Positions 1-64,000 of a stretch of 64,000 nt of DNA are shown here, one piece after another. The translations under genes were made by a program, and so were the position numbers. The notes below the pieces were generated by a model, which ran no database searches, was not told the origin of the DNA, and saw nothing but the letters and a program-made list of their open reading frames with translations. Source of the stretch: Bacillus sp. FJAT-22090 (GTDB taxonomy: Bacteria > Bacillota > Bacilli > Bacillales_A > Planococcaceae); the NCBI RefSeq assembly GCF_001278755.1, contig NZ_CP012601.1, positions 992,001 to 1,056,000 of the forward strand, written 5' to 3'. How positions within the stretch are numbered: the stretch's first letter is position 1; each line of letters opens with the position of its first letter.

Positions 1-412
1 CCATTCCTTCAGCACGACGTTCAGATGGCACGACATCAGCTGCCATTGTTCCCGATGCTGTTGTAGCAATTCCAAAGCTAAACCCATGAATTAATCTTAA
101 AAGGAAAAATAAAAGTAGTCCCGGAATATTTAAATAGAGAAACATTAATACAAAAAAGGCGATACGTGCATACAAAAACACTTTCTTTCTCCCGATTTCA
201 TCCAACCACTTCCCAGCTAGAGGGCGAGCAAATATTTGAGCTGTTGTAAAAAATGCGATAATTAACCCCACTTGTCGTTCTGTACCATCAAGATGCTCTA
301 CTAAGAAAACAGGCAAAGTTGGTAACAACATATAAAAGCTAGTAAACATAAAAAAATTGCTAAAACATAATAGCAAAAAATTCCCATTCCATAATTTGTT
401 ATTATTCTTCAT
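1..412 (-). CDS. MFS transporter, 3' end missing (cut by window edge)
   Basis: This is the N-terminal part of a major facilitator superfamily permease read leftwards from ATG at 412 and running off position 1. About 137 residues are visible and contain no stop. Four hydrophobic helices are apparent, and between helices 2 and 3 lies the MFS signature-like segment ARPLAGKWLDEIGRKKVFLY. The helix after it contains HGFSFGIATTASGTMAADVVP, as in sugar/drug efflux-type MFS proteins. An AGGAGA ribosome site lies about 12 bases upstream. The two ATGs further upstream (417, 420) run into a stop, so 412 is the start. Substrate unknown; drug or metabolite efflux is the usual role of such proteins in Bacillales. 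Confidence 0.85.
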   Translation of the reverse strand, partial: MKNNNKLWNGNFLLLCFSNFFMFTSFYMLLPTLPVFLVEHLDGTERQVGLIIAFFTTAQIFARPLAGKWLDEIGRKKVFLYARIAFFVLMFLYLNIPGLLLFFLLRLIHGFSFGIATTASGTMAADVVPSERRAEGM

Positions 413-817
413 TGCATCATATCTCCTCTCTTTTCATATTCTTCAGAACTTGAATCTACTATTATATTATAAAAAGGTTATAAATGGAAACAGAGGCGGG
501 CTGAGTGGTTAATTTACAAAAACAAGAATTTAAAAAATAAATTCTTCTTGATTTGCTAGTTAATCTATCAATCTATAACTAAGCAATTACATGAGGAATC
601 ATTAATTGTTGCCAAATACATGGTTGGCGAAATAGATAAAACTTACAAAATTTTCTCGTGCAAAATAAAACAAATGAAACAGAAGTAGGGAAGGAATGTG
701 CGTATTATTATTCTGAAGGTACTAGAACACGGGGAAGTTGCAGAAATGATTTACATGAAAAACAATGGTGAAATCAGCAAAGGGCAAGTTATAGTAGTTA
801 TTTTGTTTATAATATAG
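413..817. other. Intergenic, no gene recognised
   Basis: This stretch between the MFS gene and the MscS terminator is AT-rich. The rightward reading around 690-770 has a short open stretch with residues such as YYYSEGTRTRG but no start with a ribosome site and several stops. It may be decayed coding DNA; I see nothing I can name. Confidence 0.4.
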
Positions 818-865
818 GGAAAAACAAGGTGAATGAAAGTAACTTAATTTACTTTCATCCACCTT
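818..865 (-). terminator. Rho-independent terminator of the MscS gene
   Basis: A 17-bp stem with one mismatch (826-842 pairing with 849-865, AAGGTGAATGAAAGTAA against its complement) is followed on the minus strand by GTTTTTC. It lies just downstream of the MscS stop codon. Confidence 0.8.
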
Positions 866-883
866 ATCTTTAAAAAGTATTTT

Positions 884-1702
884 TTAATGGCTTGTGTTGA
901 GGCTCTCTCCCATCATCAAGTCGTTCTTGTAGGCAGCCATCGCCAGTTCATACCTCACTTTTTTGCTCATTTCAACGAAATCCGCTTCCTTCACAAGACC
1001 TGATAATGAATACCGGTGACCCCTGAAATCCACGTTCAGTTCGGTGATTTGGTTGAATTTGAAACTCTCCACGGGAACGCCGTTCTCATCCTTCAACAGG
1101 TATTCACCGTATTTCTCGTTGCATGTTTGTGCTACTTCCTCCATCACCTTGAAAGCATCGTCCGGATTTTGCCTATAGTTGAGGATAAGGCTTTCGTTCA
1201 CCCGGCGCATTCCCCGGTTCCCGTTCTGAAGTTCCGAGATGTTGCTATAGGAGACCGAATAGAGATATCCGTCATACTGGCGGATCTTTAGGTGGCGCAT
1301 GCTGATTTCCTCGATTTTTCCCTGACGGTTCCCATTGATAATGACATAATCCCCGTGATGGATCTGGCGCTCAAACAAGTAGGTCAACCCCATAATGTAA
1401 TCGCGGATGATATGCTGAAGTATCAATGCCAAGGCACCTGCCAACACGACCGAACCAGTGACAAGCTTTGCCAGGTCGAAGAAATGGCTAAGCACATAAA
1501 TAAAGAAGAACACCAGTCCCAATACCTTTGTCACCTGGTTGACAAAATGCATCAATGTCTCTTCTCGCTTTTCATCCAAGATGCTTGTTTTTTCAAAGAA
1601 AAGCTTGATGGATTTGCGGATCAAATAAACCGTGAGTGTAATCAGCAGAGCCACCGTTAAAATTTTTACGGGCAACTGCTGGGACAGTCCCAAGAAAAAC
1701 AT
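884..1702 (-). CDS. MscS-family small-conductance mechanosensitive channel
   Basis: About 272 residues. Two hydrophobic N-terminal segments (roughly residues 10-30 and 55-80) are followed by the pore-lining helix and beta domain typical of MscS (GSVVLAGALALILQHIIRDY, then FERQIHHGDYVIINGNRQGKIEEISMR). The protein should sit in the cytoplasmic membrane and release solutes on hypo-osmotic shock; its short form resembles YkuT-type Bacillus channels. ATG at 1702 is preferred over the in-frame TTG at 1717 because a GGGGG ribosome site (1711-1715) is correctly spaced for it. The gene stands alone with its own terminator. Confidence 0.88.
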   Translation of the reverse strand: MFFLGLSQQLPVKILTVALLITLTVYLIRKSIKLFFEKTSILDEKREETLMHFVNQVTKVLGLVFFFIYVLSHFFDLAKLVTGSVVLAGALALILQHIIRDYIMGLTYLFERQIHHGDYVIINGNRQGKIEEISMRHLKIRQYDGYLYSVSYSNISELQNGNRGMRRVNESLILNYRQNPDDAFKVMEEVAQTCNEKYGEYLLKDENGVPVESFKFNQITELNVDFRGHRYSLSGLVKEADFVEMSKKVRYELAMAAYKNDLMMGESLNTSH

Positions 1703-1918
1703 CCTATCAACCCCCAATTTTTTACACTATACCAAAGGAATACGAATAAGGAGAAAACCTTCCTTTCCAACAAACCTTAAAGATAGCATGGTTCCATTAA
1801 AAAGAGAATCCCTCTTAGTACTTCTTGAGGAACGATAATATTGCCAATAATTTGTTTTCCGCTGATGAATGGATATTAAAAGATACAGAGATAAAGATAA
1901 ATGAGAGAATTGAACCTG

Positions 1919-1972
1919 TGCTACCCTTTTTTCGTTCTTATTGGACTCCCTCAGTTTAGTTGAAGAAAGAAC
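1919..1972 (+). repeat. Degenerate array element, right half
   Basis: TTCTTATTGGACT is followed by CAGTTTAGTTGAAGAA, matching the end of the composite array element (CTTATTGAACTAACG then CAGTTTAGTTGAAGAAGG) with several substitutions. A T-run (TTTTTT) sits before it as in intact copies. Confidence 0.55.
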
Positions 1973-2323
1973 AGTGTAAGAAGTAGCATGAATTTTAGCG
2001 GTCTCTGGCTCATATTTTGCAAGGACGGGTATTAAGGTAACTATTACATAATATCAGAGGTACCGATAGTTCAACGACCTTCTTCTTCAGCCATTAAACA
2101 TTATGGACTTGGAATTCCATTTTCATTCTCTGTGGTGAAGCGCTGATTTTTTCGGAGGAACTTTGGGGTACATACTTGCATGGTGGATGAAATTTGAGGC
2201 AGAAATGATAGTCAATGCATACTTTTCCTCGTCAGTAGGTGGTATTACAGTTCTAAGTCAAAATAGTTTTCAGCAAAATGTTGTAAATAAATTTAATGAT
2301 ACATCCCATTTTGATTTATTAAG

Positions 2324-2370
2324 CTAACGGGTGCTTTAGTTAAACAAGTCCATCATTTCGATGATATTAC
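2324..2370 (+). repeat. Array element, left palindrome and start of type A terminator
   Basis: The exact left core CTAACGGGTGCTTTAG (2324-2339) is followed by TTAAACAAGTCCATCATTTCGATGA, the type A module seen in full at 47656 and 49989. The T-run and the right palindrome are absent, so the copy is truncated. Confidence 0.75.
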
Positions 2371-2385
2371 AGTTTTAAGATACAT

Positions 2386-2430
2386 GGGCGGCATGATGTA
2401 GTAAACCTCTTCAACCATTGATATATAAGG
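2386..2430 (+). repeat. Second imperfect direct repeat, copy 1
   Basis: The 15-mer GGGCGGCATGATGTA and about 30 following bases ending TTGATATATAAGG recur at 7210-7254. This copy lies immediately beside the truncated array element. Function unknown. Confidence 0.5.
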
Positions 2431-2488
2431 GTTTGAATATAAGGTGAAAGTGAAATGCTAACATTTTGCTGACATAAAGGATTTTAAT

Positions 2489-2530
2489 GAAGGCTTCTCA
2501 TAAGTTAACCAAACTTATGAGAAGCCTTTT
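2489..2530 (+). terminator. Strong Rho-independent terminator
   Basis: A perfect 17-bp stem (AAGGCTTCTCATAAGTT and its complement) with a 5-base loop is followed by TTTTTTATTTTTT. No intact gene lies just upstream, which supports a lost gene here. Confidence 0.85.
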
Positions 2531-2807
2531 TTATTTTTTCGTACATGGGAAATATACATTATTAATAGTCATCTAAATGCCAGAGTCTGTCTAACATTCC
2601 CGCAAGCGTAATTTATATAAAGCACTTATAAGCAATAAGTCAGACGAAATATTGAGAATTAACAATGCATAAGGACGTTAGACTTGTTTTATGTTTCCGA
2701 TATTTATAAATAAAAAATACTGGTATCGACAAAATATGATAAGTTCTTTATACTGTTATAGTGATATGTAATTGTGAGTATAGTACTATTAATTATCTAA
2801 AATTGAA

Positions 2808-2888
2808 AAAGGCAAACTTATCGAAAGGTAAGGACGCAAAGCTACGAGTCTAAAGTCCTCTTGGATAATGATAGTCGGGTTGCCTAGA
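2808..2888 (+). promoter_or_regulatory. Cyclic-di-GMP-I (GEMM-I) riboswitch aptamer
   Basis: The segment carries the conserved pieces of the GEMM-I aptamer in order: GGCAAACTTATCGAAAGGTAA, GACGCAAAGCTACGAGTCTAA, the GGATAATGATAGTCGGGTTGCC 3' part. The GGCAA at 2811 pairs with TTGCC at 2880 to close P1. A terminator hairpin follows 20 bases later, so the riboswitch probably acts by transcription termination. It sits ahead of the 3014-5368 genes, which end with a chemoreceptor, a common target of cyclic-di-GMP control. Confidence 0.88.
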
Positions 2889-2909
2889 GTAATAACCAAC
2901 GATTCTTAG

Positions 2910-2940
2910 GCTATCCCTTATTAAGTGGGATAGCTTTTAT
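2910..2940 (+). terminator. Riboswitch-coupled terminator
   Basis: GCTATCCC (2910-2917) pairs with GGGATAGC (2927-2934), followed by TTTTATTTATT. It lies between the cyclic-di-GMP aptamer and the first gene at 3014, the expected place for an expression platform. Confidence 0.82.
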
Positions 2941-3013
2941 TTATTAGACTCCCGAAAAAAAGACAAAAGTCAACACTGAAGTATAGCAGACTATAGGAAA
3001 AAGGAGATTAGAA

Positions 3014-3382
3014 ATGATAGTAGTAGATAAAAGGAAATATAAAATGGCAATAAATGAGGTCGCGAAGGAAGTTCAAGTACAGGTGCATGGATTAATGAGA
3101 GCGGAAGATGCAGAAGGTTATTTGATAGATTTACAGGATACGATTAATAAAGTATCAAGACAAGAATATACGTTTGTTATCGATGGGACTCACCAAACAC
3201 CCGTCCCATCAAAAGTTGTACCGCAGTTGGAGCAAACGATGCAGTTTTATTCTAGCTTAGGTTTTAAGGATATCCTTGTAGTAAAACCTTCATCTAAAAT
3301 TGCTCAAGTGCAAATTAGGAATGCACTTGAAAGAATTGAGTTCACAGGTACATTTATCGATAAAGTACCTCATTCTATGTAA
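3014..3382 (+). CDS. Uncharacterised STAS-like protein under cyclic-di-GMP riboswitch
   Basis: A 122-residue soluble protein with a good ribosome site (AAAAAGGAGATT). The central YTFVIDGTHQTPVPSKVV then LGFKDILVVKPSS pattern alternates beta strands and helices like STAS/SpoIIAA-type folds, but I cannot assign a family. It is the first gene after the riboswitch terminator and precedes a GNAT-like gene and a chemoreceptor, spaced 57 bases each, so the three probably form one cyclic-di-GMP-controlled transcript. A role in signalling to the chemoreceptor is inference only. Confidence 0.7.
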   Translation: MIVVDKRKYKMAINEVAKEVQVQVHGLMRAEDAEGYLIDLQDTINKVSRQEYTFVIDGTHQTPVPSKVVPQLEQTMQFYSSLGFKDILVVKPSSKIAQVQIRNALERIEFTGTFIDKVPHSM

Positions 3383-3439
3383 TGTTAGGTCCAATAGAAA
3401 GGAAATTTTTATTTTATAATTTGAAAGGAAGATCAATAA

Positions 3440-4150
3440 GTGCAAACAACACAAGAATTGTATACATATGAAATTATAATGAAGGAACAAACAGCTTTAA
3501 TTCAGAAAGCAGCTGAGTGTTTAGCTCGTTCATTTATTGGAGTGGATGTTTCAGGAAAATGGGTTCAGGAACCGATGGTAGGTCAATTAAATTTAGGTTA
3601 TGAAGATTTCTATAATTTTACCAAGGATTATTTAGACTCTACAATAGAGCAGGGTTATTGCGTAGTCGCTGAGGATATTCATAATAATGTTGTTGGTGTG
3701 CTTGCTGGAGATACAAATGCACCAGAGATTATCGGGGAAGATATATTTGAAGGTTCTTTTTATGATATGAATGTAATTCTGCGTGTTCTGGAGGATGTGG
3801 ATAAACGTTTCATGGAAGATTATAAAAAGCGAAACGGAAAAGAAATCAAAGATGGAGAGTTATTACACCTATTCATGTTAGGAGTGATAGCTGAACATGA
3901 CCGTCATGAAATTATTCAGCAATTAGGAAATAGATTGATGACAAAGGCATCGACACAAGGGGTGAAGGCTGTTTTAGGTGAAGCGACAAACCCGAAGTCG
4001 ATACGTGTTATGGAAAAATATCATAATATGAAAAAATATAAAGATTTAGAAGGAAATTATATTGTTCATAAATATCAGGATAATAGTAAGTTGAATGGTA
4101 TTCCTGTAAATGTAGCGGATGGAACATATATTCTTTTAAAGGAGCTTTAA
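3440..4150 (+). CDS. GNAT-like acyltransferase in the cyclic-di-GMP operon
   Basis: 236 residues with a GTG start behind GAAAGGAAG. The pattern GYCVVAEDIHNNVVGVLAGD (strands 2-3), then LGVIAEHDRHEIIQQLGNRLMTKASTQGVKAVLGEATNPKSIRVMEKYHNMKK matches a GNAT fold: beta4, an acyl-CoA binding helix and the beta5 region with the conserved Asn. The usual R/Q-x2-G-x-G/A loop is poor, here EHDRHEIIQQLG, so catalytic activity is uncertain. The acceptor substrate is unknown. It lies between the STAS-like gene and the chemoreceptor gene and shares their likely transcript. Confidence 0.65.
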   Translation: MQTTQELYTYEIIMKEQTALIQKAAECLARSFIGVDVSGKWVQEPMVGQLNLGYEDFYNFTKDYLDSTIEQGYCVVAEDIHNNVVGVLAGDTNAPEIIGEDIFEGSFYDMNVILRVLEDVDKRFMEDYKKRNGKEIKDGELLHLFMLGVIAEHDRHEIIQQLGNRLMTKASTQGVKAVLGEATNPKSIRVMEKYHNMKKYKDLEGNYIVHKYQDNSKLNGIPVNVADGTYILLKEL

Positions 4151-4207
4151 AATATTCATCATTAAGTCTAATTCAACAATAAATAGTAGTTAGGGGATTT
4201 ATTTATC

Positions 4208-5368
4208 ATGGAAGCTATTATGCTAGGTATAATTTTTATCTTAATGGGGGTCTCGGTTTATTTTGCTTACCGATATTTTTCGCTAAAACATCATCCTCAT
4301 ATTAATAAAGAAATAATAAATGGAATGAAAGAAATATCAGCAGGTAATATCACAAGCGAAGTTGATGAAAGAAGTTCTGATCATGCTGTTTTTAATCAAC
4401 TAATTGAGTTTTTCAGCCGTGTAAGGGAAAAGTTTTTTTCATTTTCAAAAAATGTACATGAAAAAGGAGAAAATCTCGCTGAAATCGGTGAGTATGCTTC
4501 TGAGAAAGCAGATATTGTTAGAGCGGCAATTGATGAGGTAGGTAGAGGATTACAGAAACAATTAGTAGCTACAGAAGAAAGCGCCGAATCTATGGAAGAA
4601 ATGGCACAGGCTATTGAAGATCTATCAGTAAGATCAAATCAAATTTCAGAACAATCGATCACTACCTTAGAATTGACGAAAGAAGGAAACGAGAAGCTAA
4701 AGGATTCCTTAGAAAAAATGGAGCGATTTAATCAAACGGTAAATACAACATTTGATGCAATAAATAAACTCGGAGAAAAATCTCACGAAATCGGCACTAT
4801 TGTAAAAGTGATTACAGGGATTTCAGAACAAATTAATTTATTGGCGTTGAATGCGGCAATAGAAGCTGCCCGTGCGGGGGAACATGGTAAAGGATTTGCG
4901 GTTGTTGCTGATGAGGTTCGAAAATTGGCCGAACAATCACGCCAGTCTTCTTCTGAAGTATCAAATATTGTAAAGAATATACAAGAAGAAACTGAAATAG
5001 TTGTCAAGTCAATGCAACAGGGAACAGAAGAATTTAAAGATACAAACACGACCATTGTAGAGGTTGGAACCATGTTCGAAAATATTCTATCTACGACAAA
5101 GATCATTGCTAGAAATAATGAAAATTCCTCTGCTAGTACAGAAGAATTATCTTCTGCTTCTCACCAGATAATGACAACAATTGTTGAGATAGCTTCTATC
5201 TCTCGGGAATCTGTTGAAATGTTTGAGGAATTAATAGAAATTAGTGATGATGAAATGCAAACAATGCAAAAGCTTGTTCAGGAAGCGAAGAATCTTGTAG
5301 AGTTAAAAAATGATGTAAATAAATTACTATTTGGATGGAATGATGGTGTAGAAACTGCGGAAGCTTAA
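4208..5368 (+). CDS. Methyl-accepting chemotaxis protein without extracellular sensor
   Basis: 386 residues. One transmembrane segment (about residues 4-22) is followed directly by a HAMP-like linker and a long coiled-coil signalling domain. The hairpin tip is intact ([20 protein letters not shown] then [16 protein letters not shown]). There is no second membrane helix and no extracytoplasmic ligand domain, so input must come from the cytoplasm or a partner. Its position at the end of a riboswitch-led transcript links receptor level to cyclic-di-GMP. The two upstream proteins are candidate input partners (inference). Confidence 0.9.
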
Positions 5369-5446
5369 TAGGGTCAAGATGCTCCAAAATAAGGCCAGTG
5401 TAGCAGTATAAAGATATTCACCATGCTAAAGCTGATAAATATAAAA

Positions 5447-5506
5447 GTGCTTCTTATAGGTTGATACAACTTGTGGGAAGCATCTTTTTATGCATAAAAA
5501 TGCTTC
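5447..5506 (+). terminator. Terminator overlapping a long palindrome
   Basis: GTGCTTC at 5447-5453 can pair with GAAGCAT at 5477-5483, followed by TTTTTA, giving a terminator for the chemoreceptor operon. The same GAAGCAT arm also forms the left half of a nearly perfect 30-bp palindrome at 5477-5506 centred on ATGCAT. The two structures exclude each other. The ribosome site of the decarboxylase follows 15 bases downstream. Confidence 0.6.
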
Positions 5507-5532
5507 TAGAAAAACATCAAGGAGGTAAAACA

Positions 5533-7185
5533 ATGAAGAAAATACAAAAATTGTTTCCTAGTATGGACGGGAATGACTTTCAAAGAGAAGAAATATTGTC
5601 CTACTTTAGGATGATTTTAACGAAAATAGATGAATTAAAGGATCCTAACAAACTAACGTTGGGAGAAATGCCCGAGTACACAGAGGATTACTATAATCGT
5701 GTCATTCAAGAGGCTGACGTTCCAAAAACAGGTGTGTCAATTGAGGAAGTGATTCAGGAGCTTCTAAAATTGGTAGAAGGACACCGGTACGTTAATCGAA
5801 ATTATGTAGCCAATGCAGCACCACTTCCGAATATTTCCAGTATTATCGGAAATTTAGTAATGGTGCTAGTCAATGGGAACAATATTTGGGATGTAGAAGG
5901 ACCAGCGGCGGCTACAGCAGAAATCGAAGTAACTAGTATGCTATCCAAACTTATCGGATACGACGAAAGCATCAGTGCAGGATATACAACTTGGGGAGGG
6001 CAAGGGGCTGTCTTTAACTCTTTACGTCTTGCCATTGCCCGTTACGCGCCGTCCTCTAATCAAAATGGTGTGCCGCAAAATCTCTATTGCTTCTGTTCAG
6101 AGCTATCACACTACAGTCTATATAAATCTGTAGAAGCAACTGGGATTGGCGTTGAAAACATGATTCGCGTGAAAGCTAATGCTGATCATTCTATGAATCT
6201 AGAAGATTTAAAAGAAAAAATGGAGCATGTTATTGCAAAAGGAGGCGTTCCTCTTTATGTCCTTGCCACAATGGGAACTACTGATACATTTGGGGTTGAT
6301 GACATTGAGGGAATTAAGCGGATAGCAGAAGAATTGGAACGCACATATGGCATATACCCAATCTATATTCATGCAGACTCTGCTATGGGGGGCATGTATA
6401 CTTTCTTTAATGATTACGACTTTGACAGCAATCCTCTGCGATTTGAAGATAACGTTAATGAGGTATTGAATTCCTATCAACAGAAGTTTAAATATATCAA
6501 GCTTGCAGATAGTATGGTCTTTGATTTCCATAAGCTTGGACAAACGCCATACATCACGAGTTTATTTTTAATCAAAAACAGAGAGTATCTTAAGTATGTT
6601 GATTTAGATGCAGCGGAAACCCCGTATGTTGGGAATCGCGGCTATGGTAGCTATCATACAGGCTACACGCTCGAATGCTCGCGAATGGGAAGTGCTTTGA
6701 CGATTTATGCGTCTTTATTATCATTTGGAATCGAAGGTTATCAAGAGCTTTTAGCCAACTATATTCGTGTCAATATTGCATTTAGGGAAACGTTAACAAA
6801 AGAAGTTTCGAATGTGGTGATCACGAATGAGGTTTCTCCGATTACAACATTCCGTTTTTATCCTGAAAAGACAAAATGGAATGATGAATTGAACGGACTT
6901 TTAACCGTAGAAGAAATGACGGAAATCAATCAATTCAATGACGAGTTTGCAGAGGTAATTGGTGCCGAACGAGATACGGTCTTCTTTGGAAATACAAAAA
7001 AGCAGCGTCTCGTAGAAGCAACAAACTCAAACAAGCGGATATCCGTATATGCGCATAAATTTTTTGCGATCTCGCCATACACAACAATAGAAGAGGTCGA
7101 CCGTTATGTTGGATTTCTAAAAGAACACCTAGCATTTTTCCAGAAAACGAGAAGTAGTGAAAATATTAAAATAACAACTCGTTAA
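5533..7185 (+). CDS. Group II PLP-dependent amino-acid decarboxylase
   Basis: 550 residues from ATG 5533, which has AAGGAGGT eight bases upstream; the longer frame from 5461 has no ribosome site. The protein has the pyridoxal-phosphate decarboxylase fold: the N-terminal NAAPLPNISSIIGNL region, GYTTWGGQGAVFNSLRLA cofactor-binding stretch, IHADSAMGGMY with the PLP aspartate, and DFHKLGQTPY with the Schiff-base lysine. It belongs with glutamate/tyrosine/aromatic decarboxylases; substrate not decidable from sequence. Being several kilobases from the aromatic catabolic island, an aromatic amino acid is possible but unproven. Confidence 0.85.
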   Translation: MKKIQKLFPSMDGNDFQREEILSYFRMILTKIDELKDPNKLTLGEMPEYTEDYYNRVIQEADVPKTGVSIEEVIQELLKLVEGHRYVNRNYVANAAPLPNISSIIGNLVMVLVNGNNIWDVEGPAAATAEIEVTSMLSKLIGYDESISAGYTTWGGQGAVFNSLRLAIARYAPSSNQNGVPQNLYCFCSELSHYSLYKSVEATGIGVENMIRVKANADHSMNLEDLKEKMEHVIAKGGVPLYVLATMGTTDTFGVDDIEGIKRIAEELERTYGIYPIYIHADSAMGGMYTFFNDYDFDSNPLRFEDNVNEVLNSYQQKFKYIKLADSMVFDFHKLGQTPYITSLFLIKNREYLKYVDLDAAETPYVGNRGYGSYHTGYTLECSRMGSALTIYASLLSFGIEGYQELLANYIRVNIAFRETLTKEVSNVVITNEVSPITTFRFYPEKTKWNDELNGLLTVEEMTEINQFNDEFAEVIGAERDTVFFGNTKKQRLVEATNSNKRISVYAHKFFAISPYTTIEEVDRYVGFLKEHLAFFQKTRSSENIKITTR

Positions 7186-7209
7186 AGATACTATACACTC
7201 TCATCTTAC

Positions 7210-7254
7210 GGGCGGCATGATGTAATTAGCCGTCTCACCCACTTGATAAATAAG
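7210..7254 (+). repeat. Second imperfect direct repeat, copy 2
   Basis: Shares GGGCGGCATGATGTA exactly and much of the next 30 bases (TTGATAAATAAGG at the end) with 2386-2430. Lies just after the decarboxylase gene. Confidence 0.5.
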
Positions 7255-7317
7255 GAGGAGTATGTAATGTGAAAGAGGTTAGTTCAATAAGTCACTATAT
7301 AAAAGGGGGGATAGTTA

Positions 7318-7527
7318 GTGAAGAAGCAAGTGTGGTATTTCATATTGGGGCTAATCGTAATAATTTTAAGCACACCTTTAGGATATTCCTCAATTAATGT
7401 AGTGTATTCTAATGAAAACTTAACTGGAGAATATGTTCCTATATTAAATGGATTCATACATTCATTTATGTTAATAGGTACTTTAATATTTAGTGTTGGA
7501 TTATTAAATATTTTGAGAGATAAATAA
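7318..7527 (+). CDS. Small two-helix membrane protein
   Basis: 69 residues, GTG start behind AAGGGGGG. Two hydrophobic helices (about residues 5-25 and 43-65) separated by a short polar loop; no family recognised. A single array palindrome (7544) follows the stop by 17 bases, so it behaves as the cargo of one array unit. Confidence 0.65.
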   Translation: MKKQVWYFILGLIVIILSTPLGYSSINVVYSNENLTGEYVPILNGFIHSFMLIGTLIFSVGLLNILRDK

Positions 7528-7543
7528 TAGTTTGTCAAGAGTT

Positions 7544-7580
7544 GTACTTAAACTAACGCAGCAGTTTAGTAAAAGAAGGT
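7544..7580 (+). repeat. Array element, single right-type palindrome
   Basis: CTTAAACTAACGCAGCAG then TTTAGTAAAAGAAGG. Only the right palindrome is present; no terminator module or left palindrome. Confidence 0.8.
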
Positions 7581-7626
7581 AAACCCATAGAAATTAGAGA
7601 ATACAATAATCATAGGGGTGTTTGGT

Positions 7627-7838
7627 TTGAATAATAGACAAGAAACTCCAAAAGAAAAAAGAGAAAGATTAAGACAACAAGAACTATTAAAAAATCCTGG
7701 CGGTGCATTAAGAGATGAATGAGTCGAGGTGAAAATGGAAATTTAACTGATTTAACAGGTGGTATGGGTTGGAAAGGGACAGTAATATTAATTGTTGTTT
7801 TAATAGTTGGATATGTTTTATATAAACTGTTTTTTTAA
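7627..7838 (+). pseudogene. DUF6366-like small membrane protein, frameshifted
   Basis: Two pieces together resemble the DUF6366 family as I recall it. Piece one, TTG start at 7627 behind AGGGGTG, ends RERLRQQELLKNPGGALRDE with TGA at 7720-7722. Piece two continues in the next frame as MSRGENGNLTDLTGG, then a single membrane helix ending YKLFF at 7838. Inserting one base near GATGAATGAG (for example GATGGAATGAG) joins them. The gene is therefore split by one missing base, either a real mutation or a sequence error. Confidence 0.65.
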
Positions 7839-7843
7839 TGATT

Positions 7844-7980
7844 TAACTGACGGTACTTTAGTTAAACAAGACCATCAATTAGATGGTCTATTTTTATGTT
7901 CAAACATCAGGTAAATTTCGGTGATCAAGTGTGGAATGGTTCGCTTAAACTAACGGCGCAGATTAGTTCAATAAGAGAAG
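7844..7980 (+). repeat. Array element, type A, complete but diverged
   Basis: Left palindrome with changes (CTGACGGTACTTTAG), type A terminator (GACCATCAATTAGATGGTC then TATTTTTA), linker, and right palindrome CTAACGGCGCAGATTAG followed by AATAAGAGAAG. Confidence 0.82.
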
Positions 7981-8014
7981 TGGAGATTGAAGGTACATTT
8001 TACATTAAACTAAA

Positions 8015-8039
8015 AAAGACCTTTCGTATGAAGGTCTTT
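8015..8039 (+). terminator. Possible terminator hairpin
   Basis: AAAGACCTT pairs with AAGGTCTTT around a 7-base loop. There is no long T-run, so termination is weak or the hairpin has another role. It lies after a spacer with no recognisable gene. Confidence 0.4.
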
Positions 8040-8117
8040 GAATTACAACTGGAGTGATGAAAGTTGTGGAGGTTAGATAGGTGGTGATGTCTCACAGTTG
8101 TTATAAATAGTATATTC

Positions 8118-8240
8118 ATTTGCTTTAATAAACATGATCATTATTTCGATGTTCTATTTTTTTATCAAAACATCTAGTAGATCTCAAATATCCATTGTGA
8201 AATGTTACACTTCAACTAACGCAGCAGGTTAGTTGAAGAT
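8118..8240 (+). repeat. Array element, type A with eroded left part
   Basis: The left half is decayed (TGCTTTAATAAACATGATC, ATTATTTCGATGTTCTATTTTT). The linker GATCTCAAATATCCATTG, leader TGTGAAATGTTACACTT and right palindrome CTAACGCAGCAGGTTAG are intact. Confidence 0.78.
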
Positions 8241-8296
8241 GAGAATGGGAGTTTTTATGTCGAATTTGACACAAAATGTGTAATAAGTAGAATAAT

Positions 8297-8332
8297 TAAA
8301 AACCGCTCTATTCATAGCAATGAATGAGCGGG
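8297..8332 (-). terminator. Terminator of the methyltransferase pseudogene
   Basis: CCGCTC(T)ATTCAT pairs with ATGAATGAGCGG around a four-base loop; on the minus strand the hairpin is followed by TTTTTAATT. It lies 16 bases beyond the stop codon. Confidence 0.75.
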
Positions 8333-8347
8333 ATGCTTAAAGATATA

Positions 8348-9262
8348 CTATTTTTTTACAGCGTGGATATGATGAATCGTTTCAAATGCGGTCAAATAAT
8401 CGGTTCGATTATTAAAGAAAACATCATTTATATTATCCGGAGATAAGTGTTCATAAATGAGTAATCCTAGGTCATCTAATAAGCTCTCGATCTCATAATA
8501 GGTGAAGCACGATTTCATTGGTTCTCCACTGATAGATGCCAGTTTCAACATGTTTTCCACCCTGTTGGATAAACCTTTTTCGTGAAATAACTTTTCGTCT
8601 GCGTAATCAAACACGATGGAACTACCTGATGGGACATTAGTAAAAAAATTCTTAATTAAATTTATGATCTCATCTTTAGATAAATAATATGAAACTCCTA
8701 AAAGGCTAAAAAAAGTTTTTTGGTTTTTAAATCCATTTTTAAACAATATCTCTTCAGAAAATTGTTTGGTGAAATCCATGGGGACAAAGTGAAGATTATT
8801 TGGAATTTCGAGTTGAGCATTTGCTAGCCGTTCTTTTTTAAACTCCTGCGTGGATGGATAGTCAATTTCAAATATTTCTAGGCTTTTATTAAATTGATCA
8901 TGACGAAAACAAAATGTATCCATTCCAGCACCAAGAATAACTTACTGCTTTAACCCTAATTCAATTTCGTTTATTAATACTTTTTCGCAATATGCTGTAC
9001 GTGCCAAGGTAATTGGAGAAAGCTGCACTTGAGTAATCCATTTTAAAATTTCATCTGGATCATCTTTAAACATTTGTGCAATATCTTTATTGAAAAACTG
9101 TATTCCTTGAATCATATTCTCACTGATGTCCGAAAACTCTTTTTGAGAAATTAGTTCTTTTGCAATAAAATCATCGAAAATTTTAGGGTTATCAAATTTA
9201 CTGTGATATGCTCGACCGAAAGCTGATATCAAAGAAGTGAGACTGGATTCATTCTGTTTCAT
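8348..9262 (-). pseudogene. Class I SAM methyltransferase (LCMT-type) with in-frame stop
   Basis: Two open stretches lie in the same frame and read as one protein of about 304 residues. The N-terminal part begins at ATG 9262 (KQNESSLTSLISAFGRAYHS) and ends GLKQ. A TAA at 8942-8944 interrupts, and the second part continues VILGAGMDTFCFRHDQF, the SAM-binding glycine loop of leucine carboxyl methyltransferase-like enzymes. The family has Tyr at the stop position (QYVILGAG), so a single TAT/TAC to TAA change explains it. The methyl acceptor is unknown. It is the only inward-facing gene between array elements in this part. Confidence 0.8.
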
Positions 9263-9286
9263 TATTTTACCTCCCGTATATAGAAA

Positions 9287-9319
9287 AATAAGATTCCCCC
9301 TGGCCAGGAGAATCTTATT
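9287..9319 (-). promoter_or_regulatory. Leader hairpin before the methyltransferase start
   Basis: AATAAGATTC (9287-9296) pairs perfectly with GAATCTTATT (9310-9319); on the minus strand the hairpin is followed by TTTTTC and then the CGGGAGG ribosome site. It could be an attenuator or an upstream gene's terminator. Confidence 0.5.
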
Positions 9320-9440
9320 ATAAAACAGAATTATTTAATTGTAAATTATAGCATAAATAAAAAATTTTGTCAAGTAAAAATAACTTTTATTATGCTGGTT
9401 ATATCGCACTAGTTGCGCATTTCGACCATAATTTGTAAAT

Positions 9441-9523
9441 TCAACTAACGGGTGCTTTACTTCAAGAAGGAGTAAAGCATTTTTTCTTATTGAACTAACG
9501 CGGCAAATAATTGAATAAAGAAG
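9441..9523 (+). repeat. Array element, type D
   Basis: CTAACGGGTGCTTTAC is followed by TTCAAGAAGGAGTAAAGC and TTTTTT; here the left palindrome's own GCTTTAC arm forms the terminator with GTAAAGC. The right palindrome (CTAACGCGGCAAATAATTG) is partly changed. Confidence 0.8.
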
Positions 9524-9564
9524 ATTGAAAGGAAAGTAATTCACAAAAAAAGGAGGTATAAAAG

Positions 9565-9795
9565 GTGGACTTATTACTCTGGATAACTATTGGTTTCATA
9601 ATAACCGGATTTGTTGTTCTCATTTCTATGAAAAAAGGTATGGAAAGTAAGCTTGCTTTTATAACAGCAAATATGGAAGGCGAGGAAAGTTCAACAAAAG
9701 CTAAATCCATAATTTGGTGGATAGTGAGTACCACAGCTTGGGGAATAGTGAGTATGATTCTTATTGTTTGGTGTTTTCATAATTACTTTGGATAA
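9565..9795 (+). CDS. Small two-helix membrane protein
   Basis: 76 residues from GTG 9565 behind AAAGGAGGT. Helices at about 3-21 and 50-72 flank a charged segment (KKGMESKLAF...EGEESSTKAK). No family recognised. It sits between two array elements (9441 and 9811) as a single cargo gene. Confidence 0.65.
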   Translation: MDLLLWITIGFIITGFVVLISMKKGMESKLAFITANMEGEESSTKAKSIIWWIVSTTAWGIVSMILIVWCFHNYFG

Positions 9796-9810
9796 CTGTT
9801 GTTTCAAATG

Positions 9811-9871
9811 TACTTAAACAAACGTCGTGCGTTAGTCAAATAGAGCAACGTTTTTAAGACGTTGCTTTATT
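9811..9871 (+). repeat. Degenerate array element with variant terminator
   Basis: ACTTAAACAAACG resembles the right-palindrome leader, GTGCGTTAGTCAAATAG is a changed palindrome arm, and GCAACGTTTTTAAGACGTTGC then TTTATTT forms a terminator hairpin not seen in other copies. The recombinase stop codon lies five bases beyond it. Confidence 0.55.
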
Positions 9872-9876
9872 TACAT

Positions 9877-10590
9877 TTAAAAGTACTTCTGATAATACTC
9901 TTTCCTTAGCCTCCCGCTTAATTGAGCGTATATCCTGGTGGTTTCACTTTTCTCATGCCCCATAAGACTTTGTATGACTTCAATAGGAGCTCCATTATTC
10001 AACAAATGAGTTGCGTAGCTGTGTCTAAGTTGGTGTGGATGAATCGCTTTATTGATTTCAGCCCGTTTGGAGATCCGCTTGATGATGTACCGCATTTGGG
10101 CGACACTCATTTTATGTGGCTGTCTTGCAGTTACAAAGATGGCAGGATGATGGTCATTCCGGCTTTCTAAATAGCGTTTAAGCCATATGTCGCAACGTGT
10201 ATTAAAATAAACTTTCCTTTCCTTATCACCTTTTCCTCTAACGATCGCGGATTGATTGGACCAATTGATATGGTTCTTTTCTAACGCAACAATCTCTCCA
10301 ATCCGACAACCGGTAGAAAACATAAATTCGAAAATCGCTTTTTCCATTGGGGAATGACAGGATTCACGAAGGTGTTCAATCTCCCGTTCGGTTAGATACT
10401 TGGGTATCTGCTTTCCCACTTTGGGTTCTTTAATTTTGGAAGTAGGATTCTTACTCAGGTATCCTTCTTCATGAGACCAACGAAAAAATGATTTCATAAA
10501 GCGGATACGATGTGCAAGACTGGCTGGTTTTAAATGCTTGCCGGATATTGCAAGATATTCCTTCAGTCGAATTGTGTCCAGCAATTCCAT
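9877..10590 (-). CDS. Tyrosine recombinase (XerC/phage-integrase type), N-terminally short
   Basis: 237 residues. The catalytic set is complete: Arg in TGCRIGEIVALE, Lys in GKGDKERKV, HPHQLRHSYATHLL, LMGHEKSETTRIYAQLS with the His and the nucleophilic Tyr. The N-terminal SAM-like DNA-binding domain is only half present: the first 50 or so residues of the usual 290-300 are missing and the frame hits TAG 27 bases upstream of ATG 10590. There is no insert between patches as in integron IntI. The gene ends against a degenerate array element and its 5' end abuts the ribosome site of the next gene, so it may be clipped. It is the only recombinase gene seen in the array. Whether it acts on the array palindromes is unknown. 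Confidence 0.88.
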   Translation of the reverse strand: MELLDTIRLKEYLAISGKHLKPASLAHRIRFMKSFFRWSHEEGYLSKNPTSKIKEPKVGKQIPKYLTEREIEHLRESCHSPMEKAIFEFMFSTGCRIGEIVALEKNHINWSNQSAIVRGKGDKERKVYFNTRCDIWLKRYLESRNDHHPAIFVTARQPHKMSVAQMRYIIKRISKRAEINKAIHPHQLRHSYATHLLNNGAPIEVIQSLMGHEKSETTRIYAQLSGRLRKEYYQKYF

Positions 10591-10605
10591 CGAGGAGGTG
10601 CTATT

Positions 10606-11180
10606 TTGAAAAGAATTCTATCAATTCAAGGTGGCATGGCTGGTGGAAAAACGACTCTAGTCAAAAGGTTAGAAGAGCATTTACTTGATGTATATTTTAC
10701 ATATGAAAATCCATACCCCATTGTTAGAAAAAGAGATTATTTGAATATAGATATATTTACAGAGGAAGGATTTATAGCAAATCAAAGGTTGTTTATTGAA
10801 GCTGAAATAAAACGGTATCATGAGTTGCCAAATAGTAAAATAATATTTGATAGAGGACCATAAGATATAGAATTTTATACTTTGCATTTTCCTAAAGCTA
10901 ACGGATTTACATGGAATATAGAAGATCACTTCAAGAATTACGGCAATGTCGTTCTGATATGATTTTATATTTGGATGGTAACGAAGAAGCTCTTCGAATG
11001 AGAATGCAGAAGGATTTAAGTAGAAGTAGAAAATATTTTCATAACATTATAAAATTACTTCCATTTGAGAGAGACTGGTATCTTCAATTTAATACAAATA
11101 TACTGGTTGTCAGCAATAGTACGCCAGAAGAAATAGAGGAATGGACAATTTGTTTTTTAAAGAGGAATAACTTTTTGTAA
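10606..11180 (+). pseudogene. Deoxynucleoside-kinase-like P-loop protein, stop plus frameshift
   Basis: TTG start at 10606 behind GAGGAGGTG gives KRILSIQGGMAGGKTTLVKR, a Walker A loop, then IIFDRGP, as in nucleoside kinases and small AAA ATPases. TAA at 10861-10863 (probably GAA before) interrupts. The same frame goes on to about 10915 (DIEFYTLHFPKANGFTW), after which the sequence continues in another frame as SLQELRQCRSDMILYLDGNEEALRMRMQKDLSRSRKYF to 11180. The gene thus carries one nonsense change and one frameshift. It starts divergently from the recombinase with only 15 bases between. Confidence 0.72.
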
Positions 11181-11224
11181 CAATATCAATTTATTCACTC
11201 ACATAATTTTATGCAAACGATTTT

Positions 11225-11260
11225 AAACGCTGTCCTTTTCACTTAAGATCAGCGTTTTCT
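11225..11260 (+). terminator. Terminator after the kinase-like pseudogene
   Basis: AAACGCTG (11225-11232) pairs with CAGCGTTT (11250-11257) around a 17-base loop, followed by TCTTG. Moderate T-run. Confidence 0.6.
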
Positions 11261-11367
11261 TGATTCTTCTTAGGACATTGAACTGTTCCTTTCTTTTTCC
11301 TCGATTTTATTTCTACCATTCCCCCTCCACTAAACGTTGTCTCAACCACAGTCGAGAGTTCACTTTT

Positions 11368-11424
11368 TTTGTAATACGATAATGAAGATAAAAAAATTCT
11401 GAATTTTGTGTTGACTTATACGAT
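11368..11424 (+). promoter_or_regulatory. Candidate operator/promoter region of paaK
   Basis: TTTGTAATACGATA (11368-11381) recurs in inverted orientation upstream of the thioesterase operon at 26642-26655. A second TACGAT lies at 11419-11424 and overlaps a TTGACT that could be a -35 box (11411-11416). The spacing and pairing of TACGAT motifs before both CoA-forming modules suggest a shared regulator. PaaX is the obvious candidate because its gene is in the cluster; this is inference. Confidence 0.45.
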
Positions 11425-11542
11425 TCGAACTATTAATCTAATATCATATTACTGTATATTATATCTCCGTTTTTTATTTGTTATATAAGACAGATGTTGA
11501 TAACTCCATTCCATAAAGAAAGAAAACTAGGGGGAATGATGT

Positions 11543-12883
11543 TTGTATAATCCATTAATTGAAACGATGCAGCGTAAAGAAATGGAAAGCCTACAGCTAG
11601 ATCGACTCCGTAGTACAGTTAAGAACGTTTATGAGCATGTTCCATTTTATCGAAAGAAATTTGATGAGCTTGGGATTAAGCCAGAAGATATTCAAAGTTT
11701 AGAAGATTTGACGAAGCTGCCATTTACAATAAAAAAAAATTTGCGAGATCATTATCCTTTTGGATTATTTGCAGTATCACAAGAAGAGGTTGTTCGGATT
11801 CATGGATCTTCGGGAACGAGTGGGAAACCAACAATTGTTGGATATACAGCAGAGGATATAGAAATGTGGGCTGAAGTTGTAGCGCGTTCAATTGTGGCGG
11901 CAGGTGGTAAAAAGACAGATATTTTCCATAATGCATATGGCTATGGTTTATTTACAGGGGGAATCGGGCTCCATTATGGTGCGGAAGTTCTCGGAGCAAC
12001 CGTTGTGCCAATGTCAGGTGGAAACACGGAAAGACAGATTACATTAATAGAAGATTTTAAACCTAGAGGCATTTGCGGGACGCCTTCATACATGTTGAAC
12101 ATAGCGGAGAAAATGAAAGAGAAGGGTATAGATCCGAGGCAATCATCGATGGAATATGGAATTTTCGGAGCGGAGCCATGGTCGGAAGAAATGAGAAAAA
12201 TGCTAGAGCAAACTTTCCATTTGAAAGCAGTTGATATTTACGGATTGAGCGAGATTATTGGACCAGGTGTCTCTGTTGAATGTCATGAAGCTCAAAATGG
12301 TCTACATGTGCAAGAAGATCATTTTTACATCGAGGTAATTAATCCTAAAACACTTGAACCGGTTGCTGAAGGGGAAGAAGGAGAGTTAGTTTTTACAAGT
12401 TTAACGAAGAAAGCGCTTCCAATCATTCGATATCGCACAGGTGACATTTCATCCATAACACGCGAGAAGTGTAAATGCGGCAGGACTTTGACGAGAATGT
12501 CGAGGGTGAAAGGTCGTACAGATGATATGTTAATTATACGTGGAGTGAATGTCTTTCCAACGGAAGTAGAACGGGTTCTTTTACAGGTGGAAAATCTTGT
12601 ACCTCATTATCAAATTCATTTAATTAGAAAAGATGCGATAGACATCGCCGAACTACATGTAGAAATAGATAATAATCTCTATGAAAAAATCAATGGTGAT
12701 TTAAGAGATTCACAAGTAACTCAACTGAAACTAGAAATTCAAAGTTCATTGAAATCGACCTGTTTAGTGTCTATGGATATTGTTTTCAATAGTCCTAAAA
12801 CGATACCAAGATCTGAAGGAAAAGCGATTCGAGTTATAGATTATCGAGATAAAAATGTAATAGGCGTGAAAGTTCATAGTTAG
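11543..12883 (+). CDS. paaK: Phenylacetate-CoA ligase
   Basis: 446 residues, the usual PaaK length, TTG start behind AGGGGG. It activates phenylacetate to phenylacetyl-CoA with ATP and CoA in the cytoplasm. The P-loop HGSSGTSGKPTIVGYT lies at about residues 87-102, followed by the aromatic-pocket region NAYGYGLFTGGIGLHYG, YGLSEIIGPGVS, YRTGDIS and the C-terminal hinge KGRTDDMLIIRGVNVFP. Four Cys near CECH and KCKCGRT are typical of PaaK. First gene of the paa run; the reductase gene follows after 15 bases. It also allows growth on exogenous phenylacetate independent of the dehydrogenase complex further on. Confidence 0.95.
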   Translation: MYNPLIETMQRKEMESLQLDRLRSTVKNVYEHVPFYRKKFDELGIKPEDIQSLEDLTKLPFTIKKNLRDHYPFGLFAVSQEEVVRIHGSSGTSGKPTIVGYTAEDIEMWAEVVARSIVAAGGKKTDIFHNAYGYGLFTGGIGLHYGAEVLGATVVPMSGGNTERQITLIEDFKPRGICGTPSYMLNIAEKMKEKGIDPRQSSMEYGIFGAEPWSEEMRKMLEQTFHLKAVDIYGLSEIIGPGVSVECHEAQNGLHVQEDHFYIEVINPKTLEPVAEGEEGELVFTSLTKKALPIIRYRTGDISSITREKCKCGRTLTRMSRVKGRTDDMLIIRGVNVFPTEVERVLLQVENLVPHYQIHLIRKDAIDIAELHVEIDNNLYEKINGDLRDSQVTQLKLEIQSSLKSTCLVSMDIVFNSPKTIPRSEGKAIRVIDYRDKNVIGVKVHS

Positions 12884-12898
12884 AAGGAGGAAGTCTGC

Positions 12899-14175
<1,277 letters not shown>

Positions 14176-14219
14176 AGTGGGCTAAATTTTATAGACTAGC
14201 ATAATTTTAAAATAATATA

Positions 14220-14239
14220 ACGTTATATAGTTATAACGT
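14220..14239. promoter_or_regulatory. Perfect 20-bp palindromic operator candidate before paaA
   Basis: ACGTTATATAGTTATAACGT has 8-base arms around a four-base centre (TAGT). It overlaps another perfect palindrome, ATATAACGTTATAT at 14215-14228. It lies 58 bases upstream of the paaA start, where a repressor such as PaaX could bind. Confidence 0.5.
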
Positions 14240-14297
14240 CATTAAATTGTTATATACAATCATATAAAGGCATAACTTTATTAAGGGGGGGTTAGAT

Positions 14298-15251
14298 ATG
14301 ACCAATTTGCAGAATGCGGCAGAAGAAGAACAATTGGCTCATTTCATGCAGCGAATTGAACGTGGCGACAAGATTGAAGCAGATGATTGGATGCCAGAAG
14401 AATACAGACTGACATTAATTAGATTGATTTCAATGCATGGCATTAGTGAAATAATGGGGGCACTTCCTGAGAAAGAATGGGTACCTAAAGCTCCTTCGTT
14501 AAATAGAAAGCTAAGCATTATGGCAAAAGTGCAAGATGAAATGGGTCACGGCCAGTTGCTTTTGCGGGTAACGGAAGACTTACTAGTTCCTTATGGAAAA
14601 AACCGTGGAGATATAATGCAAGACTTATTTAATGGAGATTTGAAATTCCATAACGTTTTCCATATGGAAACGAAAACTTGGGCGGACGCTGGAATTATAG
14701 GTTGGCTCGTTGATGGAGCTGCTATTATTACACAAACAAATATGCTTGGGGCTTCTTACGGACCGTATGCAAGAGCACTACAGCGAATTTGTGCAGAAGA
14801 GGTGTTCCATGCTCAACATGGTGAATCGATTATCATGGCTCTCGCTGAAGGTACAGATGAACAAAAGGCGATGATTCAGGAATCTCTCAATCGCTGGTGG
14901 GAAGCTTTGCTTATGTTCTTTGGACCGGCAAGCAAAGAGACGACAGGATCTTCGAAACAAGACTTGACGATAAAATATAAAATTCGGACTAAGACAAACG
15001 AAGAATTTAGACAACTTTTTTTTGATAAATACATTCCGCGTATTTTATCACTTGGTTTGACCATTCCGGATCCGACACTCCGTTTCGATGAAGTGAGTAA
15101 GCTTTGGTCTTATAAACAGCCAGATTGGAATGAATTTAAGAAAATCATAAAAAACGGGGGACCACGTTCACATGCACGTCTGAATTTACGAAGGTCATCT
15201 TACGAAAATAATGCATGGGTGCGTGAAGCGCTGAGCGTGAAAGTCACCTAG
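14298..15251 (+). CDS. paaA: Phenylacetyl-CoA 1,2-epoxidase subunit A (catalytic)
   Basis: 317 residues from ATG 14298 behind AAGGGGGGG. PaaA is the di-iron subunit that epoxidises the ring of phenylacetyl-CoA with O2. The ligands fit KVQDEMGHGQLLLR (about residue 75-90) and ICAEEVFHAQHGESI (about 158-172). The neighbours paaB, paaC and paaD follow with short gaps or overlaps, giving the standard PaaABC complex with its maturation protein. Confidence 0.95.
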   Translation: MTNLQNAAEEEQLAHFMQRIERGDKIEADDWMPEEYRLTLIRLISMHGISEIMGALPEKEWVPKAPSLNRKLSIMAKVQDEMGHGQLLLRVTEDLLVPYGKNRGDIMQDLFNGDLKFHNVFHMETKTWADAGIIGWLVDGAAIITQTNMLGASYGPYARALQRICAEEVFHAQHGESIIMALAEGTDEQKAMIQESLNRWWEALLMFFGPASKETTGSSKQDLTIKYKIRTKTNEEFRQLFFDKYIPRILSLGLTIPDPTLRFDEVSKLWSYKQPDWNEFKKIIKNGGPRSHARLNLRRSSYENNAWVREALSVKVT

Positions 15252-15269
15252 CGAAAGGAGGCAGAATAA

Positions 15270-15617
15270 ATGACCGAAGAGAAAACATTTTATCAAGAAT
15301 ATGAAGTCTTTAGCAAGCGAACGCCAAGTTCTGCTTTCCAACACCAATTTAGCTTATTAGCACCAAATGAAGATATGGCATTTATTTTGGCACAGGAAAA
15401 CTTCATGAGACGTGAACCGGTTGCTGACATTTGGATTGTGAATCGAAAGAATATTCGAAAGATGGATGTAGAAGAGAAGATGACGCTTGGCAGACTTGAC
15501 AATAAAGATTATCGGACAACAAAAGGTTATGGTTACTTAAAGAAAAAGTGGCGCCAGTACGAGCAGCAAATATTGGATGAAAAAGAGATTCTATCATGGG
15601 GAGGAGAGCGTAAATGA
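15270..15617 (+). CDS. paaB: Phenylacetyl-CoA epoxidase subunit B
   Basis: 115 residues, slightly longer than the usual 90-100. PaaB is the small non-catalytic subunit that bridges AC heterodimers. The conserved YEVFSKRTPSSAFQHQFSLLAPNEDMA and FMRREPVADIWIVNR segments are present; the C-terminal 20 residues are charged. Ribosome site GAAAGGAGG. Its stop overlaps the paaC start (ATGA), indicating translational coupling. Confidence 0.93.
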   Translation: MTEEKTFYQEYEVFSKRTPSSAFQHQFSLLAPNEDMAFILAQENFMRREPVADIWIVNRKNIRKMDVEEKMTLGRLDNKDYRTTKGYGYLKKKWRQYEQQILDEKEILSWGGERK

Positions 15618-16426
15618 ATGAAAATGAAACAGTCATGAGCCAGGAGTATAAAGAAGCATTAACAAGCTTATTATTCCAGCTTGCCGATGATGATTTCTTG
15701 TACGCCTATCGTGGATCTGAATGGCTCGGACTCGCTCCCCATATTGAAGAAGACGTCGCTTCTTCTTCCATTAGCCAAGACAGCATGGGGCATGCAGCGA
15801 TGTTCTATAAACTACTCGAAGATTTAGGAGTAGGAAATGCGGATGATCTTGCCCATTCACGTCCTGCACTGGAAAGAAAAAACAGCGTTTTGATGGAGCG
15901 AGTGAATGGTGAAGGCTATTATATGGAAACCCCCTCATATGATTGGGCTTATCAAGTTGTCAGAAGTTATTTTTACACACAAGCGAAAAAGATAAAAATC
16001 GATTCTTTATGTGAAAGCTCGTACAGTCCACTTGCAGATACTGCAGTAAAAGTGAGAATGGAGCTTTATTATCACAGGCTACACTGGGAAACGTGGTTTA
16101 AGCAATTACTTAGCTCTACAGATGTAGCGAAAAAGAAAATGGAAGAAGCTATCAAAAAAGTAATGGATGATTTTGGTGATGTATTCTCTTATGGAAACGA
16201 AAAAATACTAATTGAAAAAAGTAGATTAATAAGTAGTGAAGAGAGTTTGAGAGATAAATGGAAAGCAAGTATCGAATCGGTATTTGCAGCGCTTCAAATG
16301 GAAGTAACAAAGATATCGGATAAACCTACAAAAAACGGACGAAACGGTGATCATACGCAAGACTTGGTAGAAGCACTACACACACTTTCGGAAGTTTACA
16401 AGTTCGATCCAATAGCAACTTGGTAA
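15614..16426 (+). CDS. paaC: Phenylacetyl-CoA epoxidase subunit C (structural)
   Basis: 270 residues of the ferritin-like fold related to PaaA but with a non-catalytic site. LFQLADDDFLYAYRGSEWLGLAPHIEEDVASSSISQDSMGHA (N-terminal half) and YYHRLHWETWFKQLL are recognisable PaaC landmarks. It partners PaaA. It overlaps paaB by four bases at its start; paaD begins 26 bases after its stop. Confidence 0.93.
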   Translation: MNENETVMSQEYKEALTSLLFQLADDDFLYAYRGSEWLGLAPHIEEDVASSSISQDSMGHAAMFYKLLEDLGVGNADDLAHSRPALERKNSVLMERVNGEGYYMETPSYDWAYQVVRSYFYTQAKKIKIDSLCESSYSPLADTAVKVRMELYYHRLHWETWFKQLLSSTDVAKKKMEEAIKKVMDDFGDVFSYGNEKILIEKSRLISSEESLRDKWKASIESVFAALQMEVTKISDKPTKNGRNGDHTQDLVEALHTLSEVYKFDPIATW

Positions 16427-16452
16427 TTCGAAAATGGAAAGAGGTGACTTGC

Positions 16453-16953
16453 ATGGAAGAATCCTTAGAAATTTCTCCTCAGCGCGTATATGAAGTACTT
16501 GAAGGAGTAAAAGACCCGGAAATGGATTCCATTAGCATTATGGACCTAGGTATGGTGGGGGAAGTCACTATTGAAGAAAATAACGTAAAGGTAGTTTTGC
16601 TCCCTACTTTTTTAGGATGTCCAGCACTCGAAATTATTAAAAAGAATACGATCAATGCTGTAAAAGAATTACCGGAAGTGAAAGATGTCCAAGTGGAATT
16701 GGCCTTACACCCACCATGGACATCAGATCGAATAACGGAACGAGGACATGTGAATCTTAGGAAATACGGAATTGCACCACCACCAAGACAGATGGATGCA
16801 GACGGCTCATGGCATATAGATTGCGCTTACTGCGGATCTACCTATGTCACGATGGAAAATGTTTTCGGTCCGACTGCATGCAGAAGCATTTTGTACTGTA
16901 AGAGCTGTAAAAACGTATTTGAAGCTATGAAACCTATTTCTACATTAATGTAA
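16453..16953 (+). CDS. paaD: PaaD, Fe-S/maturation protein of the epoxidase
   Basis: 166 residues from ATG 16453, which has AAAGAGGTGA seven bases upstream; the longer frame from 16420 lacks a ribosome site. The N-terminal DUF59/MIP18 domain (VLEGVKDPEMDSISIMDLGMV, later FLGCPALEII) is followed by a C-terminal zinc-ribbon region with CAYCGSTY and LYCKSCKN. PaaD is needed for assembly of the epoxidase metal centre. Confidence 0.93.
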   Translation: MEESLEISPQRVYEVLEGVKDPEMDSISIMDLGMVGEVTIEENNVKVVLLPTFLGCPALEIIKKNTINAVKELPEVKDVQVELALHPPWTSDRITERGHVNLRKYGIAPPPRQMDADGSWHIDCAYCGSTYVTMENVFGPTACRSILYCKSCKNVFEAMKPISTLM

Positions 16954-16969
16954 AGCGAGGAGAAGAATA

Positions 16970-17272
16970 ATGGCAAAATTAATCGCGTTGTACAAACACC
17001 CTGAAAACAAAGAGGCTTTTGATGTACATTATTTCAACGTGCATGCACCACTAACAGCGAAGATTCCAGGACTTCGTGAGATGAAAGTGACGAAAGTAAC
17101 AGGATCTCCAATGGGTGGAGATGGAAAATACTATCTCACATGTGAAATGCATTATGACAGTTTGGATGCACTGCAGGAGGGCTTACGTTCACCGGAAGGA
17201 AGAGCTTCTGGCAAAGACTTAATGGGATTTGCAGGTGATCTTGTCACATTAATGATTGGTGAGGAAGCGTAA
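16970..17272 (+). CDS. EthD-family small protein
   Basis: 100 residues with the dimeric ferredoxin-like alpha-beta fold of EthD/YgiN proteins: AKLIALYKHPENKEAFDVHY, HAPLTAKIPGLREMKV, EGRASGKDLMGFAGD. Such a gene is often found beside paaD in Gram-positive paa clusters, as I recall, but its role is not established. Its stop codon overlaps the next start (TAATG), so it is translationally coupled to the hydratase gene. Confidence 0.8.
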   Translation: MAKLIALYKHPENKEAFDVHYFNVHAPLTAKIPGLREMKVTKVTGSPMGGDGKYYLTCEMHYDSLDALQEGLRSPEGRASGKDLMGFAGDLVTLMIGEEA

Positions 17273-18048
17273 TGAATCGTTTCGAATTCATTGAAACAAC
17301 TTTAAAGAGAAATATAGCAGTTATTGAGCTGAATCGACCTCGACAGTTAAACTCATTAAATCGAAAAATGGTCAATGAAATTGTCGTAGCGATGGAGGAA
17401 TTTGACCGAGATGAAAACGTTCGTGTAATAGTGCTTACTGGTAAAGGACGGTCTTTTTCCGCAGGTGCCGACATTGACGAAATGATGGATGATAATCCAG
17501 TCAGCTTAGAACAACTAAATCAATTTGCTGATTGGGACCGTTTTGCGCTCATAAAAAAGCCTATACTCGGTGCGTTAAAAGGGTTTGTCTTCGGTGGTGG
17601 ATTTGAGCTTGCCCTTTGCTGTGATCTATTAATCGCTAGTATCGGTACTGAATTTTCATTTCCAGAAGTAGGACTTGGCGTAATGCCAGGTGCAGGAGGA
17701 ACACAAAGGTTAACGAAACTTGTGGGTCGTACAAAAGCCCTCGAGTGGCTCTGGACGGGGGAGCGTTTTTCTGCAGAAACAGCTCTCAAAAATGGAGTTA
17801 TTAACAAAATCGTTGCACCTGAACTATTAATGGAGGAAACGATGAAACTGGCAGAGCGTCTTGCTAATCAACCCCTTCTATCATTGCGGCTTATAAAAGA
17901 TTCGGTTAATAAAGCTGTAGATTATCCTTTATATGAAGGAATGCAATATGAGAGAAAAAACTTCTATCTACTTTTCGCTTCACAAGATCAAAAAGAAGGT
18001 ATGAACGCATTTGTTGAAAAAAGAAAACCGAACTACCAAGGGAAGTAA
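17272..18048 (+). CDS. Enoyl-CoA hydratase (crotonase family)
   Basis: 258 residues. Both catalytic glutamates of true hydratases are kept: FGGGFELALCC and FPEVGLGVMPGAGG. The C-terminal FVEKRKPNYQG tail is typical. In the Paa route it would be PaaF, hydrating 2,3-dehydroadipyl-CoA, or it could help open the oxepin ring since no PaaZ hydrolase domain is seen. Two other crotonases lie in the cluster (18061, 22676) and roles cannot be told apart from sequence alone. Confidence 0.88.
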   Translation: MNRFEFIETTLKRNIAVIELNRPRQLNSLNRKMVNEIVVAMEEFDRDENVRVIVLTGKGRSFSAGADIDEMMDDNPVSLEQLNQFADWDRFALIKKPILGALKGFVFGGGFELALCCDLLIASIGTEFSFPEVGLGVMPGAGGTQRLTKLVGRTKALEWLWTGERFSAETALKNGVINKIVAPELLMEETMKLAERLANQPLLSLRLIKDSVNKAVDYPLYEGMQYERKNFYLLFASQDQKEGMNAFVEKRKPNYQGK

Positions 18049-18060
18049 GGAGGTCGTTGC

Positions 18061-18834
18061 ATGTACGAAACGATTCGTTATGATGTCAAAGATGGAATTG
18101 CATGGCTCTATTTAAATAGACCTGACAAATTAAATGCATTTATCGCACAAATGAACCGAGAAGTAAAAGATGCGATCAAAGCTGCTACATTCGATGAACA
18201 AGTTCGCTGCATAGTCATTTCAGGTGAAGGAAGGGCTTTTTGTTCTGGACAAGATTTGGCAGAAGTCGATGAGAATATGGATCATGGTCAAGTTTTAAGA
18301 GATCACTATGGACCGATGATAAAGCAAATTAGACAATGTGAAAAACCGATTGTCGCAGCAGTAAATGGAGTTGCGGCTGGTGCAGGGTTCAGCTTAGCAC
18401 TTGCTTGTGACTTTAGAATTGTATCGGAACGCGCCAGTTTTTTGAATGCTTTCATACATGTTGGCCTCATTCCAGACTCGGGTAATCTGTATTATTTAAC
18501 CAAGTTAGTCGGTCATGCTAAAGCTTTGGAATTATCCATTCTTGGAGAAAAGGTATCGGCTACTGATGCAGTCTCATTAGGTCTAGCGAATAAACTTATT
18601 CCGTTAGATTTATGGGATGAAGAGGTGTCGGCATTTGCAACAAATCTTTCTACTTTACCAACAAAGGCGATTGGTTTGATTAAAAGATCATTGAAATTCG
18701 TTACAGAGCTTACTTTTGAAGACTATCTTGAACAAGAAGCACAAGGGCAACGTATTGCTGGTTTAACAAGTGATCACCGCGAAGGTATTCATGCATTTAT
18801 GGAAAAAAGAAAACCTGTTTTTTCAGGACAATAG
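18061..18834 (+). CDS. paaG: Epoxyphenylacetyl-CoA isomerase
   Basis: 257 residues, ATG behind AAGGAGGTCG. Crotonase fold, but the two hydratase glutamates are replaced (AAGAGFSLALACD and FLNAFIHVGL) and the isomerase aspartate is present in GLIPDSGNLYY. The FCSGQDLAEV motif is also PaaG-like. It should convert ring-1,2-epoxyphenylacetyl-CoA to oxepin-CoA and isomerise the later double bond. Placed 12 bases after the hydratase gene. Confidence 0.92.
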   Translation: MYETIRYDVKDGIAWLYLNRPDKLNAFIAQMNREVKDAIKAATFDEQVRCIVISGEGRAFCSGQDLAEVDENMDHGQVLRDHYGPMIKQIRQCEKPIVAAVNGVAAGAGFSLALACDFRIVSERASFLNAFIHVGLIPDSGNLYYLTKLVGHAKALELSILGEKVSATDAVSLGLANKLIPLDLWDEEVSAFATNLSTLPTKAIGLIKRSLKFVTELTFEDYLEQEAQGQRIAGLTSDHREGIHAFMEKRKPVFSGQ

Positions 18835-18848
18835 GGAGAGCTGAGCAC

Positions 18849-20366
18849 ATGACAACAATTCGGGATAATGATATCGAACAAGAGGCAATGAAACGATCGT
18901 TTTATCATTTGATTGTAAATGGAGAAAAAATAAAAAGTAGTACAGGTGAAACGATTAAAACTTACAATCCAGCTACGGGTGAGTTAGTTGCGGAAGTTGC
19001 AAAAGCGTCCAAAGAAGATGTTGAAAAAGCCATTGCTAGTGCACGAGATGCATTTGACAATGGTAAATGGAAAATGTATCCTGTTGGTCGCCGATCGCAA
19101 GTATTGAACAAAATCGCTGCAATAATGCGTTCTCGTTTTAATGAGCTAGTTGAATTGGAAATTCTCGATACTGGTAAAACGTTTCATGCAGCGCAAGGTC
19201 AAGTTTCTCAAGCGATTGAAGATTTTGAGTTTTATGCAGGAGCAATCGTTGGTCACCGAGGAGTCGTTAACAATGTTCCTGGCCAATTCCATAACTATAC
19301 AGAGAAAGAGCCAGTTGGAGTTTGTGCACAAATCATTCCGTGGAACTATCCACTTATGATGGCTGCTTGGAAAGTGGCACCGGCTATTGCAGTAGGTTGC
19401 TCGGTAATTGTAAAGCCAGCTTCCCTCACACCATTAACAGCAATAATCTTGGGAGAAATTTGTCTTGAAGCAGGTGTTCCTGCGGGTGTGGTGAACATCC
19501 TTCCAGGTTCTGGATCTGATATTGGTAACTTTTTAGTGGAGCATCCTCAAGTGGATAAAGTAGCTTTCACTGGCTCAACGCCTATCGGTAAAGACATTAT
19601 GGGGAAAGCATCTCAATCGCTAAAACGTGTAACACTGGAGCTTGGTGGAAAATCTCCTAATCTTGTATTTGAAGATGCAGATATTGACGCTGCAGTAGAT
19701 GGTTCACTGTTTGGTATTTTCTATAATTCAGGTCAATCATGTGAAGCTCGATCTCGTTTGTATGTACATGAGGATATTTACGATGAATTTTTGAATAAGT
19801 TTGTTGAAAAAACGAAAAAATTACAGCTAGGTAACCCGTTTGATAAAGGAACACATGTTGGTGCAATTATCGATCAAGTTCAACTTGATACAATCGATAG
19901 TTATGTACAATCAGCTCGGAAAGAAGGAGCTGAAATTCTTGTTGGTGGAAATGTTTCGAAACCAAATGGATACGAAAACGGATTCTGGTATGAGCCAACG
20001 ATTATTGCAAATGTAAATCACGATATGACAGTTGTAAAAGAAGAAATTTTTGGTCCAGTTGTTGTATTAATGAAATTTAAAGATGAAAAAGAAGCAATCC
20101 GACTTGCAAACGATACAGAGTTCGGGTTAGGCTCAGCCATTTGGTCAAAAGATGGTGCACGTGCGACGCGTGTTGCAAATCAGATTCAAGCAGGCATTGT
20201 AATGGTAAACTGTCCATTCTCAGCATTTCCTGGGACACCATTTGGCGGATATAAACAATCAGGTTTCGGACGTGAGCTATGTATTGAAACGCTAGACCTC
20301 TATACGGAAACGAAAAGCATTTTATCTTACTATGGCAGTCGACCACTGAATCCATTCGGACTGTAA
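18849..20366 (+). CDS. Aldehyde dehydrogenase, likely semialdehyde step of Paa
   Basis: 505 residues of the betaine-aldehyde-dehydrogenase group. The catalytic Cys lies in FYNSGQSCEARSRL, the general-base Glu in ELGGKSPNLVF, and the NAD-binding GSTPIGKDIM loop is present. PaaZ, the usual fused hydrolase/dehydrogenase, is absent, so this enzyme is a candidate for oxidising the 3-oxo-5,6-dehydrosuberyl-CoA semialdehyde (PacL-like role). A phenylacetaldehyde dehydrogenase role is the alternative. Last gene before a strong terminator. Confidence 0.85.
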   Translation: MTTIRDNDIEQEAMKRSFYHLIVNGEKIKSSTGETIKTYNPATGELVAEVAKASKEDVEKAIASARDAFDNGKWKMYPVGRRSQVLNKIAAIMRSRFNELVELEILDTGKTFHAAQGQVSQAIEDFEFYAGAIVGHRGVVNNVPGQFHNYTEKEPVGVCAQIIPWNYPLMMAAWKVAPAIAVGCSVIVKPASLTPLTAIILGEICLEAGVPAGVVNILPGSGSDIGNFLVEHPQVDKVAFTGSTPIGKDIMGKASQSLKRVTLELGGKSPNLVFEDADIDAAVDGSLFGIFYNSGQSCEARSRLYVHEDIYDEFLNKFVEKTKKLQLGNPFDKGTHVGAIIDQVQLDTIDSYVQSARKEGAEILVGGNVSKPNGYENGFWYEPTIIANVNHDMTVVKEEIFGPVVVLMKFKDEKEAIRLANDTEFGLGSAIWSKDGARATRVANQIQAGIVMVNCPFSAFPGTPFGGYKQSGFGRELCIETLDLYTETKSILSYYGSRPLNPFGL

Positions 20367-20378
20367 AAATAAACTGAA

Positions 20379-20420
20379 AATACGGACAGGGAAAAATTCA
20401 AACCCTGTCCGTATTCTTTC
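20379..20420 (+). terminator. Terminator after the aldehyde dehydrogenase gene
   Basis: AATACGGACAGGG pairs with CCCTGTCCGTATT around an 11-base loop, followed by CTTTC. It separates paaK-ALDH from paaHJ, so the latter may have their own start or depend on read-through. Confidence 0.8.
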
Positions 20421-20443
20421 ATTAACATAAGGGGAGTAGAATA

Positions 20444-21316
20444 ATGATCAACCGTATTGTTATCATAGGTGCAGGTATTATGGGAAGAGGGATTGCTTAT
20501 GTAGGAGCAGTTGGTGGCTATGCAGTGACAGTTGTCGACAATCATAATTCTGCATTACTAAACGCGAAGAAAGATATAGATAGCATGTTTGAAAAAGGAC
20601 TTGTGCACGGAAAGATTACATCGGTACAGGTTGAACAAGCAAGACTTAATTTAAGCTATGAAAGCGATCTTTCAAAAGCAGTAAGTACTGCTGATTTAAT
20701 TATTGAAGCTGTACCTGAAATAACAACTATTAAAAAAGAAGTGTTTGAAACGATAGAAGAACATGCTCCTTCTCATTGCTATTTTGCTACAAATACTTCG
20801 ACGATGAGCCCAACAGAAATCGCTTCTTTTGGAAAACGGCCAGAAAAAACAATTGCGATGCATTTTTTTAATCCTGTACATAAAATGCATTTAGTCGAAA
20901 TTGTACGAGGGTTGGAAACAAGTGATGAAACGGCCGAAAGAATTAAAGAAGTAGCTATAAAAATGGGAAAAGAAACTGTTGTCATTAATGAATTTCCAGG
21001 GTTCGTAACGAGCCGAATTAGCGCACTTGTTGGTAACGAAGCGTTTTACATGCTTCAAGAAGGGTTAGGTACACCAGAAGAAATTGATAAAGCGATTAAG
21101 CTAGGATTAAATTACCCAATGGGACCATTCGAATTAGTAGATTTAGTAGGACTTGATACACGATTAAATAATTTAAAATATTTACATGAAAAGCTTGGGG
21201 AAAAGTATCGTCCTGCACCTCTTTTAGAACAATATGTCAAAGCAGGACGTCTAGGACGAAAGAGTGGAAAAGGTGTGTACGACTATTCTATTGATGAAGA
21301 GTTGGTTTCGAAATGA
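20444..21316 (+). CDS. paaH: 3-hydroxyacyl-CoA dehydrogenase
   Basis: 290 residues. N-terminal Rossmann GAGIMGRGIAYVGAVGGYAV, catalytic region HFFNPVHKMHLVEIVRG, and the C-terminal LGLNYPMGPFELVDLVGLD are all classic for 3-hydroxybutyryl/hydroxyadipyl-CoA dehydrogenase. In this context it oxidises 3-hydroxyadipyl-CoA with NAD. It overlaps the thiolase gene by four bases (ATGA). Confidence 0.93.
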   Translation: MINRIVIIGAGIMGRGIAYVGAVGGYAVTVVDNHNSALLNAKKDIDSMFEKGLVHGKITSVQVEQARLNLSYESDLSKAVSTADLIIEAVPEITTIKKEVFETIEEHAPSHCYFATNTSTMSPTEIASFGKRPEKTIAMHFFNPVHKMHLVEIVRGLETSDETAERIKEVAIKMGKETVVINEFPGFVTSRISALVGNEAFYMLQEGLGTPEEIDKAIKLGLNYPMGPFELVDLVGLDTRLNNLKYLHEKLGEKYRPAPLLEQYVKAGRLGRKSGKGVYDYSIDEELVSK

Positions 21317-22518
21317 GAGAAGTAGTCATAGTAGATGCTGTCCGTACGCCTATTGGAAGATACAACGGATCACTAAGAGAAGTTCGACCAGATGATTTAG
21401 GAGCTATTGTTATTAAAGCACTTGTTGAACGTAATCCGAACCTCTCCGTAAAGGAAATTGAAGAAGTTGTTTTCGGGAATGCAAACCAAGCAGGTGAAGA
21501 TAACCGCAACGTTGCAAGAATGTCGGCATTGTTAGCTGGTCTACCTGTCGAAGTAGCAGGAACAACTATAAACCGTCTCTGTGGTTCTGGACTTGACGCT
21601 GTTATGTACGCTGCAAGAGCAATATCAGTTGGCGAAGGCGATATTTACATCGCTGGTGGCACTGAAAGCATGACGCGAGCACCGTTTGTCATGGCAAAGC
21701 CAGATAGAGAGTTCCCACGAGGAAATATGGAACTGCAAGATACAACAATCGGGTGGCGTTTTACAAATAAAAAACTGAAAGTGATGTACGGTGTAGATAC
21801 GATGCCAGAAACTGCCGAAAATGTTGCAAAGCGATTTCATATAACGCGGGAGGATCAGGATTTATTTGCATTCGAGAGCCAGCAACGTGCTAAAAAAGCT
21901 TTGGCAGAAAATCGATTTGCGGAAGAAATCGTTCCAGTTATGTATAAGGACCGGAAAGGGAATGAAATCATTGTCGACCAAGATGAGCATCCAAGACCAA
22001 ATACAACGTTACATCAGCTTGGAAAACTAAAACCATTATATGAAGGTGGTACGGTTACACCAGGTAACGCTTCGGGAGTCAATGACGGTGCATCTGCTTT
22101 ACTTCTTATGAGTGCGGAAAAAGCAAAAGAACTGAATGTGAAGCCATTAGCAAAATATGTTACAGGTGCAACAGCGGGACTTGAACCAGCTGTTATGGGG
22201 CTTGGTCCTATTTTCGCTTCAAAAAAAGCACTACAACGTGCAGGGTTGAAAACAACTGACCTTGGTCTTGTAGAATTGAATGAAGCTTTTGCTTCACAAT
22301 CTCTGGAGTGCATTCGCCAACTAGAATTAGAAAGTGAAAAAGTGAATGTCAATGGAGGAGCAATAGCTTTTGGACACCCTCTAGGTGCGAGTGGTGCTCG
22401 AATAGTAACGACACTTTTATATGAAATGAAGAAAAGAAATGTTCAATTCGGATTGGCGACAATGTGTATCGGCGTAGGTCAAGGGATTGCAACTATATTT
22501 GAGAATGTATCAGAGTAG
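21313..22518 (+). CDS. paaJ: 3-oxoadipyl-CoA thiolase
   Basis: 401 residues. Nucleophilic Cys in NRLCGSGLDAVMYAA, GHPLGASGARIVTTL with the catalytic His, and the second Cys in TMCIGVGQG. It would split 3-oxoadipyl-CoA (and the dehydrosuberyl intermediate) into acetyl-CoA and succinyl-CoA. Translationally coupled to paaH. Confidence 0.93.
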   Translation: MREVVIVDAVRTPIGRYNGSLREVRPDDLGAIVIKALVERNPNLSVKEIEEVVFGNANQAGEDNRNVARMSALLAGLPVEVAGTTINRLCGSGLDAVMYAARAISVGEGDIYIAGGTESMTRAPFVMAKPDREFPRGNMELQDTTIGWRFTNKKLKVMYGVDTMPETAENVAKRFHITREDQDLFAFESQQRAKKALAENRFAEEIVPVMYKDRKGNEIIVDQDEHPRPNTTLHQLGKLKPLYEGGTVTPGNASGVNDGASALLLMSAEKAKELNVKPLAKYVTGATAGLEPAVMGLGPIFASKKALQRAGLKTTDLGLVELNEAFASQSLECIRQLELESEKVNVNGGAIAFGHPLGASGARIVTTLLYEMKKRNVQFGLATMCIGVGQGIATIFENVSE

Positions 22519-22675
22519 GTACTAGAATTTTGCTGTCCTTCAAGCGTCAAAGCTCTTTAAAAGAAGAGCAACAACGAGAGAAGGGCAATTTTTATAACTA
22601 ATTCAAGATGTTCTTGCAACGAAAACAAAGCGACCTGAGAAATTCACTATAGTTGTTCGAATAGGAGATGTCATA

Positions 22676-23452
22676 ATGATGAATATTTTATTAAGAAAAG
22701 AAAACAACATTGCATATATCACCATTAATCGCGAAGAAGCCCTGAACTGTTTTAATTATGATACATTGCATCAGCTTCAACAAGTAGTAGATGCTATCTC
22801 AATTGATCCGGAAGTGAAAGTGATTATATTTACTGGAGCAGGGGATAGATCTTTTAGTGCTGGTGCCGATTTGAAAGAGCGGAAAACATTAAAAGAATCA
22901 GAAGTTAGGAGAAACGTGAAAGCGATACGAGATGTGTTCAACAGTATCGCAAATCTGCCACAGCCAACTATAGCTGCAGTCAATGGGTATGCATTTGGCG
23001 GAGGCTTTGAACTGATGATTGCGTGTGATTTTTCCATTGCAGCTGAAGGAGTGAAAATGGGTCTAACTGAAACAAGCTGGGCAATCATACCAGGAGCAGG
23101 TGGGACGCAAAGATTACCAAGATTAGTAGGGGAAATGAGAGCGAAAGAGCTGATTTTCACTGCAAGAAAATTCACGGCAGAAGAAGGGGTCCAGCTTGGA
23201 GTGGTATTAAAAGTAGTCCAAATAGAAAATCTTCTGAAGTCTTGTGAACAACTTGCAAACGATATTATGAAAAATGGTCCTGTAGCAATTAAACAAGCGA
23301 AGTATGCAATTACACAAGGAATGAATACCGACTTGCATACAGGGCTTGCAATCGAGTCTAAGGCATACGAATTAACGATCCCAACTGAGGATCGCATGGA
23401 AGCGTTACTTGCATTCAGTGAGAAAAGGAATCCTGTCTTTTTAGGGAAATAA
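22676..23452 (+). CDS. Enoyl-CoA hydratase, second paralogue
   Basis: 258 residues, start ATGATG behind AGGAGATG. Both catalytic glutamates are present (FGGGFELMIACD, GLTETSWAIIPGAGG). It differs clearly in sequence from the hydratase at 17272 and stands between the thiolase and paaX, with a 157-base gap upstream that holds no gene. One of the two hydratases may be PaaF; the other could take over ring hydrolysis or another beta-oxidation step. Confidence 0.88.
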   Translation: MMNILLRKENNIAYITINREEALNCFNYDTLHQLQQVVDAISIDPEVKVIIFTGAGDRSFSAGADLKERKTLKESEVRRNVKAIRDVFNSIANLPQPTIAAVNGYAFGGGFELMIACDFSIAAEGVKMGLTETSWAIIPGAGGTQRLPRLVGEMRAKELIFTARKFTAEEGVQLGVVLKVVQIENLLKSCEQLANDIMKNGPVAIKQAKYAITQGMNTDLHTGLAIESKAYELTIPTEDRMEALLAFSEKRNPVFLGK

Positions 23453-23537
23453 TTAGTAAACTCTAATAACAAAATAATGAAAGAAGGGAAGAAACGTGTT
23501 ATATTGGAATTCAGGAAAAAAGAAAGAGTGAGTTTAC

Positions 23538-24416
23538 ATGTCGAATACACAATCAATGATATTTACAATTTACGGTGATTATATCCGTCATTACGGAAAT
23601 AAAATATGGATCGGAAGCTTAATCCGACTGCTAAAAGAGTTTGGACATAATGAACAGTCGGTACGAGTAGCGGTTTCAAGAATGATGAAACAAGGTTGGC
23701 TCGAGTCCGAGAAGGAAGGGAATAAAAGTTATTACTTTTTGACGACACGTGGTGAAGCTCGGATGGAAGAAGCTGCCATTCGGATTTTTAAATTAATGCC
23801 AAACGACTGGGATGGAAAATGGCGTATGCTAATGTATACGATTCCAGAAGAAAAAAGACAAGTTCGAGATGAACTACGAAAAGAGCTTTTATGGAGTGGA
23901 TTCGGCAGTTTTTCTAGTGGATGCTGGATCTCACCGAACAATCTTGAAAAAGAGGTTGAATTTCTTATAGAAAAATATGGTATACAAAATTATGTAGATT
24001 TCTTCGTAGCAGACTACAAAGGTCCTCAAGCAAACAGAGCTCTTGTTGAAAAAAGTTGGCCGCTTCAAGAAATTGAAGGAAAATATCAAGATTTTATCTC
24101 TACCTACAGCAAACAATATATAATCCATCGGAGCATGATGAACGATGGAAGAATGTCGGATGCAGAATGTTTTGTTGAACGAACAAATCTTGTACATGAA
24201 TACCGTAAGTTTCTATTTTCTGATCCTGGTCTTCCAAAGGAACTGTTACCAGAAATATGGAGTGGTAACCATGCAGCTCTTTTATTTGAGCAATATTATA
24301 AATTGCTTGCACAGCCAGCAAATCATTTTTTCGAAGAAGTATTCCAAGAAGATAATGATTTGCGTCGTAAGGACAAAGCATATGATGCAGATGATCATCC
24401 ACTTCTTATGGACTAA
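23538..24416 (+). CDS. paaX: Transcriptional repressor of phenylacetate catabolism
   Basis: 292 residues. The N-terminal winged helix (YGDYIRHYGNKIWIGSLIRL, SVRVAVSRMMKQGWLESE) and the central IPEEKRQVRDELRKELLWSGFG and LPKELLPEIWSG segments identify PaaX. In characterised systems it represses paa genes and is released by phenylacetyl-CoA. Being the last gene of the cluster and followed by a terminator, it likely controls both paaK-side operons; operator candidates are at 11368, 14220 and 26643. Confidence 0.93.
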   Translation: MSNTQSMIFTIYGDYIRHYGNKIWIGSLIRLLKEFGHNEQSVRVAVSRMMKQGWLESEKEGNKSYYFLTTRGEARMEEAAIRIFKLMPNDWDGKWRMLMYTIPEEKRQVRDELRKELLWSGFGSFSSGCWISPNNLEKEVEFLIEKYGIQNYVDFFVADYKGPQANRALVEKSWPLQEIEGKYQDFISTYSKQYIIHRSMMNDGRMSDAECFVERTNLVHEYRKFLFSDPGLPKELLPEIWSGNHAALLFEQYYKLLAQPANHFFEEVFQEDNDLRRKDKAYDADDHPLLMD

Positions 24417-24482
24417 CGTTTTTGGAGAATAGAAAAATACTTACATTTTTTGTTTGTAAACACATATCGGAATATAGTATCT

Positions 24483-24531
24483 CAAACGGTTTCGGGAAAC
24501 GTTGGACATTTCCGAAACCGTTTGATTTTTT
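24483..24531 (+). terminator. Terminator after paaX
   Basis: CAAACGGTTTCGG (24483-24495) pairs with CCGAAACCGTTTG around a 16-base loop and is followed by ATTTTTT. Confidence 0.88.
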
Positions 24532-24680
24532 ATCCATACATTTTTTTAATTTACGATTCAAATGATCAGCGGTTCTACTTGATCAATAGTAATTATCTCT
24601 TGCTAATCATATTCGGGGCACCACCATTATTTAGTATCTATAATTAAAATAGCGAGATGGAGTTGTCTAAAAACTAGAAA

Positions 24681-24722
24681 AGTAGAGTGAGGGGAAGTTC
24701 TAGAATTCCCCTCACTCTACTT
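24681..24722. terminator. Long perfect hairpin next to a dispersed-type repeat
   Basis: AGTAGAGTGAGGGGAA pairs with TTCCCCTCACTCTACT around a 9-base AT-rich centre. It is followed by TATTT. It probably acts as a bidirectional terminator between paaX and the convergent carbonic anhydrase gene. Confidence 0.7.
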
Positions 24723-24732
24723 ATTTAATTCT

Positions 24733-24857
24733 AGAAAATCGTTGAAAAAGGCGACACTCCTGCGGGATTAGCGTTAGTCGAAGATGAAGTGACCCCAAAG
24801 CGAAGCGAGGAGGCTGAGGCAACGCCCGCGGAAAGGGAGCCGTTTCAACGATTTTCT
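24733..24857. repeat. 125-bp structured repeat element with inverted ends
   Basis: The ends AGAAAATCGTTGAAA (24733-24747) and TTTCAACGATTTTCT (24843-24857) are perfect inverted repeats. Inside lies GGCGACACTCCTGCGGGATT, GCGAAGCGAGGAGGCTGAGG and CGCCCGCGGAAAGGGAGCC, GC-rich blocks unlike the surrounding DNA. I recall closely similar blocks dispersed in intergenic regions of many Bacillales genomes; they are probably non-autonomous mobile or structural RNA-like repeats. Confidence 0.75.
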
Positions 24858-24984
24858 TATTTATTGGGTTTTTGAGAAACCCCATGTGGCAAAGTTAATT
24901 ATAGGAACTTTTTAGTAACCTCAGCGTATATCTCCAAATAAAAGGATGCTCGATGTCAGGTTTTTCTTTCTCTTTTTGTACTTA

Positions 24985-25506
24985 CTATTCTTCTTTTTCA
25001 AAAATTTCACGATAATCGTATCCTTTTTGAACATACGTATCAATGGAAAGCTGAATAATATCGAAATCTTTTTCGTTTAATTCTCGCACTACCTTTCCTG
25101 GTGAACCGACGACTAGTGAGCGTGGAGGAATTTTCTTACCAGGCGGAATTAACGTATTAGCACCGATAATGCACTCTTCTCCAATTTCAGCATGATCTAG
25201 AATTGTGGATCCCATTCCAATAATAGAGCGTTTTCCAACCTTACATCCATGAAGGATGACATTATGTCCAACAGTAACTTCGTCTTCTATTACAACAGGC
25301 GCATCTTCATATAAATGAATGGTTGAATTATCTTGGATACTGCATCTTTTTCCAATTGAAATTAATCCTTCATCTCCGCGCAGAACTGTATTGAACCAAA
25401 TAGTAGATTCTTCTCCAACTTGGACCTCTCCGATAACTTTTGCACCTGGAGCAACAAAGACAGTAGGATCTAACGCAGGTTTTTTCCCTTTAAAAGTGAT
25501 AATCAT
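24985..25506 (-). CDS. Gamma carbonic anhydrase-type hexapeptide protein (PaaY/YtoA-like)
   Basis: 173 residues of left-handed beta helix repeats. The zinc histidines fit IQDNSTIHLYED and TVGHNVILHGCKVG. Start ATG 25506 behind GGGGGT. E. coli PaaY, encoded near paaX, is a thioesterase of this family that relieves stalled CoA intermediates. The same placement here suggests that role, but housekeeping YtoA-like carbonic anhydrase homologues look alike, so the function is uncertain. Convergent to paaX. Confidence 0.82.
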   Translation of the reverse strand: MIITFKGKKPALDPTVFVAPGAKVIGEVQVGEESTIWFNTVLRGDEGLISIGKRCSIQDNSTIHLYEDAPVVIEDEVTVGHNVILHGCKVGKRSIIGMGSTILDHAEIGEECIIGANTLIPPGKKIPPRSLVVGSPGKVVRELNEKDFDIIQLSIDTYVQKGYDYREIFEKEE

Positions 25507-25590
25507 AAATTTACCCCCATTTTTTTAAATAATCTCAATTGTCATTCTATTGATTTTACTATAACATATTTTTATAGGGGTGGATAAAAA

Positions 25591-26556
25591 ATGATATATA
25601 TTTGTGAAAAGTTGCAAATAACCTATCCGATTATTCAAGGAGGTATGGGGAATATTAGCAATGCAAAGCTTGCTGCAGCTGTCTCAGAAGCAGGGGGCCT
25701 TGGCACGATCGGGTGCGGAACAATGACTCCAAAGGAAGTAGAGAACATAATATTAGAAACAAAAGCGCTAACAAATAAGAACTTCGCTATAAACATTGCA
25801 ATTAGTGTCACACCTTTTATAGATGAATTAATTGATCTTGTTATCAAACATAAAGTACCAATTATTTCGTTATCAGCGGGAAACCCAGCACCATATATTC
25901 CTCTACTGCATGAACATGGAGTAATAGTAATAGCTCTAGTAGCTTCTGTAAAACATGCACAGAAAGCGGAAGCTGCTGGGGCAGACATACTCGTGGCAGA
26001 AGGGTTTGAAGCTGCTGGTATAAACTCAAACTTAGAACTAACTACTTTCACACTCATTCCGCAAATTGTGAAACGCGTTAACATTCCCGTACTTGCAGCT
26101 GGAGGAATTGGAGATGGCAAAGGATTGGCAGCTGCACTTATGCTTGGTGCAAGCGGTGTCCAAATCGGTACGCGTTTAATCGCAACAAAGGAAGCACCTT
26201 TTCACGATGTTTATAAGGAAAACTTATTGAAGGCCAGTGACACGGAAACATTGATTGTCGGTCGAAGTGTAGGAAGACTGAGAAGAATCTTAAAGACACC
26301 TTATGCTATGAAGCTCTATGAATTGGATAAAGCAGGGATGACACTGGATCAATATAGTGAACTGACCTCGGAAAAACAACATCTTAAAGGTGCATTAGAA
26401 GGCGATATCGAAAATGGTTTTATGAATAGTGGACAAATTGCAGGACTTATTGAAGATATTCCAACAGTAAAAGAACTAATTGACGACATGGTGGGAGTAG
26501 CAGAAAATCGTATGATTAAATCTGCAAAAGAATTTAAGAGAATACTAGAGTTGTAA
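25591..26556 (+). CDS. Nitronate monooxygenase / FabK-like flavoprotein
   Basis: 321 residues with the FMN-binding TIM barrel of the NMO/enoyl-ACP reductase II family: ITYPIIQGGMGNISNAKLAAAVSEAGGLGTIG, LVAEGFEAAGI, PVLAAGGIGDGKGLAAALMLGASGVQIGTR. Reactions in the family include oxidation of nitronates and reduction of enoyl thioesters. A role in aromatic or enoyl-CoA metabolism is possible from context but nothing in the sequence proves it. It has its own terminator. Confidence 0.85.
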   Translation: MIYICEKLQITYPIIQGGMGNISNAKLAAAVSEAGGLGTIGCGTMTPKEVENIILETKALTNKNFAINIAISVTPFIDELIDLVIKHKVPIISLSAGNPAPYIPLLHEHGVIVIALVASVKHAQKAEAAGADILVAEGFEAAGINSNLELTTFTLIPQIVKRVNIPVLAAGGIGDGKGLAAALMLGASGVQIGTRLIATKEAPFHDVYKENLLKASDTETLIVGRSVGRLRRILKTPYAMKLYELDKAGMTLDQYSELTSEKQHLKGALEGDIENGFMNSGQIAGLIEDIPTVKELIDDMVGVAENRMIKSAKEFKRILEL

Positions 26557-26589
26557 AAAGTAGTGGGGACCTTACTCACTACTTTTTTT
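26555..26589 (+). terminator. Terminator after the NMO-like gene
   Basis: AAAAAGTAGTG (26555-26565) pairs with CACTACTTTTT around an 11-base loop and ends in a run of seven T. Confidence 0.88.
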
Positions 26590-26642
26590 GTGTGAATCAG
26601 TTAATTTTGAATTGATAGATTTTTCTAATTACTATATTGACT

Positions 26643-26665
26643 ATCGTATTACAAATTGATACGAT
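26643..26665. promoter_or_regulatory. Inverted-repeat operator candidate, shared with paaK promoter
   Basis: ATCGTA and TACGAT are separated by 11 bases. Read on the minus strand, 26642-26655 gives TTTGTAATACGATA, identical over 14 bases to the site before paaK (11368-11381). It lies about 140 bases upstream of the thioesterase gene. Confidence 0.5.
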
Positions 26666-26707
26666 TACGTTGTAATAGTGTTATGTTAGATGAAATATAA
26701 TTGTATA

Positions 26708-26721
26708 TGTAAGCGTTTACA
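26708..26721. promoter_or_regulatory. CcpA catabolite-repression (cre) box
   Basis: TGTAAGCGTTTACA matches the cre consensus TGNAANCGNNNNCA at every fixed position and is nearly palindromic. Located 86 bases upstream of the thioesterase start, it should place the thioesterase-PheDH-dehydrogenase operon under glucose repression. Confidence 0.82.
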
Positions 26722-26806
26722 CCAATTTGTGTAATGGTGAATAGAAATACCTAAACACCATTCAGTATTAAGAAGATTCGAGCATATAGTAAGTAGAGGT
26801 GTTGTA

Positions 26807-27232
26807 ATGAGAAGCGGAATGGAAATAGGCAGAGAAGAGACTATACAAATATCAGTAACAGAGGATATGTTTGCATCTTTTGAAGGGAAAATAGTTCATC
26901 CTGTCTATTCAACGGTAACAATGACATATCATATGGAGTGGGTTTCCAGGAAAATTATTCTTCCATTTTTAGAAGACCAGGAAGAAGGAATGGGAGCATC
27001 CGTAAAGCTAAGTCATATAGCGCCTTCCCCACTCGGTACGGTAGTTACGCTAACTGCAACTTTAGTTGATGTACAGGACAATGTAGTACTGACAAAAATT
27101 GTGGCATCCAACCAATTAGGTATTATTGGTAAAGGTGAAGTGAAACAAGTTATTTTACCTAAAAAAACAATAGCTGAAAAACTAAGAAATGCTTCCATAT
27201 TTCCAGAGAAAGAAGAAACTATTTTAGACTAG
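26807..27232 (+). CDS. FlK-like hotdog thioesterase
   Basis: 141 residues. The pattern VHPVYSTVTMTYHMEWVSRK, then GMGASVKLSHIAPSPLGTVV matches the fluoroacetyl-CoA thioesterase (FlK) branch of hotdog enzymes, with Thr, Glu and His candidates for the catalytic triad. It is the first gene of an operon whose next members make arylpyruvates and, probably, arylacetyl-CoA. I infer that it hydrolyses 4-hydroxyphenylacetyl-CoA to the free acid needed by HpaB, or relieves phenylacetyl-CoA excess. Start ATG 26807 behind AGAGGTG. Confidence 0.8.
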   Translation: MRSGMEIGREETIQISVTEDMFASFEGKIVHPVYSTVTMTYHMEWVSRKIILPFLEDQEEGMGASVKLSHIAPSPLGTVVTLTATLVDVQDNVVLTKIVASNQLGIIGKGEVKQVILPKKTIAEKLRNASIFPEKEETILD

Positions 27233-27259
27233 AAAGTAATTCCTTAGGGGGTATAAAGG

Positions 27260-28408
27260 GTGATAATGGCTGAAAAAATGGCAATAACAAAAGAATTTGA
27301 TCTTTTCGAGAAGATGGCGAAACATGAACAAGTGGTTTTTTGTAACGATCCATCTACTGAATTGCGTGCAATTATTGCAATCCATAATACAACGCTTGGC
27401 CCAGCACTTGGTGGATGTCGTATGCAACCATATAGTAGTGTGGATGAAGCGCTAGAAGATGCTCTTCGTCTTTCAAAAGGAATGACTTATAAATGCGCAG
27501 CTGCTGATGTCGATTTCGGAGGCGGGAAAGCAGTAATTATTGGTGATCCTAAAACAGATAAATCACCGGAATTATTCCGCGCATTCGGCCAATTTGTAAA
27601 CTCTCTAGGTGGACGTTTTTATACGGGTACCGATATGGGGACGACAATGGATGATTTCATTCATGCAATGAAAGAAACGAATTTCATTAACGGACTTCCA
27701 GAAGAATATGGTGGAGGTGGCGATTCTTCTGTACCAACTGCCGCTGGTGTTTTGTATGGCATCAAAGCAACCAATCAATTGTTGTATGGAAATGATGACT
27801 TGGGTCAACATAGTTATGCGATTCAGGGATTAGGTAAGGTAGGGTTTAAAGTTGCAAAAGGACTTCTGGAAGCTGGTGCTCGCATTTTCGTAACAGATAT
27901 TAATAAAGATAGCCTTCGAGCAATCGAAGAAGTAGCTGCAAAAACAACTGGCAAAGTTCAGTTTGTTGAAAATGATGATATTTATTCCCAAGAAGCAGAT
28001 ATATTCGTTCCATGTGCATTTGGAGGGATTATTAACGACACTACAATTCCTCATTTTAAAGTGAAAGCAATTGTAGGATCGGCTAACAATCAATTATTAG
28101 AAGATAGACATGGAAGATTATTGAGAGATAATGGGATTTTGTATGCACCGGATTACATTGTCAATTCTGGTGGTCTTATTCAAGTGGCAGATGAATTGTA
28201 CGGTATAAATCTTGAGCGTGTACTTGCAAAAACGAAACATATTTACGATGTAATGTTGGAAGTGTATAAAGATGCTGCGAGCAGCGGAAAAACAACAGAG
28301 GAATCAGCGAATGCAATGTGTGAAAAAAGAATAGCAGATCGAAGCAAACGGAATAGCTTTTACTCAGCACCAGCGAAACCAAAATGGTCGTTTAGCAAAC
28401 TATCCTAA
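27260..28408 (+). CDS. Phenylalanine dehydrogenase
   Basis: 382 residues. It matches what I recall of the Lysinibacillus/Sporosarcina enzyme over most of its length: [40 protein letters not shown] with the catalytic Lys, [33 protein letters not shown] (NAD-binding), [21 protein letters not shown]. The reaction is reversible NAD-dependent deamination of L-phenylalanine to phenylpyruvate. Leucine/valine dehydrogenases are the closest alternatives. GTG 27260 is taken as start (AGGGGG upstream); ATG 27266 is also possible. E1 alpha follows after 15 bases. Confidence 0.9.
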
Positions 28409-28423
28409 TGGGAGGCGAGTTAA

Positions 28424-29479
28424 GTGGAAGATAACTACCCTATAAAAAGAATCATAGACGATCAAGGATATCTTGTTGATACGGGATTTGAAAAACAAAT
28501 AGATGAGCAATTGGTTCAAGACCTTTACTATCACATCTTACGAATTCGTACTTTTGATAGAAAAGCGATTAACTTGCAACGACAAGGACGTTTGGGTACT
28601 TATGCCCCTTTTGAAGGACAGGAAGCTGCTCAAGTTGGTAGCGCACTCGCATTAAAAGCTGGAGACTGGGTTTTCCCAACTTATCGAGATCATGGTGCGA
28701 CAATTACATTCGGAAAAAGTATGGCTAGAACGTTTTTGTATTGGAATGGGAGAGTAGAGGGCTGTGTAGCACCGCAAGATAGAAATATATTCCCACCCGC
28801 TGTTCCTATTGCAACTCAACTACCTCATGCGGCAGGAGCTGCTTGGGCTGAGAAGAGAAGAGGAACACAAAATGCAGCAATTGCTTATTTCGGGGACGGT
28901 GCAACTTCGGAAGGTGATTTTCATGAAGGTTTGAATTTTGCGAGTGTATTTAAAGTACCAGTTGTCTTTTTTAACCAAAATAATGGATATGCGATTTCAG
29001 TCCCGATTGAAAAACAAATGAATTCTGAGACGATAGCTCAAAAATCAGTTGCTTATGGTATACCAGGGGTTCGAATCGATGGAAATGATTGTTTCGCAGT
29101 ATATTTTGAAACAAAAAAAGCTTTTGACAATGCTCGAGGTGGAAATGGCCCAACATTGATAGAAGCAGTTACTTGGCGAAAAGGTGCACACACGACAGCT
29201 GATGATCCGTCAAAATACCGTCCTGAAAAACAAGGGGAGGATTTTGTTGACCCATTAACAAGATTAGAACTGTTTATGAAAAATTACGGCTACTGGAATG
29301 ATGAATGGATCCAAGCAACTAAAGATAAAACGAGCAGTGAAGTTGAAGCGGCTGTTGAAGAAATGGAAAAGTTTCCTCCGCCGAACTTAGAAGACGTTTT
29401 TAATCATGTATATGCTGAAATGCCAGCTCAACTTGTTGAACAAAAAGAATCGTACCTTGCACATCTAGGGAGGCGGTAA
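28424..29479 (+). CDS. 2-Oxoacid dehydrogenase E1 alpha
   Basis: 351 residues, GTG start behind GGAGGCG. The thiamine-diphosphate motif GDG-N(x)-NN is seen in YFGDGATSEGDFHEGL and VFFNQNNGYAIS; the phosphorylation-loop region KGAHTTADDPSKYR is also kept. By sequence it is closer to PdhA/branched-chain E1 alpha than to AceE. Encoded directly after phenylalanine dehydrogenase with E1 beta, E2 and E3 in a tight row. I infer phenylpyruvate and 4-hydroxyphenylpyruvate as substrates, giving arylacetyl-CoA. Confidence 0.9.
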   Translation: MEDNYPIKRIIDDQGYLVDTGFEKQIDEQLVQDLYYHILRIRTFDRKAINLQRQGRLGTYAPFEGQEAAQVGSALALKAGDWVFPTYRDHGATITFGKSMARTFLYWNGRVEGCVAPQDRNIFPPAVPIATQLPHAAGAAWAEKRRGTQNAAIAYFGDGATSEGDFHEGLNFASVFKVPVVFFNQNNGYAISVPIEKQMNSETIAQKSVAYGIPGVRIDGNDCFAVYFETKKAFDNARGGNGPTLIEAVTWRKGAHTTADDPSKYRPEKQGEDFVDPLTRLELFMKNYGYWNDEWIQATKDKTSSEVEAAVEEMEKFPPPNLEDVFNHVYAEMPAQLVEQKESYLAHLGRR

Positions 29480-29482
29480 TGA

Positions 29483-30499
29483 ATGGCACAAATAAAAGAG
29501 TCAGTTACAAAAAATGAAACGACAAAGCAGTTGACCTTAATTCAAGCTATTAATGATGGTATGCGACTCCTGTTAGAAGAGGATGATCGAACCATTATTC
29601 TTGGAGAAGATATCGGAAAGAACGGCGGGGTATTCCGAGCGACTGAAGGACTACAAGAAACATTTGGTGATGATAGAGTAGTAGACACTCCACTGTCAGA
29701 AGCAGGGATTATCGGAACGTCAATTGGTCTTGCGGTGAACGGTTTTAGACCGATTGCAGAAATCCAATTCCTCGGTTTTATTTATCCTGCTTACGAGCAG
29801 ATCATGACACATGTCTCACGAATTCGAATGCGTTCGATGTCCCGTTTTACAGTGCCAATGGTTATTCGAGCACCATACGGGGCTGGAATACGCGCACCCG
29901 AGATACATTCTGATAGTACTGAAACCTTATTCACACATATGCCTGGCATTAAGGTCGTTTGCCCTTCAAATCCTTACGATGCAAAAGGATTGTTAATTGC
30001 TGCCATGGAAGATCCTGATCCAGTATTGGTTTTGGAGCCAATGAAAAACTATCGTTCGAAGAGAGAAGAAGTACCTGTTGGAAAATATACGGTGAAAATT
30101 GGTAAAGGAAAAATTGTGCGTGAAGGTACGGATGTAACACTAATTGCTTGGGGAGCGATGATATCGATTGCAGAGAAAGCAGCTGAATTGGCTGCGCTAA
30201 AGGGAATTAGTTGTGAAATTATTGATCTAAGAACATTGTATCCAATTGATCGTGACATAATAGCTAACTCTGTAAAAAAGACAACAAGAGCAGTTATTAT
30301 TCATGAAGCTCAAAATACTGGAGGATTAGGTAATGATATCGTGTCGATTATTAACGATACAGCCTTCCTTTATTTACGAGCTCCAATTGAACGAATTACG
30401 GGATTTGACGTACCGGTTCCATTCTTTGCATTAGAAGAACATTATCTACCAACACCGGCAAGAGTCGTTGAGGGAATTGAAAAAGTGGTTCATTTTTAA
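29483..30499 (+). CDS. 2-Oxoacid dehydrogenase E1 beta
   Basis: 338 residues. TLIQAINDGMRLLLEEDDRT, LGEDIGKNGGVFRATEGL, RMRSMSRFTVPMVIRAPYG, HSDSTETLFTHMPGIKVV and HEAQNTGGLGNDIV are standard E1 beta blocks. It completes the alpha2-beta2 decarboxylase with the preceding gene, three bases away. The start codon follows AGGGAGGCGGTAATGA. Confidence 0.92.
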   Translation: MAQIKESVTKNETTKQLTLIQAINDGMRLLLEEDDRTIILGEDIGKNGGVFRATEGLQETFGDDRVVDTPLSEAGIIGTSIGLAVNGFRPIAEIQFLGFIYPAYEQIMTHVSRIRMRSMSRFTVPMVIRAPYGAGIRAPEIHSDSTETLFTHMPGIKVVCPSNPYDAKGLLIAAMEDPDPVLVLEPMKNYRSKREEVPVGKYTVKIGKGKIVREGTDVTLIAWGAMISIAEKAAELAALKGISCEIIDLRTLYPIDRDIIANSVKKTTRAVIIHEAQNTGGLGNDIVSIINDTAFLYLRAPIERITGFDVPVPFFALEEHYLPTPARVVEGIEKVVHF

Positions 30500-30511
30500 G
30501 GAGGATATGGA

Positions 30512-31732
30512 ATGCTCGAAGTAAAGCTGCATGATGTCGGGGAAGGAATGACCGAAGGAGAAGTACTTCATTACTTAGTGAAGGTCGGAGATTCGGTTAT
30601 GACTGATCAACCACTTGTAGAAGTACAAACAGACAAAATGGTTGCTGAACTTACTTCTCCTTGCTCAGGCATCGTTAAAGAAATTCGTATTGATGAAGGT
30701 GAAGTTGTACAGGTCGGAACAAGTTTACTCTACATTGAATCCGATGAATCTGTACGGACGGAACAAAAATTACATGTAGAAATGAATCCAGTTTCAGAAA
30801 TGAAAGGGAAGTCTACGAATAACAATGAAGAAAAAGCTCTTCCGATGACTTATAAACGAGTGCTTGCTACTCCATACACACGCAAAATTGCACGCGACAA
30901 TAACATTAATATTGAAGATGTCCGTGCTACAGATCCATCTGGAAGAGTAACAGAGGAAGATGTTTTTCGATTCTTGAAAGGAATACAATTAACTGAGGAA
31001 TCAGTAAAGGATGAAAAGCAAACAGTATTTTCTCAAGAAATACCCGATGAAATTCCTTTTAAAGGGATTCGCAAGAAGATTGCAGAAAAGATGACGAAAT
31101 CACTCTTTACAATTCCCCATGTCACTCATTTTGACGAAGTCAATATGACAAACTTACTTGAATTGAAAGAGCAAATGAAAGCATCTGGAGAATCAATCAG
31201 TGTCCCAGCATTTCTTATTAAAGCACTTGTTATTTCATTAAAGGAATTCCCTATATTCAATGCGGAACTCGATGAAGAAAATAGCAGGATACTACTAAAG
31301 AAAAACTATCATATCGGTATCGCGACAAACACAGAAAGTGGTTTAATGGTCCCGGTTATTCATCATGTCGATAAGAAATCAATTAAACAGATTAACAAAG
31401 AGGTCAAAGGGTTAACAGAAAGAGCAATTGCAGGTAAACTACAACCATTTGAAATGAAAAATAGTACCTTTACAGTGAGTAATGTTGGACCTTTAGGAAG
31501 TACAGGAGCTACCCCAATTATCAACTATCCTGAAACCGCTCTGATTGCTTTTCACAAAACAAAAAAACAACCAATTGTCAATTCTCATGATGAAATCGTA
31601 ATAGGCCATATTATGACATTTTCTATGGCGTTTGACCACCGTGTAGCGGATGGCGCTACGGCAGTTGAATTTACGAACCGGTTTGTAGGTTTGATTGAAC
31701 AGCCACATAAACTGATGTTGGAGTTGATATAA
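30512..31732 (+). CDS. 2-Oxoacid dehydrogenase E2 (dihydrolipoyl acyltransferase)
   Basis: 406 residues. One lipoyl domain at about 1-76 (lipoyl Lys in VQTDKMVAEL), a peripheral subunit-binding domain at about 115-155 (ATPYTRKIARDN, DPSGRVTEEDV) and the catalytic core from about 185 ending with the active-site FDHRVADGA. The single lipoyl domain and length resemble branched-chain E2. It transfers the acyl group to CoA. Ribosome site AAGGAGGAT. Confidence 0.92.
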   Translation: MLEVKLHDVGEGMTEGEVLHYLVKVGDSVMTDQPLVEVQTDKMVAELTSPCSGIVKEIRIDEGEVVQVGTSLLYIESDESVRTEQKLHVEMNPVSEMKGKSTNNNEEKALPMTYKRVLATPYTRKIARDNNINIEDVRATDPSGRVTEEDVFRFLKGIQLTEESVKDEKQTVFSQEIPDEIPFKGIRKKIAEKMTKSLFTIPHVTHFDEVNMTNLLELKEQMKASGESISVPAFLIKALVISLKEFPIFNAELDEENSRILLKKNYHIGIATNTESGLMVPVIHHVDKKSIKQINKEVKGLTERAIAGKLQPFEMKNSTFTVSNVGPLGSTGATPIINYPETALIAFHKTKKQPIVNSHDEIVIGHIMTFSMAFDHRVADGATAVEFTNRFVGLIEQPHKLMLELI

Positions 31733-31733
31733 A

Positions 31734-33176
31734 ATGGTTGTTGGAGAAATCAGTCAAGAGCGGAATCTTATAATTATCGGGGGAGGGCCAGGTGGCTACA
31801 GTGCTGCCATACGGGCTGCACAGCTTGGTCTTACGGTCTCGTTAATTGAACAGGCTGATATGGGGGGTGTCTGTTTGAATAATGGTTGTATCCCCTCCAA
31901 AGTTTTTACACATGCAGCATCAAAATTATCAGAAACCGCTCATCTAAACAGCCTTGGAATTGGAAGTTCAGAAATGCTCTTCGATTTCAAAAAGCTAAGC
32001 TCTTATAAATCGAATATTATTAATCAGCTTAGGTCAGGTGTAGAAGGTTTGTGTAAGGAAAATAAAATCGAAATTATACGTGGAAAAGCTACATTCCTAT
32101 CTGTTGATAAAATCGGAGTAGAAAATGGACATCAATTCGATATTTATACATTTGAGCAACTCATTATTGCAACTGGTAGTAACCTGATAACCCCTGATGT
32201 TAGGAAAGAGAAAGATCCAAGGGTTTTATTGGCACATGAAATATATAAGATGGATAAGATTCCAGAGCATCTCATTGTAAGAGGGCAAGATTATATTGCA
32301 CTTGAGATTGCTTCTAGCTTTGCGGTATTAGGGGCTCATGTCAGTATTGTAATAGATGGTAAAATAGGTCTTCCTTTCGATGAATCTCTAAATAAAGAAT
32401 TAACTCGCTTGTTTAAAAAGCGAAAAATAAAAATGTATAAAGAAGTGGATTTCATTGCAAAACATGAGACTGAAGAAGATATTTCTATTACCTTTATATC
32501 GGATAGAAATGAAGTAGAGACAATTAGTGGATCTCATCTATTTGTTTCGGAAATAAGGAAGCCTAATTTGGAGGAGCTAGGAATAATCCGCTTCGGAATT
32601 GAACTTACCTCAGAAGGATTTATTAAGATTGACAAAGATATGAAATCATCATTCCCTTCTATATATGCAATTGGTGATATAACTGGTGGTCCTATGCTCG
32701 CTGGAAAAGCTATTAAACAAGGAAAAGCTGCAGCTGCATCCATTGCTGGAATACAAACAGAAGTTGATCTGACATTTATGCCAGTTGTTGCGCATACCAT
32801 TCCACCAGTCGTTTCAGTGGGGCTAACGGAACAAAGTGCACGTGATATAGGGATAGATATTCGTGTTAGCCAATTTGCTCTTGGTGGTAATGGTTATGCA
32901 ACAATTACAGGGAAAAAGGATGGATTTATTAAAGTTATTTCAGATTCAACAACTGAAATAATACAAGGCATTCATATGATAGGAGAAGGGGCGGTTGAAA
33001 TGTCTGGCTCCTTTGTCCAGTTGCTTGAAATGGCAGCGAAAGAAGAGGATATTATTTTTCCACACTATGCGCATCCAGGATACAATGAAGGACTCCTTGA
33101 AGTAGTAGAGGGGTTAGTTGGACAAGCAATTCATACTTCACCAATGAAAAAAAAAGACTTAACGAAGATTTCATAA
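31734..33176 (+). CDS. Dihydrolipoyl dehydrogenase (E3), NAD site unusual
   Basis: 480 residues. FAD-binding GGGPGGYSAAIRAAQLG, redox pair in GGVCLNNGCIPSK, second FAD motif AIGDITGGPMLAGKA, and the C-terminal HYAHPGYNE base. The NAD-binding loop, normally GGGYIGLE, reads RGQDYIALE, losing two of the three glycines, and the later VAIGRRPN block reads VSEIRKPN. The enzyme may bind NAD poorly, use another partner, or depend on the cell's main E3. It starts one base after the E2 stop. Confidence 0.88.
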   Translation: MVVGEISQERNLIIIGGGPGGYSAAIRAAQLGLTVSLIEQADMGGVCLNNGCIPSKVFTHAASKLSETAHLNSLGIGSSEMLFDFKKLSSYKSNIINQLRSGVEGLCKENKIEIIRGKATFLSVDKIGVENGHQFDIYTFEQLIIATGSNLITPDVRKEKDPRVLLAHEIYKMDKIPEHLIVRGQDYIALEIASSFAVLGAHVSIVIDGKIGLPFDESLNKELTRLFKKRKIKMYKEVDFIAKHETEEDISITFISDRNEVETISGSHLFVSEIRKPNLEELGIIRFGIELTSEGFIKIDKDMKSSFPSIYAIGDITGGPMLAGKAIKQGKAAAASIAGIQTEVDLTFMPVVAHTIPPVVSVGLTEQSARDIGIDIRVSQFALGGNGYATITGKKDGFIKVISDSTTEIIQGIHMIGEGAVEMSGSFVQLLEMAAKEEDIIFPHYAHPGYNEGLLEVVEGLVGQAIHTSPMKKKDLTKIS

Positions 33177-33319
33177 AAGCTACTAACCGTTTTACGAAAA
33201 TAAAAGACTGAATATTGTAATTTTTAATATGATATTGAGTTAGTAATAAAATGCACACGTTTTTTACATTAGATTCAAATAAATACTAAATAAAATGGAG
33301 TAAAAGAGGGGGAATTGTA

Positions 33320-34294
33320 ATGAAAAACGGTTGGAAAAAAATGTTGGCTGTTCTTTTCAGTTATACGCTAATTCTTGCGGCATGTAGTGATGGAGGGGAA
33401 AAAGAGGCATCTTCGAAGAAATATAAAATAGGCGTTACTCAGATTGTTGAACACCCTTCCCTAAATGCGGCTTTCGATGGCTTTAAAAAGGCTTTAGAAG
33501 ATGCAGGAATCAATGCGGAATATGAGGTTCAAAACGCTCAAGGTGATAATAGTTCTAATACGACAATCGCAACGAATCTTGTTAGTGCAAATGTAGATCT
33601 AATTTTTGCAAACTCAACACCGAGTGCTCAAGCAGTAGCTAGTGCTACATCAGAAATCCCTATCGTTTTCACTTCAGTAACAGATGCAGTTGGAGCTGAG
33701 CTTGTAGACTCAATGGAAAAACCAGGTGGTAATGTAACTGGCACGATTGATGCTCATCCTGATGCAATTACCAATACAATGAAGTTCCTTAAAGACGAAT
33801 TGGGAGCAAAAAATGTTGGAATGGTGTTTAACTCTGGAGAGCAAAATTCTCGTGCTCAAGTAGATGCAGTAAAAGAAATGTTGAAAGATATGAATATGTC
33901 TGTAGTGGAAGCTTCTGTTGCAACATCTGCAGACGTGAAACAAGCAACAGAATCATTAATCGGTAAAGTAGACTCGATGTATATCATTACCGATAACACA
34001 GTTGTTTCCGCTCTTGAATCTGTAATTTCAGTAGCAAATGAAAATAAAATTCCAATGATGGTAGGCGAATTTGACTCCGTAAAACGAGGAGGCCTAGCAG
34101 CATACGGCTTTGAATATTTTGACATTGGATACGAAGCAGGACAAATGGCTGTCAAAATCTTAAAAGGGGAAAGTAAACCAGCTGACTTGCCTGTTCAAAT
34201 TCCGCAAAAGCTTAAATTGATAATGAATAAAGACACAGCATCTACCTTAGGACTTGACGTAAAAGACGAATGGAAAGCCGAGTTTAGTGAATAA
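33320..34294 (+). CDS. ABC transporter substrate-binding lipoprotein (TrpX-type)
   Basis: 324 residues with a signal peptide and lipobox LILAAC (Cys at about residue 22), so the mature protein is membrane-anchored outside. The body matches the PF04392 family (KIGVTQIVEHPSLNAAFDGF, IFANSTPSAQAVASAT, VFTSVTDAVGAEL, MVFNSGEQNSRAQVD) used by TrpXYZ-like importers. With the next two genes it forms a complete importer lying between the two aromatic modules; phenylalanine or tyrosine uptake is the natural inference. Confidence 0.88.
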   Translation: MKNGWKKMLAVLFSYTLILAACSDGGEKEASSKKYKIGVTQIVEHPSLNAAFDGFKKALEDAGINAEYEVQNAQGDNSSNTTIATNLVSANVDLIFANSTPSAQAVASATSEIPIVFTSVTDAVGAELVDSMEKPGGNVTGTIDAHPDAITNTMKFLKDELGAKNVGMVFNSGEQNSRAQVDAVKEMLKDMNMSVVEASVATSADVKQATESLIGKVDSMYIITDNTVVSALESVISVANENKIPMMVGEFDSVKRGGLAAYGFEYFDIGYEAGQMAVKILKGESKPADLPVQIPQKLKLIMNKDTASTLGLDVKDEWKAEFSE

Positions 34295-34311
34295 ATAGGA
34301 GTTGATTCTAC

Positions 34312-35361
34312 ATGTTTTCAGCAATGTTTGGCTCAGTGGAGCAAGGAATCATCTATGCAATAATGGCACTTGGTGTGTATTTATCATTCCGAGTTTTAGA
34401 TTTTCCAGATTTAACAGTTGACGGGAGTTTTGTAACAGGAGCCGGAGTTGCTGCCACGATGATTGTCCTAGGATATCATCCGGCAGCTGCTACGGCAGTT
34501 GCTATAGTTATCGGATTTCTTGCTGGATGTGTAACCGGCTTCCTACATACAAAAGGAAAAATAAATGCACTATTATCTGGAATATTGATGATGATAGCTT
34601 TGTATTCTATTAATCTACGCATAATGGGGCTGACTTCTGCAAATTCCATTGGTCGTCCGAATATACCGTTATTAAATGCCGAAACAATATTTATTCAATT
34701 CCAAACTTTTTGGAGTTCTTTAGGTATCGATAGTAACATTAATCATTTTTTCAGCATGATGGGAGTTCAATACTTGCCTTCTACTTGGGGTACATTGTTC
34801 ATCATGATCATTATCGTTTTACTCATTAAGTTTATCGTCGACTGGTTTTTAAAAACCGAAGTGGGTCTTGCAATTAGAGCTACTGGTGATAACAAGAAAA
34901 TGATTCGAAGTTTATCTGCTAATACTGACACACTTGTAATTGTTGGTCTTGGATTTTCAAATGCACTAGTTGCTTTTTCAGGCGCTCTAATTGCTCAATA
35001 TGCAAAGTTTGCGGACATCGGAATGGGAATCGGAATGATTATTATCGGACTTGCTTCAGTCATTATTGGTGAGGCGGTATTTGGTACGAAAACAATATTG
35101 CGAACAACCTTTGCAGTAATTGCGGGAGCTATTATTTATAGAATTGTACTAGGTCTCGCACTTAGAGTGGATTTACTTGATACAGGAGATATGAAATTAA
35201 TTACTGCTGTTATTGTAATTTGCGCGTTGATTTTACCGCAATACTTTGAAAAGAGGCGGGAAAAAAATAGAAAAGCTAAACGCCATGCGGAACGGCAAAT
35301 GGAACATGAACACTTACTCTTGAGGGAGGGAAATGCCATTGCTAAAGCTCAGTCAGATTAA
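34312..35361 (+). CDS. ABC transporter permease (TrpY-type)
   Basis: 349 residues, eight or nine hydrophobic helices, of the LivH/branched-chain permease superfamily: FRVLDFPDLTVDGSFVTGAG near the start, KINALLSGILMMIALYSINL, IRATGDNKKMIRSL coupling segment. A charged C-terminal tail (RREKNRKAKRHAERQMEHEH) overlaps the ATPase start. Confidence 0.88.
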   Translation: MFSAMFGSVEQGIIYAIMALGVYLSFRVLDFPDLTVDGSFVTGAGVAATMIVLGYHPAAATAVAIVIGFLAGCVTGFLHTKGKINALLSGILMMIALYSINLRIMGLTSANSIGRPNIPLLNAETIFIQFQTFWSSLGIDSNINHFFSMMGVQYLPSTWGTLFIMIIIVLLIKFIVDWFLKTEVGLAIRATGDNKKMIRSLSANTDTLVIVGLGFSNALVAFSGALIAQYAKFADIGMGIGMIIIGLASVIIGEAVFGTKTILRTTFAVIAGAIIYRIVLGLALRVDLLDTGDMKLITAVIVICALILPQYFEKRREKNRKAKRHAERQMEHEHLLLREGNAIAKAQSD

Positions 35362-36136
35362 TAAGTTATTTAATGAGGCAACACCAGATGAAAAAATTGC
35401 TTTAGATCAAATTAATCTAACGTTAAACCCTGGAGATTTCATGACTGTGATTGGTAGCAATGGTGCTGGAAAATCGACGATGCTGAATATGATTTCAGGC
35501 GCTCTTACTCCTGATTTTGGTGAAATTGAAATAGCGAATAAAAACGTTACAAAAATGCCGGAATATAAACGCTCACAAATGATCGGAAGGGTATTTCAAG
35601 ACCCAATGGCTGGAACTGCACCTACGATGACCATCGAGGAAAACTTGGCGATGGCTTATTCGCGAAACAAAAAACGTAGATTAAAAAATGGAGTTGACAA
35701 GAAGCGGCGAGAGTTGTTCCGAACATCACTTGAAACTCTTCATTTAAACCTTGAAAATCGGTTGAATGCAAAAGTAGGAATGCTTTCTGGAGGGGAGAGG
35801 CAAGCGCTTTCTCTATTGATGGCTACATTTACGCAACCATCTATTTTACTTCTGGACGAACATACTGCAGCACTAGACCCATCCCGAGCGGAAGTAATTA
35901 CGAATTTAACAAAGCAGCTTGTTGAAAAGGATCAACTTACTACGCTAATGATCACACATAATATGCAACAAGCGTTAGACCTCGGGAACAGGCTTATTAT
36001 GATGGATAAAGGACAGATCATTCTAGAAATTGAAGCGGAGGAAAAGAAAAAACTAACCATTGCTAAACTAATGGATGAATTCCAACGTATTCGTGGTGAG
36101 AAATTAACTAGTGATAAAGCATTGTTATCCGTTTAA
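35339..36136 (+). CDS. ABC transporter ATPase (TrpZ-type)
   Basis: 265 residues from TTG 35339, which is well spaced from GGGAGGG; ATG 35333, two codons earlier, is closer to it than usual. Walker A GSNGAGKST, Q-loop VFQDPMAGT, signature MLSGGERQALSL and Walker B LLLDEHTAALDP are all present. It powers the importer formed with the two preceding genes and overlaps the permease gene by 23 bases. Confidence 0.9.
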   Translation: MLKLSQINKLFNEATPDEKIALDQINLTLNPGDFMTVIGSNGAGKSTMLNMISGALTPDFGEIEIANKNVTKMPEYKRSQMIGRVFQDPMAGTAPTMTIEENLAMAYSRNKKRRLKNGVDKKRRELFRTSLETLHLNLENRLNAKVGMLSGGERQALSLLMATFTQPSILLLDEHTAALDPSRAEVITNLTKQLVEKDQLTTLMITHNMQQALDLGNRLIMMDKGQIILEIEAEEKKKLTIAKLMDEFQRIRGEKLTSDKALLSV

Positions 36137-36161
36137 TAATCTGTTTCTGTGTTTCGAAGCT

Positions 36162-36226
36162 TAAGGCGCTTTTCCACTAGTTTGCGGTTTCAGGACTTCA
36201 TCTTACAAGAAAAGCGCCTTTTTTAA
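36162..36226 (+). terminator. Terminator after the ABC operon
   Basis: AAGGCGCTTTTC pairs with GAAAAGCGCCTT across a long (about 35-base) loop, followed by TTTTAATTTC. Confidence 0.75.
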
Positions 36227-36344
36227 TTTCTATCTGTAAATACTCCAATTCAAAGCTTTAGTAGACTTAGAAGCTTACGTTTTTCATATAGTATTTCTTA
36301 GGAAATAAATTGTTGTTAGCAAGATGGAAAAAGGAGTGAAGCGT

Positions 36345-37136
36345 TTGAGCCGAGCTAGTTTTAAAGTGTTGGGGGAACCCGTATTAATAAAAGCGGAAGT
36401 GAATGCACATAAGAATACTGTTGTGATAGAGGACTACGAGTTAATACCGAATGAAATCCAGTTTGACAACCCGATTACAGGAACTGTTTATGGGACAATG
36501 CTGAATTATAAAGGTGAACTTGAAAGATTAGGTGATGATGTAAATAACGAACCTTATTTTTCGCCTCCAATCGCTCCTGTCCTTTATATAAAACCTGTGA
36601 ATACGTTCAATTGTTATGGTGGTTCAATACCGATGCCAATAGGGATATCGAAATTAGAAATGGGAGCGGCTCTCGGAATAGTTATAGGAAAGCAAGCGGT
36701 AGTTGTGGATGAATCTACTGCATTATCTTATGTGGCAGGGTACACGATCGTAAACGATGTTCGAATACCGCATGATAGCTTATATCGGCCAGCGATTCAT
36801 TTTCAAGCAAGAGATGGTTTCTGTCCAATTGGGCCATGGATTATCGATCGTCATGGAGTAGAAAATCCAGATAACGTATCAATCCGCGTATTCATTAATG
36901 ATAAACTCCAGCAAGAAAATTCAACATCCAATTTAGTTCGTTCCGTCTCACGGTTACTTGCGGATGTGACCGAGTTTATGACATTAAATCCAGGAGATGT
37001 GTTACTCGTAGGTGTCCCTGAAGACGCACCGCAAGCAAAGGTAGGAGATAAAATTCGAATTGAAATTGACGGTATTGGTAGCTTAGAAAACGTAATTGTT
37101 GATGAAAGCGAGTCAAAATGGAGGAAGCCAATATGA
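36345..37136 (+). CDS. FAH-family protein, HpaG N-domain-like, degenerate metal site
   Basis: 263 residues from TTG 36345 (AAAGGAGTGA upstream); the in-frame ATG 36324 has no ribosome site. It belongs to the fumarylacetoacetate-hydrolase superfamily, like the first half of E. coli HpaG (decarboxylase/isomerase of the homoprotocatechuate route): GPWIIDRHGVENPDNV, SVSRLLADVTEFMTLNPGDVLLVGVPE. The E-x-E metal pair, intact in the next gene (HYECELAVIIG), aligns here with MGAALGIVIG and is lost. It may be a partner subunit or have another activity such as the missing hydratase step. It overlaps the next gene by four bases. Confidence 0.8.
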   Translation: MSRASFKVLGEPVLIKAEVNAHKNTVVIEDYELIPNEIQFDNPITGTVYGTMLNYKGELERLGDDVNNEPYFSPPIAPVLYIKPVNTFNCYGGSIPMPIGISKLEMGAALGIVIGKQAVVVDESTALSYVAGYTIVNDVRIPHDSLYRPAIHFQARDGFCPIGPWIIDRHGVENPDNVSIRVFINDKLQQENSTSNLVRSVSRLLADVTEFMTLNPGDVLLVGVPEDAPQAKVGDKIRIEIDGIGSLENVIVDESESKWRKPI

Positions 37137-37891
37137 GAAGAGCACGAGTAGCATATGGGGGTGCCATCCATGAAGCAATTGAATGGGGAAATCAACTCAA
37201 ATTAGCGGATGGTCGAGTAGTCAAAGAAGACGAAATAATGTGGCTTACGCCGATAGAGCCTCGAACAGTGTTTGCATTAGGGCTTAACTATGCGGATCAT
37301 GCAGCAGAGCTTTCATTTGATGCACCATCAGACCCCCTTGTCTTTTTGAAAGGACCAAATACGTTGATAGGTCACCAAGCATATACACGTCGCCCAGCAG
37401 ATGTCACTTATATGCATTATGAGTGTGAATTAGCTGTAATCATCGGTGAAACAGCTAGAAATGTCCAAAAAGAAGATGCCTATAAATATGTAAAAGGCTA
37501 CAGTGTCGCCAATGATTATGCGATAAGAGATTATTTAGAAAACTACTACCGTCCCAACTTGCGTGTGAAAAATCGAGATACATGTACACCATTAGGACCA
37601 TGGTTAGTCGACGTTATGGATATTGCCGATCCGATGAATCTAAGATTAACAACACATGTTAATAGCGAATTAGTCCAAGAAGGAACAACAGCGGATATGA
37701 TTTTTGATATTCCATCAATTATTGAGTATTTAAGTAGCTTTATGACGTTGAGTGAAAATGATGTCATTCTAACAGGTACTCCTAAAGGATCGGTTAATAC
37801 AGTAGTCGGAGATGTTGTCGTCACAGAAATAGAAGGAATTGGTCGCTTGGTAAATACGATTATCGGGGATGAGGCCTTTACAAATCGATAG
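37133..37891 (+). CDS. hpaG: HpaG-type decarboxylase/isomerase, FAH family
   Basis: 252 residues from ATG 37133, with GGAGG ten bases upstream and ATGA overlap with the preceding gene. LGLNYADHAAEL, FLKGPNTLIGHQ, YMHYECELAVIIGETARNV (metal-binding E-x-E), NDYAIRDY and TGTPKGS are the standard FAH-fold blocks. It should decarboxylate 5-oxopent-3-ene-1,2,5-tricarboxylate and/or isomerise the product in 4-hydroxyphenylacetate breakdown. HpaG1 and HpaG2 are separate here rather than fused. Confidence 0.88.
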   Translation: MRRARVAYGGAIHEAIEWGNQLKLADGRVVKEDEIMWLTPIEPRTVFALGLNYADHAAELSFDAPSDPLVFLKGPNTLIGHQAYTRRPADVTYMHYECELAVIIGETARNVQKEDAYKYVKGYSVANDYAIRDYLENYYRPNLRVKNRDTCTPLGPWLVDVMDIADPMNLRLTTHVNSELVQEGTTADMIFDIPSIIEYLSSFMTLSENDVILTGTPKGSVNTVVGDVVVTEIEGIGRLVNTIIGDEAFTNR

Positions 37892-37910
37892 TGCGAAAAG
37901 GAGGGTCTAT

Positions 37911-38300
37911 ATGCCACATTTTATTGTCGAGTTTACGGATAATATTAAGGATGAGGCGAATCTTGGAAAGTTGTTTGAGGAAATTCATAACGTGCTCATT
38001 ACACAGAATAATGTTTTTCCAGTTGGTGGAATCCGTTCAAGAGCGATTGAACTAAATGAGTACAGAGTGGCTGATGGTACGGAAGATGATGCTTTCGTTC
38101 ATGCAGTCTTAAAAATTGGTGCCGGTCGTTCGGAGGAAATAAAAAAAGAAGTGTGTTCTACAATATTTGAAATAATGAAGGAACACTTCTCCCAATTGAT
38201 GGAGAATAGGTATCTAGCATTGTCCATGGAACTAATCGAATTTAGTGAAGCCGGTACTTATAAACATAATAATATTCACGCTAGATTTATAAATAAGTAG
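37911..38300 (+). CDS. hpaF: 5-Carboxymethyl-2-hydroxymuconate isomerase
   Basis: 129 residues from ATG 37911 behind AAAAGGAGGG. Pro2 (MPHFIVEFTDNI) is the catalytic base of this tautomerase-superfamily enzyme; GGIRSRAIEL and HAVLKIGAGRS are further HpaF blocks. It converts the muconate made by HpaE into the HpaG substrate. Confidence 0.9.
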   Translation: MPHFIVEFTDNIKDEANLGKLFEEIHNVLITQNNVFPVGGIRSRAIELNEYRVADGTEDDAFVHAVLKIGAGRSEEIKKEVCSTIFEIMKEHFSQLMENRYLALSMELIEFSEAGTYKHNNIHARFINK

Positions 38301-38307
38301 TAATCAT

Positions 38308-38333
38308 CTAGTTCAATAGAGTGAAGTAACTAG
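38308..38333. promoter_or_regulatory. Small inverted repeat before hpaB
   Basis: CTAGTT and AACTAG are separated by 14 bases, 54 bases before the hpaB start. Possible operator; no regulator gene for the hpa cluster is visible. Confidence 0.3.
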
Positions 38334-38386
38334 TATAAAAATGAAGATAAATTGGAAATGTTTATCCGAAATTAGGAGGGAATAGT

Positions 38387-39868
38387 ATGGGGGCACGAAC
38401 TGGAAAAGAATATATAGAAGGTATAAAAAATCGGAAAACGGAAGTATGGATTCACGGAGAGAGAGTAGACGACGTAACGACACATCCAGCATTTAAAAAT
38501 GTTGTAGAAAGCGTAGCAGGTCTTTACGATTTGCAACACGAGAAACAAGAAAAAATGCTATATACCTCACCTACATCCGGAAAAAAAGTTGGGCTTTCAT
38601 TCATTACTCCTAAAACGAAAGAAGATCTGTTCAAAAGACGTGAAATGCATACCGAATGGGCAACTTTTTCTGGTGGTATGATGGGACGTTCTCCAGATTA
38701 TTTAAATACAAGTATTATGGCATTTGGTACTGCTAACCAATTTTTTGCTCAAGAAGGTGGAGGAAGTGACCAATTTGCTAAAAATGCAGCAGACTACTAT
38801 GAATATGCTCGTGAAAACGACATAAGTTTAACTCATACATTAATTCATCCACAAGTGAATCGATCCATGTTAACGCAGTCTGAACAAAAAGATCCGTATC
38901 TTTCCGCACGTATTACGAAAAAGACTCCAGATGGAATAATCGTAAATGGCTGTCGTCTCTTGGCAACATTAGGTGGGATTACGGATGAAATCGTTGTATT
39001 CCCTTCTACTATAAATAAAACACCTGGAACGATAGACGATCCATTTGCATTTGCATTTGCAATCCCAAATAATACTCCTGGTTTAAAATTCCTATCTCGT
39101 GAATCGTTTGACTATGGTAAAAGCAAATGGGATCATCCACTAGGTGCTAGGTTTGATGAGAGTGATGCAATCATTTCATTTGAAGATGTACTTGTCCCGT
39201 GGGAAAGAATTTTTGTGTGTGAGAGTACTGATATTTGTAATCGTACGTATGCCGAGACTAATGCAGTTATCCATATGACGCATCAAGTTATTTCTAAAAA
39301 TGTCGTAAAAACAGAGTTCATTTTAGGTGTAGTCATCAGTATGATGGAGGCAATTGGTATTGATAAATTCATGCATGTAAAAGAAAAAGCAAGTGAAATC
39401 ATGGTTATTTTAGAAGTGTTACGCTCTCACCTATATAAATCTGAACACAATGCAAAAATTGATCAATATGGCAATATGACGCCAGACTTTGAACCATTAA
39501 ATGCAGCGCGCAACTGGTTTCCAAAAATGTATCAGCGTATGCATGAAATCATAAAAATTCTAGGTGCATCAGGATTAATGGCGCTTCCAACTGAATCCGA
39601 TTTCAGCAATACAGATGTTGGTCCATTAGTACATCGTTACACTCAAGGTGCAAATATCAATGGTGAAGAAAGAGTACAACTATTCCGCTTAGCTTGGGAT
39701 ATTTCCATAAGTGCGTTCGGTAATCGTCAAGCACTCTACGAATACTATTTCTTTGGAGATCCAGTGAGAATGTCAAATGCTTATTATGATGGATTCGATA
39801 AGCAACCTTATAAAGACATGGTAACTAACTTTTTAAATAAAACGAAAAAAGAAGCCGGCATATTTTAA
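38387..39868 (+). CDS. hpaB: 4-Hydroxyphenylacetate 3-monooxygenase, oxygenase
   Basis: 493 residues of the two-component FADH2-dependent HpaB family (acyl-CoA dehydrogenase-like fold). Blocks seen: ARTGKEYIEGIKNRKTEVWIHGERVDDVTTHPAF, TEWATFSGGMMGRSPDYLN, THTLIHPQVNRS, LLATLGGITDEIVVFPS, VPWERIFVCE. It hydroxylates free 4-hydroxyphenylacetate to homoprotocatechuate using FADH2 from HpaC, encoded 41 bases downstream. Confidence 0.94.
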   Translation: MGARTGKEYIEGIKNRKTEVWIHGERVDDVTTHPAFKNVVESVAGLYDLQHEKQEKMLYTSPTSGKKVGLSFITPKTKEDLFKRREMHTEWATFSGGMMGRSPDYLNTSIMAFGTANQFFAQEGGGSDQFAKNAADYYEYARENDISLTHTLIHPQVNRSMLTQSEQKDPYLSARITKKTPDGIIVNGCRLLATLGGITDEIVVFPSTINKTPGTIDDPFAFAFAIPNNTPGLKFLSRESFDYGKSKWDHPLGARFDESDAIISFEDVLVPWERIFVCESTDICNRTYAETNAVIHMTHQVISKNVVKTEFILGVVISMMEAIGIDKFMHVKEKASEIMVILEVLRSHLYKSEHNAKIDQYGNMTPDFEPLNAARNWFPKMYQRMHEIIKILGASGLMALPTESDFSNTDVGPLVHRYTQGANINGEERVQLFRLAWDISISAFGNRQALYEYYFFGDPVRMSNAYYDGFDKQPYKDMVTNFLNKTKKEAGIF

Positions 39869-39909
39869 GCTTTTCATGCGCTATATATTAGTTGAAAGGA
39901 GATGGAATT

Positions 39910-40401
39910 ATGCACCAAATAAACAACGAAATAGATGATCGTCTGTACCGGAATGTGATGGGCAGTTTCGCAACAGGTGTAACAATTATTACTACAAAAG
40001 TTGCTGATGTTGTGCATGGCATGACTGCAAATGCATTTATGTCGGTTTCCTTAAATCCTAAGCTTATCGCAGTAAGTATTGGAGCAAATGCAAAGATGCA
40101 CCAGCATATAAAAGATTCGAAGAAATTTGCTATTAACATTTTATCGTCAAATCAACAAAAAGAATCGAAACAATTTTCGGGTCAGCTTCAATCAGAAACT
40201 GAAATAACATTCGTTACCTATAATGGATTGCCGATTTTAGAAGATACATTAGCTGTTGTTACATGCGAACTGCATAGCGAATATGTAGTAGGAGACCATA
40301 CGATTTTTATCGGTCAGGTTACTGGCGTTAAGATTGAACAAAAAGATCCACTATTATTTAGTCAAGGGAAGTATAGGGAACTAAAAGAATTACAGGAATA
40401 A
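39910..40401 (+). CDS. hpaC: Flavin reductase partner of HpaB
   Basis: 163 residues from ATG 39910 (AAAGGAGA eight bases upstream). FMN/FAD reductase fold: YRNVMGSFATGVTIITT, HGMTANAFMSVSLNPKLIAVSIG, KFAINILSSNQ, GDHTIFIGQVTGVKIE. It reduces flavin with NAD(P)H for HpaB. Confidence 0.92.
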   Translation: MHQINNEIDDRLYRNVMGSFATGVTIITTKVADVVHGMTANAFMSVSLNPKLIAVSIGANAKMHQHIKDSKKFAINILSSNQQKESKQFSGQLQSETEITFVTYNGLPILEDTLAVVTCELHSEYVVGDHTIFIGQVTGVKIEQKDPLLFSQGKYRELKELQE

Positions 40402-40461
40402 CAATGGTTGGTACCTAGACTAAATAGATGAAAGAAGTTTACTTAAAAGGAGCAGATTCTA

Positions 40462-41385
40462 TTGGCATACGAAGAAGCTAAAAAGAAGTTAAGAGGGTCC
40501 ATTTGTCCTGTCGTTACACCTTTTACGGAAAGTGGCGAGATTGACGAAAAGGCATTCATTGATCTAATTGATTGGCAAATAGAAAGTGGAAGTCATGGAA
40601 TTTCTGTAACGGGAACAAGTGGTGAACCAAGTTCACTAACAATCGAAGAAAGAAAAAGAGTGATGGCTCTAGCGAAAGAAACGATTGGTGGTAGGGTATT
40701 TTTTGCACCTGGCACTGGCTCTACTAATCATGATGAAACAATGGAGTTAACAAAGTATGCAGAAGAATTAGGTTCTGATGCTGCTATGGTCATCGTCCCT
40801 TACTACAACAGGCCAAACCAAGAAGCACTTTATCAGCATTTTAAAACAGTAGCTGATTCCGTTAAAATCCCTATTATTATCTATAATATACCAGGTCGAT
40901 CAGCGGTAAATATGGAAGTTAGTACGATGAAACGTTTAGTAGAAGATTGTCCAAATATTATTGGAGTAAAAGAAGCAAATAAAGACTTCGAACACGTAAA
41001 CCGAGTACTCCTAAACTGTGGTAGAGACTTCCTTCTGTTCTCTGGAATTGAACTACTTTGCTACCCAATGCTAGCAATTGGCGGTGCTGGATTTATTAGT
41101 GCCACAGCAAATGTAGAGCCAGTAAAAGTAGCAGAACTATACAACGCATGGGAAACAGGAGACGTTAAAAAAGCACAAGATCTTCATTTCGAATTAATGC
41201 CATTAAATGACGTACTTTTCAAAGACACTAATCCAGCTCCAGCTAAAGTAGCACTAGGTATGATGGGGAAAATCACGCCGAAACTTCGATTACCTTTAGG
41301 ATTACCTTCAACTGAAATACAAGAGGAAGTACGTAAAACACTTATAGAACTTGATATTTTGCCGAAGGAAGCAGCTGTAAAATAA
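40462..41385 (+). CDS. DapA/N-acetylneuraminate-lyase family aldolase of the hpa cluster
   Basis: 307 residues, TTG start behind AAAAGGAG. Class I aldolase fold: TGTSGEPSSLTIEER, YYNRPNQEALYQHF, IYNIPGRSAVN with the catalytic Tyr, IIGVKEANKDF with the Schiff-base Lys. No HpaI is present, so I infer this enzyme cleaves 4-hydroxy-2-oxoheptane-1,7-dioate to pyruvate and succinate semialdehyde. True dihydrodipicolinate synthase activity is unlikely from context but not excluded. Confidence 0.82.
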   Translation: MAYEEAKKKLRGSICPVVTPFTESGEIDEKAFIDLIDWQIESGSHGISVTGTSGEPSSLTIEERKRVMALAKETIGGRVFFAPGTGSTNHDETMELTKYAEELGSDAAMVIVPYYNRPNQEALYQHFKTVADSVKIPIIIYNIPGRSAVNMEVSTMKRLVEDCPNIIGVKEANKDFEHVNRVLLNCGRDFLLFSGIELLCYPMLAIGGAGFISATANVEPVKVAELYNAWETGDVKKAQDLHFELMPLNDVLFKDTNPAPAKVALGMMGKITPKLRLPLGLPSTEIQEEVRKTLIELDILPKEAAVK

Positions 41386-41425
41386 ATCACTACAAAATTA
41401 TCTTAAGAAAATAGGTGATGATAGT

Positions 41426-42937
41426 ATGGTATCCTCCCATAAGTTAATTTCTTTGAAACACGAAACACAAAAGGATATTTCTCTATATATAAATGGAGAA
41501 TTCACTTCCGCATTAAGAGGAAGTACATTTAAAAATATGAATCCATTTACTAATGAACAAATTAATGAAGTTGCTGAAGGTCAAACGGATGACATAAATA
41601 AAGCAGTTGCAGCTGCGCGCGAAGCCTTTGATCACGGGCCTTGGAAAACAATGAAATTAAGTAAAAGACTATCGTACATTTATCGTATTGCAGATTTGAT
41701 TGATGAAGAAATAGAAAGAATTGCTTATTTAGAAGCACTTGATACGGGTCTTCCCATTAGTCAAACTAGAAAAATGGTGAGTCGGGCATCAGAAAACTTT
41801 AGATTTTATGCGCGTATGGTGGAAAATCGCTTAGTTGGAGATGCCTATCAAGTAGATGATGAATTTATCAACTACACAATTAATGTACCTGTAGGAGTTG
41901 CAGGATTGATCACACCATGGAACGCTCCTTTCATGTTAGAAACATGGAAAGTGGCGCCGGCATTAGCAACTGGTAATACTGTTGTGTTAAAGCCAGCAGA
42001 ACTTTCTCCACTTTCAGCAAATCTATTAGCTGAAGTGATTCACAAGGCTGATCTTCCAAAAGGTGTTTTCAATGTTGTTCATGGATTTGGCGAAATAGCA
42101 GGTGATGCGCTTGTTAAACATCCTGATGTTCAGCTTATTTCATTCACTGGAGAAACAAAAACTGGTTCTACTATCATTAAAAATAGTGCCGATACACTTA
42201 AAAGTTGCTCAATGGAACTTGGTGGTAAATCGCCAATTATCGTATTTGAAGATGCCGATTTCGATCGTGCTTTAGATGCTTGTGTGTGGGGAATCTATTC
42301 TTTTAACGGTGAAAGATGTACTGCGAACTCACGGTTATTTTTACAAGAAGGTATTAAAGATAAATTCATTGATGCTTTAAAAACACGTGTTTCTAATATT
42401 AGAGTTGGTGACCCGTTAGATGAAAATACGGAAGTAGGGCCACTGATTGATAGAGGGCATTTTAGTAAAGTGAAAAGCTACTTAGAAATTGCAAAAGAAG
42501 AAGGCACTGAAGTTTTAACTGGTGACATCCCAATGGAGTTTGCTAGAGGGAACTTTGTAGCACCGACGATTATACTAAATGCTAAAAACAACATGCGTGT
42601 TTCTCAAGAAGAAATTTTTGGACCGGTACTAACTGTATTGACATTTAAAGATGAGGAAGAAGCTATTAAGTTAGCAAACGAAGTCGAATATGGTCTTGCG
42701 GGCTATGTATGGACGAATGATATTAAGCGAGGACATCGTGTTGCGCATAGGGTCGAAGCTGGAATGCTTTGGGTGAATGCACAGAACGTTCGTGATTTAA
42801 GAACACCTTTTGGCGGTTCCAAATCCTCTGGAATCGGACGTGAAGGTGGACATTACGGTTTCGGTTTTTATACGGAACAGAAAACTATTCATATTTCCAT
42901 TGCTGATCATCATATACAGCAATTCGGGAAAAAATAG
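41426..42937 (+). CDS. hpaE: 5-Carboxymethyl-2-hydroxymuconate semialdehyde dehydrogenase
   Basis: 503 residues of the aldehyde dehydrogenase superfamily with GVAGLITPWNAPF, SFTGETKTGS, MELGGKSPIIVFEDADF (Glu) and FNGERCTANSRLF (Cys). Adjacent to the ring-cleavage dioxygenase, it oxidises the ring-cleavage semialdehyde with NAD. Confidence 0.92.
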   Translation: MVSSHKLISLKHETQKDISLYINGEFTSALRGSTFKNMNPFTNEQINEVAEGQTDDINKAVAAAREAFDHGPWKTMKLSKRLSYIYRIADLIDEEIERIAYLEALDTGLPISQTRKMVSRASENFRFYARMVENRLVGDAYQVDDEFINYTINVPVGVAGLITPWNAPFMLETWKVAPALATGNTVVLKPAELSPLSANLLAEVIHKADLPKGVFNVVHGFGEIAGDALVKHPDVQLISFTGETKTGSTIIKNSADTLKSCSMELGGKSPIIVFEDADFDRALDACVWGIYSFNGERCTANSRLFLQEGIKDKFIDALKTRVSNIRVGDPLDENTEVGPLIDRGHFSKVKSYLEIAKEEGTEVLTGDIPMEFARGNFVAPTIILNAKNNMRVSQEEIFGPVLTVLTFKDEEEAIKLANEVEYGLAGYVWTNDIKRGHRVAHRVEAGMLWVNAQNVRDLRTPFGGSKSSGIGREGGHYGFGFYTEQKTIHISIADHHIQQFGKK

Positions 42938-42945
42938 AGGAAGGA

Positions 42946-43941
42946 ATGGTGAAAACGATGGATTTTTCAATCATTCGTATCGCGAGAACTGTTCTTCATG
43001 TAGTGGACTTGGAAGTATCAAGAAAGTTCTATGTGGATGGATTAGGCATGATTGAAACAGAAAGCGATGAAAATCATATATACTTAAGAGGTTTAGAAGA
43101 GCACTCACATCATAGTTTACTGTTGAAAAAAGCGGATAAAGCCGTAGTAGAAGTACTCAGTTATAAGGTTGAAAAAGAAAAGGATCTGGATGAAATTGAA
43201 AAGCTTTTTATTTCTAAGGGCTTGAAAACAAAATGGATGGAGAAGGGGAAACAACATGCAATGGGTAGAACCCTTCGAGTCCACGATATATCAGGCATCC
43301 CCCTAGAATTTTTTGCCGAAATGACTACCGTTGACCGAATGCTGCAACGTTATGACCTTTATCAAGGGGCAAAAATTCAGCGAATAGATCATGTAAATTG
43401 TGCAGTACCCCACGTTCAAACAGCCTATGATTTCTATGTGAAGGAATTAGGTTTTTTATGCTCTGAGTATACGGATACTGAAGACGGGAATTTGTGGGCT
43501 GCATGGCTATATCGAAAACCTACTGTTCATGACCAAGCATTTATGAGTGGTCCCGGACCAAAATTACACCACTTCGCATACACTCTAACAGATCGATTAA
43601 GCGTGCTTGATTGCTGTGATGTATTAGCGAGTATGGGGTATGCTAATTCGATTGAACGAGGACCTGGTCGACACGGTTTATCCAATGCTTTTTTCTTGTA
43701 TTTGAGAGATCCAGATGGTCATCGTATAGAGCTTTATACAGGTGATTATTTAACTAGTGACCCAGATTTAAAGCCGAAACGTTGGGATTTAAATGATCCA
43801 CTTCGTCAAACGTTCTGGGGACATAAAGCACCAGACCAATGGTTTAATGAAACAAGTACATTTATTGATATTGAAACGGGCGAAGAAATAGAAAGCAAAG
43901 AACCGTTTTTAGAACAAAGAAAACCAAAAATAATGGCTTAA
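42946..43941 (+). CDS. hpaD: 3,4-Dihydroxyphenylacetate 2,3-dioxygenase (extradiol)
   Basis: 331 residues with two vicinal-oxygen-chelate domains. Metal ligands fit IDHVNCAVPHV (His), GPKLHHFAYTL (His) and DPDGHRIELYTGDY (Glu), as in the Brevibacterium/Arthrobacter homoprotocatechuate dioxygenases. It opens the ring of homoprotocatechuate. Starts at 42946 or GTG 42949, both close to GAGGAAGG. It is the last gene of the hpa run and is followed by a terminator. Confidence 0.93.
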   Translation: MVKTMDFSIIRIARTVLHVVDLEVSRKFYVDGLGMIETESDENHIYLRGLEEHSHHSLLLKKADKAVVEVLSYKVEKEKDLDEIEKLFISKGLKTKWMEKGKQHAMGRTLRVHDISGIPLEFFAEMTTVDRMLQRYDLYQGAKIQRIDHVNCAVPHVQTAYDFYVKELGFLCSEYTDTEDGNLWAAWLYRKPTVHDQAFMSGPGPKLHHFAYTLTDRLSVLDCCDVLASMGYANSIERGPGRHGLSNAFFLYLRDPDGHRIELYTGDYLTSDPDLKPKRWDLNDPLRQTFWGHKAPDQWFNETSTFIDIETGEEIESKEPFLEQRKPKIMA

Positions 43942-43975
43942 GGACATAGCTCCATTAAATAATAAAGACAATATA

Positions 43976-44021
43976 AACCACCTATGAAAATGGTACCTTA
44001 TCATTTTCGTAGGTGGTTTTC
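43976..44021 (+). terminator. Terminator after hpaD
   Basis: AACCACCTATGAAAATG pairs, with one mismatch, with CATTTTCGTAGGTGGTT around a 10-base loop and is followed by TTCTCC. Confidence 0.82.
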
Positions 44022-44490
44022 TCCGTATGTTCAATATCAGACACGGATTCAGCCATGTGTATCTAACTAAACTTTCTGGCCCTAACCGATTCATTTATTA
44101 AATTAAATTTAGATAATTTTTATAAATCTATAGTATATCTTTTTAACAATGCTTACAATTAAAGAATTAACATAAGGAGTAATTAAATGGTAATAAATAA
44201 CGTTCTAGAATGTAGCAAATGTAAAAATTGTTCAAGTGATAGAAACACTCTGTTTTAGAGATTCCTAAAAGACAGAAGATAGAAAATAAATACAAAGTAA
44301 TCTTCCTAATCATATTTATTATTGAACCTTCAATTTATCTTCCATATATTATAATATCTCCTTTTATATATACTAAACGGTGCTGATTTTACAATTCAAA
44401 CGATGAGTGAGTTCCCTTAGTTAATTGATAATATCAATATTATTATTTCAGAAGGCAAGAGACCAGGTTCAATATAACTACTCTAATATA
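44022..44490. other. Intergenic, possible tiny or broken zinc-ribbon gene
   Basis: The only suggestive reading is a 23-residue frame at 44187-44258 on the plus strand, behind TAAGGAG, containing CSKCKNC and then a stop. It looks like the start of a small zinc-ribbon protein that has been cut short. Following DNA is AT-rich with no continuing frame I can support. Confidence 0.3.
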
Positions 44491-44493
44491 AAA

Positions 44494-44533
44494 GCAGGTG
44501 GAGAAACGAATCATTTTTCTCCACCTGTTTTTT
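44494..44533. terminator. Terminator hairpin between convergent regions
   Basis: CAGGTGGAGAAA pairs with TTTCTCCACCTG around an 8-base loop, followed by TTTTTTTT on the plus strand. Confidence 0.85.
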
Positions 44534-44635
44534 TTGAATATATATGCAATTCGCAAGATAAGGACCTCAAATCGTAAGGTAGTTGCTCCTAATCGCAATA
44601 AAGAGTCTGAGAATCGCAACATTTAATAGTATAGA

Positions 44636-45895
44636 CTATATCACTTCTAGCTTCGGCTGATGCTTTTTCAACATAATGACGAATAAACTCGCTAATATAC
44701 ACATGCCCCCTGCCAGGATGAATGCCCATTGATATGATCCGAATATTTTAAAAATAACACCACCACCATACGCTGCAACTCCTGCTCCTACCTGATGAGC
44801 TGCGACAATCCAGCCATACATTAAAGTACTTTTTTCTAATCCAAATGTACGTCTTGCTAATCCAATTGTAGGAGGGACAGTTGCAATCCAATCTAAGCCA
44901 TAGAAAATAGAGAAAATAACTAGCCATACATAAGAACCTTGACTTAAAGCAAATGGTAAAAATAGTAGTGATACGCCACGTAATGAGTAATACCAAAATA
45001 GGAGCCAACGATTATCAATTCGATCTGATAACCAGCCAGATAATGTCGTACCTATTAAATCAAAAATCCCCATAAATGACAGCATTGAAGCAGCTGTTAC
45101 AACCGGTATTCCAAAACTGATACAATAGGAGATAAAATGCGTTCCAACTAATCCACTAGTAGACAAGCCACAGATGAAGAAACTCCCAGCAAGAAGCCAA
45201 AACTCCTTTACTTTCAATCCTTCCAGTAGTGTACCTAAAGCTAAATTGAATGGATTTTGTCGATTTTTCGTCTCTTTAGGAGTTTGTTTTTCATCCACCT
45301 GACCGTATGGTAGAATCCCTTTTTCTTTTGGTGAGTTTTTCATGAAAAGTGCGATTATTATGAACATCAAAATACTAAGTATGAAGATGAGCCCAGTTGC
45401 ATAGCGCCAAGAATATTTACTGATTATTGCAGCTAATACTGGCAATAACACTAATTGTCCAGTTGCCGTACTAGCAGTTAATATTCCGACTGCAAGACCG
45501 CGTTGTTTCACGAACCAGCGATTCGCTATTTGAGTACTTAATACGGATAAAAATAATCCGGAGCCAATACCAATCATGACACCCCAGATTAATACCAACT
45601 GCCACTCTGTTTGCATGACAAAGGTTAATGCAAGACCAACTGTCATCGTTAGCATTGAATACAGCATTACTCGTTTTAATCAGAAAACTTCAACAAAAGC
45701 TGCCATAAAAGGACCTGAGAAGCCATATAAAATTAAGCTTACTGCAAAGGCAAATGAAATGGCTGGACGACTCCATCCAAACTCAAGTTCAAAGGGTTCT
45801 ATAAAAACACCCGATGAGGATCGCACAATGCCTGCGACAATAATAGAGAAAAATGCAACCGCTAAAATAATCCAGCTGTAATGAATCTTTTTCAT
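44636..45895 (-). pseudogene. MFS transporter with one in-frame stop (TGA)
   Basis: Two open stretches, 45895-45680 and 45667-44636, are in the same frame and together give an about 419-residue 12-helix permease resembling monocarboxylate/oxalate-type MFS proteins. The first ends FMAAFVEVF, then TGA (45682-45680), then LKRVMLYSMLTMTVGLALTF. Family members usually have Gly here (xRFGLRRVM), so GGA to TGA is the simplest change. Without suppression the protein would be cut after helix 2. Next to the hpa cluster, it could have imported aromatic acids. Confidence 0.82.
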
Positions 45896-45925
45896 ATGCT
45901 TTCCAACTCTTCTCGTTAATTGGGT

Positions 45926-45958
45926 TACAAGGTTCTCAAATATTTCAAGAACCTTGTA
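45926..45958. terminator. Hairpin between DJ-1 and MFS genes
   Basis: TACAAGGTTCT pairs perfectly with AGAACCTTGTA around an 11-base loop. The T-run is weak on both strands, so it may be a poor terminator or a regulator site. Confidence 0.5.
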
Positions 45959-45961
45959 CCT

Positions 45962-46546
45962 TTAATTGAAACCCATAAGATCTTTTACATGTTTAACGTT
46001 CTCTTTAGATGTTAGTATTTCAAGTAATGAAAAGGCAACATCAAAAGCCGTGCTGGGGTTTGACGAGGTGATGATATGTCCATCTCGAACAATGGGTTCC
46101 TCTTGTACGTTTACACCAAAGTTCTTTAGCTGCTCTTTTCTAATACTTGTTGGATGATTATAAGTAATGGCATTTTTACCATTAAGAATACCACTTTTAC
46201 CAAGTGCAAGCGATGCAACGCAAATACTAGCAATCGGTTTTTGATTTTTATGAAAATACTTTATCACATTCAAAAATGGCTCACTAAATGCGTCTTTATA
46301 AAAGCCTGCTTCTTCAAATCCACCTGGAATTGCAAGTGCATCAAATTCCTCTAATTGAATGTCCTCTATTGTTTTTTCGGGTAATACAGTGAAATTCCAC
46401 GTACAAGTTAGTTTTTCTCGAAGACCTACTGTCACAACTTCCGTCGAACCATCACCTTCCCATTTATTCCAACCAAGCACATCGGTAAATACACTTGCTT
46501 CTACAGCTTCGAAACCATCAGCTAATAGTAATAAGATTTTTTTCAT
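45962..46546 (-). CDS. DJ-1/PfpI family protein
   Basis: 194 residues from ATG 46546, which has AGGAGGTGG upstream; the longer frame from 46573 is less likely. LLADGFEAVEASVFTDVLGW, LAIPGGFEEAGFYKDAF and the nucleophile elbow PIASICVASLALGKSG with Cys identify the YajL/DJ-1 type. Suggested roles of the family are glyoxalase/deglycase or chaperone functions. It is divergent from an Lrp regulator gene, a common arrangement for regulated partners. Confidence 0.85.
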   Translation of the reverse strand: MKKILLLLADGFEAVEASVFTDVLGWNKWEGDGSTEVVTVGLREKLTCTWNFTVLPEKTIEDIQLEEFDALAIPGGFEEAGFYKDAFSEPFLNVIKYFHKNQKPIASICVASLALGKSGILNGKNAITYNHPTSIRKEQLKNFGVNVQEEPIVRDGHIITSSNPSTAFDVAFSLLEILTSKENVKHVKDLMGFN

Positions 46547-46687
46547 TGTTCCAACCACCTCCTCATGCACCATTTTAGTAGAACAAAGCGATTATTTATA
46601 TAAGTATAAAAAGGATATCTATTTATTTAACTTTAAATTATAAGGAATTTAAGTTATTCTAACTTATAAAAAAAGGGGATGACGTTT

Positions 46688-47125
46688 ATGGATCAAATCG
46701 ATAAAGAAATTGTAAAAGAATTACAGATAAATGCTAAAATTTCAATGAAAGAATTGGCAGAAGTCGTTCACTTATCATCTCCAGCAGTAATAGAACGAGT
46801 GCGTAAACTTGAGGAGCAACAAGTAATTGAAGGCTATCATGCTCAAGTTGATGTAAAAAAAATGGACCGTCCTATTAGTGCTATTATTTTGTTCGAGTCA
46901 AAAGACTGTAAAGCATTATCAAATTTTTGTCATAACCACCCTGATGTACTGGAATGTTACCGAGTAGCAGGGGAAATAAGCTATATTGTAAAATTAGCAA
47001 CTAATTCTGTTAAGAGTTTAGAAAAATTTATCGATGCATCCATGCTTTACGGTACCCCTTCCACTAACATCGTGTTATCATCATATGAAAATAAAGTTAT
47101 AGAACCATTTTCACTGGAAGGTTAA
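46688..47125 (+). CDS. Lrp/AsnC-family transcriptional regulator
   Basis: 145 residues from ATG 46688 (GGGG about nine bases upstream; the ATG at 46679 is too close). N-terminal helix-turn-helix ISMKELAEVVHLSSPAVIERVRKLEEQQVIEGY and C-terminal RAM domain (CYRVAGEISYIVKLATNSVKSLEKFID). Such proteins respond to amino acids. Divergent from the DJ-1 gene. Confidence 0.88.
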   Translation: MDQIDKEIVKELQINAKISMKELAEVVHLSSPAVIERVRKLEEQQVIEGYHAQVDVKKMDRPISAIILFESKDCKALSNFCHNHPDVLECYRVAGEISYIVKLATNSVKSLEKFIDASMLYGTPSTNIVLSSYENKVIEPFSLEG

Positions 47126-47253
47126 CGAAAGAATAGTGGAAAGCGACTCGATAGATACTAGACGCTCACACAAATCAGAATTTAATGAGAGCCTGGTACT
47201 CAAAATTATAAACACAACCTCACTGAAGAAGCGTGAATATAGGGTGATACGAA

Positions 47254-47520
47254 GTGGGTGGGTATTTTCTACAGCGGGGTTGGTATCGGTATTGCCTTAA
47301 CTGGGCTAATTGTTCCGGTTCTCAACAGTTTCACTTGGAGAGGCACATGGATAGGTCTCATGATCATCAGTATTGTCCTTATTACTCTTGTTTGACCGTT
47401 TATCCGGGATCATAGGAACCAACTGATAGCTCAAAAAGTTAGTCCACAAATCACTCTGCCGGTTCAATCGTCAAACAGACTATCTATCATGCAATGTTCT
47501 TATCAAAAGGATATCTAATC
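47254..47520 (+). pseudogene. MFS (YbfB/YjiJ-like) transporter remnant
   Basis: A reading frame without a start encodes VGIFYSGVGIGIALTGLIVP, then WRGTWIGLMIISIVLITLV, a typical two-helix MFS fragment. It is interrupted by TGA (probably TGG before), continues PFIRDHRNQ and soon decays. Only about 90 codons are recognisable. Confidence 0.65.
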
Positions 47521-47559
47521 TTGGGGTGGCAGATGACAAATTCAGGAAACGTAGGTCTA

Positions 47560-47641
47560 ATAATAGCTTTTTAATAATTGCAGGTGTGTCTATATTCATA
47601 TATCTAATATGGACATTAGTTGAAAAGTATTCTAAGGATTA
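47560..47641 (+). pseudogene. 3' remnant of a small membrane-protein gene before an array element
   Basis: NNSFLIIAGVSIFIYLIWTLVEKYSKD is open up to a TAA, then the array element begins 15 bases later. It has the look of a cassette cargo tail but has no start. Boundary with the MFS remnant is unclear. Confidence 0.4.
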
Positions 47642-47655
47642 AAATTAAAACGCTT

Positions 47656-47778
47656 ATTGGACTAACGTGTGCTTTAGCTAAACAAGACCATCATTTTGAT
47701 GGTCTATTTTTTGTTGACCTCAGAAATCCATTGTGAAACGTTACACTTAAACTAACGGTGCAGTTTAGTTGAAGAAGG
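47656..47778 (+). repeat. Array element, type A, complete
   Basis: CTAACGTGTGCTTTAG, then GACCATCATTTTGATGGTC and TATTTTTTG, linker CTCAGAAATCCATTGTG, AAACGTTACACTTAAA and right palindrome CTAACGGTGCAGTTTAG with TTGAAGAAGG. Confidence 0.88.
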
Positions 47779-48034
47779 GTAATGAAAAAACATTCCTCTT
47801 TAATGTCGGATTGGGTACCATAAGTACAAAAAAATCTCTGAAGATACTCAGTAAAAATGCACGAATAGGAAGTATTGTTCTATCTCCTAGGGGGATTCAT
47901 TTGTCTTTTAATTTTTTCTATTTCAGAGGTCATGAGTCAATAGCCGTTGATACTTATGATTATACAAAGGGCTTTTACTTTTTTAAGACCGATGAAAATC
48001 TTTCAAACAGGAATATTTTCTTATGTTTAAATAA

Positions 48035-48063
48035 GGTCCACCTAGCAAAAAGCTAGGTGGACC
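48035..48063. terminator. Terminator of the sigma/anti-sigma operon
   Basis: GGTCCACCTAGC pairs perfectly with GCTAGGTGGACC around AAAAA. It is beyond the minus-strand anti-sigma stop and also closes anything read from the left. Confidence 0.85.
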
Positions 48064-48098
48064 TTTAAGAGGATATAGTCTCTAAGAAAATCCTAATT

Positions 48099-49217
48099 TT
48101 AATTTATTGGGACTTGAATGGATTCAATAGTGTAAGGTTCCATAACTGGCACTAGGGGACCATCACCATTTGAATTAGGATTATCCACATTCATCACATT
48201 TACAATTGGTGTTATCGTGAGAGTTGTCGCTGCATCATCCAGAACATCCGTCGTAATTCTCGGATAACTTTTATGATTCACATCAAAATCTGTACTGTGC
48301 CCAGTATCATGGTAATGGACATACTTGTATTCTTTTCCTAAATTATCGGATATTAAGTAGTCGATTGAAACTGCTCTCATTTCTTCCTTTTCTTGTGCAA
48401 CTAACCGCTCGTCCACTAGTTCCGACAGATATATGGTAGAGGAAACGGGAGTTTGCGTTATTTTTGTTAACTCTACTGCAATCCCTTCATCCTCTGTGGA
48501 AAAATCACTAGAAGCATAGTTTCTTGTTTTATTGTCTAACTTGTCTAAAGAAAATTGGAAAGACCAACTTCCAAACGTTTCTTGTTGAACATTATTTAAA
48601 TTAATTACTGAATCTCCCGTCCATGTAACATGAAGAGCGTCCGGTTTAGATCCTTTAAGTAATTGATAGATATATAATACAGCGTATTCATGGTCATTTA
48701 TTTTTTCTACTATATAATTTTCAAAATATCCATTGTGCTTGTAACGATCTCCAAATTCATCTACAATCATTTTAGCTTGTAAAACAGGTCTCTCTCCTAA
48801 ATCCTGTTCACTAGTAATCGTGTAGGCAATTGTAATATTTTCTCCATCATATACTGCATTAGTTGCAGTAATACTAATTCCATTACTTTCTTGTGTTACC
48901 CCTATATCGGTCGAATGCTTTTCATATTCCTCAAATACATAGCTCTTATCATTACTGAACAATTCAAATATGTTACCGATAATCGGGAGATTAGCAGCTA
49001 AGACCGGAAATGCAAGACTTAAAGTAAAACTAGATATCACTATGAAGGAGGCTGCAGCTAATAAAAAATAGTTTTTCTTTCTCGTCTTCGCTTTATTTGT
49101 TGATATTTTGATATGCATTTTCTTTAGAATACGATTTCGTTCCATTACTGAAAGTGGCATTTCTTCAAACTCACTTACGTCTAATCTAACATCATTTAAC
49201 TCTTTAAATATAGACAT
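48099..49217 (-). CDS. Anti-sigma factor, DUF4179-type membrane protein
   Basis: 372 residues. The N-terminal 45 cytoplasmic residues (the sigma-binding side) are followed by one membrane helix (FLLAAASFIVISSFTLSLAF) and a long extracellular beta-rich domain (GISITATNAVYDGENITIAY, later a DUF5643-like region). This matches anti-sigma factors of the RsiV/DUF4179 sort. It starts three bases after the sigma gene ends, so they are co-translated. The pair lies on the minus strand between two array elements. Confidence 0.85.
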   Translation of the reverse strand: MSIFKELNDVRLDVSEFEEMPLSVMERNRILKKMHIKISTNKAKTRKKNYFLLAAASFIVISSFTLSLAFPVLAANLPIIGNIFELFSNDKSYVFEEYEKHSTDIGVTQESNGISITATNAVYDGENITIAYTITSEQDLGERPVLQAKMIVDEFGDRYKHNGYFENYIVEKINDHEYAVLYIYQLLKGSKPDALHVTWTGDSVINLNNVQQETFGSWSFQFSLDKLDNKTRNYASSDFSTEDEGIAVELTKITQTPVSSTIYLSELVDERLVAQEKEEMRAVSIDYLISDNLGKEYKYVHYHDTGHSTDFDVNHKSYPRITTDVLDDAATTLTITPIVNVMNVDNPNSNGDGPLVPVMEPYTIESIQVPIN

Positions 49218-49220
49218 ACT

Positions 49221-49757
49221 TCACACCCCATCCTTCAATAAAATAGTTTTCAACTTTTTTCTGCCTCTGGAAAGCTTATTATGAACCCAAGATTGCTTTA
49301 CTTTGTATGCCTTGGCAATTTCGTTAGATGAAACACCATCCACATAATATTTTTCAAATATCGCTCGTTCTGTATCATTCAATGCACTTAATATGTTAGA
49401 TAAATCAATTTCACTTGGCTTGACCGTTGATTGATTATATACATGTTCATCAAACCTGAACCTACTGACATGTTGCTTTGATTTTTCTATTTTGCGAATA
49501 TAGTCAATGGCACGGTATTTAGCTATTGCAGCAATCCATTGCTTGAACTCATTTTTTGTGGAATCAAATGAATCAATATGAAACCAAATCGAAACTAACA
49601 CATCTGCTAAGCATTCTTCTATATCTTGTTGATTGCCATTCAAATATCTTCGAATAATACCATTCAGCAGACCTCCATAATTATTTATAAGATAAGGAAT
49701 GGTCTTTTCATTTTTCAAGATTATTTGTTGTACAACGTTTTCATCCGTTATCTTCAT
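49221..49757 (-). CDS. ECF-type sigma-70 factor
   Basis: 178 residues. Region 2 is seen in DIEECLADVLVSIWFHIDSF and IAAIAKYRAIDYIRKIEKSK, and region 4 helix-turn-helix in VDGVSSNEIAKAYKVKQSWVHNKLSRGRKKL. Encoded just before its membrane anti-sigma factor; envelope stress is a usual signal for such pairs. Start ATG 49757 behind GGGAGAGG. Confidence 0.88.
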   Translation of the reverse strand: MKITDENVVQQIILKNEKTIPYLINNYGGLLNGIIRRYLNGNQQDIEECLADVLVSIWFHIDSFDSTKNEFKQWIAAIAKYRAIDYIRKIEKSKQHVSRFRFDEHVYNQSTVKPSEIDLSNILSALNDTERAIFEKYYVDGVSSNEIAKAYKVKQSWVHNKLSRGRKKLKTILLKDGV

Positions 49758-49988
49758 TTCAACCTCTCCCTGTTTGTTTTTGGGTACCCTGCCTATTAAT
49801 ACGTATATAAAACAAAAAACCTATCAAATAGGGTAAAATATTTTTTTTAAAAACTTAAACATAAATACAGTCCTAATCTCAGCTTACACGAACTATTAGA
49901 CCTCTTCAAAAGTTGTATGGATTAGAATTCAAATGTTTTTATGTCAAATATAAAAAGTTGGTTCCCAAATTACAAGATTGTTTATATT

Positions 49989-50124
49989 AAGCAAACGGGT
50001 GCTTTAGTAAACAAGACCATCATTACGATGGTCTATTTTTACGTCCAAAACATCAAGAGTGATTTCTCCGATACAATGTGAAATGTTACACTTAAACTAA
50101 CGGGGCAGGTTAGTTGAACAAGGA
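49989..50124 (+). repeat. Array element, type A, complete
   Basis: CAAACGGGTGCTTTAG, GACCATCATTACGATGGTC with TATTTTTA, then ATGTGAAATGTTACACTTAAA and right palindrome CTAACGGGGCAGGTTAG followed by TTGAACAAGG. Confidence 0.88.
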
Positions 50125-50205
50125 TAGTTAAATAAATTATCTTTAATGATGTAATCACTATATTTAGAGTGGTAGGATATAGAAAAAATGAATGGGGAAT
50201 ATATT

Positions 50206-50685
50206 ATGGAAAATTTTAGCGGTGTTGAACTGAAGCATTTTTCAAGTGAGCATATGATAGTATTGAACTCTTTTGTACTTACAGAAGAACAAAAACAATT
50301 TTCTGCATTACCAAACAAATTTGGGGAAGTTACAGAAGGACAGTATCGTATTGTTATTTTAAGTGATAAAACACCTGTTGGTTTCTTTCTTCTAAATTCA
50401 AATGAACGAGTTAAGAAATACTCCACTAATCTGAACGCTTTGTTATTAACTGCACTATCAATTAATAATACAGAGCAAGGAAAAGGCTACGCTAAACAAG
50501 GGATGTCATTACTGATTGATTTTGTAAAATCAGAATTCCCTAAATGTGATGAAATTGTATTAGTAGTAGATAAAGATAATATTCCAGCACAAAAACTATA
50601 TTTAAAAGTAGGATTTGAAGATACAAATGAGAGACAAATAGGACGTATCGGCGAGGAAATTATCATGAGACTATTAATAAAATAA
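50206..50685 (+). CDS. GNAT acetyltransferase (array cargo)
   Basis: 159 residues from ATG 50206 (GGGGAA upstream; the ATG at 50188 has no site). The core NALLLTALSINNTEQGKGYAKQGMSLLIDFVK carries the acetyl-CoA loop Q-G-K-G-Y-A, followed by VDKDNIPAQKLYLKVGFEDT. Acceptor unknown. Bounded on the left by a type A element and on the right, after a 270-base spacer, by a type C element. Confidence 0.85.
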   Translation: MENFSGVELKHFSSEHMIVLNSFVLTEEQKQFSALPNKFGEVTEGQYRIVILSDKTPVGFFLLNSNERVKKYSTNLNALLLTALSINNTEQGKGYAKQGMSLLIDFVKSEFPKCDEIVLVVDKDNIPAQKLYLKVGFEDTNERQIGRIGEEIIMRLLIK

Positions 50686-50962
50686 TGTATAAGACCATAA
50701 CTAAAAATAACTGCATTTTACGATGCACCAAGTTTATCAATTATACAAATAGAAAAACGGTTAGCTAATTACCATAAATTTTAAATAAAGATTGATTAAA
50801 ATGGATTCATTCGTTGTGATTTAGTCTGCATTATAAGAGAATTAAAAGGTCATTAAATACTAGGTAATACTTTCCTTTTAGAAACGTGTTCGCCAACCTA
50901 ATTAATTGTGCATCCATCGGCCCCAAATAGTACAATTCTTTAAGGAAAAGATAAATGTTCTA
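50686..50962. other. Spacer without recognised gene
   Basis: AT-rich DNA between the GNAT gene and the next element. No frame with a ribosome site longer than about 20 codons; probably remnant cargo or 3' untranslated sequence. Confidence 0.4.
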
Positions 50963-51055
50963 ATTCAACTAACGGGTGCTTTAGTTCAAGAATCGACTGC
51001 CTATACAGTGCAACTTTTCTTATTGAACTAACGCAGCAGTTTAGTTGAAGAAGGT
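50963..51055 (+). repeat. Array element, type C, complete
   Basis: TTCAACTAACGGGTGC, TTTAGTTCAAGAATCG, terminator-like ACTGCCTATACAGTG then CAACTTTTC, and TTATTGAACTAACGCAGC with AGTTTAGTTGAAGAAGG. Confidence 0.85.
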
Positions 51056-51141
51056 TATATATTCTTCCTCGCTTATCTTCTAGCTAAAAAATTGTCTTAG
51101 CTTTTATTTTATCTAAAAAAGAACAGGAGATGATTAAAACG

Positions 51142-51510
51142 ATGAGATACTATGTATTAATCTGCTGCTTACTTATTTTAGTTTTAGCCGGCTGTGAAAA
51201 GACTTTGACTTACGAAGGCGTAACGTCTAATTGGAAAGTTGTTTACACAATCAGCCAAGATGAAAAGAAAATAAGGCGGCAAGTAGTTGATATTCAGTCT
51301 GTTGGGGGAGAACCAAAAAGTGATGTAACCTTCAGAGCAGAATTTCCTAGTTCATCATGCGAACACAATTTTACACTAGATAATAAAGGGCATAAACAAA
51401 TTTTTCCAGGCTGTTTAGATGGACCGCGACCTGACAATAAAGATGATTCTTTCCGAGTTTTGATAACTTGGGGTGGCCAAGAGGAAAAAATTGATTTAGA
51501 GAGAAAATAA
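51142..51510 (+). CDS. Lipoprotein of unknown function (array cargo)
   Basis: 122 residues from ATG 51142, for which AGGAGA at 51125-51130 is well placed; ATG 51130 overlaps that site. Signal peptide with lipobox LVLAGC. The mature part has a beta-rich look, WKVVYTISQDEKKI and FRVLITWGGQEEKIDLE, with a Cys pair. Not recognised. Single cargo gene between two elements. Confidence 0.75.
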   Translation: MRYYVLICCLLILVLAGCEKTLTYEGVTSNWKVVYTISQDEKKIRRQVVDIQSVGGEPKSDVTFRAEFPSSSCEHNFTLDNKGHKQIFPGCLDGPRPDNKDDSFRVLITWGGQEEKIDLERK

Positions 51511-51579
51511 AGAGGTAGCTCGAGAATTGATCAAAGGTGATTTTCTTTTTTAAAAAGATATAATTTCATGAATGAACTA

Positions 51580-51672
51580 TTCAACTAACGGATGCTTTAG
51601 TTGAAGATTCTGGGTTGCTTAGGCAACTCTTTTTTTCTTATTGAACTAACGCGGCAGGTTAGTTGAAGAAGA
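51580..51672 (+). repeat. Array element, type B, complete
   Basis: TTCAACTAACGGATGC, TTTAGTTGAAGATTC, terminator GGGTTGCTTAGGCAACTC followed by TTTTTTTCTTA, then TTGAACTAACGCGGCAGG and TTAGTTGAAGAAG. Confidence 0.9.
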
Positions 51673-51722
51673 GGTGTAAGCAATACTGAGGTGATTCAAC
51701 GGAATATCCGAAGTGATTTTTT

Positions 51723-51770
51723 AGACGTAGTTATAAATAAGACTCCAGACGTAGTTAAAAATAGAACGCC
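51723..51770 (+). repeat. Two-copy 24-bp tandem repeat
   Basis: AGACGTAGTTATAAATAAGA and, 24 bases on, AGACGTAGTTAAAAATAGAA; about 20 of 24 positions agree. It lies in the 250-base stretch between a type B element and the next gene. Confidence 0.6.
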
Positions 51771-51918
51771 GGCCCCGCTATTATAAAACCCCTCCTATGT
51801 ATCATCAAAGTTAAGATATTCAAAGGAGTGGGAATATTTATACTGGAAATGCATTTAATCGTTAAACAAGGGGATTCAAAGTATAGCCTTAATGGAGTAA
51901 TAGGAGGTGTAGAGTCAT

Positions 51919-52440
51919 ATGAGGACGGAAATAGAGCGTAAAACTTATATCACTAAAGTCTGGGGCTATGTTGCAGCTCTTGCATTGTTGCCGTATGCGC
52001 TTTTAAAATCACTTTGGGCATGGGGATCAACGGTAGGGATTACAACAAAAGAAGCTGTACAAAATGTAGCTGGGTTTGGTGATACATTAAAGGAAGGACC
52101 GACTTTTCTAAAAACGTTATATAACTTTGGAATTGACTTCACGGCTATTTTGGCCATATTGGCATCTATATTTGCATTGGCGCTCGTGACTTCCTGGGGG
52201 GAGAAACTATCAAATAGGGTATTAATTATATCTGGATGGGCAGTAGGGGTTTTGACAGTTCTAATTTGTTTCTTGACATCGCTTCAATTTTTAGGAGTGC
52301 TTCCAAAAGGAGACACCGAGGGGTTAGCCATATGGGTGTATGTGGTTACTTACGGAGGATTGTTTTTGTGGGGAGTAACTGTATTTTTAGCTACTTTGTC
52401 GTTCCAGCATCGAATTAAAAACAAGCAGTCGATTCATTAG
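51919..52440 (+). CDS. Four-helix membrane protein (array cargo)
   Basis: 173 residues, ATG behind AGGAGGTG. Four hydrophobic helices (about 13-33, 72-92, 103-125, 137-160). The first contains KVWGYVAALALLPYALLKSLWAWG, resembling uncharacterised small Gram-positive membrane proteins; I cannot name the family with confidence. Bounded by elements at 51580 and 52573. Confidence 0.7.
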   Translation: MRTEIERKTYITKVWGYVAALALLPYALLKSLWAWGSTVGITTKEAVQNVAGFGDTLKEGPTFLKTLYNFGIDFTAILAILASIFALALVTSWGEKLSNRVLIISGWAVGVLTVLICFLTSLQFLGVLPKGDTEGLAIWVYVVTYGGLFLWGVTVFLATLSFQHRIKNKQSIH

Positions 52441-52572
52441 AAGTCTTCATCATTTTTGGTCACATTATACTTATTTGATGTATGTAGACTAACTCATTTT
52501 ATTTTAAAAGAAATTAACTCAAAATTTGATTTTAATAATAAGTGTTGTGCTCCATAGCAAACTTAGTATTCT

Positions 52573-52710
52573 TGTTCAGCTAATGGGTGTTTAGTTAAAA
52601 CATGACCATCATTTCGATGGTCTATTTTTATGTCCCAAACATTAATTTGATATTGGTGATCTATTGTGAAATGTTACACTTAAACTAACGAAGCAGTTTA
52701 GTTCAATAAG
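52573..52710 (+). repeat. Array element, type A, complete with one left-side change
   Basis: TTCAGCTAATGGGTGTTTAG, GACCATCATTTCGATGGTC with TATTTTTA, then TTGTGAAATGTTACACTT, AAACTAACGAAGCAG and TTTAGTTCAATAAG. Confidence 0.85.
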
Positions 52711-52759
52711 AAACTTATGATAGAGTATTTCCGACTATATATATAAAGGAGGTATTACA

Positions 52760-53146
52760 CTGGTTAAAAAGTTATTTTATGTCCTGATTGCAGTAGCGTT
52801 ATTTATGATTAGTGGATGTTCCAATGAAGGGGAAGTAACCACAGTAACAATTGATAGTATTGATGCTGAAGAAGTTTTAACATTGGATTCTGATGCTGAT
52901 ATTTTTCAGTATGATGGAGTTATCTACAAAACTAATATTGATTGGGTTGAAGAATTGTCTTTAACAAAAGATGTTCAAATCGGTGAAATAAAAACAAAAA
53001 ATGATACAAATACAGATTTTAAAGATAAGATGTCGAATAAACTTCCTGTTGGTGCAAAGATTTTTTCCACCAAAGAAAGAGGAGATATTTTAATTGTTGA
53101 ATCTGAAGGAGAAATCAAAAAATATCTTGTAATCGTTGAAGGGTAA
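52760..53146 (+). CDS. Small lipoprotein with apparent CTG start (array cargo)
   Basis: 128 residues if translation begins at CTG 52760, which lies seven bases after AAAGGAGGT. That start gives a complete signal peptide (VKKLFYVLIAVALFMISGC) with the lipobox Cys; the first in-frame ATG (52805) would cut it off. CTG may be used as a rare start or be a mutated GTG/TTG. The mature protein (about 108 residues) is acidic and unrecognised. Confidence 0.7.
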   Translation: MVKKLFYVLIAVALFMISGCSNEGEVTTVTIDSIDAEEVLTLDSDADIFQYDGVIYKTNIDWVEELSLTKDVQIGEIKTKNDTNTDFKDKMSNKLPVGAKIFSTKERGDILIVESEGEIKKYLVIVEG

Positions 53147-53157
53147 ACAAAATGTCT

Positions 53158-53190
53158 TCTTCAACTAACGGGTGCTTTAGTTGAAGAAGG
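53158..53190 (+). repeat. Array element, single left-type palindrome
   Basis: TTCAACTAACGGGTGC then TTTAGTTGAAGAAGG. The sequence after the palindrome is that which normally follows the right palindrome, with no terminator module in between. Confidence 0.85.
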
Positions 53191-53238
53191 TGGAATACTA
53201 TTGCTGTTTTGAACATCTCTTAATAAGGGGGTGTTTTA

Positions 53239-53406
53239 ATGAAAGCTTATGTTTGAAAATACTTTATGAAAATATATGTTAGAAAATTATTAGATATCCT
53301 ATCATTGCATTTGGCAATAATAGGGCTTTTTTATTTGTATACATAAAATTATTGTTCAACTTTTATACGATAGTTATTCAAAAAAGAGCAATTTAGTTGA
53401 GGTGTT
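53239..53406 (+). pseudogene. Broken small cargo gene and element remnant
   Basis: ATGAAAGCTTATGTTTGA at 53239, behind AAGGGGGTG, stops after five codons. Twenty-seven bases later ATGAAAATATATGTTAGA (53266) begins a similar N-terminus and encodes 26 residues, mostly one hydrophobic segment, to 53346. The likeness of the two starts suggests a partial duplication or decay. GCAATTTAGTTGAGGTG at 53390-53406 looks like an eroded right palindrome arm. Confidence 0.35.
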
Positions 53407-53613
53407 AAGTAATAATAAAGTTATTTGAAATGCCAGTCATACTATTCTGCAATCGGGCAAGATTGTTGAATTTCTCGTTAAATTGTATATCGAATAATTT
53501 TTATTGAAAAAAGGAATTATTAGTTATTATCAAGAATTGTAAAGATAAGAAATTATATTTTATTTTATAGTAACTGACAGCAAATATATGTTATGGATTG
53601 AGGAGGTGAAATA

Positions 53614-54036
53614 ATGGATTTACAGAGAATTGTGGGACAAACGAAAACCGTTGGGTTCCAAGTTGGAGTTAGAAGGACCTTCCCAATTTCACAGGAAAAA
53701 GCATGGGAACTAATCACAAGTGAAGAAGGATTAAAATTATGGCTAGGAGAGAGTACCAATATCATTCTTAAACAACGTCAGAAATTCGTGACGAAAACAG
53801 TAGCAGGTGAAATCAGAGTTGTTAAAACGCTACAACAAATTCGTCTTACTTGGCAAAAAGTTGGGTGGCAAAAACCTTCTACAGTACAAATCCGTTTTAT
53901 TCCGAGAGATAGTAATAAAACAACAATTAGTTTTCATCAAGAGAATCTTTATGATAGTAATACGAGGGAAAAAATGAAAGTGTATTGGGAAGAAGTATTA
54001 GATGAAGTTAGAGAAAGAATACCAGATTTTATGTAA
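53614..54036 (+). CDS. SRPBCC (START-like) domain protein
   Basis: 140 residues, ATG behind GAGGAGGTG. Typical AHSA1/SRPBCC pattern: GVRRTFPISQEKAWELITSEEGLKLWLGE, ITLTWQK-like strand, TISFHQENLYDSNTREKMKVYWEEVLDEVRERI at the end. The family binds hydrophobic ligands; function here unknown. The VOC gene follows 21 bases later, so the two form one of the few two-gene units in the array. Confidence 0.82.
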   Translation: MDLQRIVGQTKTVGFQVGVRRTFPISQEKAWELITSEEGLKLWLGESTNIILKQRQKFVTKTVAGEIRVVKTLQQIRLTWQKVGWQKPSTVQIRFIPRDSNKTTISFHQENLYDSNTREKMKVYWEEVLDEVRERIPDFM

Positions 54037-54057
54037 AACACTAAAGGAGAATTAAAT

Positions 54058-54438
54058 ATGAATCCATTTAGTCATATCGACCTTAGAGTAACTAGCTTGG
54101 AGAAGGTATTACCGTTTTATGAAAAGTTTTTACCTGAACTTGGGTTTACTAAGACATATCACAGTACAAATTGGAAGGTTTTCGCAGCGGAAGGAACTCT
54201 CCCAAGTGTAGCATATTTTGCAATAACGGAGGATGTTTCGCACAGTCCAAATCAAAATCTCATAGGTTTTTGGGTAAAAGACCGCATTGAAGTTGATAGA
54301 CTTTCCCAACTTATAAAAGAAATAGGTGGGCGAATTACAAGCGGACCGCAACAATTTCCAATCAGCCCAACTTATTATGCAGTATATTTCGAAGACCCTT
54401 GTGGTAATCAATATGAAATTGTCCACCGTTTAAACTGA
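54058..54438 (+). CDS. VOC (glyoxalase/bleomycin-resistance-type) protein
   Basis: 126 residues: one vicinal-oxygen-chelate domain with SHIDLRVTSLEKVLPFYEKF at the start, FWVKDRIEVDRLSQLIKE in the middle and AVYFEDPCGNQYEIVH with the metal-ligand Glu at the end. Possible resistance or detoxification role; no substrate can be assigned. A terminator follows. Confidence 0.82.
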   Translation: MNPFSHIDLRVTSLEKVLPFYEKFLPELGFTKTYHSTNWKVFAAEGTLPSVAYFAITEDVSHSPNQNLIGFWVKDRIEVDRLSQLIKEIGGRITSGPQQFPISPTYYAVYFEDPCGNQYEIVHRLN

Positions 54439-54488
54439 TGGTAAGTAATTAAAATTGTTCTTTTCGAAAAGATAGTAGGTATAAAGTT

Positions 54489-54518
54489 TAAAAAGGGTCA
54501 AACAACAACCCTTTTTTT
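54489..54518 (+). terminator. Terminator after SRPBCC-VOC
   Basis: AAAAGGGT pairs with ACCCTTTT around a nine-base AC-rich loop and ends in TTTTTTT. TGTGAAAAAATGTACTTAAA just after it (54529-54548) is a remnant of the element leader. Confidence 0.8.
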
Positions 54519-54687
54519 GATGAAAGATTGTGAAAAAATGTACTTAAACAAGTATGTACAATACCATTATTTGTACTATTTCTTTATTGGGAATATTCCT
54601 GCCGTACTTTAAGTCTATTAATTTGAATATTGCACATAAATTAATAATCTTAAGGAGTGTATCAACCAATATTTTAGGAGGGTCTAA

Positions 54688-54917
54688 ATGGATAAAAGAG
54701 TTCAATTTGACTTTGAAATAGAGTTTACTAATGGCGGTGGGCTTCAAGGGCAGGAATTCCGCCTTGATATTGATGGAGATGACATCACTGACCAAGAGTT
54801 AGCTAAGTATATTGTAGAGGATATGAGGTTACTAAAATGGTTGGAAAAGTTAGGATTTTTAATAAGAAAATAATCAATGAAAAACATAAACGCAAAATCG
54901 TTGATTCTGGAAAGTAA
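54688..54917 (+). pseudogene. Small acidic protein, frameshifted near its C-terminus
   Basis: ATG 54688 behind GGAGGG encodes FDFEIEFTNGGGLQGQEFRL, then DIDGDDITDQELAKYIVEDM, and ends RLLKWLEKLGFLIRK. In the next frame, from ATG 54838, MVGKVRIFNKKIINEKHKRK then IVDSGK runs to 54917. I recall homologues of the form ...ADYIVKDLRLLMVGEVKIL..., which join both parts. An indel in CTAAAATGG explains the break. Function unknown; such small proteins occur in Bacillales. Confidence 0.6.
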
Positions 54918-54923
54918 CCGACT

Positions 54924-55010
54924 TCTTCAGTTAACGGGTGCTTTAGTTTAACAAGAGGCTGCCTTTAGGGGTAGCTTTTTCTTATTGAACTAACGGTGCA
55001 GGTTAGATAC
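54924..55010 (+). repeat. Array element, type C, complete
   Basis: TTCAGTTAACGGGTGC, TTTAGTTTAACAAGAG, terminator GGCTGCCTTTAGGGGTAGC with TTTTTCTTA, then TTGAACTAACGGTGCAGG and TTAGATACC; the last arm is partly lost. Confidence 0.85.
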
Positions 55011-55024
55011 CGTCAAACTTACGT

Positions 55025-55471
55025 ATGGAGAATTGTTGTGGAATGTGTAATTTATTTTTGAAAGGAGAATTAAGAAGTGATGAAAAATCTATAATTTCAG
55101 GGATTTTATTTAGTTTAATTTTGTTAGTTGGGTGTAATGGAGAGCCGGAAGTGGAAGTAATAGATGCTCCGAAAAACGGGGAAAATGATGCAAATTTATT
55201 ATCAGAATCAGAATCAAATTTCTTATCAGAATTACAAAATGAAATAATAGTATCTATTACAGAGCTAACGGGATTTGATAGTGAGTCAATAGCAATAATG
55301 TTAGGTGGTAGTGTTAAAGAAATTTCTGTATCAGTAAGTTTCCCAAAGGATGTAAAAGTTGATGATACGATGATTCAACAAATAGTTGAAGATTCTATAA
55401 AGAAAGTTTCTGAAACAGAAAACGTAACAATTAGCGAAGAAAATATAACAATAAAAATCGAGAAATACTAA
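55025..55471 (+). CDS. Small lipoprotein, start region probably frameshifted
   Basis: The mature part after lipobox LILLVGC (Cys) is a 110-residue acidic protein with two repeated halves (SITELTGFDSESIAIML, then SVSVSFPKDVKVDDTMIQQIVEDSIKK); family not recognised. As given, the frame reaches back to ATG 55025 through a strange Cys-rich leader (MENCCGMCN). The ribosome site AAAGGAG with GTGATGAAAAATC at 55078 lies one base out of frame: one more A in the A-run would give MKKSIISGILFSLILLVGC, a normal signal peptide. The true start is therefore probably 55078-55081 with a lost A. Confidence 0.6.
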   Translation: MENCCGMCNLFLKGELRSDEKSIISGILFSLILLVGCNGEPEVEVIDAPKNGENDANLLSESESNFLSELQNEIIVSITELTGFDSESIAIMLGGSVKEISVSVSFPKDVKVDDTMIQQIVEDSIKKVSETENVTISEENITIKIEKY

Positions 55472-55538
55472 CGGAGAAGTTCTTAAAGGATACAATCAAC
55501 CTTAAAAGTACAGTTGCTTTATAAGATTTGTGAAAAAA

Positions 55539-55575
55539 TGTACTTAAGCTAACGTGTGCTTGAGTTGAAGAAGGA
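55539..55575 (+). repeat. Array element, single left-type palindrome
   Basis: ATGTACTTAAGCTAACGTG, TGCTTGAGTTGAAGAAGG. The leader of the right palindrome precedes a left-type loop, as if the two had been joined. Confidence 0.78.
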
Positions 55576-56017
55576 ACAATAATGTAATCAAGCTCTTTTA
55601 TGAAACTGAATACTAAATCACAGAGAAGAATCCATTTTGAACAATCTTGTTTTCAAAATGGACTCTTTATATTTTATGGTTACATAAGGTTTAAAGAAGA
55701 ACTTCTATATTTAGTTATATTCAACATGTGTCTTTTAATCTCTTCTATTATGTATACTCTCCAAACAACTCCGGTTTCCAACTAACCGTTCATGACCCAA
55801 CGATTTCATAATCGTAATTAACGCAAATAATCTGGATTATATGGAACGATCGAAACCTTTGATGCATAAGAATTTCGGGCGTTTTGGTTTAACTATTCAA
55901 GTTATGGAAAGAAGGATTAACGCTATTTAATGTAGAACTAAAGAAGAAGCTTAGTTTAACAGAAGAAATGTTTTAGTTAAGTTATTTTATGAATATAACT
56001 GGATAGGGGGAAAATGA
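55576..56017. other. Spacer with hairpin, no supported gene
   Basis: CCATTTTGAA pairs with TTCAAAATGG at about 55632-55662, a possible terminator. The 61-codon frame at 55600 has no ribosome site and runs through the hairpin, so I do not call it. The rest is AT-rich, with a fragment TTAGTTTAACAGAAG (55951) resembling an element arm. Confidence 0.35.
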
Positions 56018-56479
56018 ATGCAAATTATTGAATTACTGGAAAGGAATAACCTATTCGAAAAAGCAATTCAAGTATTCTGGAAAGAATGGGGAAATGAGCA
56101 TAATTATAAATTTTATGAAGATGCTATGATTCATTCTTGTTGTATTTCATCAGATATTCCAAGGTTTTATGTGTTGATAGAAAAGGAGGAAATCATTGGA
56201 ACTTATGCATTATTAAGAAATGACCTTAACAGCCGCCAAGACCTATGCCCGTGGCTCGCCTGCTTATTCGTGAAAGAAGAATATAGAGGTAGAGAAATAG
56301 GTTCTAAGTTGCTTCAACACAGTCTGAAAGAAGCAGCAAGAAAAGGATATGATAAGCTTTATTTGTCTACAGATATTGATGGCTATTATGAAAAATATGG
56401 ATGGAAAAATAGCGGCGTCGTATACGGAGTTAGTGGTGGGCATATCAAGCTATATGAAAAAGAAACAGGTTTAAAGTAA
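56018..56479 (+). CDS. GNAT acetyltransferase (array cargo)
   Basis: 153 residues, ATG behind AGGGGGAAA. CPWLACLFVKEEYRGREIGSKLLQHSLKEAARKGYDKLYLSTDIDGYYEKYGWK carries the acetyl-CoA loop R-G-R-E-I-G-S and the beta5 bulge. Acceptor unknown. Followed 36 bases later by a complete type A element. Confidence 0.88.
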   Translation: MQIIELLERNNLFEKAIQVFWKEWGNEHNYKFYEDAMIHSCCISSDIPRFYVLIEKEEIIGTYALLRNDLNSRQDLCPWLACLFVKEEYRGREIGSKLLQHSLKEAARKGYDKLYLSTDIDGYYEKYGWKNSGVVYGVSGGHIKLYEKETGLK

Positions 56480-56514
56480 ATACAATTCTAAAGTAAATAT
56501 AATGTGAATGATTT

Positions 56515-56650
56515 CACTTAAATTAACGGGTGCTTTAGCAGAACAAGACCATCATTTTCGATGGTCTATTTATTATCCAAATCGTCAAGTTGATCTCAGA
56601 AATCCAGTGTGAAATGTTTCACTTAAACTAACGACGCAGTTTAGTTTAAG
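56515..56650 (+). repeat. Array element, type A, complete
   Basis: CTTAAATTAACGGGTGC, TTTAGCAGAACAAG, ACCATCATTTTCGATGGT with CTATTTATT, CTCAGAAATCCAGTGTG, then TTTCACTTAAACTAACG and ACGCAGTTTAGTTTAAG. Confidence 0.87.
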
Positions 56651-56743
56651 TACATTCCTTAACAAAGTTATAAAAAAAGCCGAACTCGACAATGAACTGC
56701 CCCGTAAATGTTAGACATTAACTAACATTTACGGGGTGTTTTT

Positions 56744-57271
56744 ATGTCTAAATATACAGTAGAAGTTAAATTAGAAGCGGTGGAACGCTATTTAACTGGA
56801 AACCAAAGCTATAAAACTATTGCAGAAAGCATTGGCGCAGCTAAATCTCAAGTCATTACTTGGGTAAAACTATTTGAAGCACAAGGTGAACATGGTTTTC
56901 AGAAAGACGACTATACAAGTTACTCATCAGCGTTTAAACTAGACGTACTCAATTTTATGATCAAAACTGGTGCGTCTCTTCGAGAAACCGCAAGCACATT
57001 TAATATTTCTTCCCCTAGTACCGTGTATAAGTGGGAACAGTTGCTTAAGACAAAAGGAATGGACGCGCTTGAACCAAAGAAAAAGGGGCGTCCATCCATG
57101 AAAAAACAAACGAAGAAAATTATATCACCAACATCCACTCCAGCAGAAGACTCAGTCGAAGCTCTGCAAGCGAAAGTCGAGCGTTTAGAAATGGAAAATG
57201 CTTATTTAAAAAAGTTAAACGCTTTAGTTCAGACGCAGGAAAAATTACAAACAAAATCAAAGCGCAAGTAA
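56744..57271 (+). CDS. IS3-family OrfA (transposase DNA-binding part)
   Basis: 175 residues. Two helix-turn-helix repeats ([30 protein letters not shown] and [29 protein letters not shown]), then a leucine-zipper-like coiled coil ([21 protein letters not shown]). At 57208-57214 an in-frame A_AAA_AAG slippery run allows -1 frameshifting into orfB; the -1 frame is open from there to the orfB stop. Confidence 0.9.
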
Positions 57272-57300
57272 TTTTTGAACTAAAGGGACAATATGAGGTC

Positions 57301-58110
57301 GTGGATTTAGTTGAGGTCGCTGACATTCCACGCAGTACTTATTACTACTGGGAAAAACGATTGGATCAAGTCGATAAATATGAAGCGGGAAAAGAAGCCA
57401 TTAAGATCATTTATCACGAACATAAGGGTCGTTATGGTTACCGTCGCATCGCGAAAGAACTGCAGAAATACGGTTTTACTCATGATCCGAAGACCATCAA
57501 CCGCTTGATGAATGAAATTGGTTTAAAATGTGAGGTCCGTATGAAGAAGTATCGCTCTTATAAAGGAAACGTTGGGAAAATCGCTCCTAATGTACTACAA
57601 CGTGATTTTAAGGCAGAGAAAATGAATCAAAAATGGGTAACAGACGTGACTGAATTCCATCTATTTGGAGAAAAACGTTATCTGTCACCTGTTCTTGATT
57701 TGTGTAATGGAGAAATTATCGCATATAAAGTCATGAATCGACCGGTCTACCAACTTGTAGGAGATATGTTAGACGAAGCTGTTCAGCGCCTCCAGCCAGG
57801 AGACGAAGTCATCCTTCATTCCGATCAAGGCTGGCATTATCAAATGAAAAAATATCAACAGACATTACAAGCACATCAAATTACACAGAGTATGTCTCGT
57901 AAAGGGAACTGTTTAGATAACGCAGTCATTGAAAATTTCTTTGGCCTATTAAAGTCTGAACTGCTTTATTTACAAGAGTTTGAGAGCATGGCGCATTTTG
58001 AAAAGGAATTAGAAGAATATATGGATTATTATAATCACAAGCGAATGAAGGCAAAATTAAAAGATCTGAGCCAGGTAGAATACCGAACACAGATCTTAGA
58101 AGCTGCCTAA
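57301..58110 (+). CDS. IS3-family OrfB (integrase domain)
   Basis: The shown 269 residues start at GTG, but the -1 frame is open back to the slippery site, so the natural product is an OrfAB fusion. Pre-catalytic helices ([28 protein letters not shown]) are followed by the DDE triad: [20 protein letters not shown] and [17 protein letters not shown]. The element looks able to move. Confidence 0.92.
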
Positions 58111-58194
58111 ATTATTTGTCTAACTTTATTGGGTCAGTTCACAATTGGAGGCTTTTTCTTTATATTAATTTCTTGATTAATGGACTTCTTGCTT

Positions 58195-58671
58195 CTAATT
58201 CAAATCTTTTAAATACCACGCATCCATAGCAGAATGGTCAGAACCTGATAGTGGTTCGTGTAAAAGAATAAATCCAAATTTTTCATATAATATACATGCA
58301 GCTTTTAATTCATGCATTGTTTCTAAGTAACACTTTTCATAATGTTTAGAGGCAAATGACAAAGCCGTTTCCATTAACTTCTTTCCCAATCCTAAACCTT
58401 GTGTTTTTTTACTTAAATATAGCTTTTGCAATTCGCAAACAATATCATGTTCATTAAACGGTGCTATACCAATTCCACCAACAACTTCTCCTTCCATTTC
58501 TACTACCCAATAGGTCGCATGTTTAAAATTATTATAATATTGGTGAAGGTCGTTAAGTTGAGGGTCAAAATAAGCTGAACCAGGAATCGCTAATCCAAGT
58601 GATTTTAGTGAGTCTTGTATTATTTCCTTTACCTTTACATTGTCTTCTTTTCTAATTTCTCTAATGATCAT
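58195..58671 (-). CDS. GNAT acetyltransferase
   Basis: 158 residues from ATG 58671 behind GGAG. VCELQKLYLSKKTQGLGLGKKLMETALSFASKHYEKCYLETM is the acetyl-CoA core (Q-G-L-G-L-G-K) of YjcF/PhnO-like GNATs; YEKFGFILL follows. Divergent from a MarR regulator gene with two shared GACAAAGTC boxes in the gap, so probably regulated by it. Its own terminator has been split by the IS. Confidence 0.87.
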   Translation of the reverse strand: MIIREIRKEDNVKVKEIIQDSLKSLGLAIPGSAYFDPQLNDLHQYYNNFKHATYWVVEMEGEVVGGIGIAPFNEHDIVCELQKLYLSKKTQGLGLGKKLMETALSFASKHYEKCYLETMHELKAACILYEKFGFILLHEPLSGSDHSAMDAWYLKDLN

Positions 58672-58744
58672 ATATTATCTCCTTCAATTCGCTCTAAATA
58701 AAGATTGCGAAAGATTTTTGAATATGGGCATCCTCAAAAACGTA

Positions 58745-58800
58745 GACAAAGTCCACTTTTTAGGGTTATAGTTATATTAAAATTAAATGTGGACAAAGTC
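58745..58800. promoter_or_regulatory. Paired GACAAAGTC boxes between GNAT and MarR genes
   Basis: GACAAAGTC occurs at 58745-58753 and 58792-58800, 47 bases apart, flanking TTATAGTTATATTAAAAT that contains likely -10 sequences. Each box is a GAC-AAA-GTC half-palindrome pair. This is a natural MarR operator location. Confidence 0.5.
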
Positions 58801-58816
58801 AACTAAAGGAGAATAT

Positions 58817-59248
58817 ATGGATAAAGATATTATTTATGATATCAGACAATTCAACAGATTTTATACAAAGTTACTAAGTTTATTTAATAACCAAATTTTA
58901 GATACAGATTATTCATTAATCGAAGCACGAGTACTATTTGAAATTAGCGAAAGAACCGAATGTATTGCCAATAATCTCGTTCAAGAACTGAATATTGATA
59001 GAAGCTATATGAGCAGAATTTTACGTAAATTAGAGAGAGAAGAATTAATAGAGAAAAAAAGCTCAATAATCGACAGTAGAAAAAACTTTCTTTATTTGAC
59101 CAAAAAAGGAGAGGAACTGCTGGATAAAATTAATATTCAGTCAGATGAACAAATAAATCAATTGTTTAATGGACTAACTGATAGTGAGATTAATGAAATT
59201 CGTATTTCGATGATGATAATAAAAGAAAAATTAGATAAAAATAAGTAA
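58817..59248 (+). CDS. MarR-family regulator
   Basis: 143 residues from ATG 58817 (AAAGGAGAA upstream). Winged helix: LIEARVLFEISERTECIANNLVQELNIDRSYMSRILRKLEREELIEKKSSIIDSRKNFLYLTKKG. Probably controls itself and the divergent GNAT gene. There is no array element between the two, so they form one unit. Confidence 0.88.
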   Translation: MDKDIIYDIRQFNRFYTKLLSLFNNQILDTDYSLIEARVLFEISERTECIANNLVQELNIDRSYMSRILRKLEREELIEKKSSIIDSRKNFLYLTKKGEELLDKINIQSDEQINQLFNGLTDSEINEIRISMMIIKEKLDKNK

Positions 59249-59356
59249 TGAAAATTCGGAAGAGCATTTTTGGAGGCGATGTTCAATCAGTTTATCTTGG
59301 TATAAGTGTAAACTAAACTAACCTAGTAAACATAAATTTGAGGTGAATCTTGACAA

Positions 59357-59405
59357 GTGTGAAATGTTACACTTAAACAAACGAAGCAGGTTAGTTGAAA
59401 AAGAA
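59357..59405 (+). repeat. Array element, type A right half
   Basis: GTGTGAAATGTTACACTT, AAACAAACGAAGCAGG, TTAGTTGAAAAAGAAG. The left half is reduced to AACTAAACTAACCTAG around 59311. Confidence 0.75.
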
Positions 59406-59478
59406 GACAATTAATTTTCTTTTTCGCAGAATAATTAAATTATAATTTATACTCTTAATATGAAAGTGAGTGAGACTT

Positions 59479-60252
59479 TTGAGATTAGTTTTTGATTTAG
59501 ATGGAACAGTTTGTTTTAAAGGACAACCAATATCTAACAGGATACTTCTTTCATTATCACAGTTAAGGGAAGCGGGTATTGAAGTCATTTTCGCATCTGC
59601 TAGACCTATTCGAGATATGCTACCTGTTATAGACGAAGCGTTTCATCATTACACTATGATTGGGGGAAATGGCTCTTTAATATCAAAAGGAGGAAAAGTA
59701 ATCAAATCCAATTCGTTTTCAACAGATGAAATTAACGAAATAAAGAGTCTTATTAAACAATATAATGCTACTTATCTAATAGATGGTGAGTGGGACTATG
59801 CTTATACAGGGTCAGATACACACCCTATACTTCAAAATTTAGACCCTGCAAAATTAGCTAAAATGGTTAGTTTAGAGTCTCTTGATTCAGTAGTTAAAGT
59901 TCTGTTTCTTACCTCAAATAATATGGATGAATTAGCAGAAAAACTTTCAAAACTTAATGTATATGTAAATAAACATAGTAACGAGAATGTACTTGATATC
60001 AGCCCAAGTGGGATAAATAAATGGAGTGCATTAAAGACTCTTGGGATAAAAGAAAATACATATATTGCTTTTGGGAACGATGCGAATGATATATCAATGT
60101 TTGAAAAAGCATTCCATACAGTGATGATTGGCTATCACGAACAATTAGCTCCTTTTGCAAAAGAAACTATTTCATTGAGTGGGGATTACGAACAGGAAAT
60201 CGTAGAAAAAATACTCACTCTTTCAAAAGAATATAGATCAATCCACGTATAG
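59479..60252 (+). CDS. HAD-superfamily phosphatase (Cof type)
   Basis: 257 residues from TTG 59479; the GTG at 59470 is too close to the AAAGTGAG site. Motif I FDLDGTVC, motif II EVIFASARP, conserved Lys in GINKWSALK and motif IV AFGNDANDISMF. The cap and order match Cof-type phosphatases, which act on sugar or cofactor phosphates. Single cargo gene between type A elements. Confidence 0.88.
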   Translation: MRLVFDLDGTVCFKGQPISNRILLSLSQLREAGIEVIFASARPIRDMLPVIDEAFHHYTMIGGNGSLISKGGKVIKSNSFSTDEINEIKSLIKQYNATYLIDGEWDYAYTGSDTHPILQNLDPAKLAKMVSLESLDSVVKVLFLTSNNMDELAEKLSKLNVYVNKHSNENVLDISPSGINKWSALKTLGIKENTYIAFGNDANDISMFEKAFHTVMIGYHEQLAPFAKETISLSGDYEQEIVEKILTLSKEYRSIHV

Positions 60253-60259
60253 TTCTAAT

Positions 60260-60396
60260 TTCACTAACGAGTGCTTTAGTTGAATAAGACCATCGTTTCG
60301 ATGGTCTATTTTTTTATCCAAAACATCAAGTAGATCTCAGAAATCCATTGTGAAATGTTAAACTTAAGCTGACGATCAGTTTTGTTGAATAAAGAT
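60260..60396 (+). repeat. Array element, type A, complete with diverged right arm
   Basis: TTTCACTAACGAGTGC, TTTAGTTGAATAAG, ACCATCGTTTCGATGGT with CTATTTTTTT, AGATCTCAGAAATCCATTG, then TTAAGCTGACGATCAG and TTTTGTTGAATAAAG. Confidence 0.83.
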
Positions 60397-60439
60397 ATAG
60401 GATGGCTGGAGGAAAAGTACCATTAAGGTGGTTGATAAA

Positions 60440-60901
60440 GTGGAAACAAATGCTTTATTTTATAAGATTCAAAAGAGAACTATTTCGACTGAGGATTATG
60501 TATATTGGTCGCACAACTTATTAGAAAACGATGTGTCATCACCTTCCGTAAATATAATTTCTTCATTTTCATTTGACGAAAATATTTTCGACGTGGAAGT
60601 TTATTTTAAAAGAGCTTTAAATGAGTTGGGAATACAGAAACCAACCTTTGAGATATGTGCTAGAGCCTATATAGGTCATTTAGCAATAAAAATAATAAAG
60701 GAAAATAGCCATTCCGTGACATTTGATTTTGCTTATAGGATTTTTCGGATTGTAGCTTCGGATTTACATTATCCAGATGATTTGATTGAGTGGTATGAAA
60801 TAAGTGAAATGATTGATGAACTACGATATGGTGATATACCTTTAGAGTTTAATGAAGATGAAGTAGTATCAAGGATTAAAAATGGGGCAAATATCTTTTA
60901 A
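60440..60901 (+). CDS. Unrecognised soluble protein (array cargo)
   Basis: 153 residues from GTG 60440 behind AAGGTGG; the GTG at 60428 overlaps that site. Mostly helical with acidic C-terminal half (DLIEWYEISEMIDELRYGD). No motif or family recognised. Bounded by elements at 60260 and 60925. Confidence 0.6.
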   Translation: METNALFYKIQKRTISTEDYVYWSHNLLENDVSSPSVNIISSFSFDENIFDVEVYFKRALNELGIQKPTFEICARAYIGHLAIKIIKENSHSVTFDFAYRIFRIVASDLHYPDDLIEWYEISEMIDELRYGDIPLEFNEDEVVSRIKNGANIF

Positions 60902-60924
60902 GGGTTAGATATTTAGTATTTATT

Positions 60925-61017
60925 CTTCAACTAACAGGTGCTTTAGTAAAAGAACATGGGTTGCTTAGGCAACTCTTTTTTCTTATTGAACTAACGGGGC
61001 AGGTTAGTTTAACAAGA
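60925..61017 (+). repeat. Array element, type B, complete
   Basis: TTCAACTAACAGGTGC, TTTAGTAAAAGAAC, GGGTTGCTTAGGCAACTC with TTTTTTCTTA, TTGAACTAACGGGGCAGG and TTAGTTTAACAAG. A further arm fragment GGAGGTTAGTTTAGTG lies at 61079-61094. Confidence 0.88.
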
Positions 61018-61127
61018 AAATGGAAAATTTATTTAAAAATGGAACCTCGATTCGTTTCAAACGTATTCAAGTAAAGACGGAGGTTAGTTTAGTGTAAAGT
61101 TGGACTGAAATAGAAAGGGGTTAAAAT

Positions 61128-61415
61128 ATGCAAAAGTGTAACAACTGTAACCATCCATTAAAATGGGGTAAAATCTACAATTCGGTAATGTGGTTCTACA
61201 AATCTATTCAATGTGAAAAGTGTGGTACTGATTATAAAATATCTTTTCCTTCAAGGTTGATAGGGGTTTTTCTTACTTTACCAATACCAATTTTCGGATT
61301 GATTTTGTCACCCTTTGATAATGATTTTGTAAATATTTTGATAGGTATTTGTATTAGTTTTACTGGCTCATTACTTATACCATTTCTAGTGAAATATAAA
61401 AACGTTATTACATAA
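61128..61415 (+). CDS. Small zinc-ribbon membrane protein (TIGR04104-like)
   Basis: 95 residues, ATG behind AAAGGGG. N-terminal CNNCNHPLKW and IQCEKCGTDYKI form a four-Cys zinc ribbon, followed by two hydrophobic helices (about 47-65 and 68-88). This arrangement matches the TIGR04104 putative zinc-finger membrane proteins as I recall them. Function unknown. Confidence 0.7.
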   Translation: MQKCNNCNHPLKWGKIYNSVMWFYKSIQCEKCGTDYKISFPSRLIGVFLTLPIPIFGLILSPFDNDFVNILIGICISFTGSLLIPFLVKYKNVIT

Positions 61416-61440
61416 AATATGTAGATTGTGATGATTTACA

Positions 61441-61532
61441 CTTCAACTAACGGGTGCTTTAGTTAAAGATCATGGGGTTGCTTAGGTAGCTCTTTTTCTT
61501 TTTCAACTAAAGCGGCAGTTTAGTTGAAGAAG
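61441..61532 (+). repeat. Array element, type B, complete
   Basis: TTCAACTAACGGGTGC, TTTAGTTAAAGATC, GGGGTTGCTTAGGTAGCTC with TTTTTCTTTTT, then CAACTAAAGCGGCAG and TTTAGTTGAAGAAG. Confidence 0.88.
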
Positions 61533-61560
61533 ATAAGAAAGTAAAAAAGGGGAATTTAAT

Positions 61561-62136
61561 ATGAAAAAATGGAGCAAGGTTATACCGATACTAATTGTAA
61601 TCATTGTGTTATTTATTATTAGTGGATATAGGTTTACTGCATTAAGTGCTGCCAAAGGAAACTCAATCCTATCAAAAGATGCTGAGTTAGTGGAGGAATA
61701 TGATATAGGTAAATCTACTATATTTTTATTTAAGAGTAATAACGAAGAGATATTTCAAACAGTATTATCCGAGAAGTTTGGATTACTACATCGAAGCAGT
61801 GTATCTACCAATGTACCTTTCAATGCAGATGAAATTCAAACTGTAGGTGGTTTTAGCTTCACAGGGAAAAATGATGCAGCCACATTATTAAGTGTCATAT
61901 CTAATGATAATGAAGTTGTTTATATAGAGGCTGGTGTAGACCCTTATATTGAAAGAAAAGTAATTAAAAAAGGTGAGCGAATCTCTTTCTTATTTTCATT
62001 TAGCAAACAATTGGACTCACTAAATGCAACTGCATTTAATAAAGAGGGGAAAGCACTTTATTATTACGGTCTTCCCAAAAACGTAAATCAGGTTCATATT
62101 CCCGAAGATTTAAAGTGGTATAAAATCGTTGATTAA
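61561..62136 (+). CDS. Membrane-anchored extracellular protein of unknown function
   Basis: 191 residues, ATG behind AAAGGGG. One N-terminal membrane helix (VIPILIVIIVLFIISGY) then a soluble domain with mixed strands (GKSTIFLFKSNNEEIFQTVL, TVGGFSFTGKNDAATLLSV). Not recognised. Bounded by elements at 61441 and 62253. Confidence 0.68.
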   Translation: MKKWSKVIPILIVIIVLFIISGYRFTALSAAKGNSILSKDAELVEEYDIGKSTIFLFKSNNEEIFQTVLSEKFGLLHRSSVSTNVPFNADEIQTVGGFSFTGKNDAATLLSVISNDNEVVYIEAGVDPYIERKVIKKGERISFLFSFSKQLDSLNATAFNKEGKALYYYGLPKNVNQVHIPEDLKWYKIVD

Positions 62137-62252
62137 AGTTTTTAAGTGATATGGGCTTCAGTGAAGACTGTAGAGTGGATAAGAGGTCTCTTTTACTAAA
62201 GCTCTGTGTGAAAAGATTGGGGATATGAGAATATAGGGATGTTGTATTATCT

Positions 62253-62286
62253 TGTTCAACTAACGCGGCAGGTTAGTTTAATAAGT
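62253..62286 (+). repeat. Array element, single right-type palindrome
   Basis: TTCAACTAACGCGGCAGG then TTAGTTTAATAAG. No left palindrome or terminator module precedes it. Confidence 0.82.
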
Positions 62287-62314
62287 AATGTTTCAAGAAC
62301 GAGGAGGTAATTAA

Positions 62315-62755
62315 TTGAAAATCACTAAGAACAATGGTTTTGATTTTCTCATAGTAAAAGAAGAAGAAATATACGATTATCAACGATTAGCTGGCTCGTA
62401 TGCAGTAATCAAGTGTGATGACAAATATCTTTTATGTTATAACACTTGGAGAAAACAATGGGAATTGCCAGCGGGACAAAGAGAGGAGAATGAAACGTCA
62501 AAGAATTGTGCAATCAGAGAACTTTACGAGGAAACTAGTCAAATCGTTTCAGATTTAGAATTTAAGGGTTTATTAAAAGTGAAAAACCTCTCAAATGATG
62601 AAGTGAAATATAATCCTGTCTATTTTACTACTCTTGAAGAACTCCAACCATTTCAAAAAAATAATGAGACATCTGAAATAAAATTGTGGAATTTAAAAGA
62701 ACAGGTTGGATATATAGATGAGGTAGACATTAAAATATTTGATTATATAAAATAA
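62315..62755 (+). CDS. NUDIX hydrolase (array cargo)
   Basis: 146 residues, TTG start behind AGGAGG. The Nudix box is complete: GQREENETSKNCAIRELYEETSQ fits G-x5-E-x7-REL-x-EE. Such enzymes hydrolyse nucleoside diphosphate derivatives; substrate unknown. Nudix genes are frequent in integron cassettes too. Confidence 0.9.
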   Translation: MKITKNNGFDFLIVKEEEIYDYQRLAGSYAVIKCDDKYLLCYNTWRKQWELPAGQREENETSKNCAIRELYEETSQIVSDLEFKGLLKVKNLSNDEVKYNPVYFTTLEELQPFQKNNETSEIKLWNLKEQVGYIDEVDIKIFDYIK

Positions 62756-62774
62756 AATTTTGCTGTGGTCCTTA

Positions 62775-62864
62775 TTGCACTAACGGGTGCTTTAGTTGAA
62801 CAAGTGGCTGCCTGAAAGGGTAGCTTTTTCTTATTGAACTAATGCAGCAGTTTAGTTTAATAAG
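62775..62864 (+). repeat. Array element, type C, complete
   Basis: TTGCACTAACGGGTGC, TTTAGTTGAACAAGTG, GCTGCCTGAAAGGGTAGC with TTTTTCTTA, TTGAACTAATGCAGCAG and TTTAGTTTAATAAGG. Confidence 0.88.
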
Positions 62865-62905
62865 GCGTATGTTAAAATACAGAAAAATACTAGGGAATGA
62901 TTTGA

Positions 62906-63358
62906 GTGGCACGATTAAAAATTGGTGATGTTTTTGAGATAGTTACATCAAATGGAATAGGGTTATTTCAATATGTTCATAAAGACGAAACCATAGGTGA
63001 GTTAATCCGAATATTACCCTACTTATTTGAGGAGGGTTATGTTATAGAAGATGAATTACTGAAAAAGAAAGAATTATATCTTATTCATTTCCCTTTAGGA
63101 ACAGCTCTAAATCAAAAGTTAGTAACTAAAAAGGGTAGTTATCCAATCCCACAAGATTTTAAATTACCTAAAAAATTTAGAAGTGAATATATGGTAAATG
63201 GTGAATTGATCTGTTGGCATATCATTGATTATGACACTTGGAAAAGAGAAACAGTCGAAAGAATGACTGAGGAACAAAAGCAACTATCACCTTGGAGAAT
63301 TTGGAATGACACCTTACTTAAACAGAGATTAGCTGAAGGATGGACATTAGATAGATGA
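62906..63358 (+). CDS. Imm26-like immunity-type protein (tentative)
   Basis: 150 residues starting with GTG at 62906. The layout LKIGDVFEIVTSNGIGLFQYVHKDE, LIRILPYLFEEG, IPQDFKLPKKFR and the C-terminal LSPWRIWNDTLLKQRLAEGW recalls Imm26-type proteins found near polymorphic toxins, but I cannot confirm this. No toxin gene is visible next to it. Single cargo gene between elements. Confidence 0.6.
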   Translation: MARLKIGDVFEIVTSNGIGLFQYVHKDETIGELIRILPYLFEEGYVIEDELLKKKELYLIHFPLGTALNQKLVTKKGSYPIPQDFKLPKKFRSEYMVNGELICWHIIDYDTWKRETVERMTEEQKQLSPWRIWNDTLLKQRLAEGWTLDR

Positions 63359-63366
63359 ATATAATT

Positions 63367-63449
63367 TATTAAACTAACGGGTGCTTTACTTCAAGAAGGG
63401 GTAAAGCCTTTTTTCTTATTGAACTAACGCAGCAGTTTAGTTAAGAAGG
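63367..63449 (+). repeat. Array element, type D, complete
   Basis: AAACTAACGGGTGC, TTTACTTCAAGAAGGG, GTAAAGCC with TTTTTTCTTA, TTGAACTAACGCAGCAG and TTTAGTTAAGAAGG. It is nearly identical to the copy at 9441, 54 kb away. Confidence 0.88.
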
Positions 63450-63513
63450 AATCGCTATAAATTTTGTTGTTGAAATAGATCGTGCCATTTACTTTAACAA
63501 AGGAGGATTTACA

Positions 63514-64000
63514 ATGAAATTGGAAAAAGCGAAAGTTCTTGTACTTGGAACTTTTCATATGTCTGAACATGAAGGTTTAAATTCTGAAAGAAGGCAAACT
63601 GAAATTGAGGAATTAGTATCTAAACTATCAAGCTTTAAACCAACGAAGATTGCAGTTGAAATGGTACCAGAGGATTGTGAATATTGTAATGAGAAATATA
63701 AACAATATAAATTAGGTACACACAAACTAGAAATGAATGAAATATTTCAAGTAGGCTTTCGTTTAGGTTTAAAGATGGGGCATGAACAGATTTATCCAAC
63801 TATTGGATGGGTGAGTCAGACATGGATTATGGAGAAGTTGAAAGTTGGGCAAAAGAAAATCAACCAGAACTTTTAAATGAAATATATGAGGGTTTTGTGT
63901 TCCCTGAATTGTCGGAAGATAAAAGTATAATAGATTACTATAAAGAATTAAATGCCCCCACTTTACTTAACAAGTTGCATAAAATGTATGTAAATTTAGC
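63514..64000 (+). pseudogene. DUF5694-type protein, frameshifted and cut by window edge
   Basis: ATG 63514 behind AAGGAGG encodes KLEKAKVLVLGTFHMSEHEG, RRQTEIEELVSKL, KIAVEMVPED, matching DUF5694 as I recall it. After QIYPTIG the frame goes astray; the next frame gives WMGESDMDYGEVESWAKENQ, PELLNEIYEGFVFPE and runs open to the window end. One missing base near CCAACTATTGGATGGG (for example ACTGATTGG) explains the break. Function unknown. Confidence 0.7.

Follow-up and report, generated by a model that had tools for sequence, protein, structure and literature searches.

In the soil-type bacterium Bacillus sp. FJAT-22090, a dedicated pyruvate dehydrogenase-like complex very probably converts the keto acids of phenylalanine and tyrosine directly to CoA esters, as judged from sequence. 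Its genes were found in a stretch of 64,000 nucleotides (the window), at positions 26807-33176, within an operon that is highly likely to serve the breakdown of aromatic amino acids, leading phenylalanine to phenylacetyl-CoA and, probably, tyrosine to 4-hydroxyphenylacetate. In the proposed scheme, phenylalanine dehydrogenase (PheDH) would oxidatively deaminate phenylalanine and, given its pocket, tyrosine to the corresponding arylpyruvates. The NAD-linked E1αβ-E2-E3 complex would then decarboxylate phenylpyruvate and move the arylacetyl group to CoA, producing phenylacetyl-CoA and NADH in one step, and phenylacetyl-CoA would pass to the PaaABC epoxidase with no need for free phenylacetate, phenylacetaldehyde or the ligase PaaK. 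The same complex would most likely turn 4-hydroxyphenylpyruvate into 4-hydroxyphenylacetyl-CoA, from which an FlK-type thioesterase would liberate 4-hydroxyphenylacetate, to be taken over by HpaBC and the ring-cleavage enzymes of the hpa cluster. We infer the substrate specificity of the complex from gene content, motifs, the separate pyruvate dehydrogenase and branched-chain complexes, clade membership, co-occurrence with paaA, the loss of PaaK and the loci linked to hpa genes only, all of which were observed.

Gene Content and Layout of the Operon

A first-pass annotation of the window had described a PheDH gene followed without gaps by the genes for E1 alpha, E1 beta, E2 and E3. These five genes are indeed intact and lie on the forward strand, separated by 15, 3, 12 and 1 bases in gene order (Table 1). 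The same annotation had let PheDH open the span at 26807, a position that actually starts a 141-residue thioesterase of the FlK family, with PheDH lying further inside. It had also placed the complex between PheDH and the paa genes; a paa cluster does precede the operon, and the complex is followed by an ABC transporter of the TrpX type and by a full set of genes for 4-hydroxyphenylacetate degradation (hpa), so that the operon is flanked by paa genes on one side and hpa genes on the other. The order FlK-PheDH-E1α-E1β-E2-E3 is seen again in about 20 genomes of the family and in many named Bacillales genera, and the arrangement is therefore not due to chance.

The paa cluster comprises paaA, paaB (15270-15617), paaC, paaD, two enoyl-CoA hydratase genes, an aldehyde dehydrogenase gene, paaH, paaJ, a third hydratase gene and paaX, with PaaA, PaaC and PaaX exceeding their curated cut-offs. 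The hpa cluster encodes HpaG of the N and C types, HpaF, HpaB, HpaC, an aldolase of HpaI type with the fold of DapA, HpaE and HpaD; among these, HpaB, HpaD, HpaE, HpaG and the aldolase score above curated cut-offs.

Table 1. Features of the window discussed in the text, with the evidence for each.
Feature	Position	Strand	Evidence
Phenylacetate-CoA ligase PaaK, intact	11543..12883	+	TIGR02155 642.3 bits vs cut-off 646.3
paa cluster	14298..24416	+	TIGR02156, TIGR02158, TIGR02277 over cut-off; PaaD domains; ORFs
cre-like palindrome TGTAAGCGTTTACA, predicted CcpA site	26708..26721	.	85 bases 5' of thioesterase start
FlK-family hotdog acyl-CoA thioesterase, candidate 4-hydroxyphenylacetyl-CoA/arylacetyl-CoA hydrolase	26807..27232	+	PF22636 E=7e-33
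L-phenylalanine dehydrogenase (predicted)	27260..28408	+	PF02812/PF00208; Gly/Leu pocket pair vs Ala/Val in own LeuDH
E1 alpha, arylpyruvate dehydrogenase complex (predicted)	28424..29479	+	PF00676; TIGR03181 464.8 bits; own clade in tree
E1 beta	29483..30499	+	PF02779, PF02780; adjoins E1 alpha in orthologous loci
E2 dihydrolipoyl acyltransferase	30512..31732	+	lipoyl PF00364, E3-binding PF02817, catalytic PF00198
E3 dihydrolipoyl dehydrogenase	31734..33176	+	TIGR01350 390.9 bits, slightly below cut-off 408.8; PF07992, PF02852
TrpX-type ABC uptake system	33320..36136	+	PF04392 E=3e-82; TrpX family NF041285 256 bits, below cut-off 390
hpa cluster	36324..43941	+	TIGR02305, TIGR02303, TIGR02309, TIGR02299, TIGR02295, TIGR02313 over cut-off

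A Third 2-Oxoacid Dehydrogenase Complex

According to Pfam and NCBIfam domains, the four co-encoded subunits form a lipoyl-dependent 2-oxoacid dehydrogenase complex with intact motifs, namely the ThDP motif GDG...NN of E1α, the lipoyl DKM, E3-binding domain and DHR of E2, and the CLNNGC and HP...E of E3, all read from the sequence. It is the third such complex of the genome, next to an intact pdhABCD at 2.03 Mb and a bkd operon linked to leucine dehydrogenase (LeuDH) at 0.72 Mb. Automatic annotation would make it a second pyruvate dehydrogenase, with E1α exceeding the cut-off of the corresponding model TIGR03181 (411.35 bits). This is a most improbable reading, because the genome's own pdhABCD is only about 41% identical and the presence of the complex tracks paaA (see below); pdhABCD also falls outside the E1α clade, indicating that the two are not orthologous. 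Evidently, TIGR03181 does not distinguish this clade from pyruvate dehydrogenase.

Architecture, fold and subunit type are shared with branched-chain 2-oxoacid dehydrogenases (BKD), and a second BKD that was recruited beside PheDH and for which phenylpyruvate is a secondary substrate could in principle account for the operon. It is nonetheless quite improbable, since a LeuDH-linked bkd operon already exists elsewhere in the genome, the E1α clade is distant from BkdAA, its E1 departs from the BKD pocket at three of the four positions, and the pattern of PaaK loss would be left unexplained. The context is likewise devoid of LeuDH and bkdR. The position of Phe66 of Thermus thermophilus E1 is occupied by Thr in 82/82 orthologs and the segment bearing Met128 and His131 is missing; these three are residues which we take to be branched-chain pocket positions, and they are thus, as far as the alignment tells, not retained in the E1 of the complex. 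The absence of ptb and buk, put forward in the first-pass annotation as an argument against a branched-chain role, carries no weight, because the bkd operon of the same genome lacks them as well. In the E1α tree the orthologs form one supported clade (n=84, SH-aLRT 98), with PheDH adjoining in 65/84 members and PheDH, paa or hpa genes at the locus in 76/84.

The assignment of the adjoining gene to PheDH appears correct. Pfam resolves it no further than Glu/Leu/Phe/Val dehydrogenases, and among solved structures its best matches are leucine dehydrogenases, but its pocket carries the Gly/Leu pair typical of PheDH (LGNLV) in place of the Ala/Val of the genome's own LeuDH (LATVV).

Co-Occurrence with paaA and Loss of PaaK

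The proposed formation of phenylacetyl-CoA from phenylpyruvate, with bypass of PaaK, is well supported by the position of a third E1 paralog beside a true PheDH and by two distribution patterns. In 200 genomes of the family, paaA was present in 33/34 of those with an E1α ortholog and in 6/166 of those without. The complex and paaA were both gained or lost within five genera, and the co-occurrence holds even where the two are unlinked, paaA lying beyond the fetched 20 kb locus in G002, G110, G185, G195 and G198. As to PaaK, it is missing in 23/48 paaA-positive genomes with the complex and in 0/8 without it (Fisher p=0.016), a contrast in which the eight controls belong mostly to one genus and provide few independent negatives; in one further genome with paaA and the complex (G153) the gene is frameshifted. 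The state of PaaK changes 11 times on the E1α tree. In the seven paa clusters that were read, PaaK is gone from its syntenic place and no replacement ligase was found there, although an unrelated CoA ligase located elsewhere in these genomes could cover the loss. That PaaK has been lost repeatedly, and solely among genomes that have the complex, means that the complex very probably makes phenylacetyl-CoA from phenylpyruvate, as far as can be deduced from genomes. In Bacillus sp. FJAT-22090 itself, the PaaK gene is intact, and PaaK would therefore be bypassed rather than replaced.

The Tyrosine Branch and the FlK-Type Thioesterase

The scheme of the first-pass annotation, confined to phenylalanine, seems incomplete, as the thioesterase and the hpa cluster point to 4-hydroxyphenylpyruvate as a second substrate. 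A tyrosine branch through this keto acid is considered likely. The pocket of Bacillus badius PheDH has been reported to include G123, V144, L306 and V309 (PMC8543943); the enzyme encoded here has Asn (residue 145) at the position of V144, the tyrosine-discriminating site, and by this residue it probably accepts tyrosine too. The thioesterase is of the FlK type, with the PF22636 domain and with T36, E44 and H70, presumably the FlK catalytic triad, invariant in 63 sequences. Its genomic context points to an arylacetyl-CoA rather than fluoroacetyl-CoA as substrate, and we lean slightly towards 4-hydroxyphenylacetyl-CoA.

It is also conceivable, if rather unlikely, that the complex serves phenylpyruvate alone, with the hpa neighbourhood being coincidental and FlK hydrolysing phenylacetyl-CoA or dead-end CoA esters of the Paa pathway, as PaaI does in other bacteria. 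Consistent with this, FlK and paa genes occur without adjacent hpa genes in most Bacillaceae loci, and in L057 and L059 FlK likewise has no hpa genes next to it, which led to the rejection of FlK as an exclusive mark of the tyrosine branch. Furthermore, hpaB or hpaD is found irrespective of whether a genome has the complex, and PheDH carries Val in some of the genomes whose hpaD lies elsewhere. Against it, the complex adjoins hpa genes in four sampled genomes that lack paaA and PaaK and keep hpaD (two Halobacillus, Virgibacillus oceani and Salibacterium), the E1α tree shows more than one origin of adjacency to hpa, and no homogentisate dioxygenase was found in the Bacillus sp. FJAT-22090 genome. 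In addition, PheDH carries Asn in 19/19 hpa-adjacent loci versus 1/48 others, a pattern that has only two origins, is not significant by independent pairs and holds solely for hpa adjacency at the locus. Residue 145 was rejected as an indicator of hpa anywhere in the genome, many Val genomes carrying hpaD. In the named genomes, HpaD served as the presence marker for hpa, HpaB having been discarded on account of a widespread paralog at 45-50% identity.

For the scheme with both substrates, three of the four paaA-less genomes are informative in having an aminotransferase and an esterase at the complex/hpa locus. On balance, it seems probable that one aryl-specific complex is a common entry for phenylalanine and tyrosine in much of Bacillales, rendering PaaK dispensable, and that different lineages recruited unrelated proteins, namely FlK, a 4HBT hotdog protein or an alpha/beta esterase, as the dedicated 4-hydroxyphenylacetyl-CoA hydrolase.

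Relation to Known Systems and Implications

The Ehrlich-type route leads from phenylpyruvate to phenylacetate by a decarboxylase and an aldehyde dehydrogenase, followed by PaaK. It delivers the same end product to the Paa pathway at the expense of three enzymes and ATP, versus a single NADH-yielding step in the proposed one; none of the genome's four ThDP enzymes that exceed the cut-off could be recognised as a decarboxylase of the IpdC type. The direct analogue is the bkd operon with LeuDH, including the genome's own copy, in which an amino acid dehydrogenase likewise stands beside a four-part 2-oxoacid dehydrogenase complex; it differs in belonging to another clade, in the LeuDH pocket, in having the regulator bkdR and in lacking a thioesterase and aromatic genes.

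In phenylglycine biosynthesis of Streptomyces pristinaespiralis, the pyruvate dehydrogenase-type E1 alpha and beta subunits PglB/PglC have been proposed to convert phenylpyruvate to phenylacetyl-CoA, and the operon also encodes a thioesterase, PglD, where an FlK-type enzyme is found here (PMC7089894; PMC10685826). The likeness is one of described activity; the Pgl operon is actinobacterial, serves antibiotic biosynthesis, has E1 subunits only and lacks adjoining PheDH, paa or hpa genes. The conversion proposed here for the complex and thioesterase is that of HpdDEFG-HpdJ-HpdK of Clostridium scatologenes, which takes 4-hydroxyphenylpyruvate through 4-hydroxyphenylacetyl-CoA to free 4-hydroxyphenylacetate (PMC13285125). 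In that strict anaerobe, however, the oxidoreductase is ferredoxin-linked instead of a lipoyl complex, and CoA is released through an acyl phosphate and a kinase, yielding ATP, instead of by a thioesterase. Among the open-access papers searched, none dealt with a dehydrogenase complex for phenylpyruvate or arylpyruvates from Bacillales.

Bacillus phenylalanine dehydrogenases have been in use as biocatalysts for decades, and the scheme, if true, would give them a physiological role. It would also define an aerobic, aldehyde-free and ATP-sparing path by which phenylalanine and tyrosine reach ring cleavage, and correct the "pyruvate dehydrogenase" annotation in many Bacillales genomes. Species without PaaK would suit a clean genetic test, because the complex appears to be their sole source of phenylacetyl-CoA.

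Transport and Regulation

The ABC system, composed of a substrate-binding protein (33320-34294), a permease (34312-35361) and an ATPase (35333-36136), accompanies the complex at most loci and is a probable importer of aromatic amino acids. Its TrpX-like character would agree with indole-3-pyruvate, derived from tryptophan, as the main natural substrate of the complex, which is nevertheless extremely unlikely: the transporter falls short of the TrpX family cut-off, PheDH, paa and hpa are all phenyl-related, and the window has no recognisable genes for indoleacetate catabolism.

A scan for sigma-70 promoters and terminators gave matches no commoner than chance, and no 9-mer was common to at least three of the regions when an operator motif shared by the paa, FlK and hpa promoters was sought. 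The TGWAANCGNTNNCA pattern has a single match in the 64 kb window, the cre-like site before FlK. This site is not kept beyond near relatives; among loci L039-L059, the motif lies 5' of FlK in 17 of 21, on a background of about 0.012 per 350 bases.

Operon structure and genomic setting

The window belongs to a low-GC genome of 4.21 Mb, assembled as one contig, whose closest relatives, judged by this locus, are found in the family containing Sporosarcina and Paenisporosarcina. The six genes of the operon lie on the forward strand in the order FlK-family thioesterase (FlK), phenylalanine dehydrogenase (PheDH), E1alpha, E1beta, E2 and E3, separated, 5' to 3', by 27, 15, 3, 12 and 1 bases, so that the tight series from PheDH to E3 described in the first-pass annotation is borne out. 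A perfect cre palindrome lies 85 bases upstream of the thioesterase gene and is conserved at 17 of the 21 near loci, which is what glucose repression of a catabolic operon would lead one to expect.

Features of the window, its genome and related loci
Feature	Position	Remark
c-di-GMP-I riboswitch	2801-2887	86 bits; precedes an ORF of 122 aa at 3014
PLP-dependent decarboxylase (PF00282)	5461-7185	574 aa
Tyrosine recombinase	9877-10590	flanks catabolic region
paa cluster	11543-25506	upstream of operon
Reductase-like and ferredoxin-like pair	12899-14297	before paaA
Nitronate monooxygenase/FabK-like flavoprotein	25591-26556	between paaY and FlK
FlK-PheDH-E1alpha-E1beta-E2-E3 operon	26807-33176	forward strand
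TrpX-type ABC system and complete hpa cluster	33320-43941	downstream of operon
IS3-type transposase pair	56744-58110	flanks catabolic region
bkd operon (bkdR-LeuDH-lpdV-bkdAA-AB-B)	0.72 Mb of genome	PF00676 E1alpha match
pdhABCD	2.03 Mb of genome	PF00676 E1alpha match
paaK in two fragments	L168:2778-4105	genome G153
4HBT hotdog thioesterase	L068:6213-6635	adjoins Lrp-linked complex
NhaC-type transporter	L119:13416-14846	hpa-linked complex, halophile

A PF00676 search of the genome returned three E1alpha proteins of this type, and the complex in the window is thus a third one, separate from pdhABCD and bkd. The absence of ptb and buk, previously taken to favour an arylpyruvate substrate, carries no weight, because the genome's own bkd operon also lacks both genes. 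When 118 E1alpha proteins are placed in a tree, the 84 orthologs group as one clade (SH-aLRT 98), distinct from the pyruvate and branched-chain enzymes. Within this clade 65 of 84 members adjoin PheDH, and PheDH, paa or hpa genes occur at the locus of 76; NCBI model TIGR03181 nonetheless labels the window protein a pyruvate dehydrogenase.

PaaK loss and the probable phenylalanine branch

Across 200 family genomes, an E1alpha ortholog (at least 55% identity, the next matches falling to 48-49% and below) occurs in 34, and paaA is present in 33 of these versus 6 of the 166 others (Fisher p ~2e-30, uncorrected for descent). The two were gained or lost together within five genera, and since the complex is located away from the paa locus in five genomes (G002, G110, G185, G195 and G198), linkage alone does not account for their co-occurrence.

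The strongest evidence on the role of the complex comes from the pattern of PaaK, the phenylacetate-CoA ligase. Among 56 paaA-positive genomes of the order sample, PaaK is missing in 23 of the 48 with the complex and in none of the 8 without it (p=0.016), which supports the proposed conversion of phenylpyruvate to phenylacetyl-CoA with bypass of PaaK. Its presence requires 11 changes on the E1alpha tree, and among named genomes reached by a collection scan it is missing in 8 of 43 paaA-positive ones. In a close relative (G153) the two paaK fragments are 96-98% identical to the window's gene, an apparent recent frameshift. If the complex did not make phenylacetyl-CoA, PaaK-less species would keep the epoxidase pathway with no visible source of substrate. 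The remaining gap in this argument is an unrecognised, unrelated CoA ligase that might supply phenylacetyl-CoA in these species; in the seven PaaK-less genomes whose paa regions were read, paaK is gone from its usual place and no substitute ligase lies within the paa clusters.

Substrate pockets of PheDH and E1

Pfam places the PheDH product only in the Glu/Leu/Phe/Val class, and its best solved-structure matches are leucine dehydrogenases. In the alignment, however, its pocket carries Gly and Leu where the same genome's leucine dehydrogenase (LeuDH) has Ala and Val, supporting the earlier assignment as phenylalanine dehydrogenase; the pair corresponds to G123 and L306 in the enzyme of B. badius, which has been assayed and for which both are listed as lining the pocket (PMC8543943). 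Dehydrogenases adjoining E1alpha orthologs have Gly in all cases and Leu in all except locus L140.

In the E1 of T. thermophilus branched-chain 2-oxoacid dehydrogenase the substrate pocket is lined by Phe66, Tyr95, Met128 and His131, their positions having been checked in the 1um9 chain. The ortholog clade has Thr at the Phe66 position in 82 of 82 proteins, retains Tyr95 and lacks the Met128/His131 segment. A smaller side chain at the Phe66 position would leave space for an aromatic ring, an argument that is no more than suggestive, as Thr is found in some other E1 groups too.

A proposed tyrosine branch

The window PheDH has Asn where the B. badius enzyme has V144, and Asn145 of the B. sphaericus enzyme reportedly permits tyrosine as substrate (Seah and colleagues). 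All 19 of the hpa-adjacent loci encode Asn here, versus 1 of 48 others, with two independent origins only. Five loci (L049, L050, L052, L053 and L046, from family genomes G047, G072, G011, G030 and G107) carry two PheDH genes, one on each side of FlK, with Asn in the E1alpha-adjoining copy and Val in the other, as if divided between tyrosine and phenylalanine.

In two Halobacillus species, Virgibacillus oceani and Salibacterium, paaA and PaaK are absent, hpaD is present and the complex adjoins hpa genes. A 4-hydroxyphenylacetyl-CoA product would have to pass through a hydrolase before reaching HpaBC. Halobacillus, Salibacterium and B. piscicola (which, unlike the other two, has paaA) show a class I/II aminotransferase before the complex and an alpha/beta esterase after or near it; a Sporosarcina locus (L122) has a 4HBT hotdog thioesterase downstream, and in Oceanobacillus (L118) FlK-PheDH-E1alpha-E1beta-E2 lies downstream of hpa genes. 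Homogentisate dioxygenase was not found in the window's genome. On the basis of the hpa linkage without paaA, the nearby hydrolases, the PheDH Asn and this absence, we propose that one complex serves both amino acids, and infer the tyrosine branch with less certainty than the phenylalanine branch.

Sporosarcina sp. ACRSM (G291/G233, L122) has two E1alpha orthologs on one contig, one adjoining hpa genes, possibly representing separate phenylalanine and tyrosine complexes. Another unrelated hydrolase, a 4HBT thioesterase, adjoins a PheDH-less version of the complex (L068). The NhaC-type transporter beside hpa-linked complexes of halophiles (L119, L125, L127 and L129) is perhaps an aromatic amino acid or 4-hydroxyphenylacetate carrier.

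Known systems and neighbouring genes

PglB/PglC of pristinamycin producers has been named a phenylpyruvate dehydrogenase and proposed as the phenylacetyl-CoA source for phenylglycine (PMC7089894, PMC10685826). Clostridium scatologenes forms 4-hydroxyphenylacetyl-CoA by a ferredoxin-linked enzyme, with release through a kinase (PMC13285125). A search of the open-access literature yielded no description of amino acid catabolism in which a lipoyl complex acts on arylpyruvates.

PaaE was not recognised, and epoxidase electrons may therefore come from the pair before paaA, in which a gene resembling thioredoxin reductase/ferredoxin-NADP reductase is joined by a ferredoxin-like frame (CIACGSCG) that lacks a usual start codon. 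The flavoprotein gene preceding FlK has no obvious Paa or Hpa role and holds this position in most paa-linked loci from different genera. The decarboxylase, roughly 4 kb ahead of the paa cluster, bears a distant likeness to tyrosine decarboxylases.
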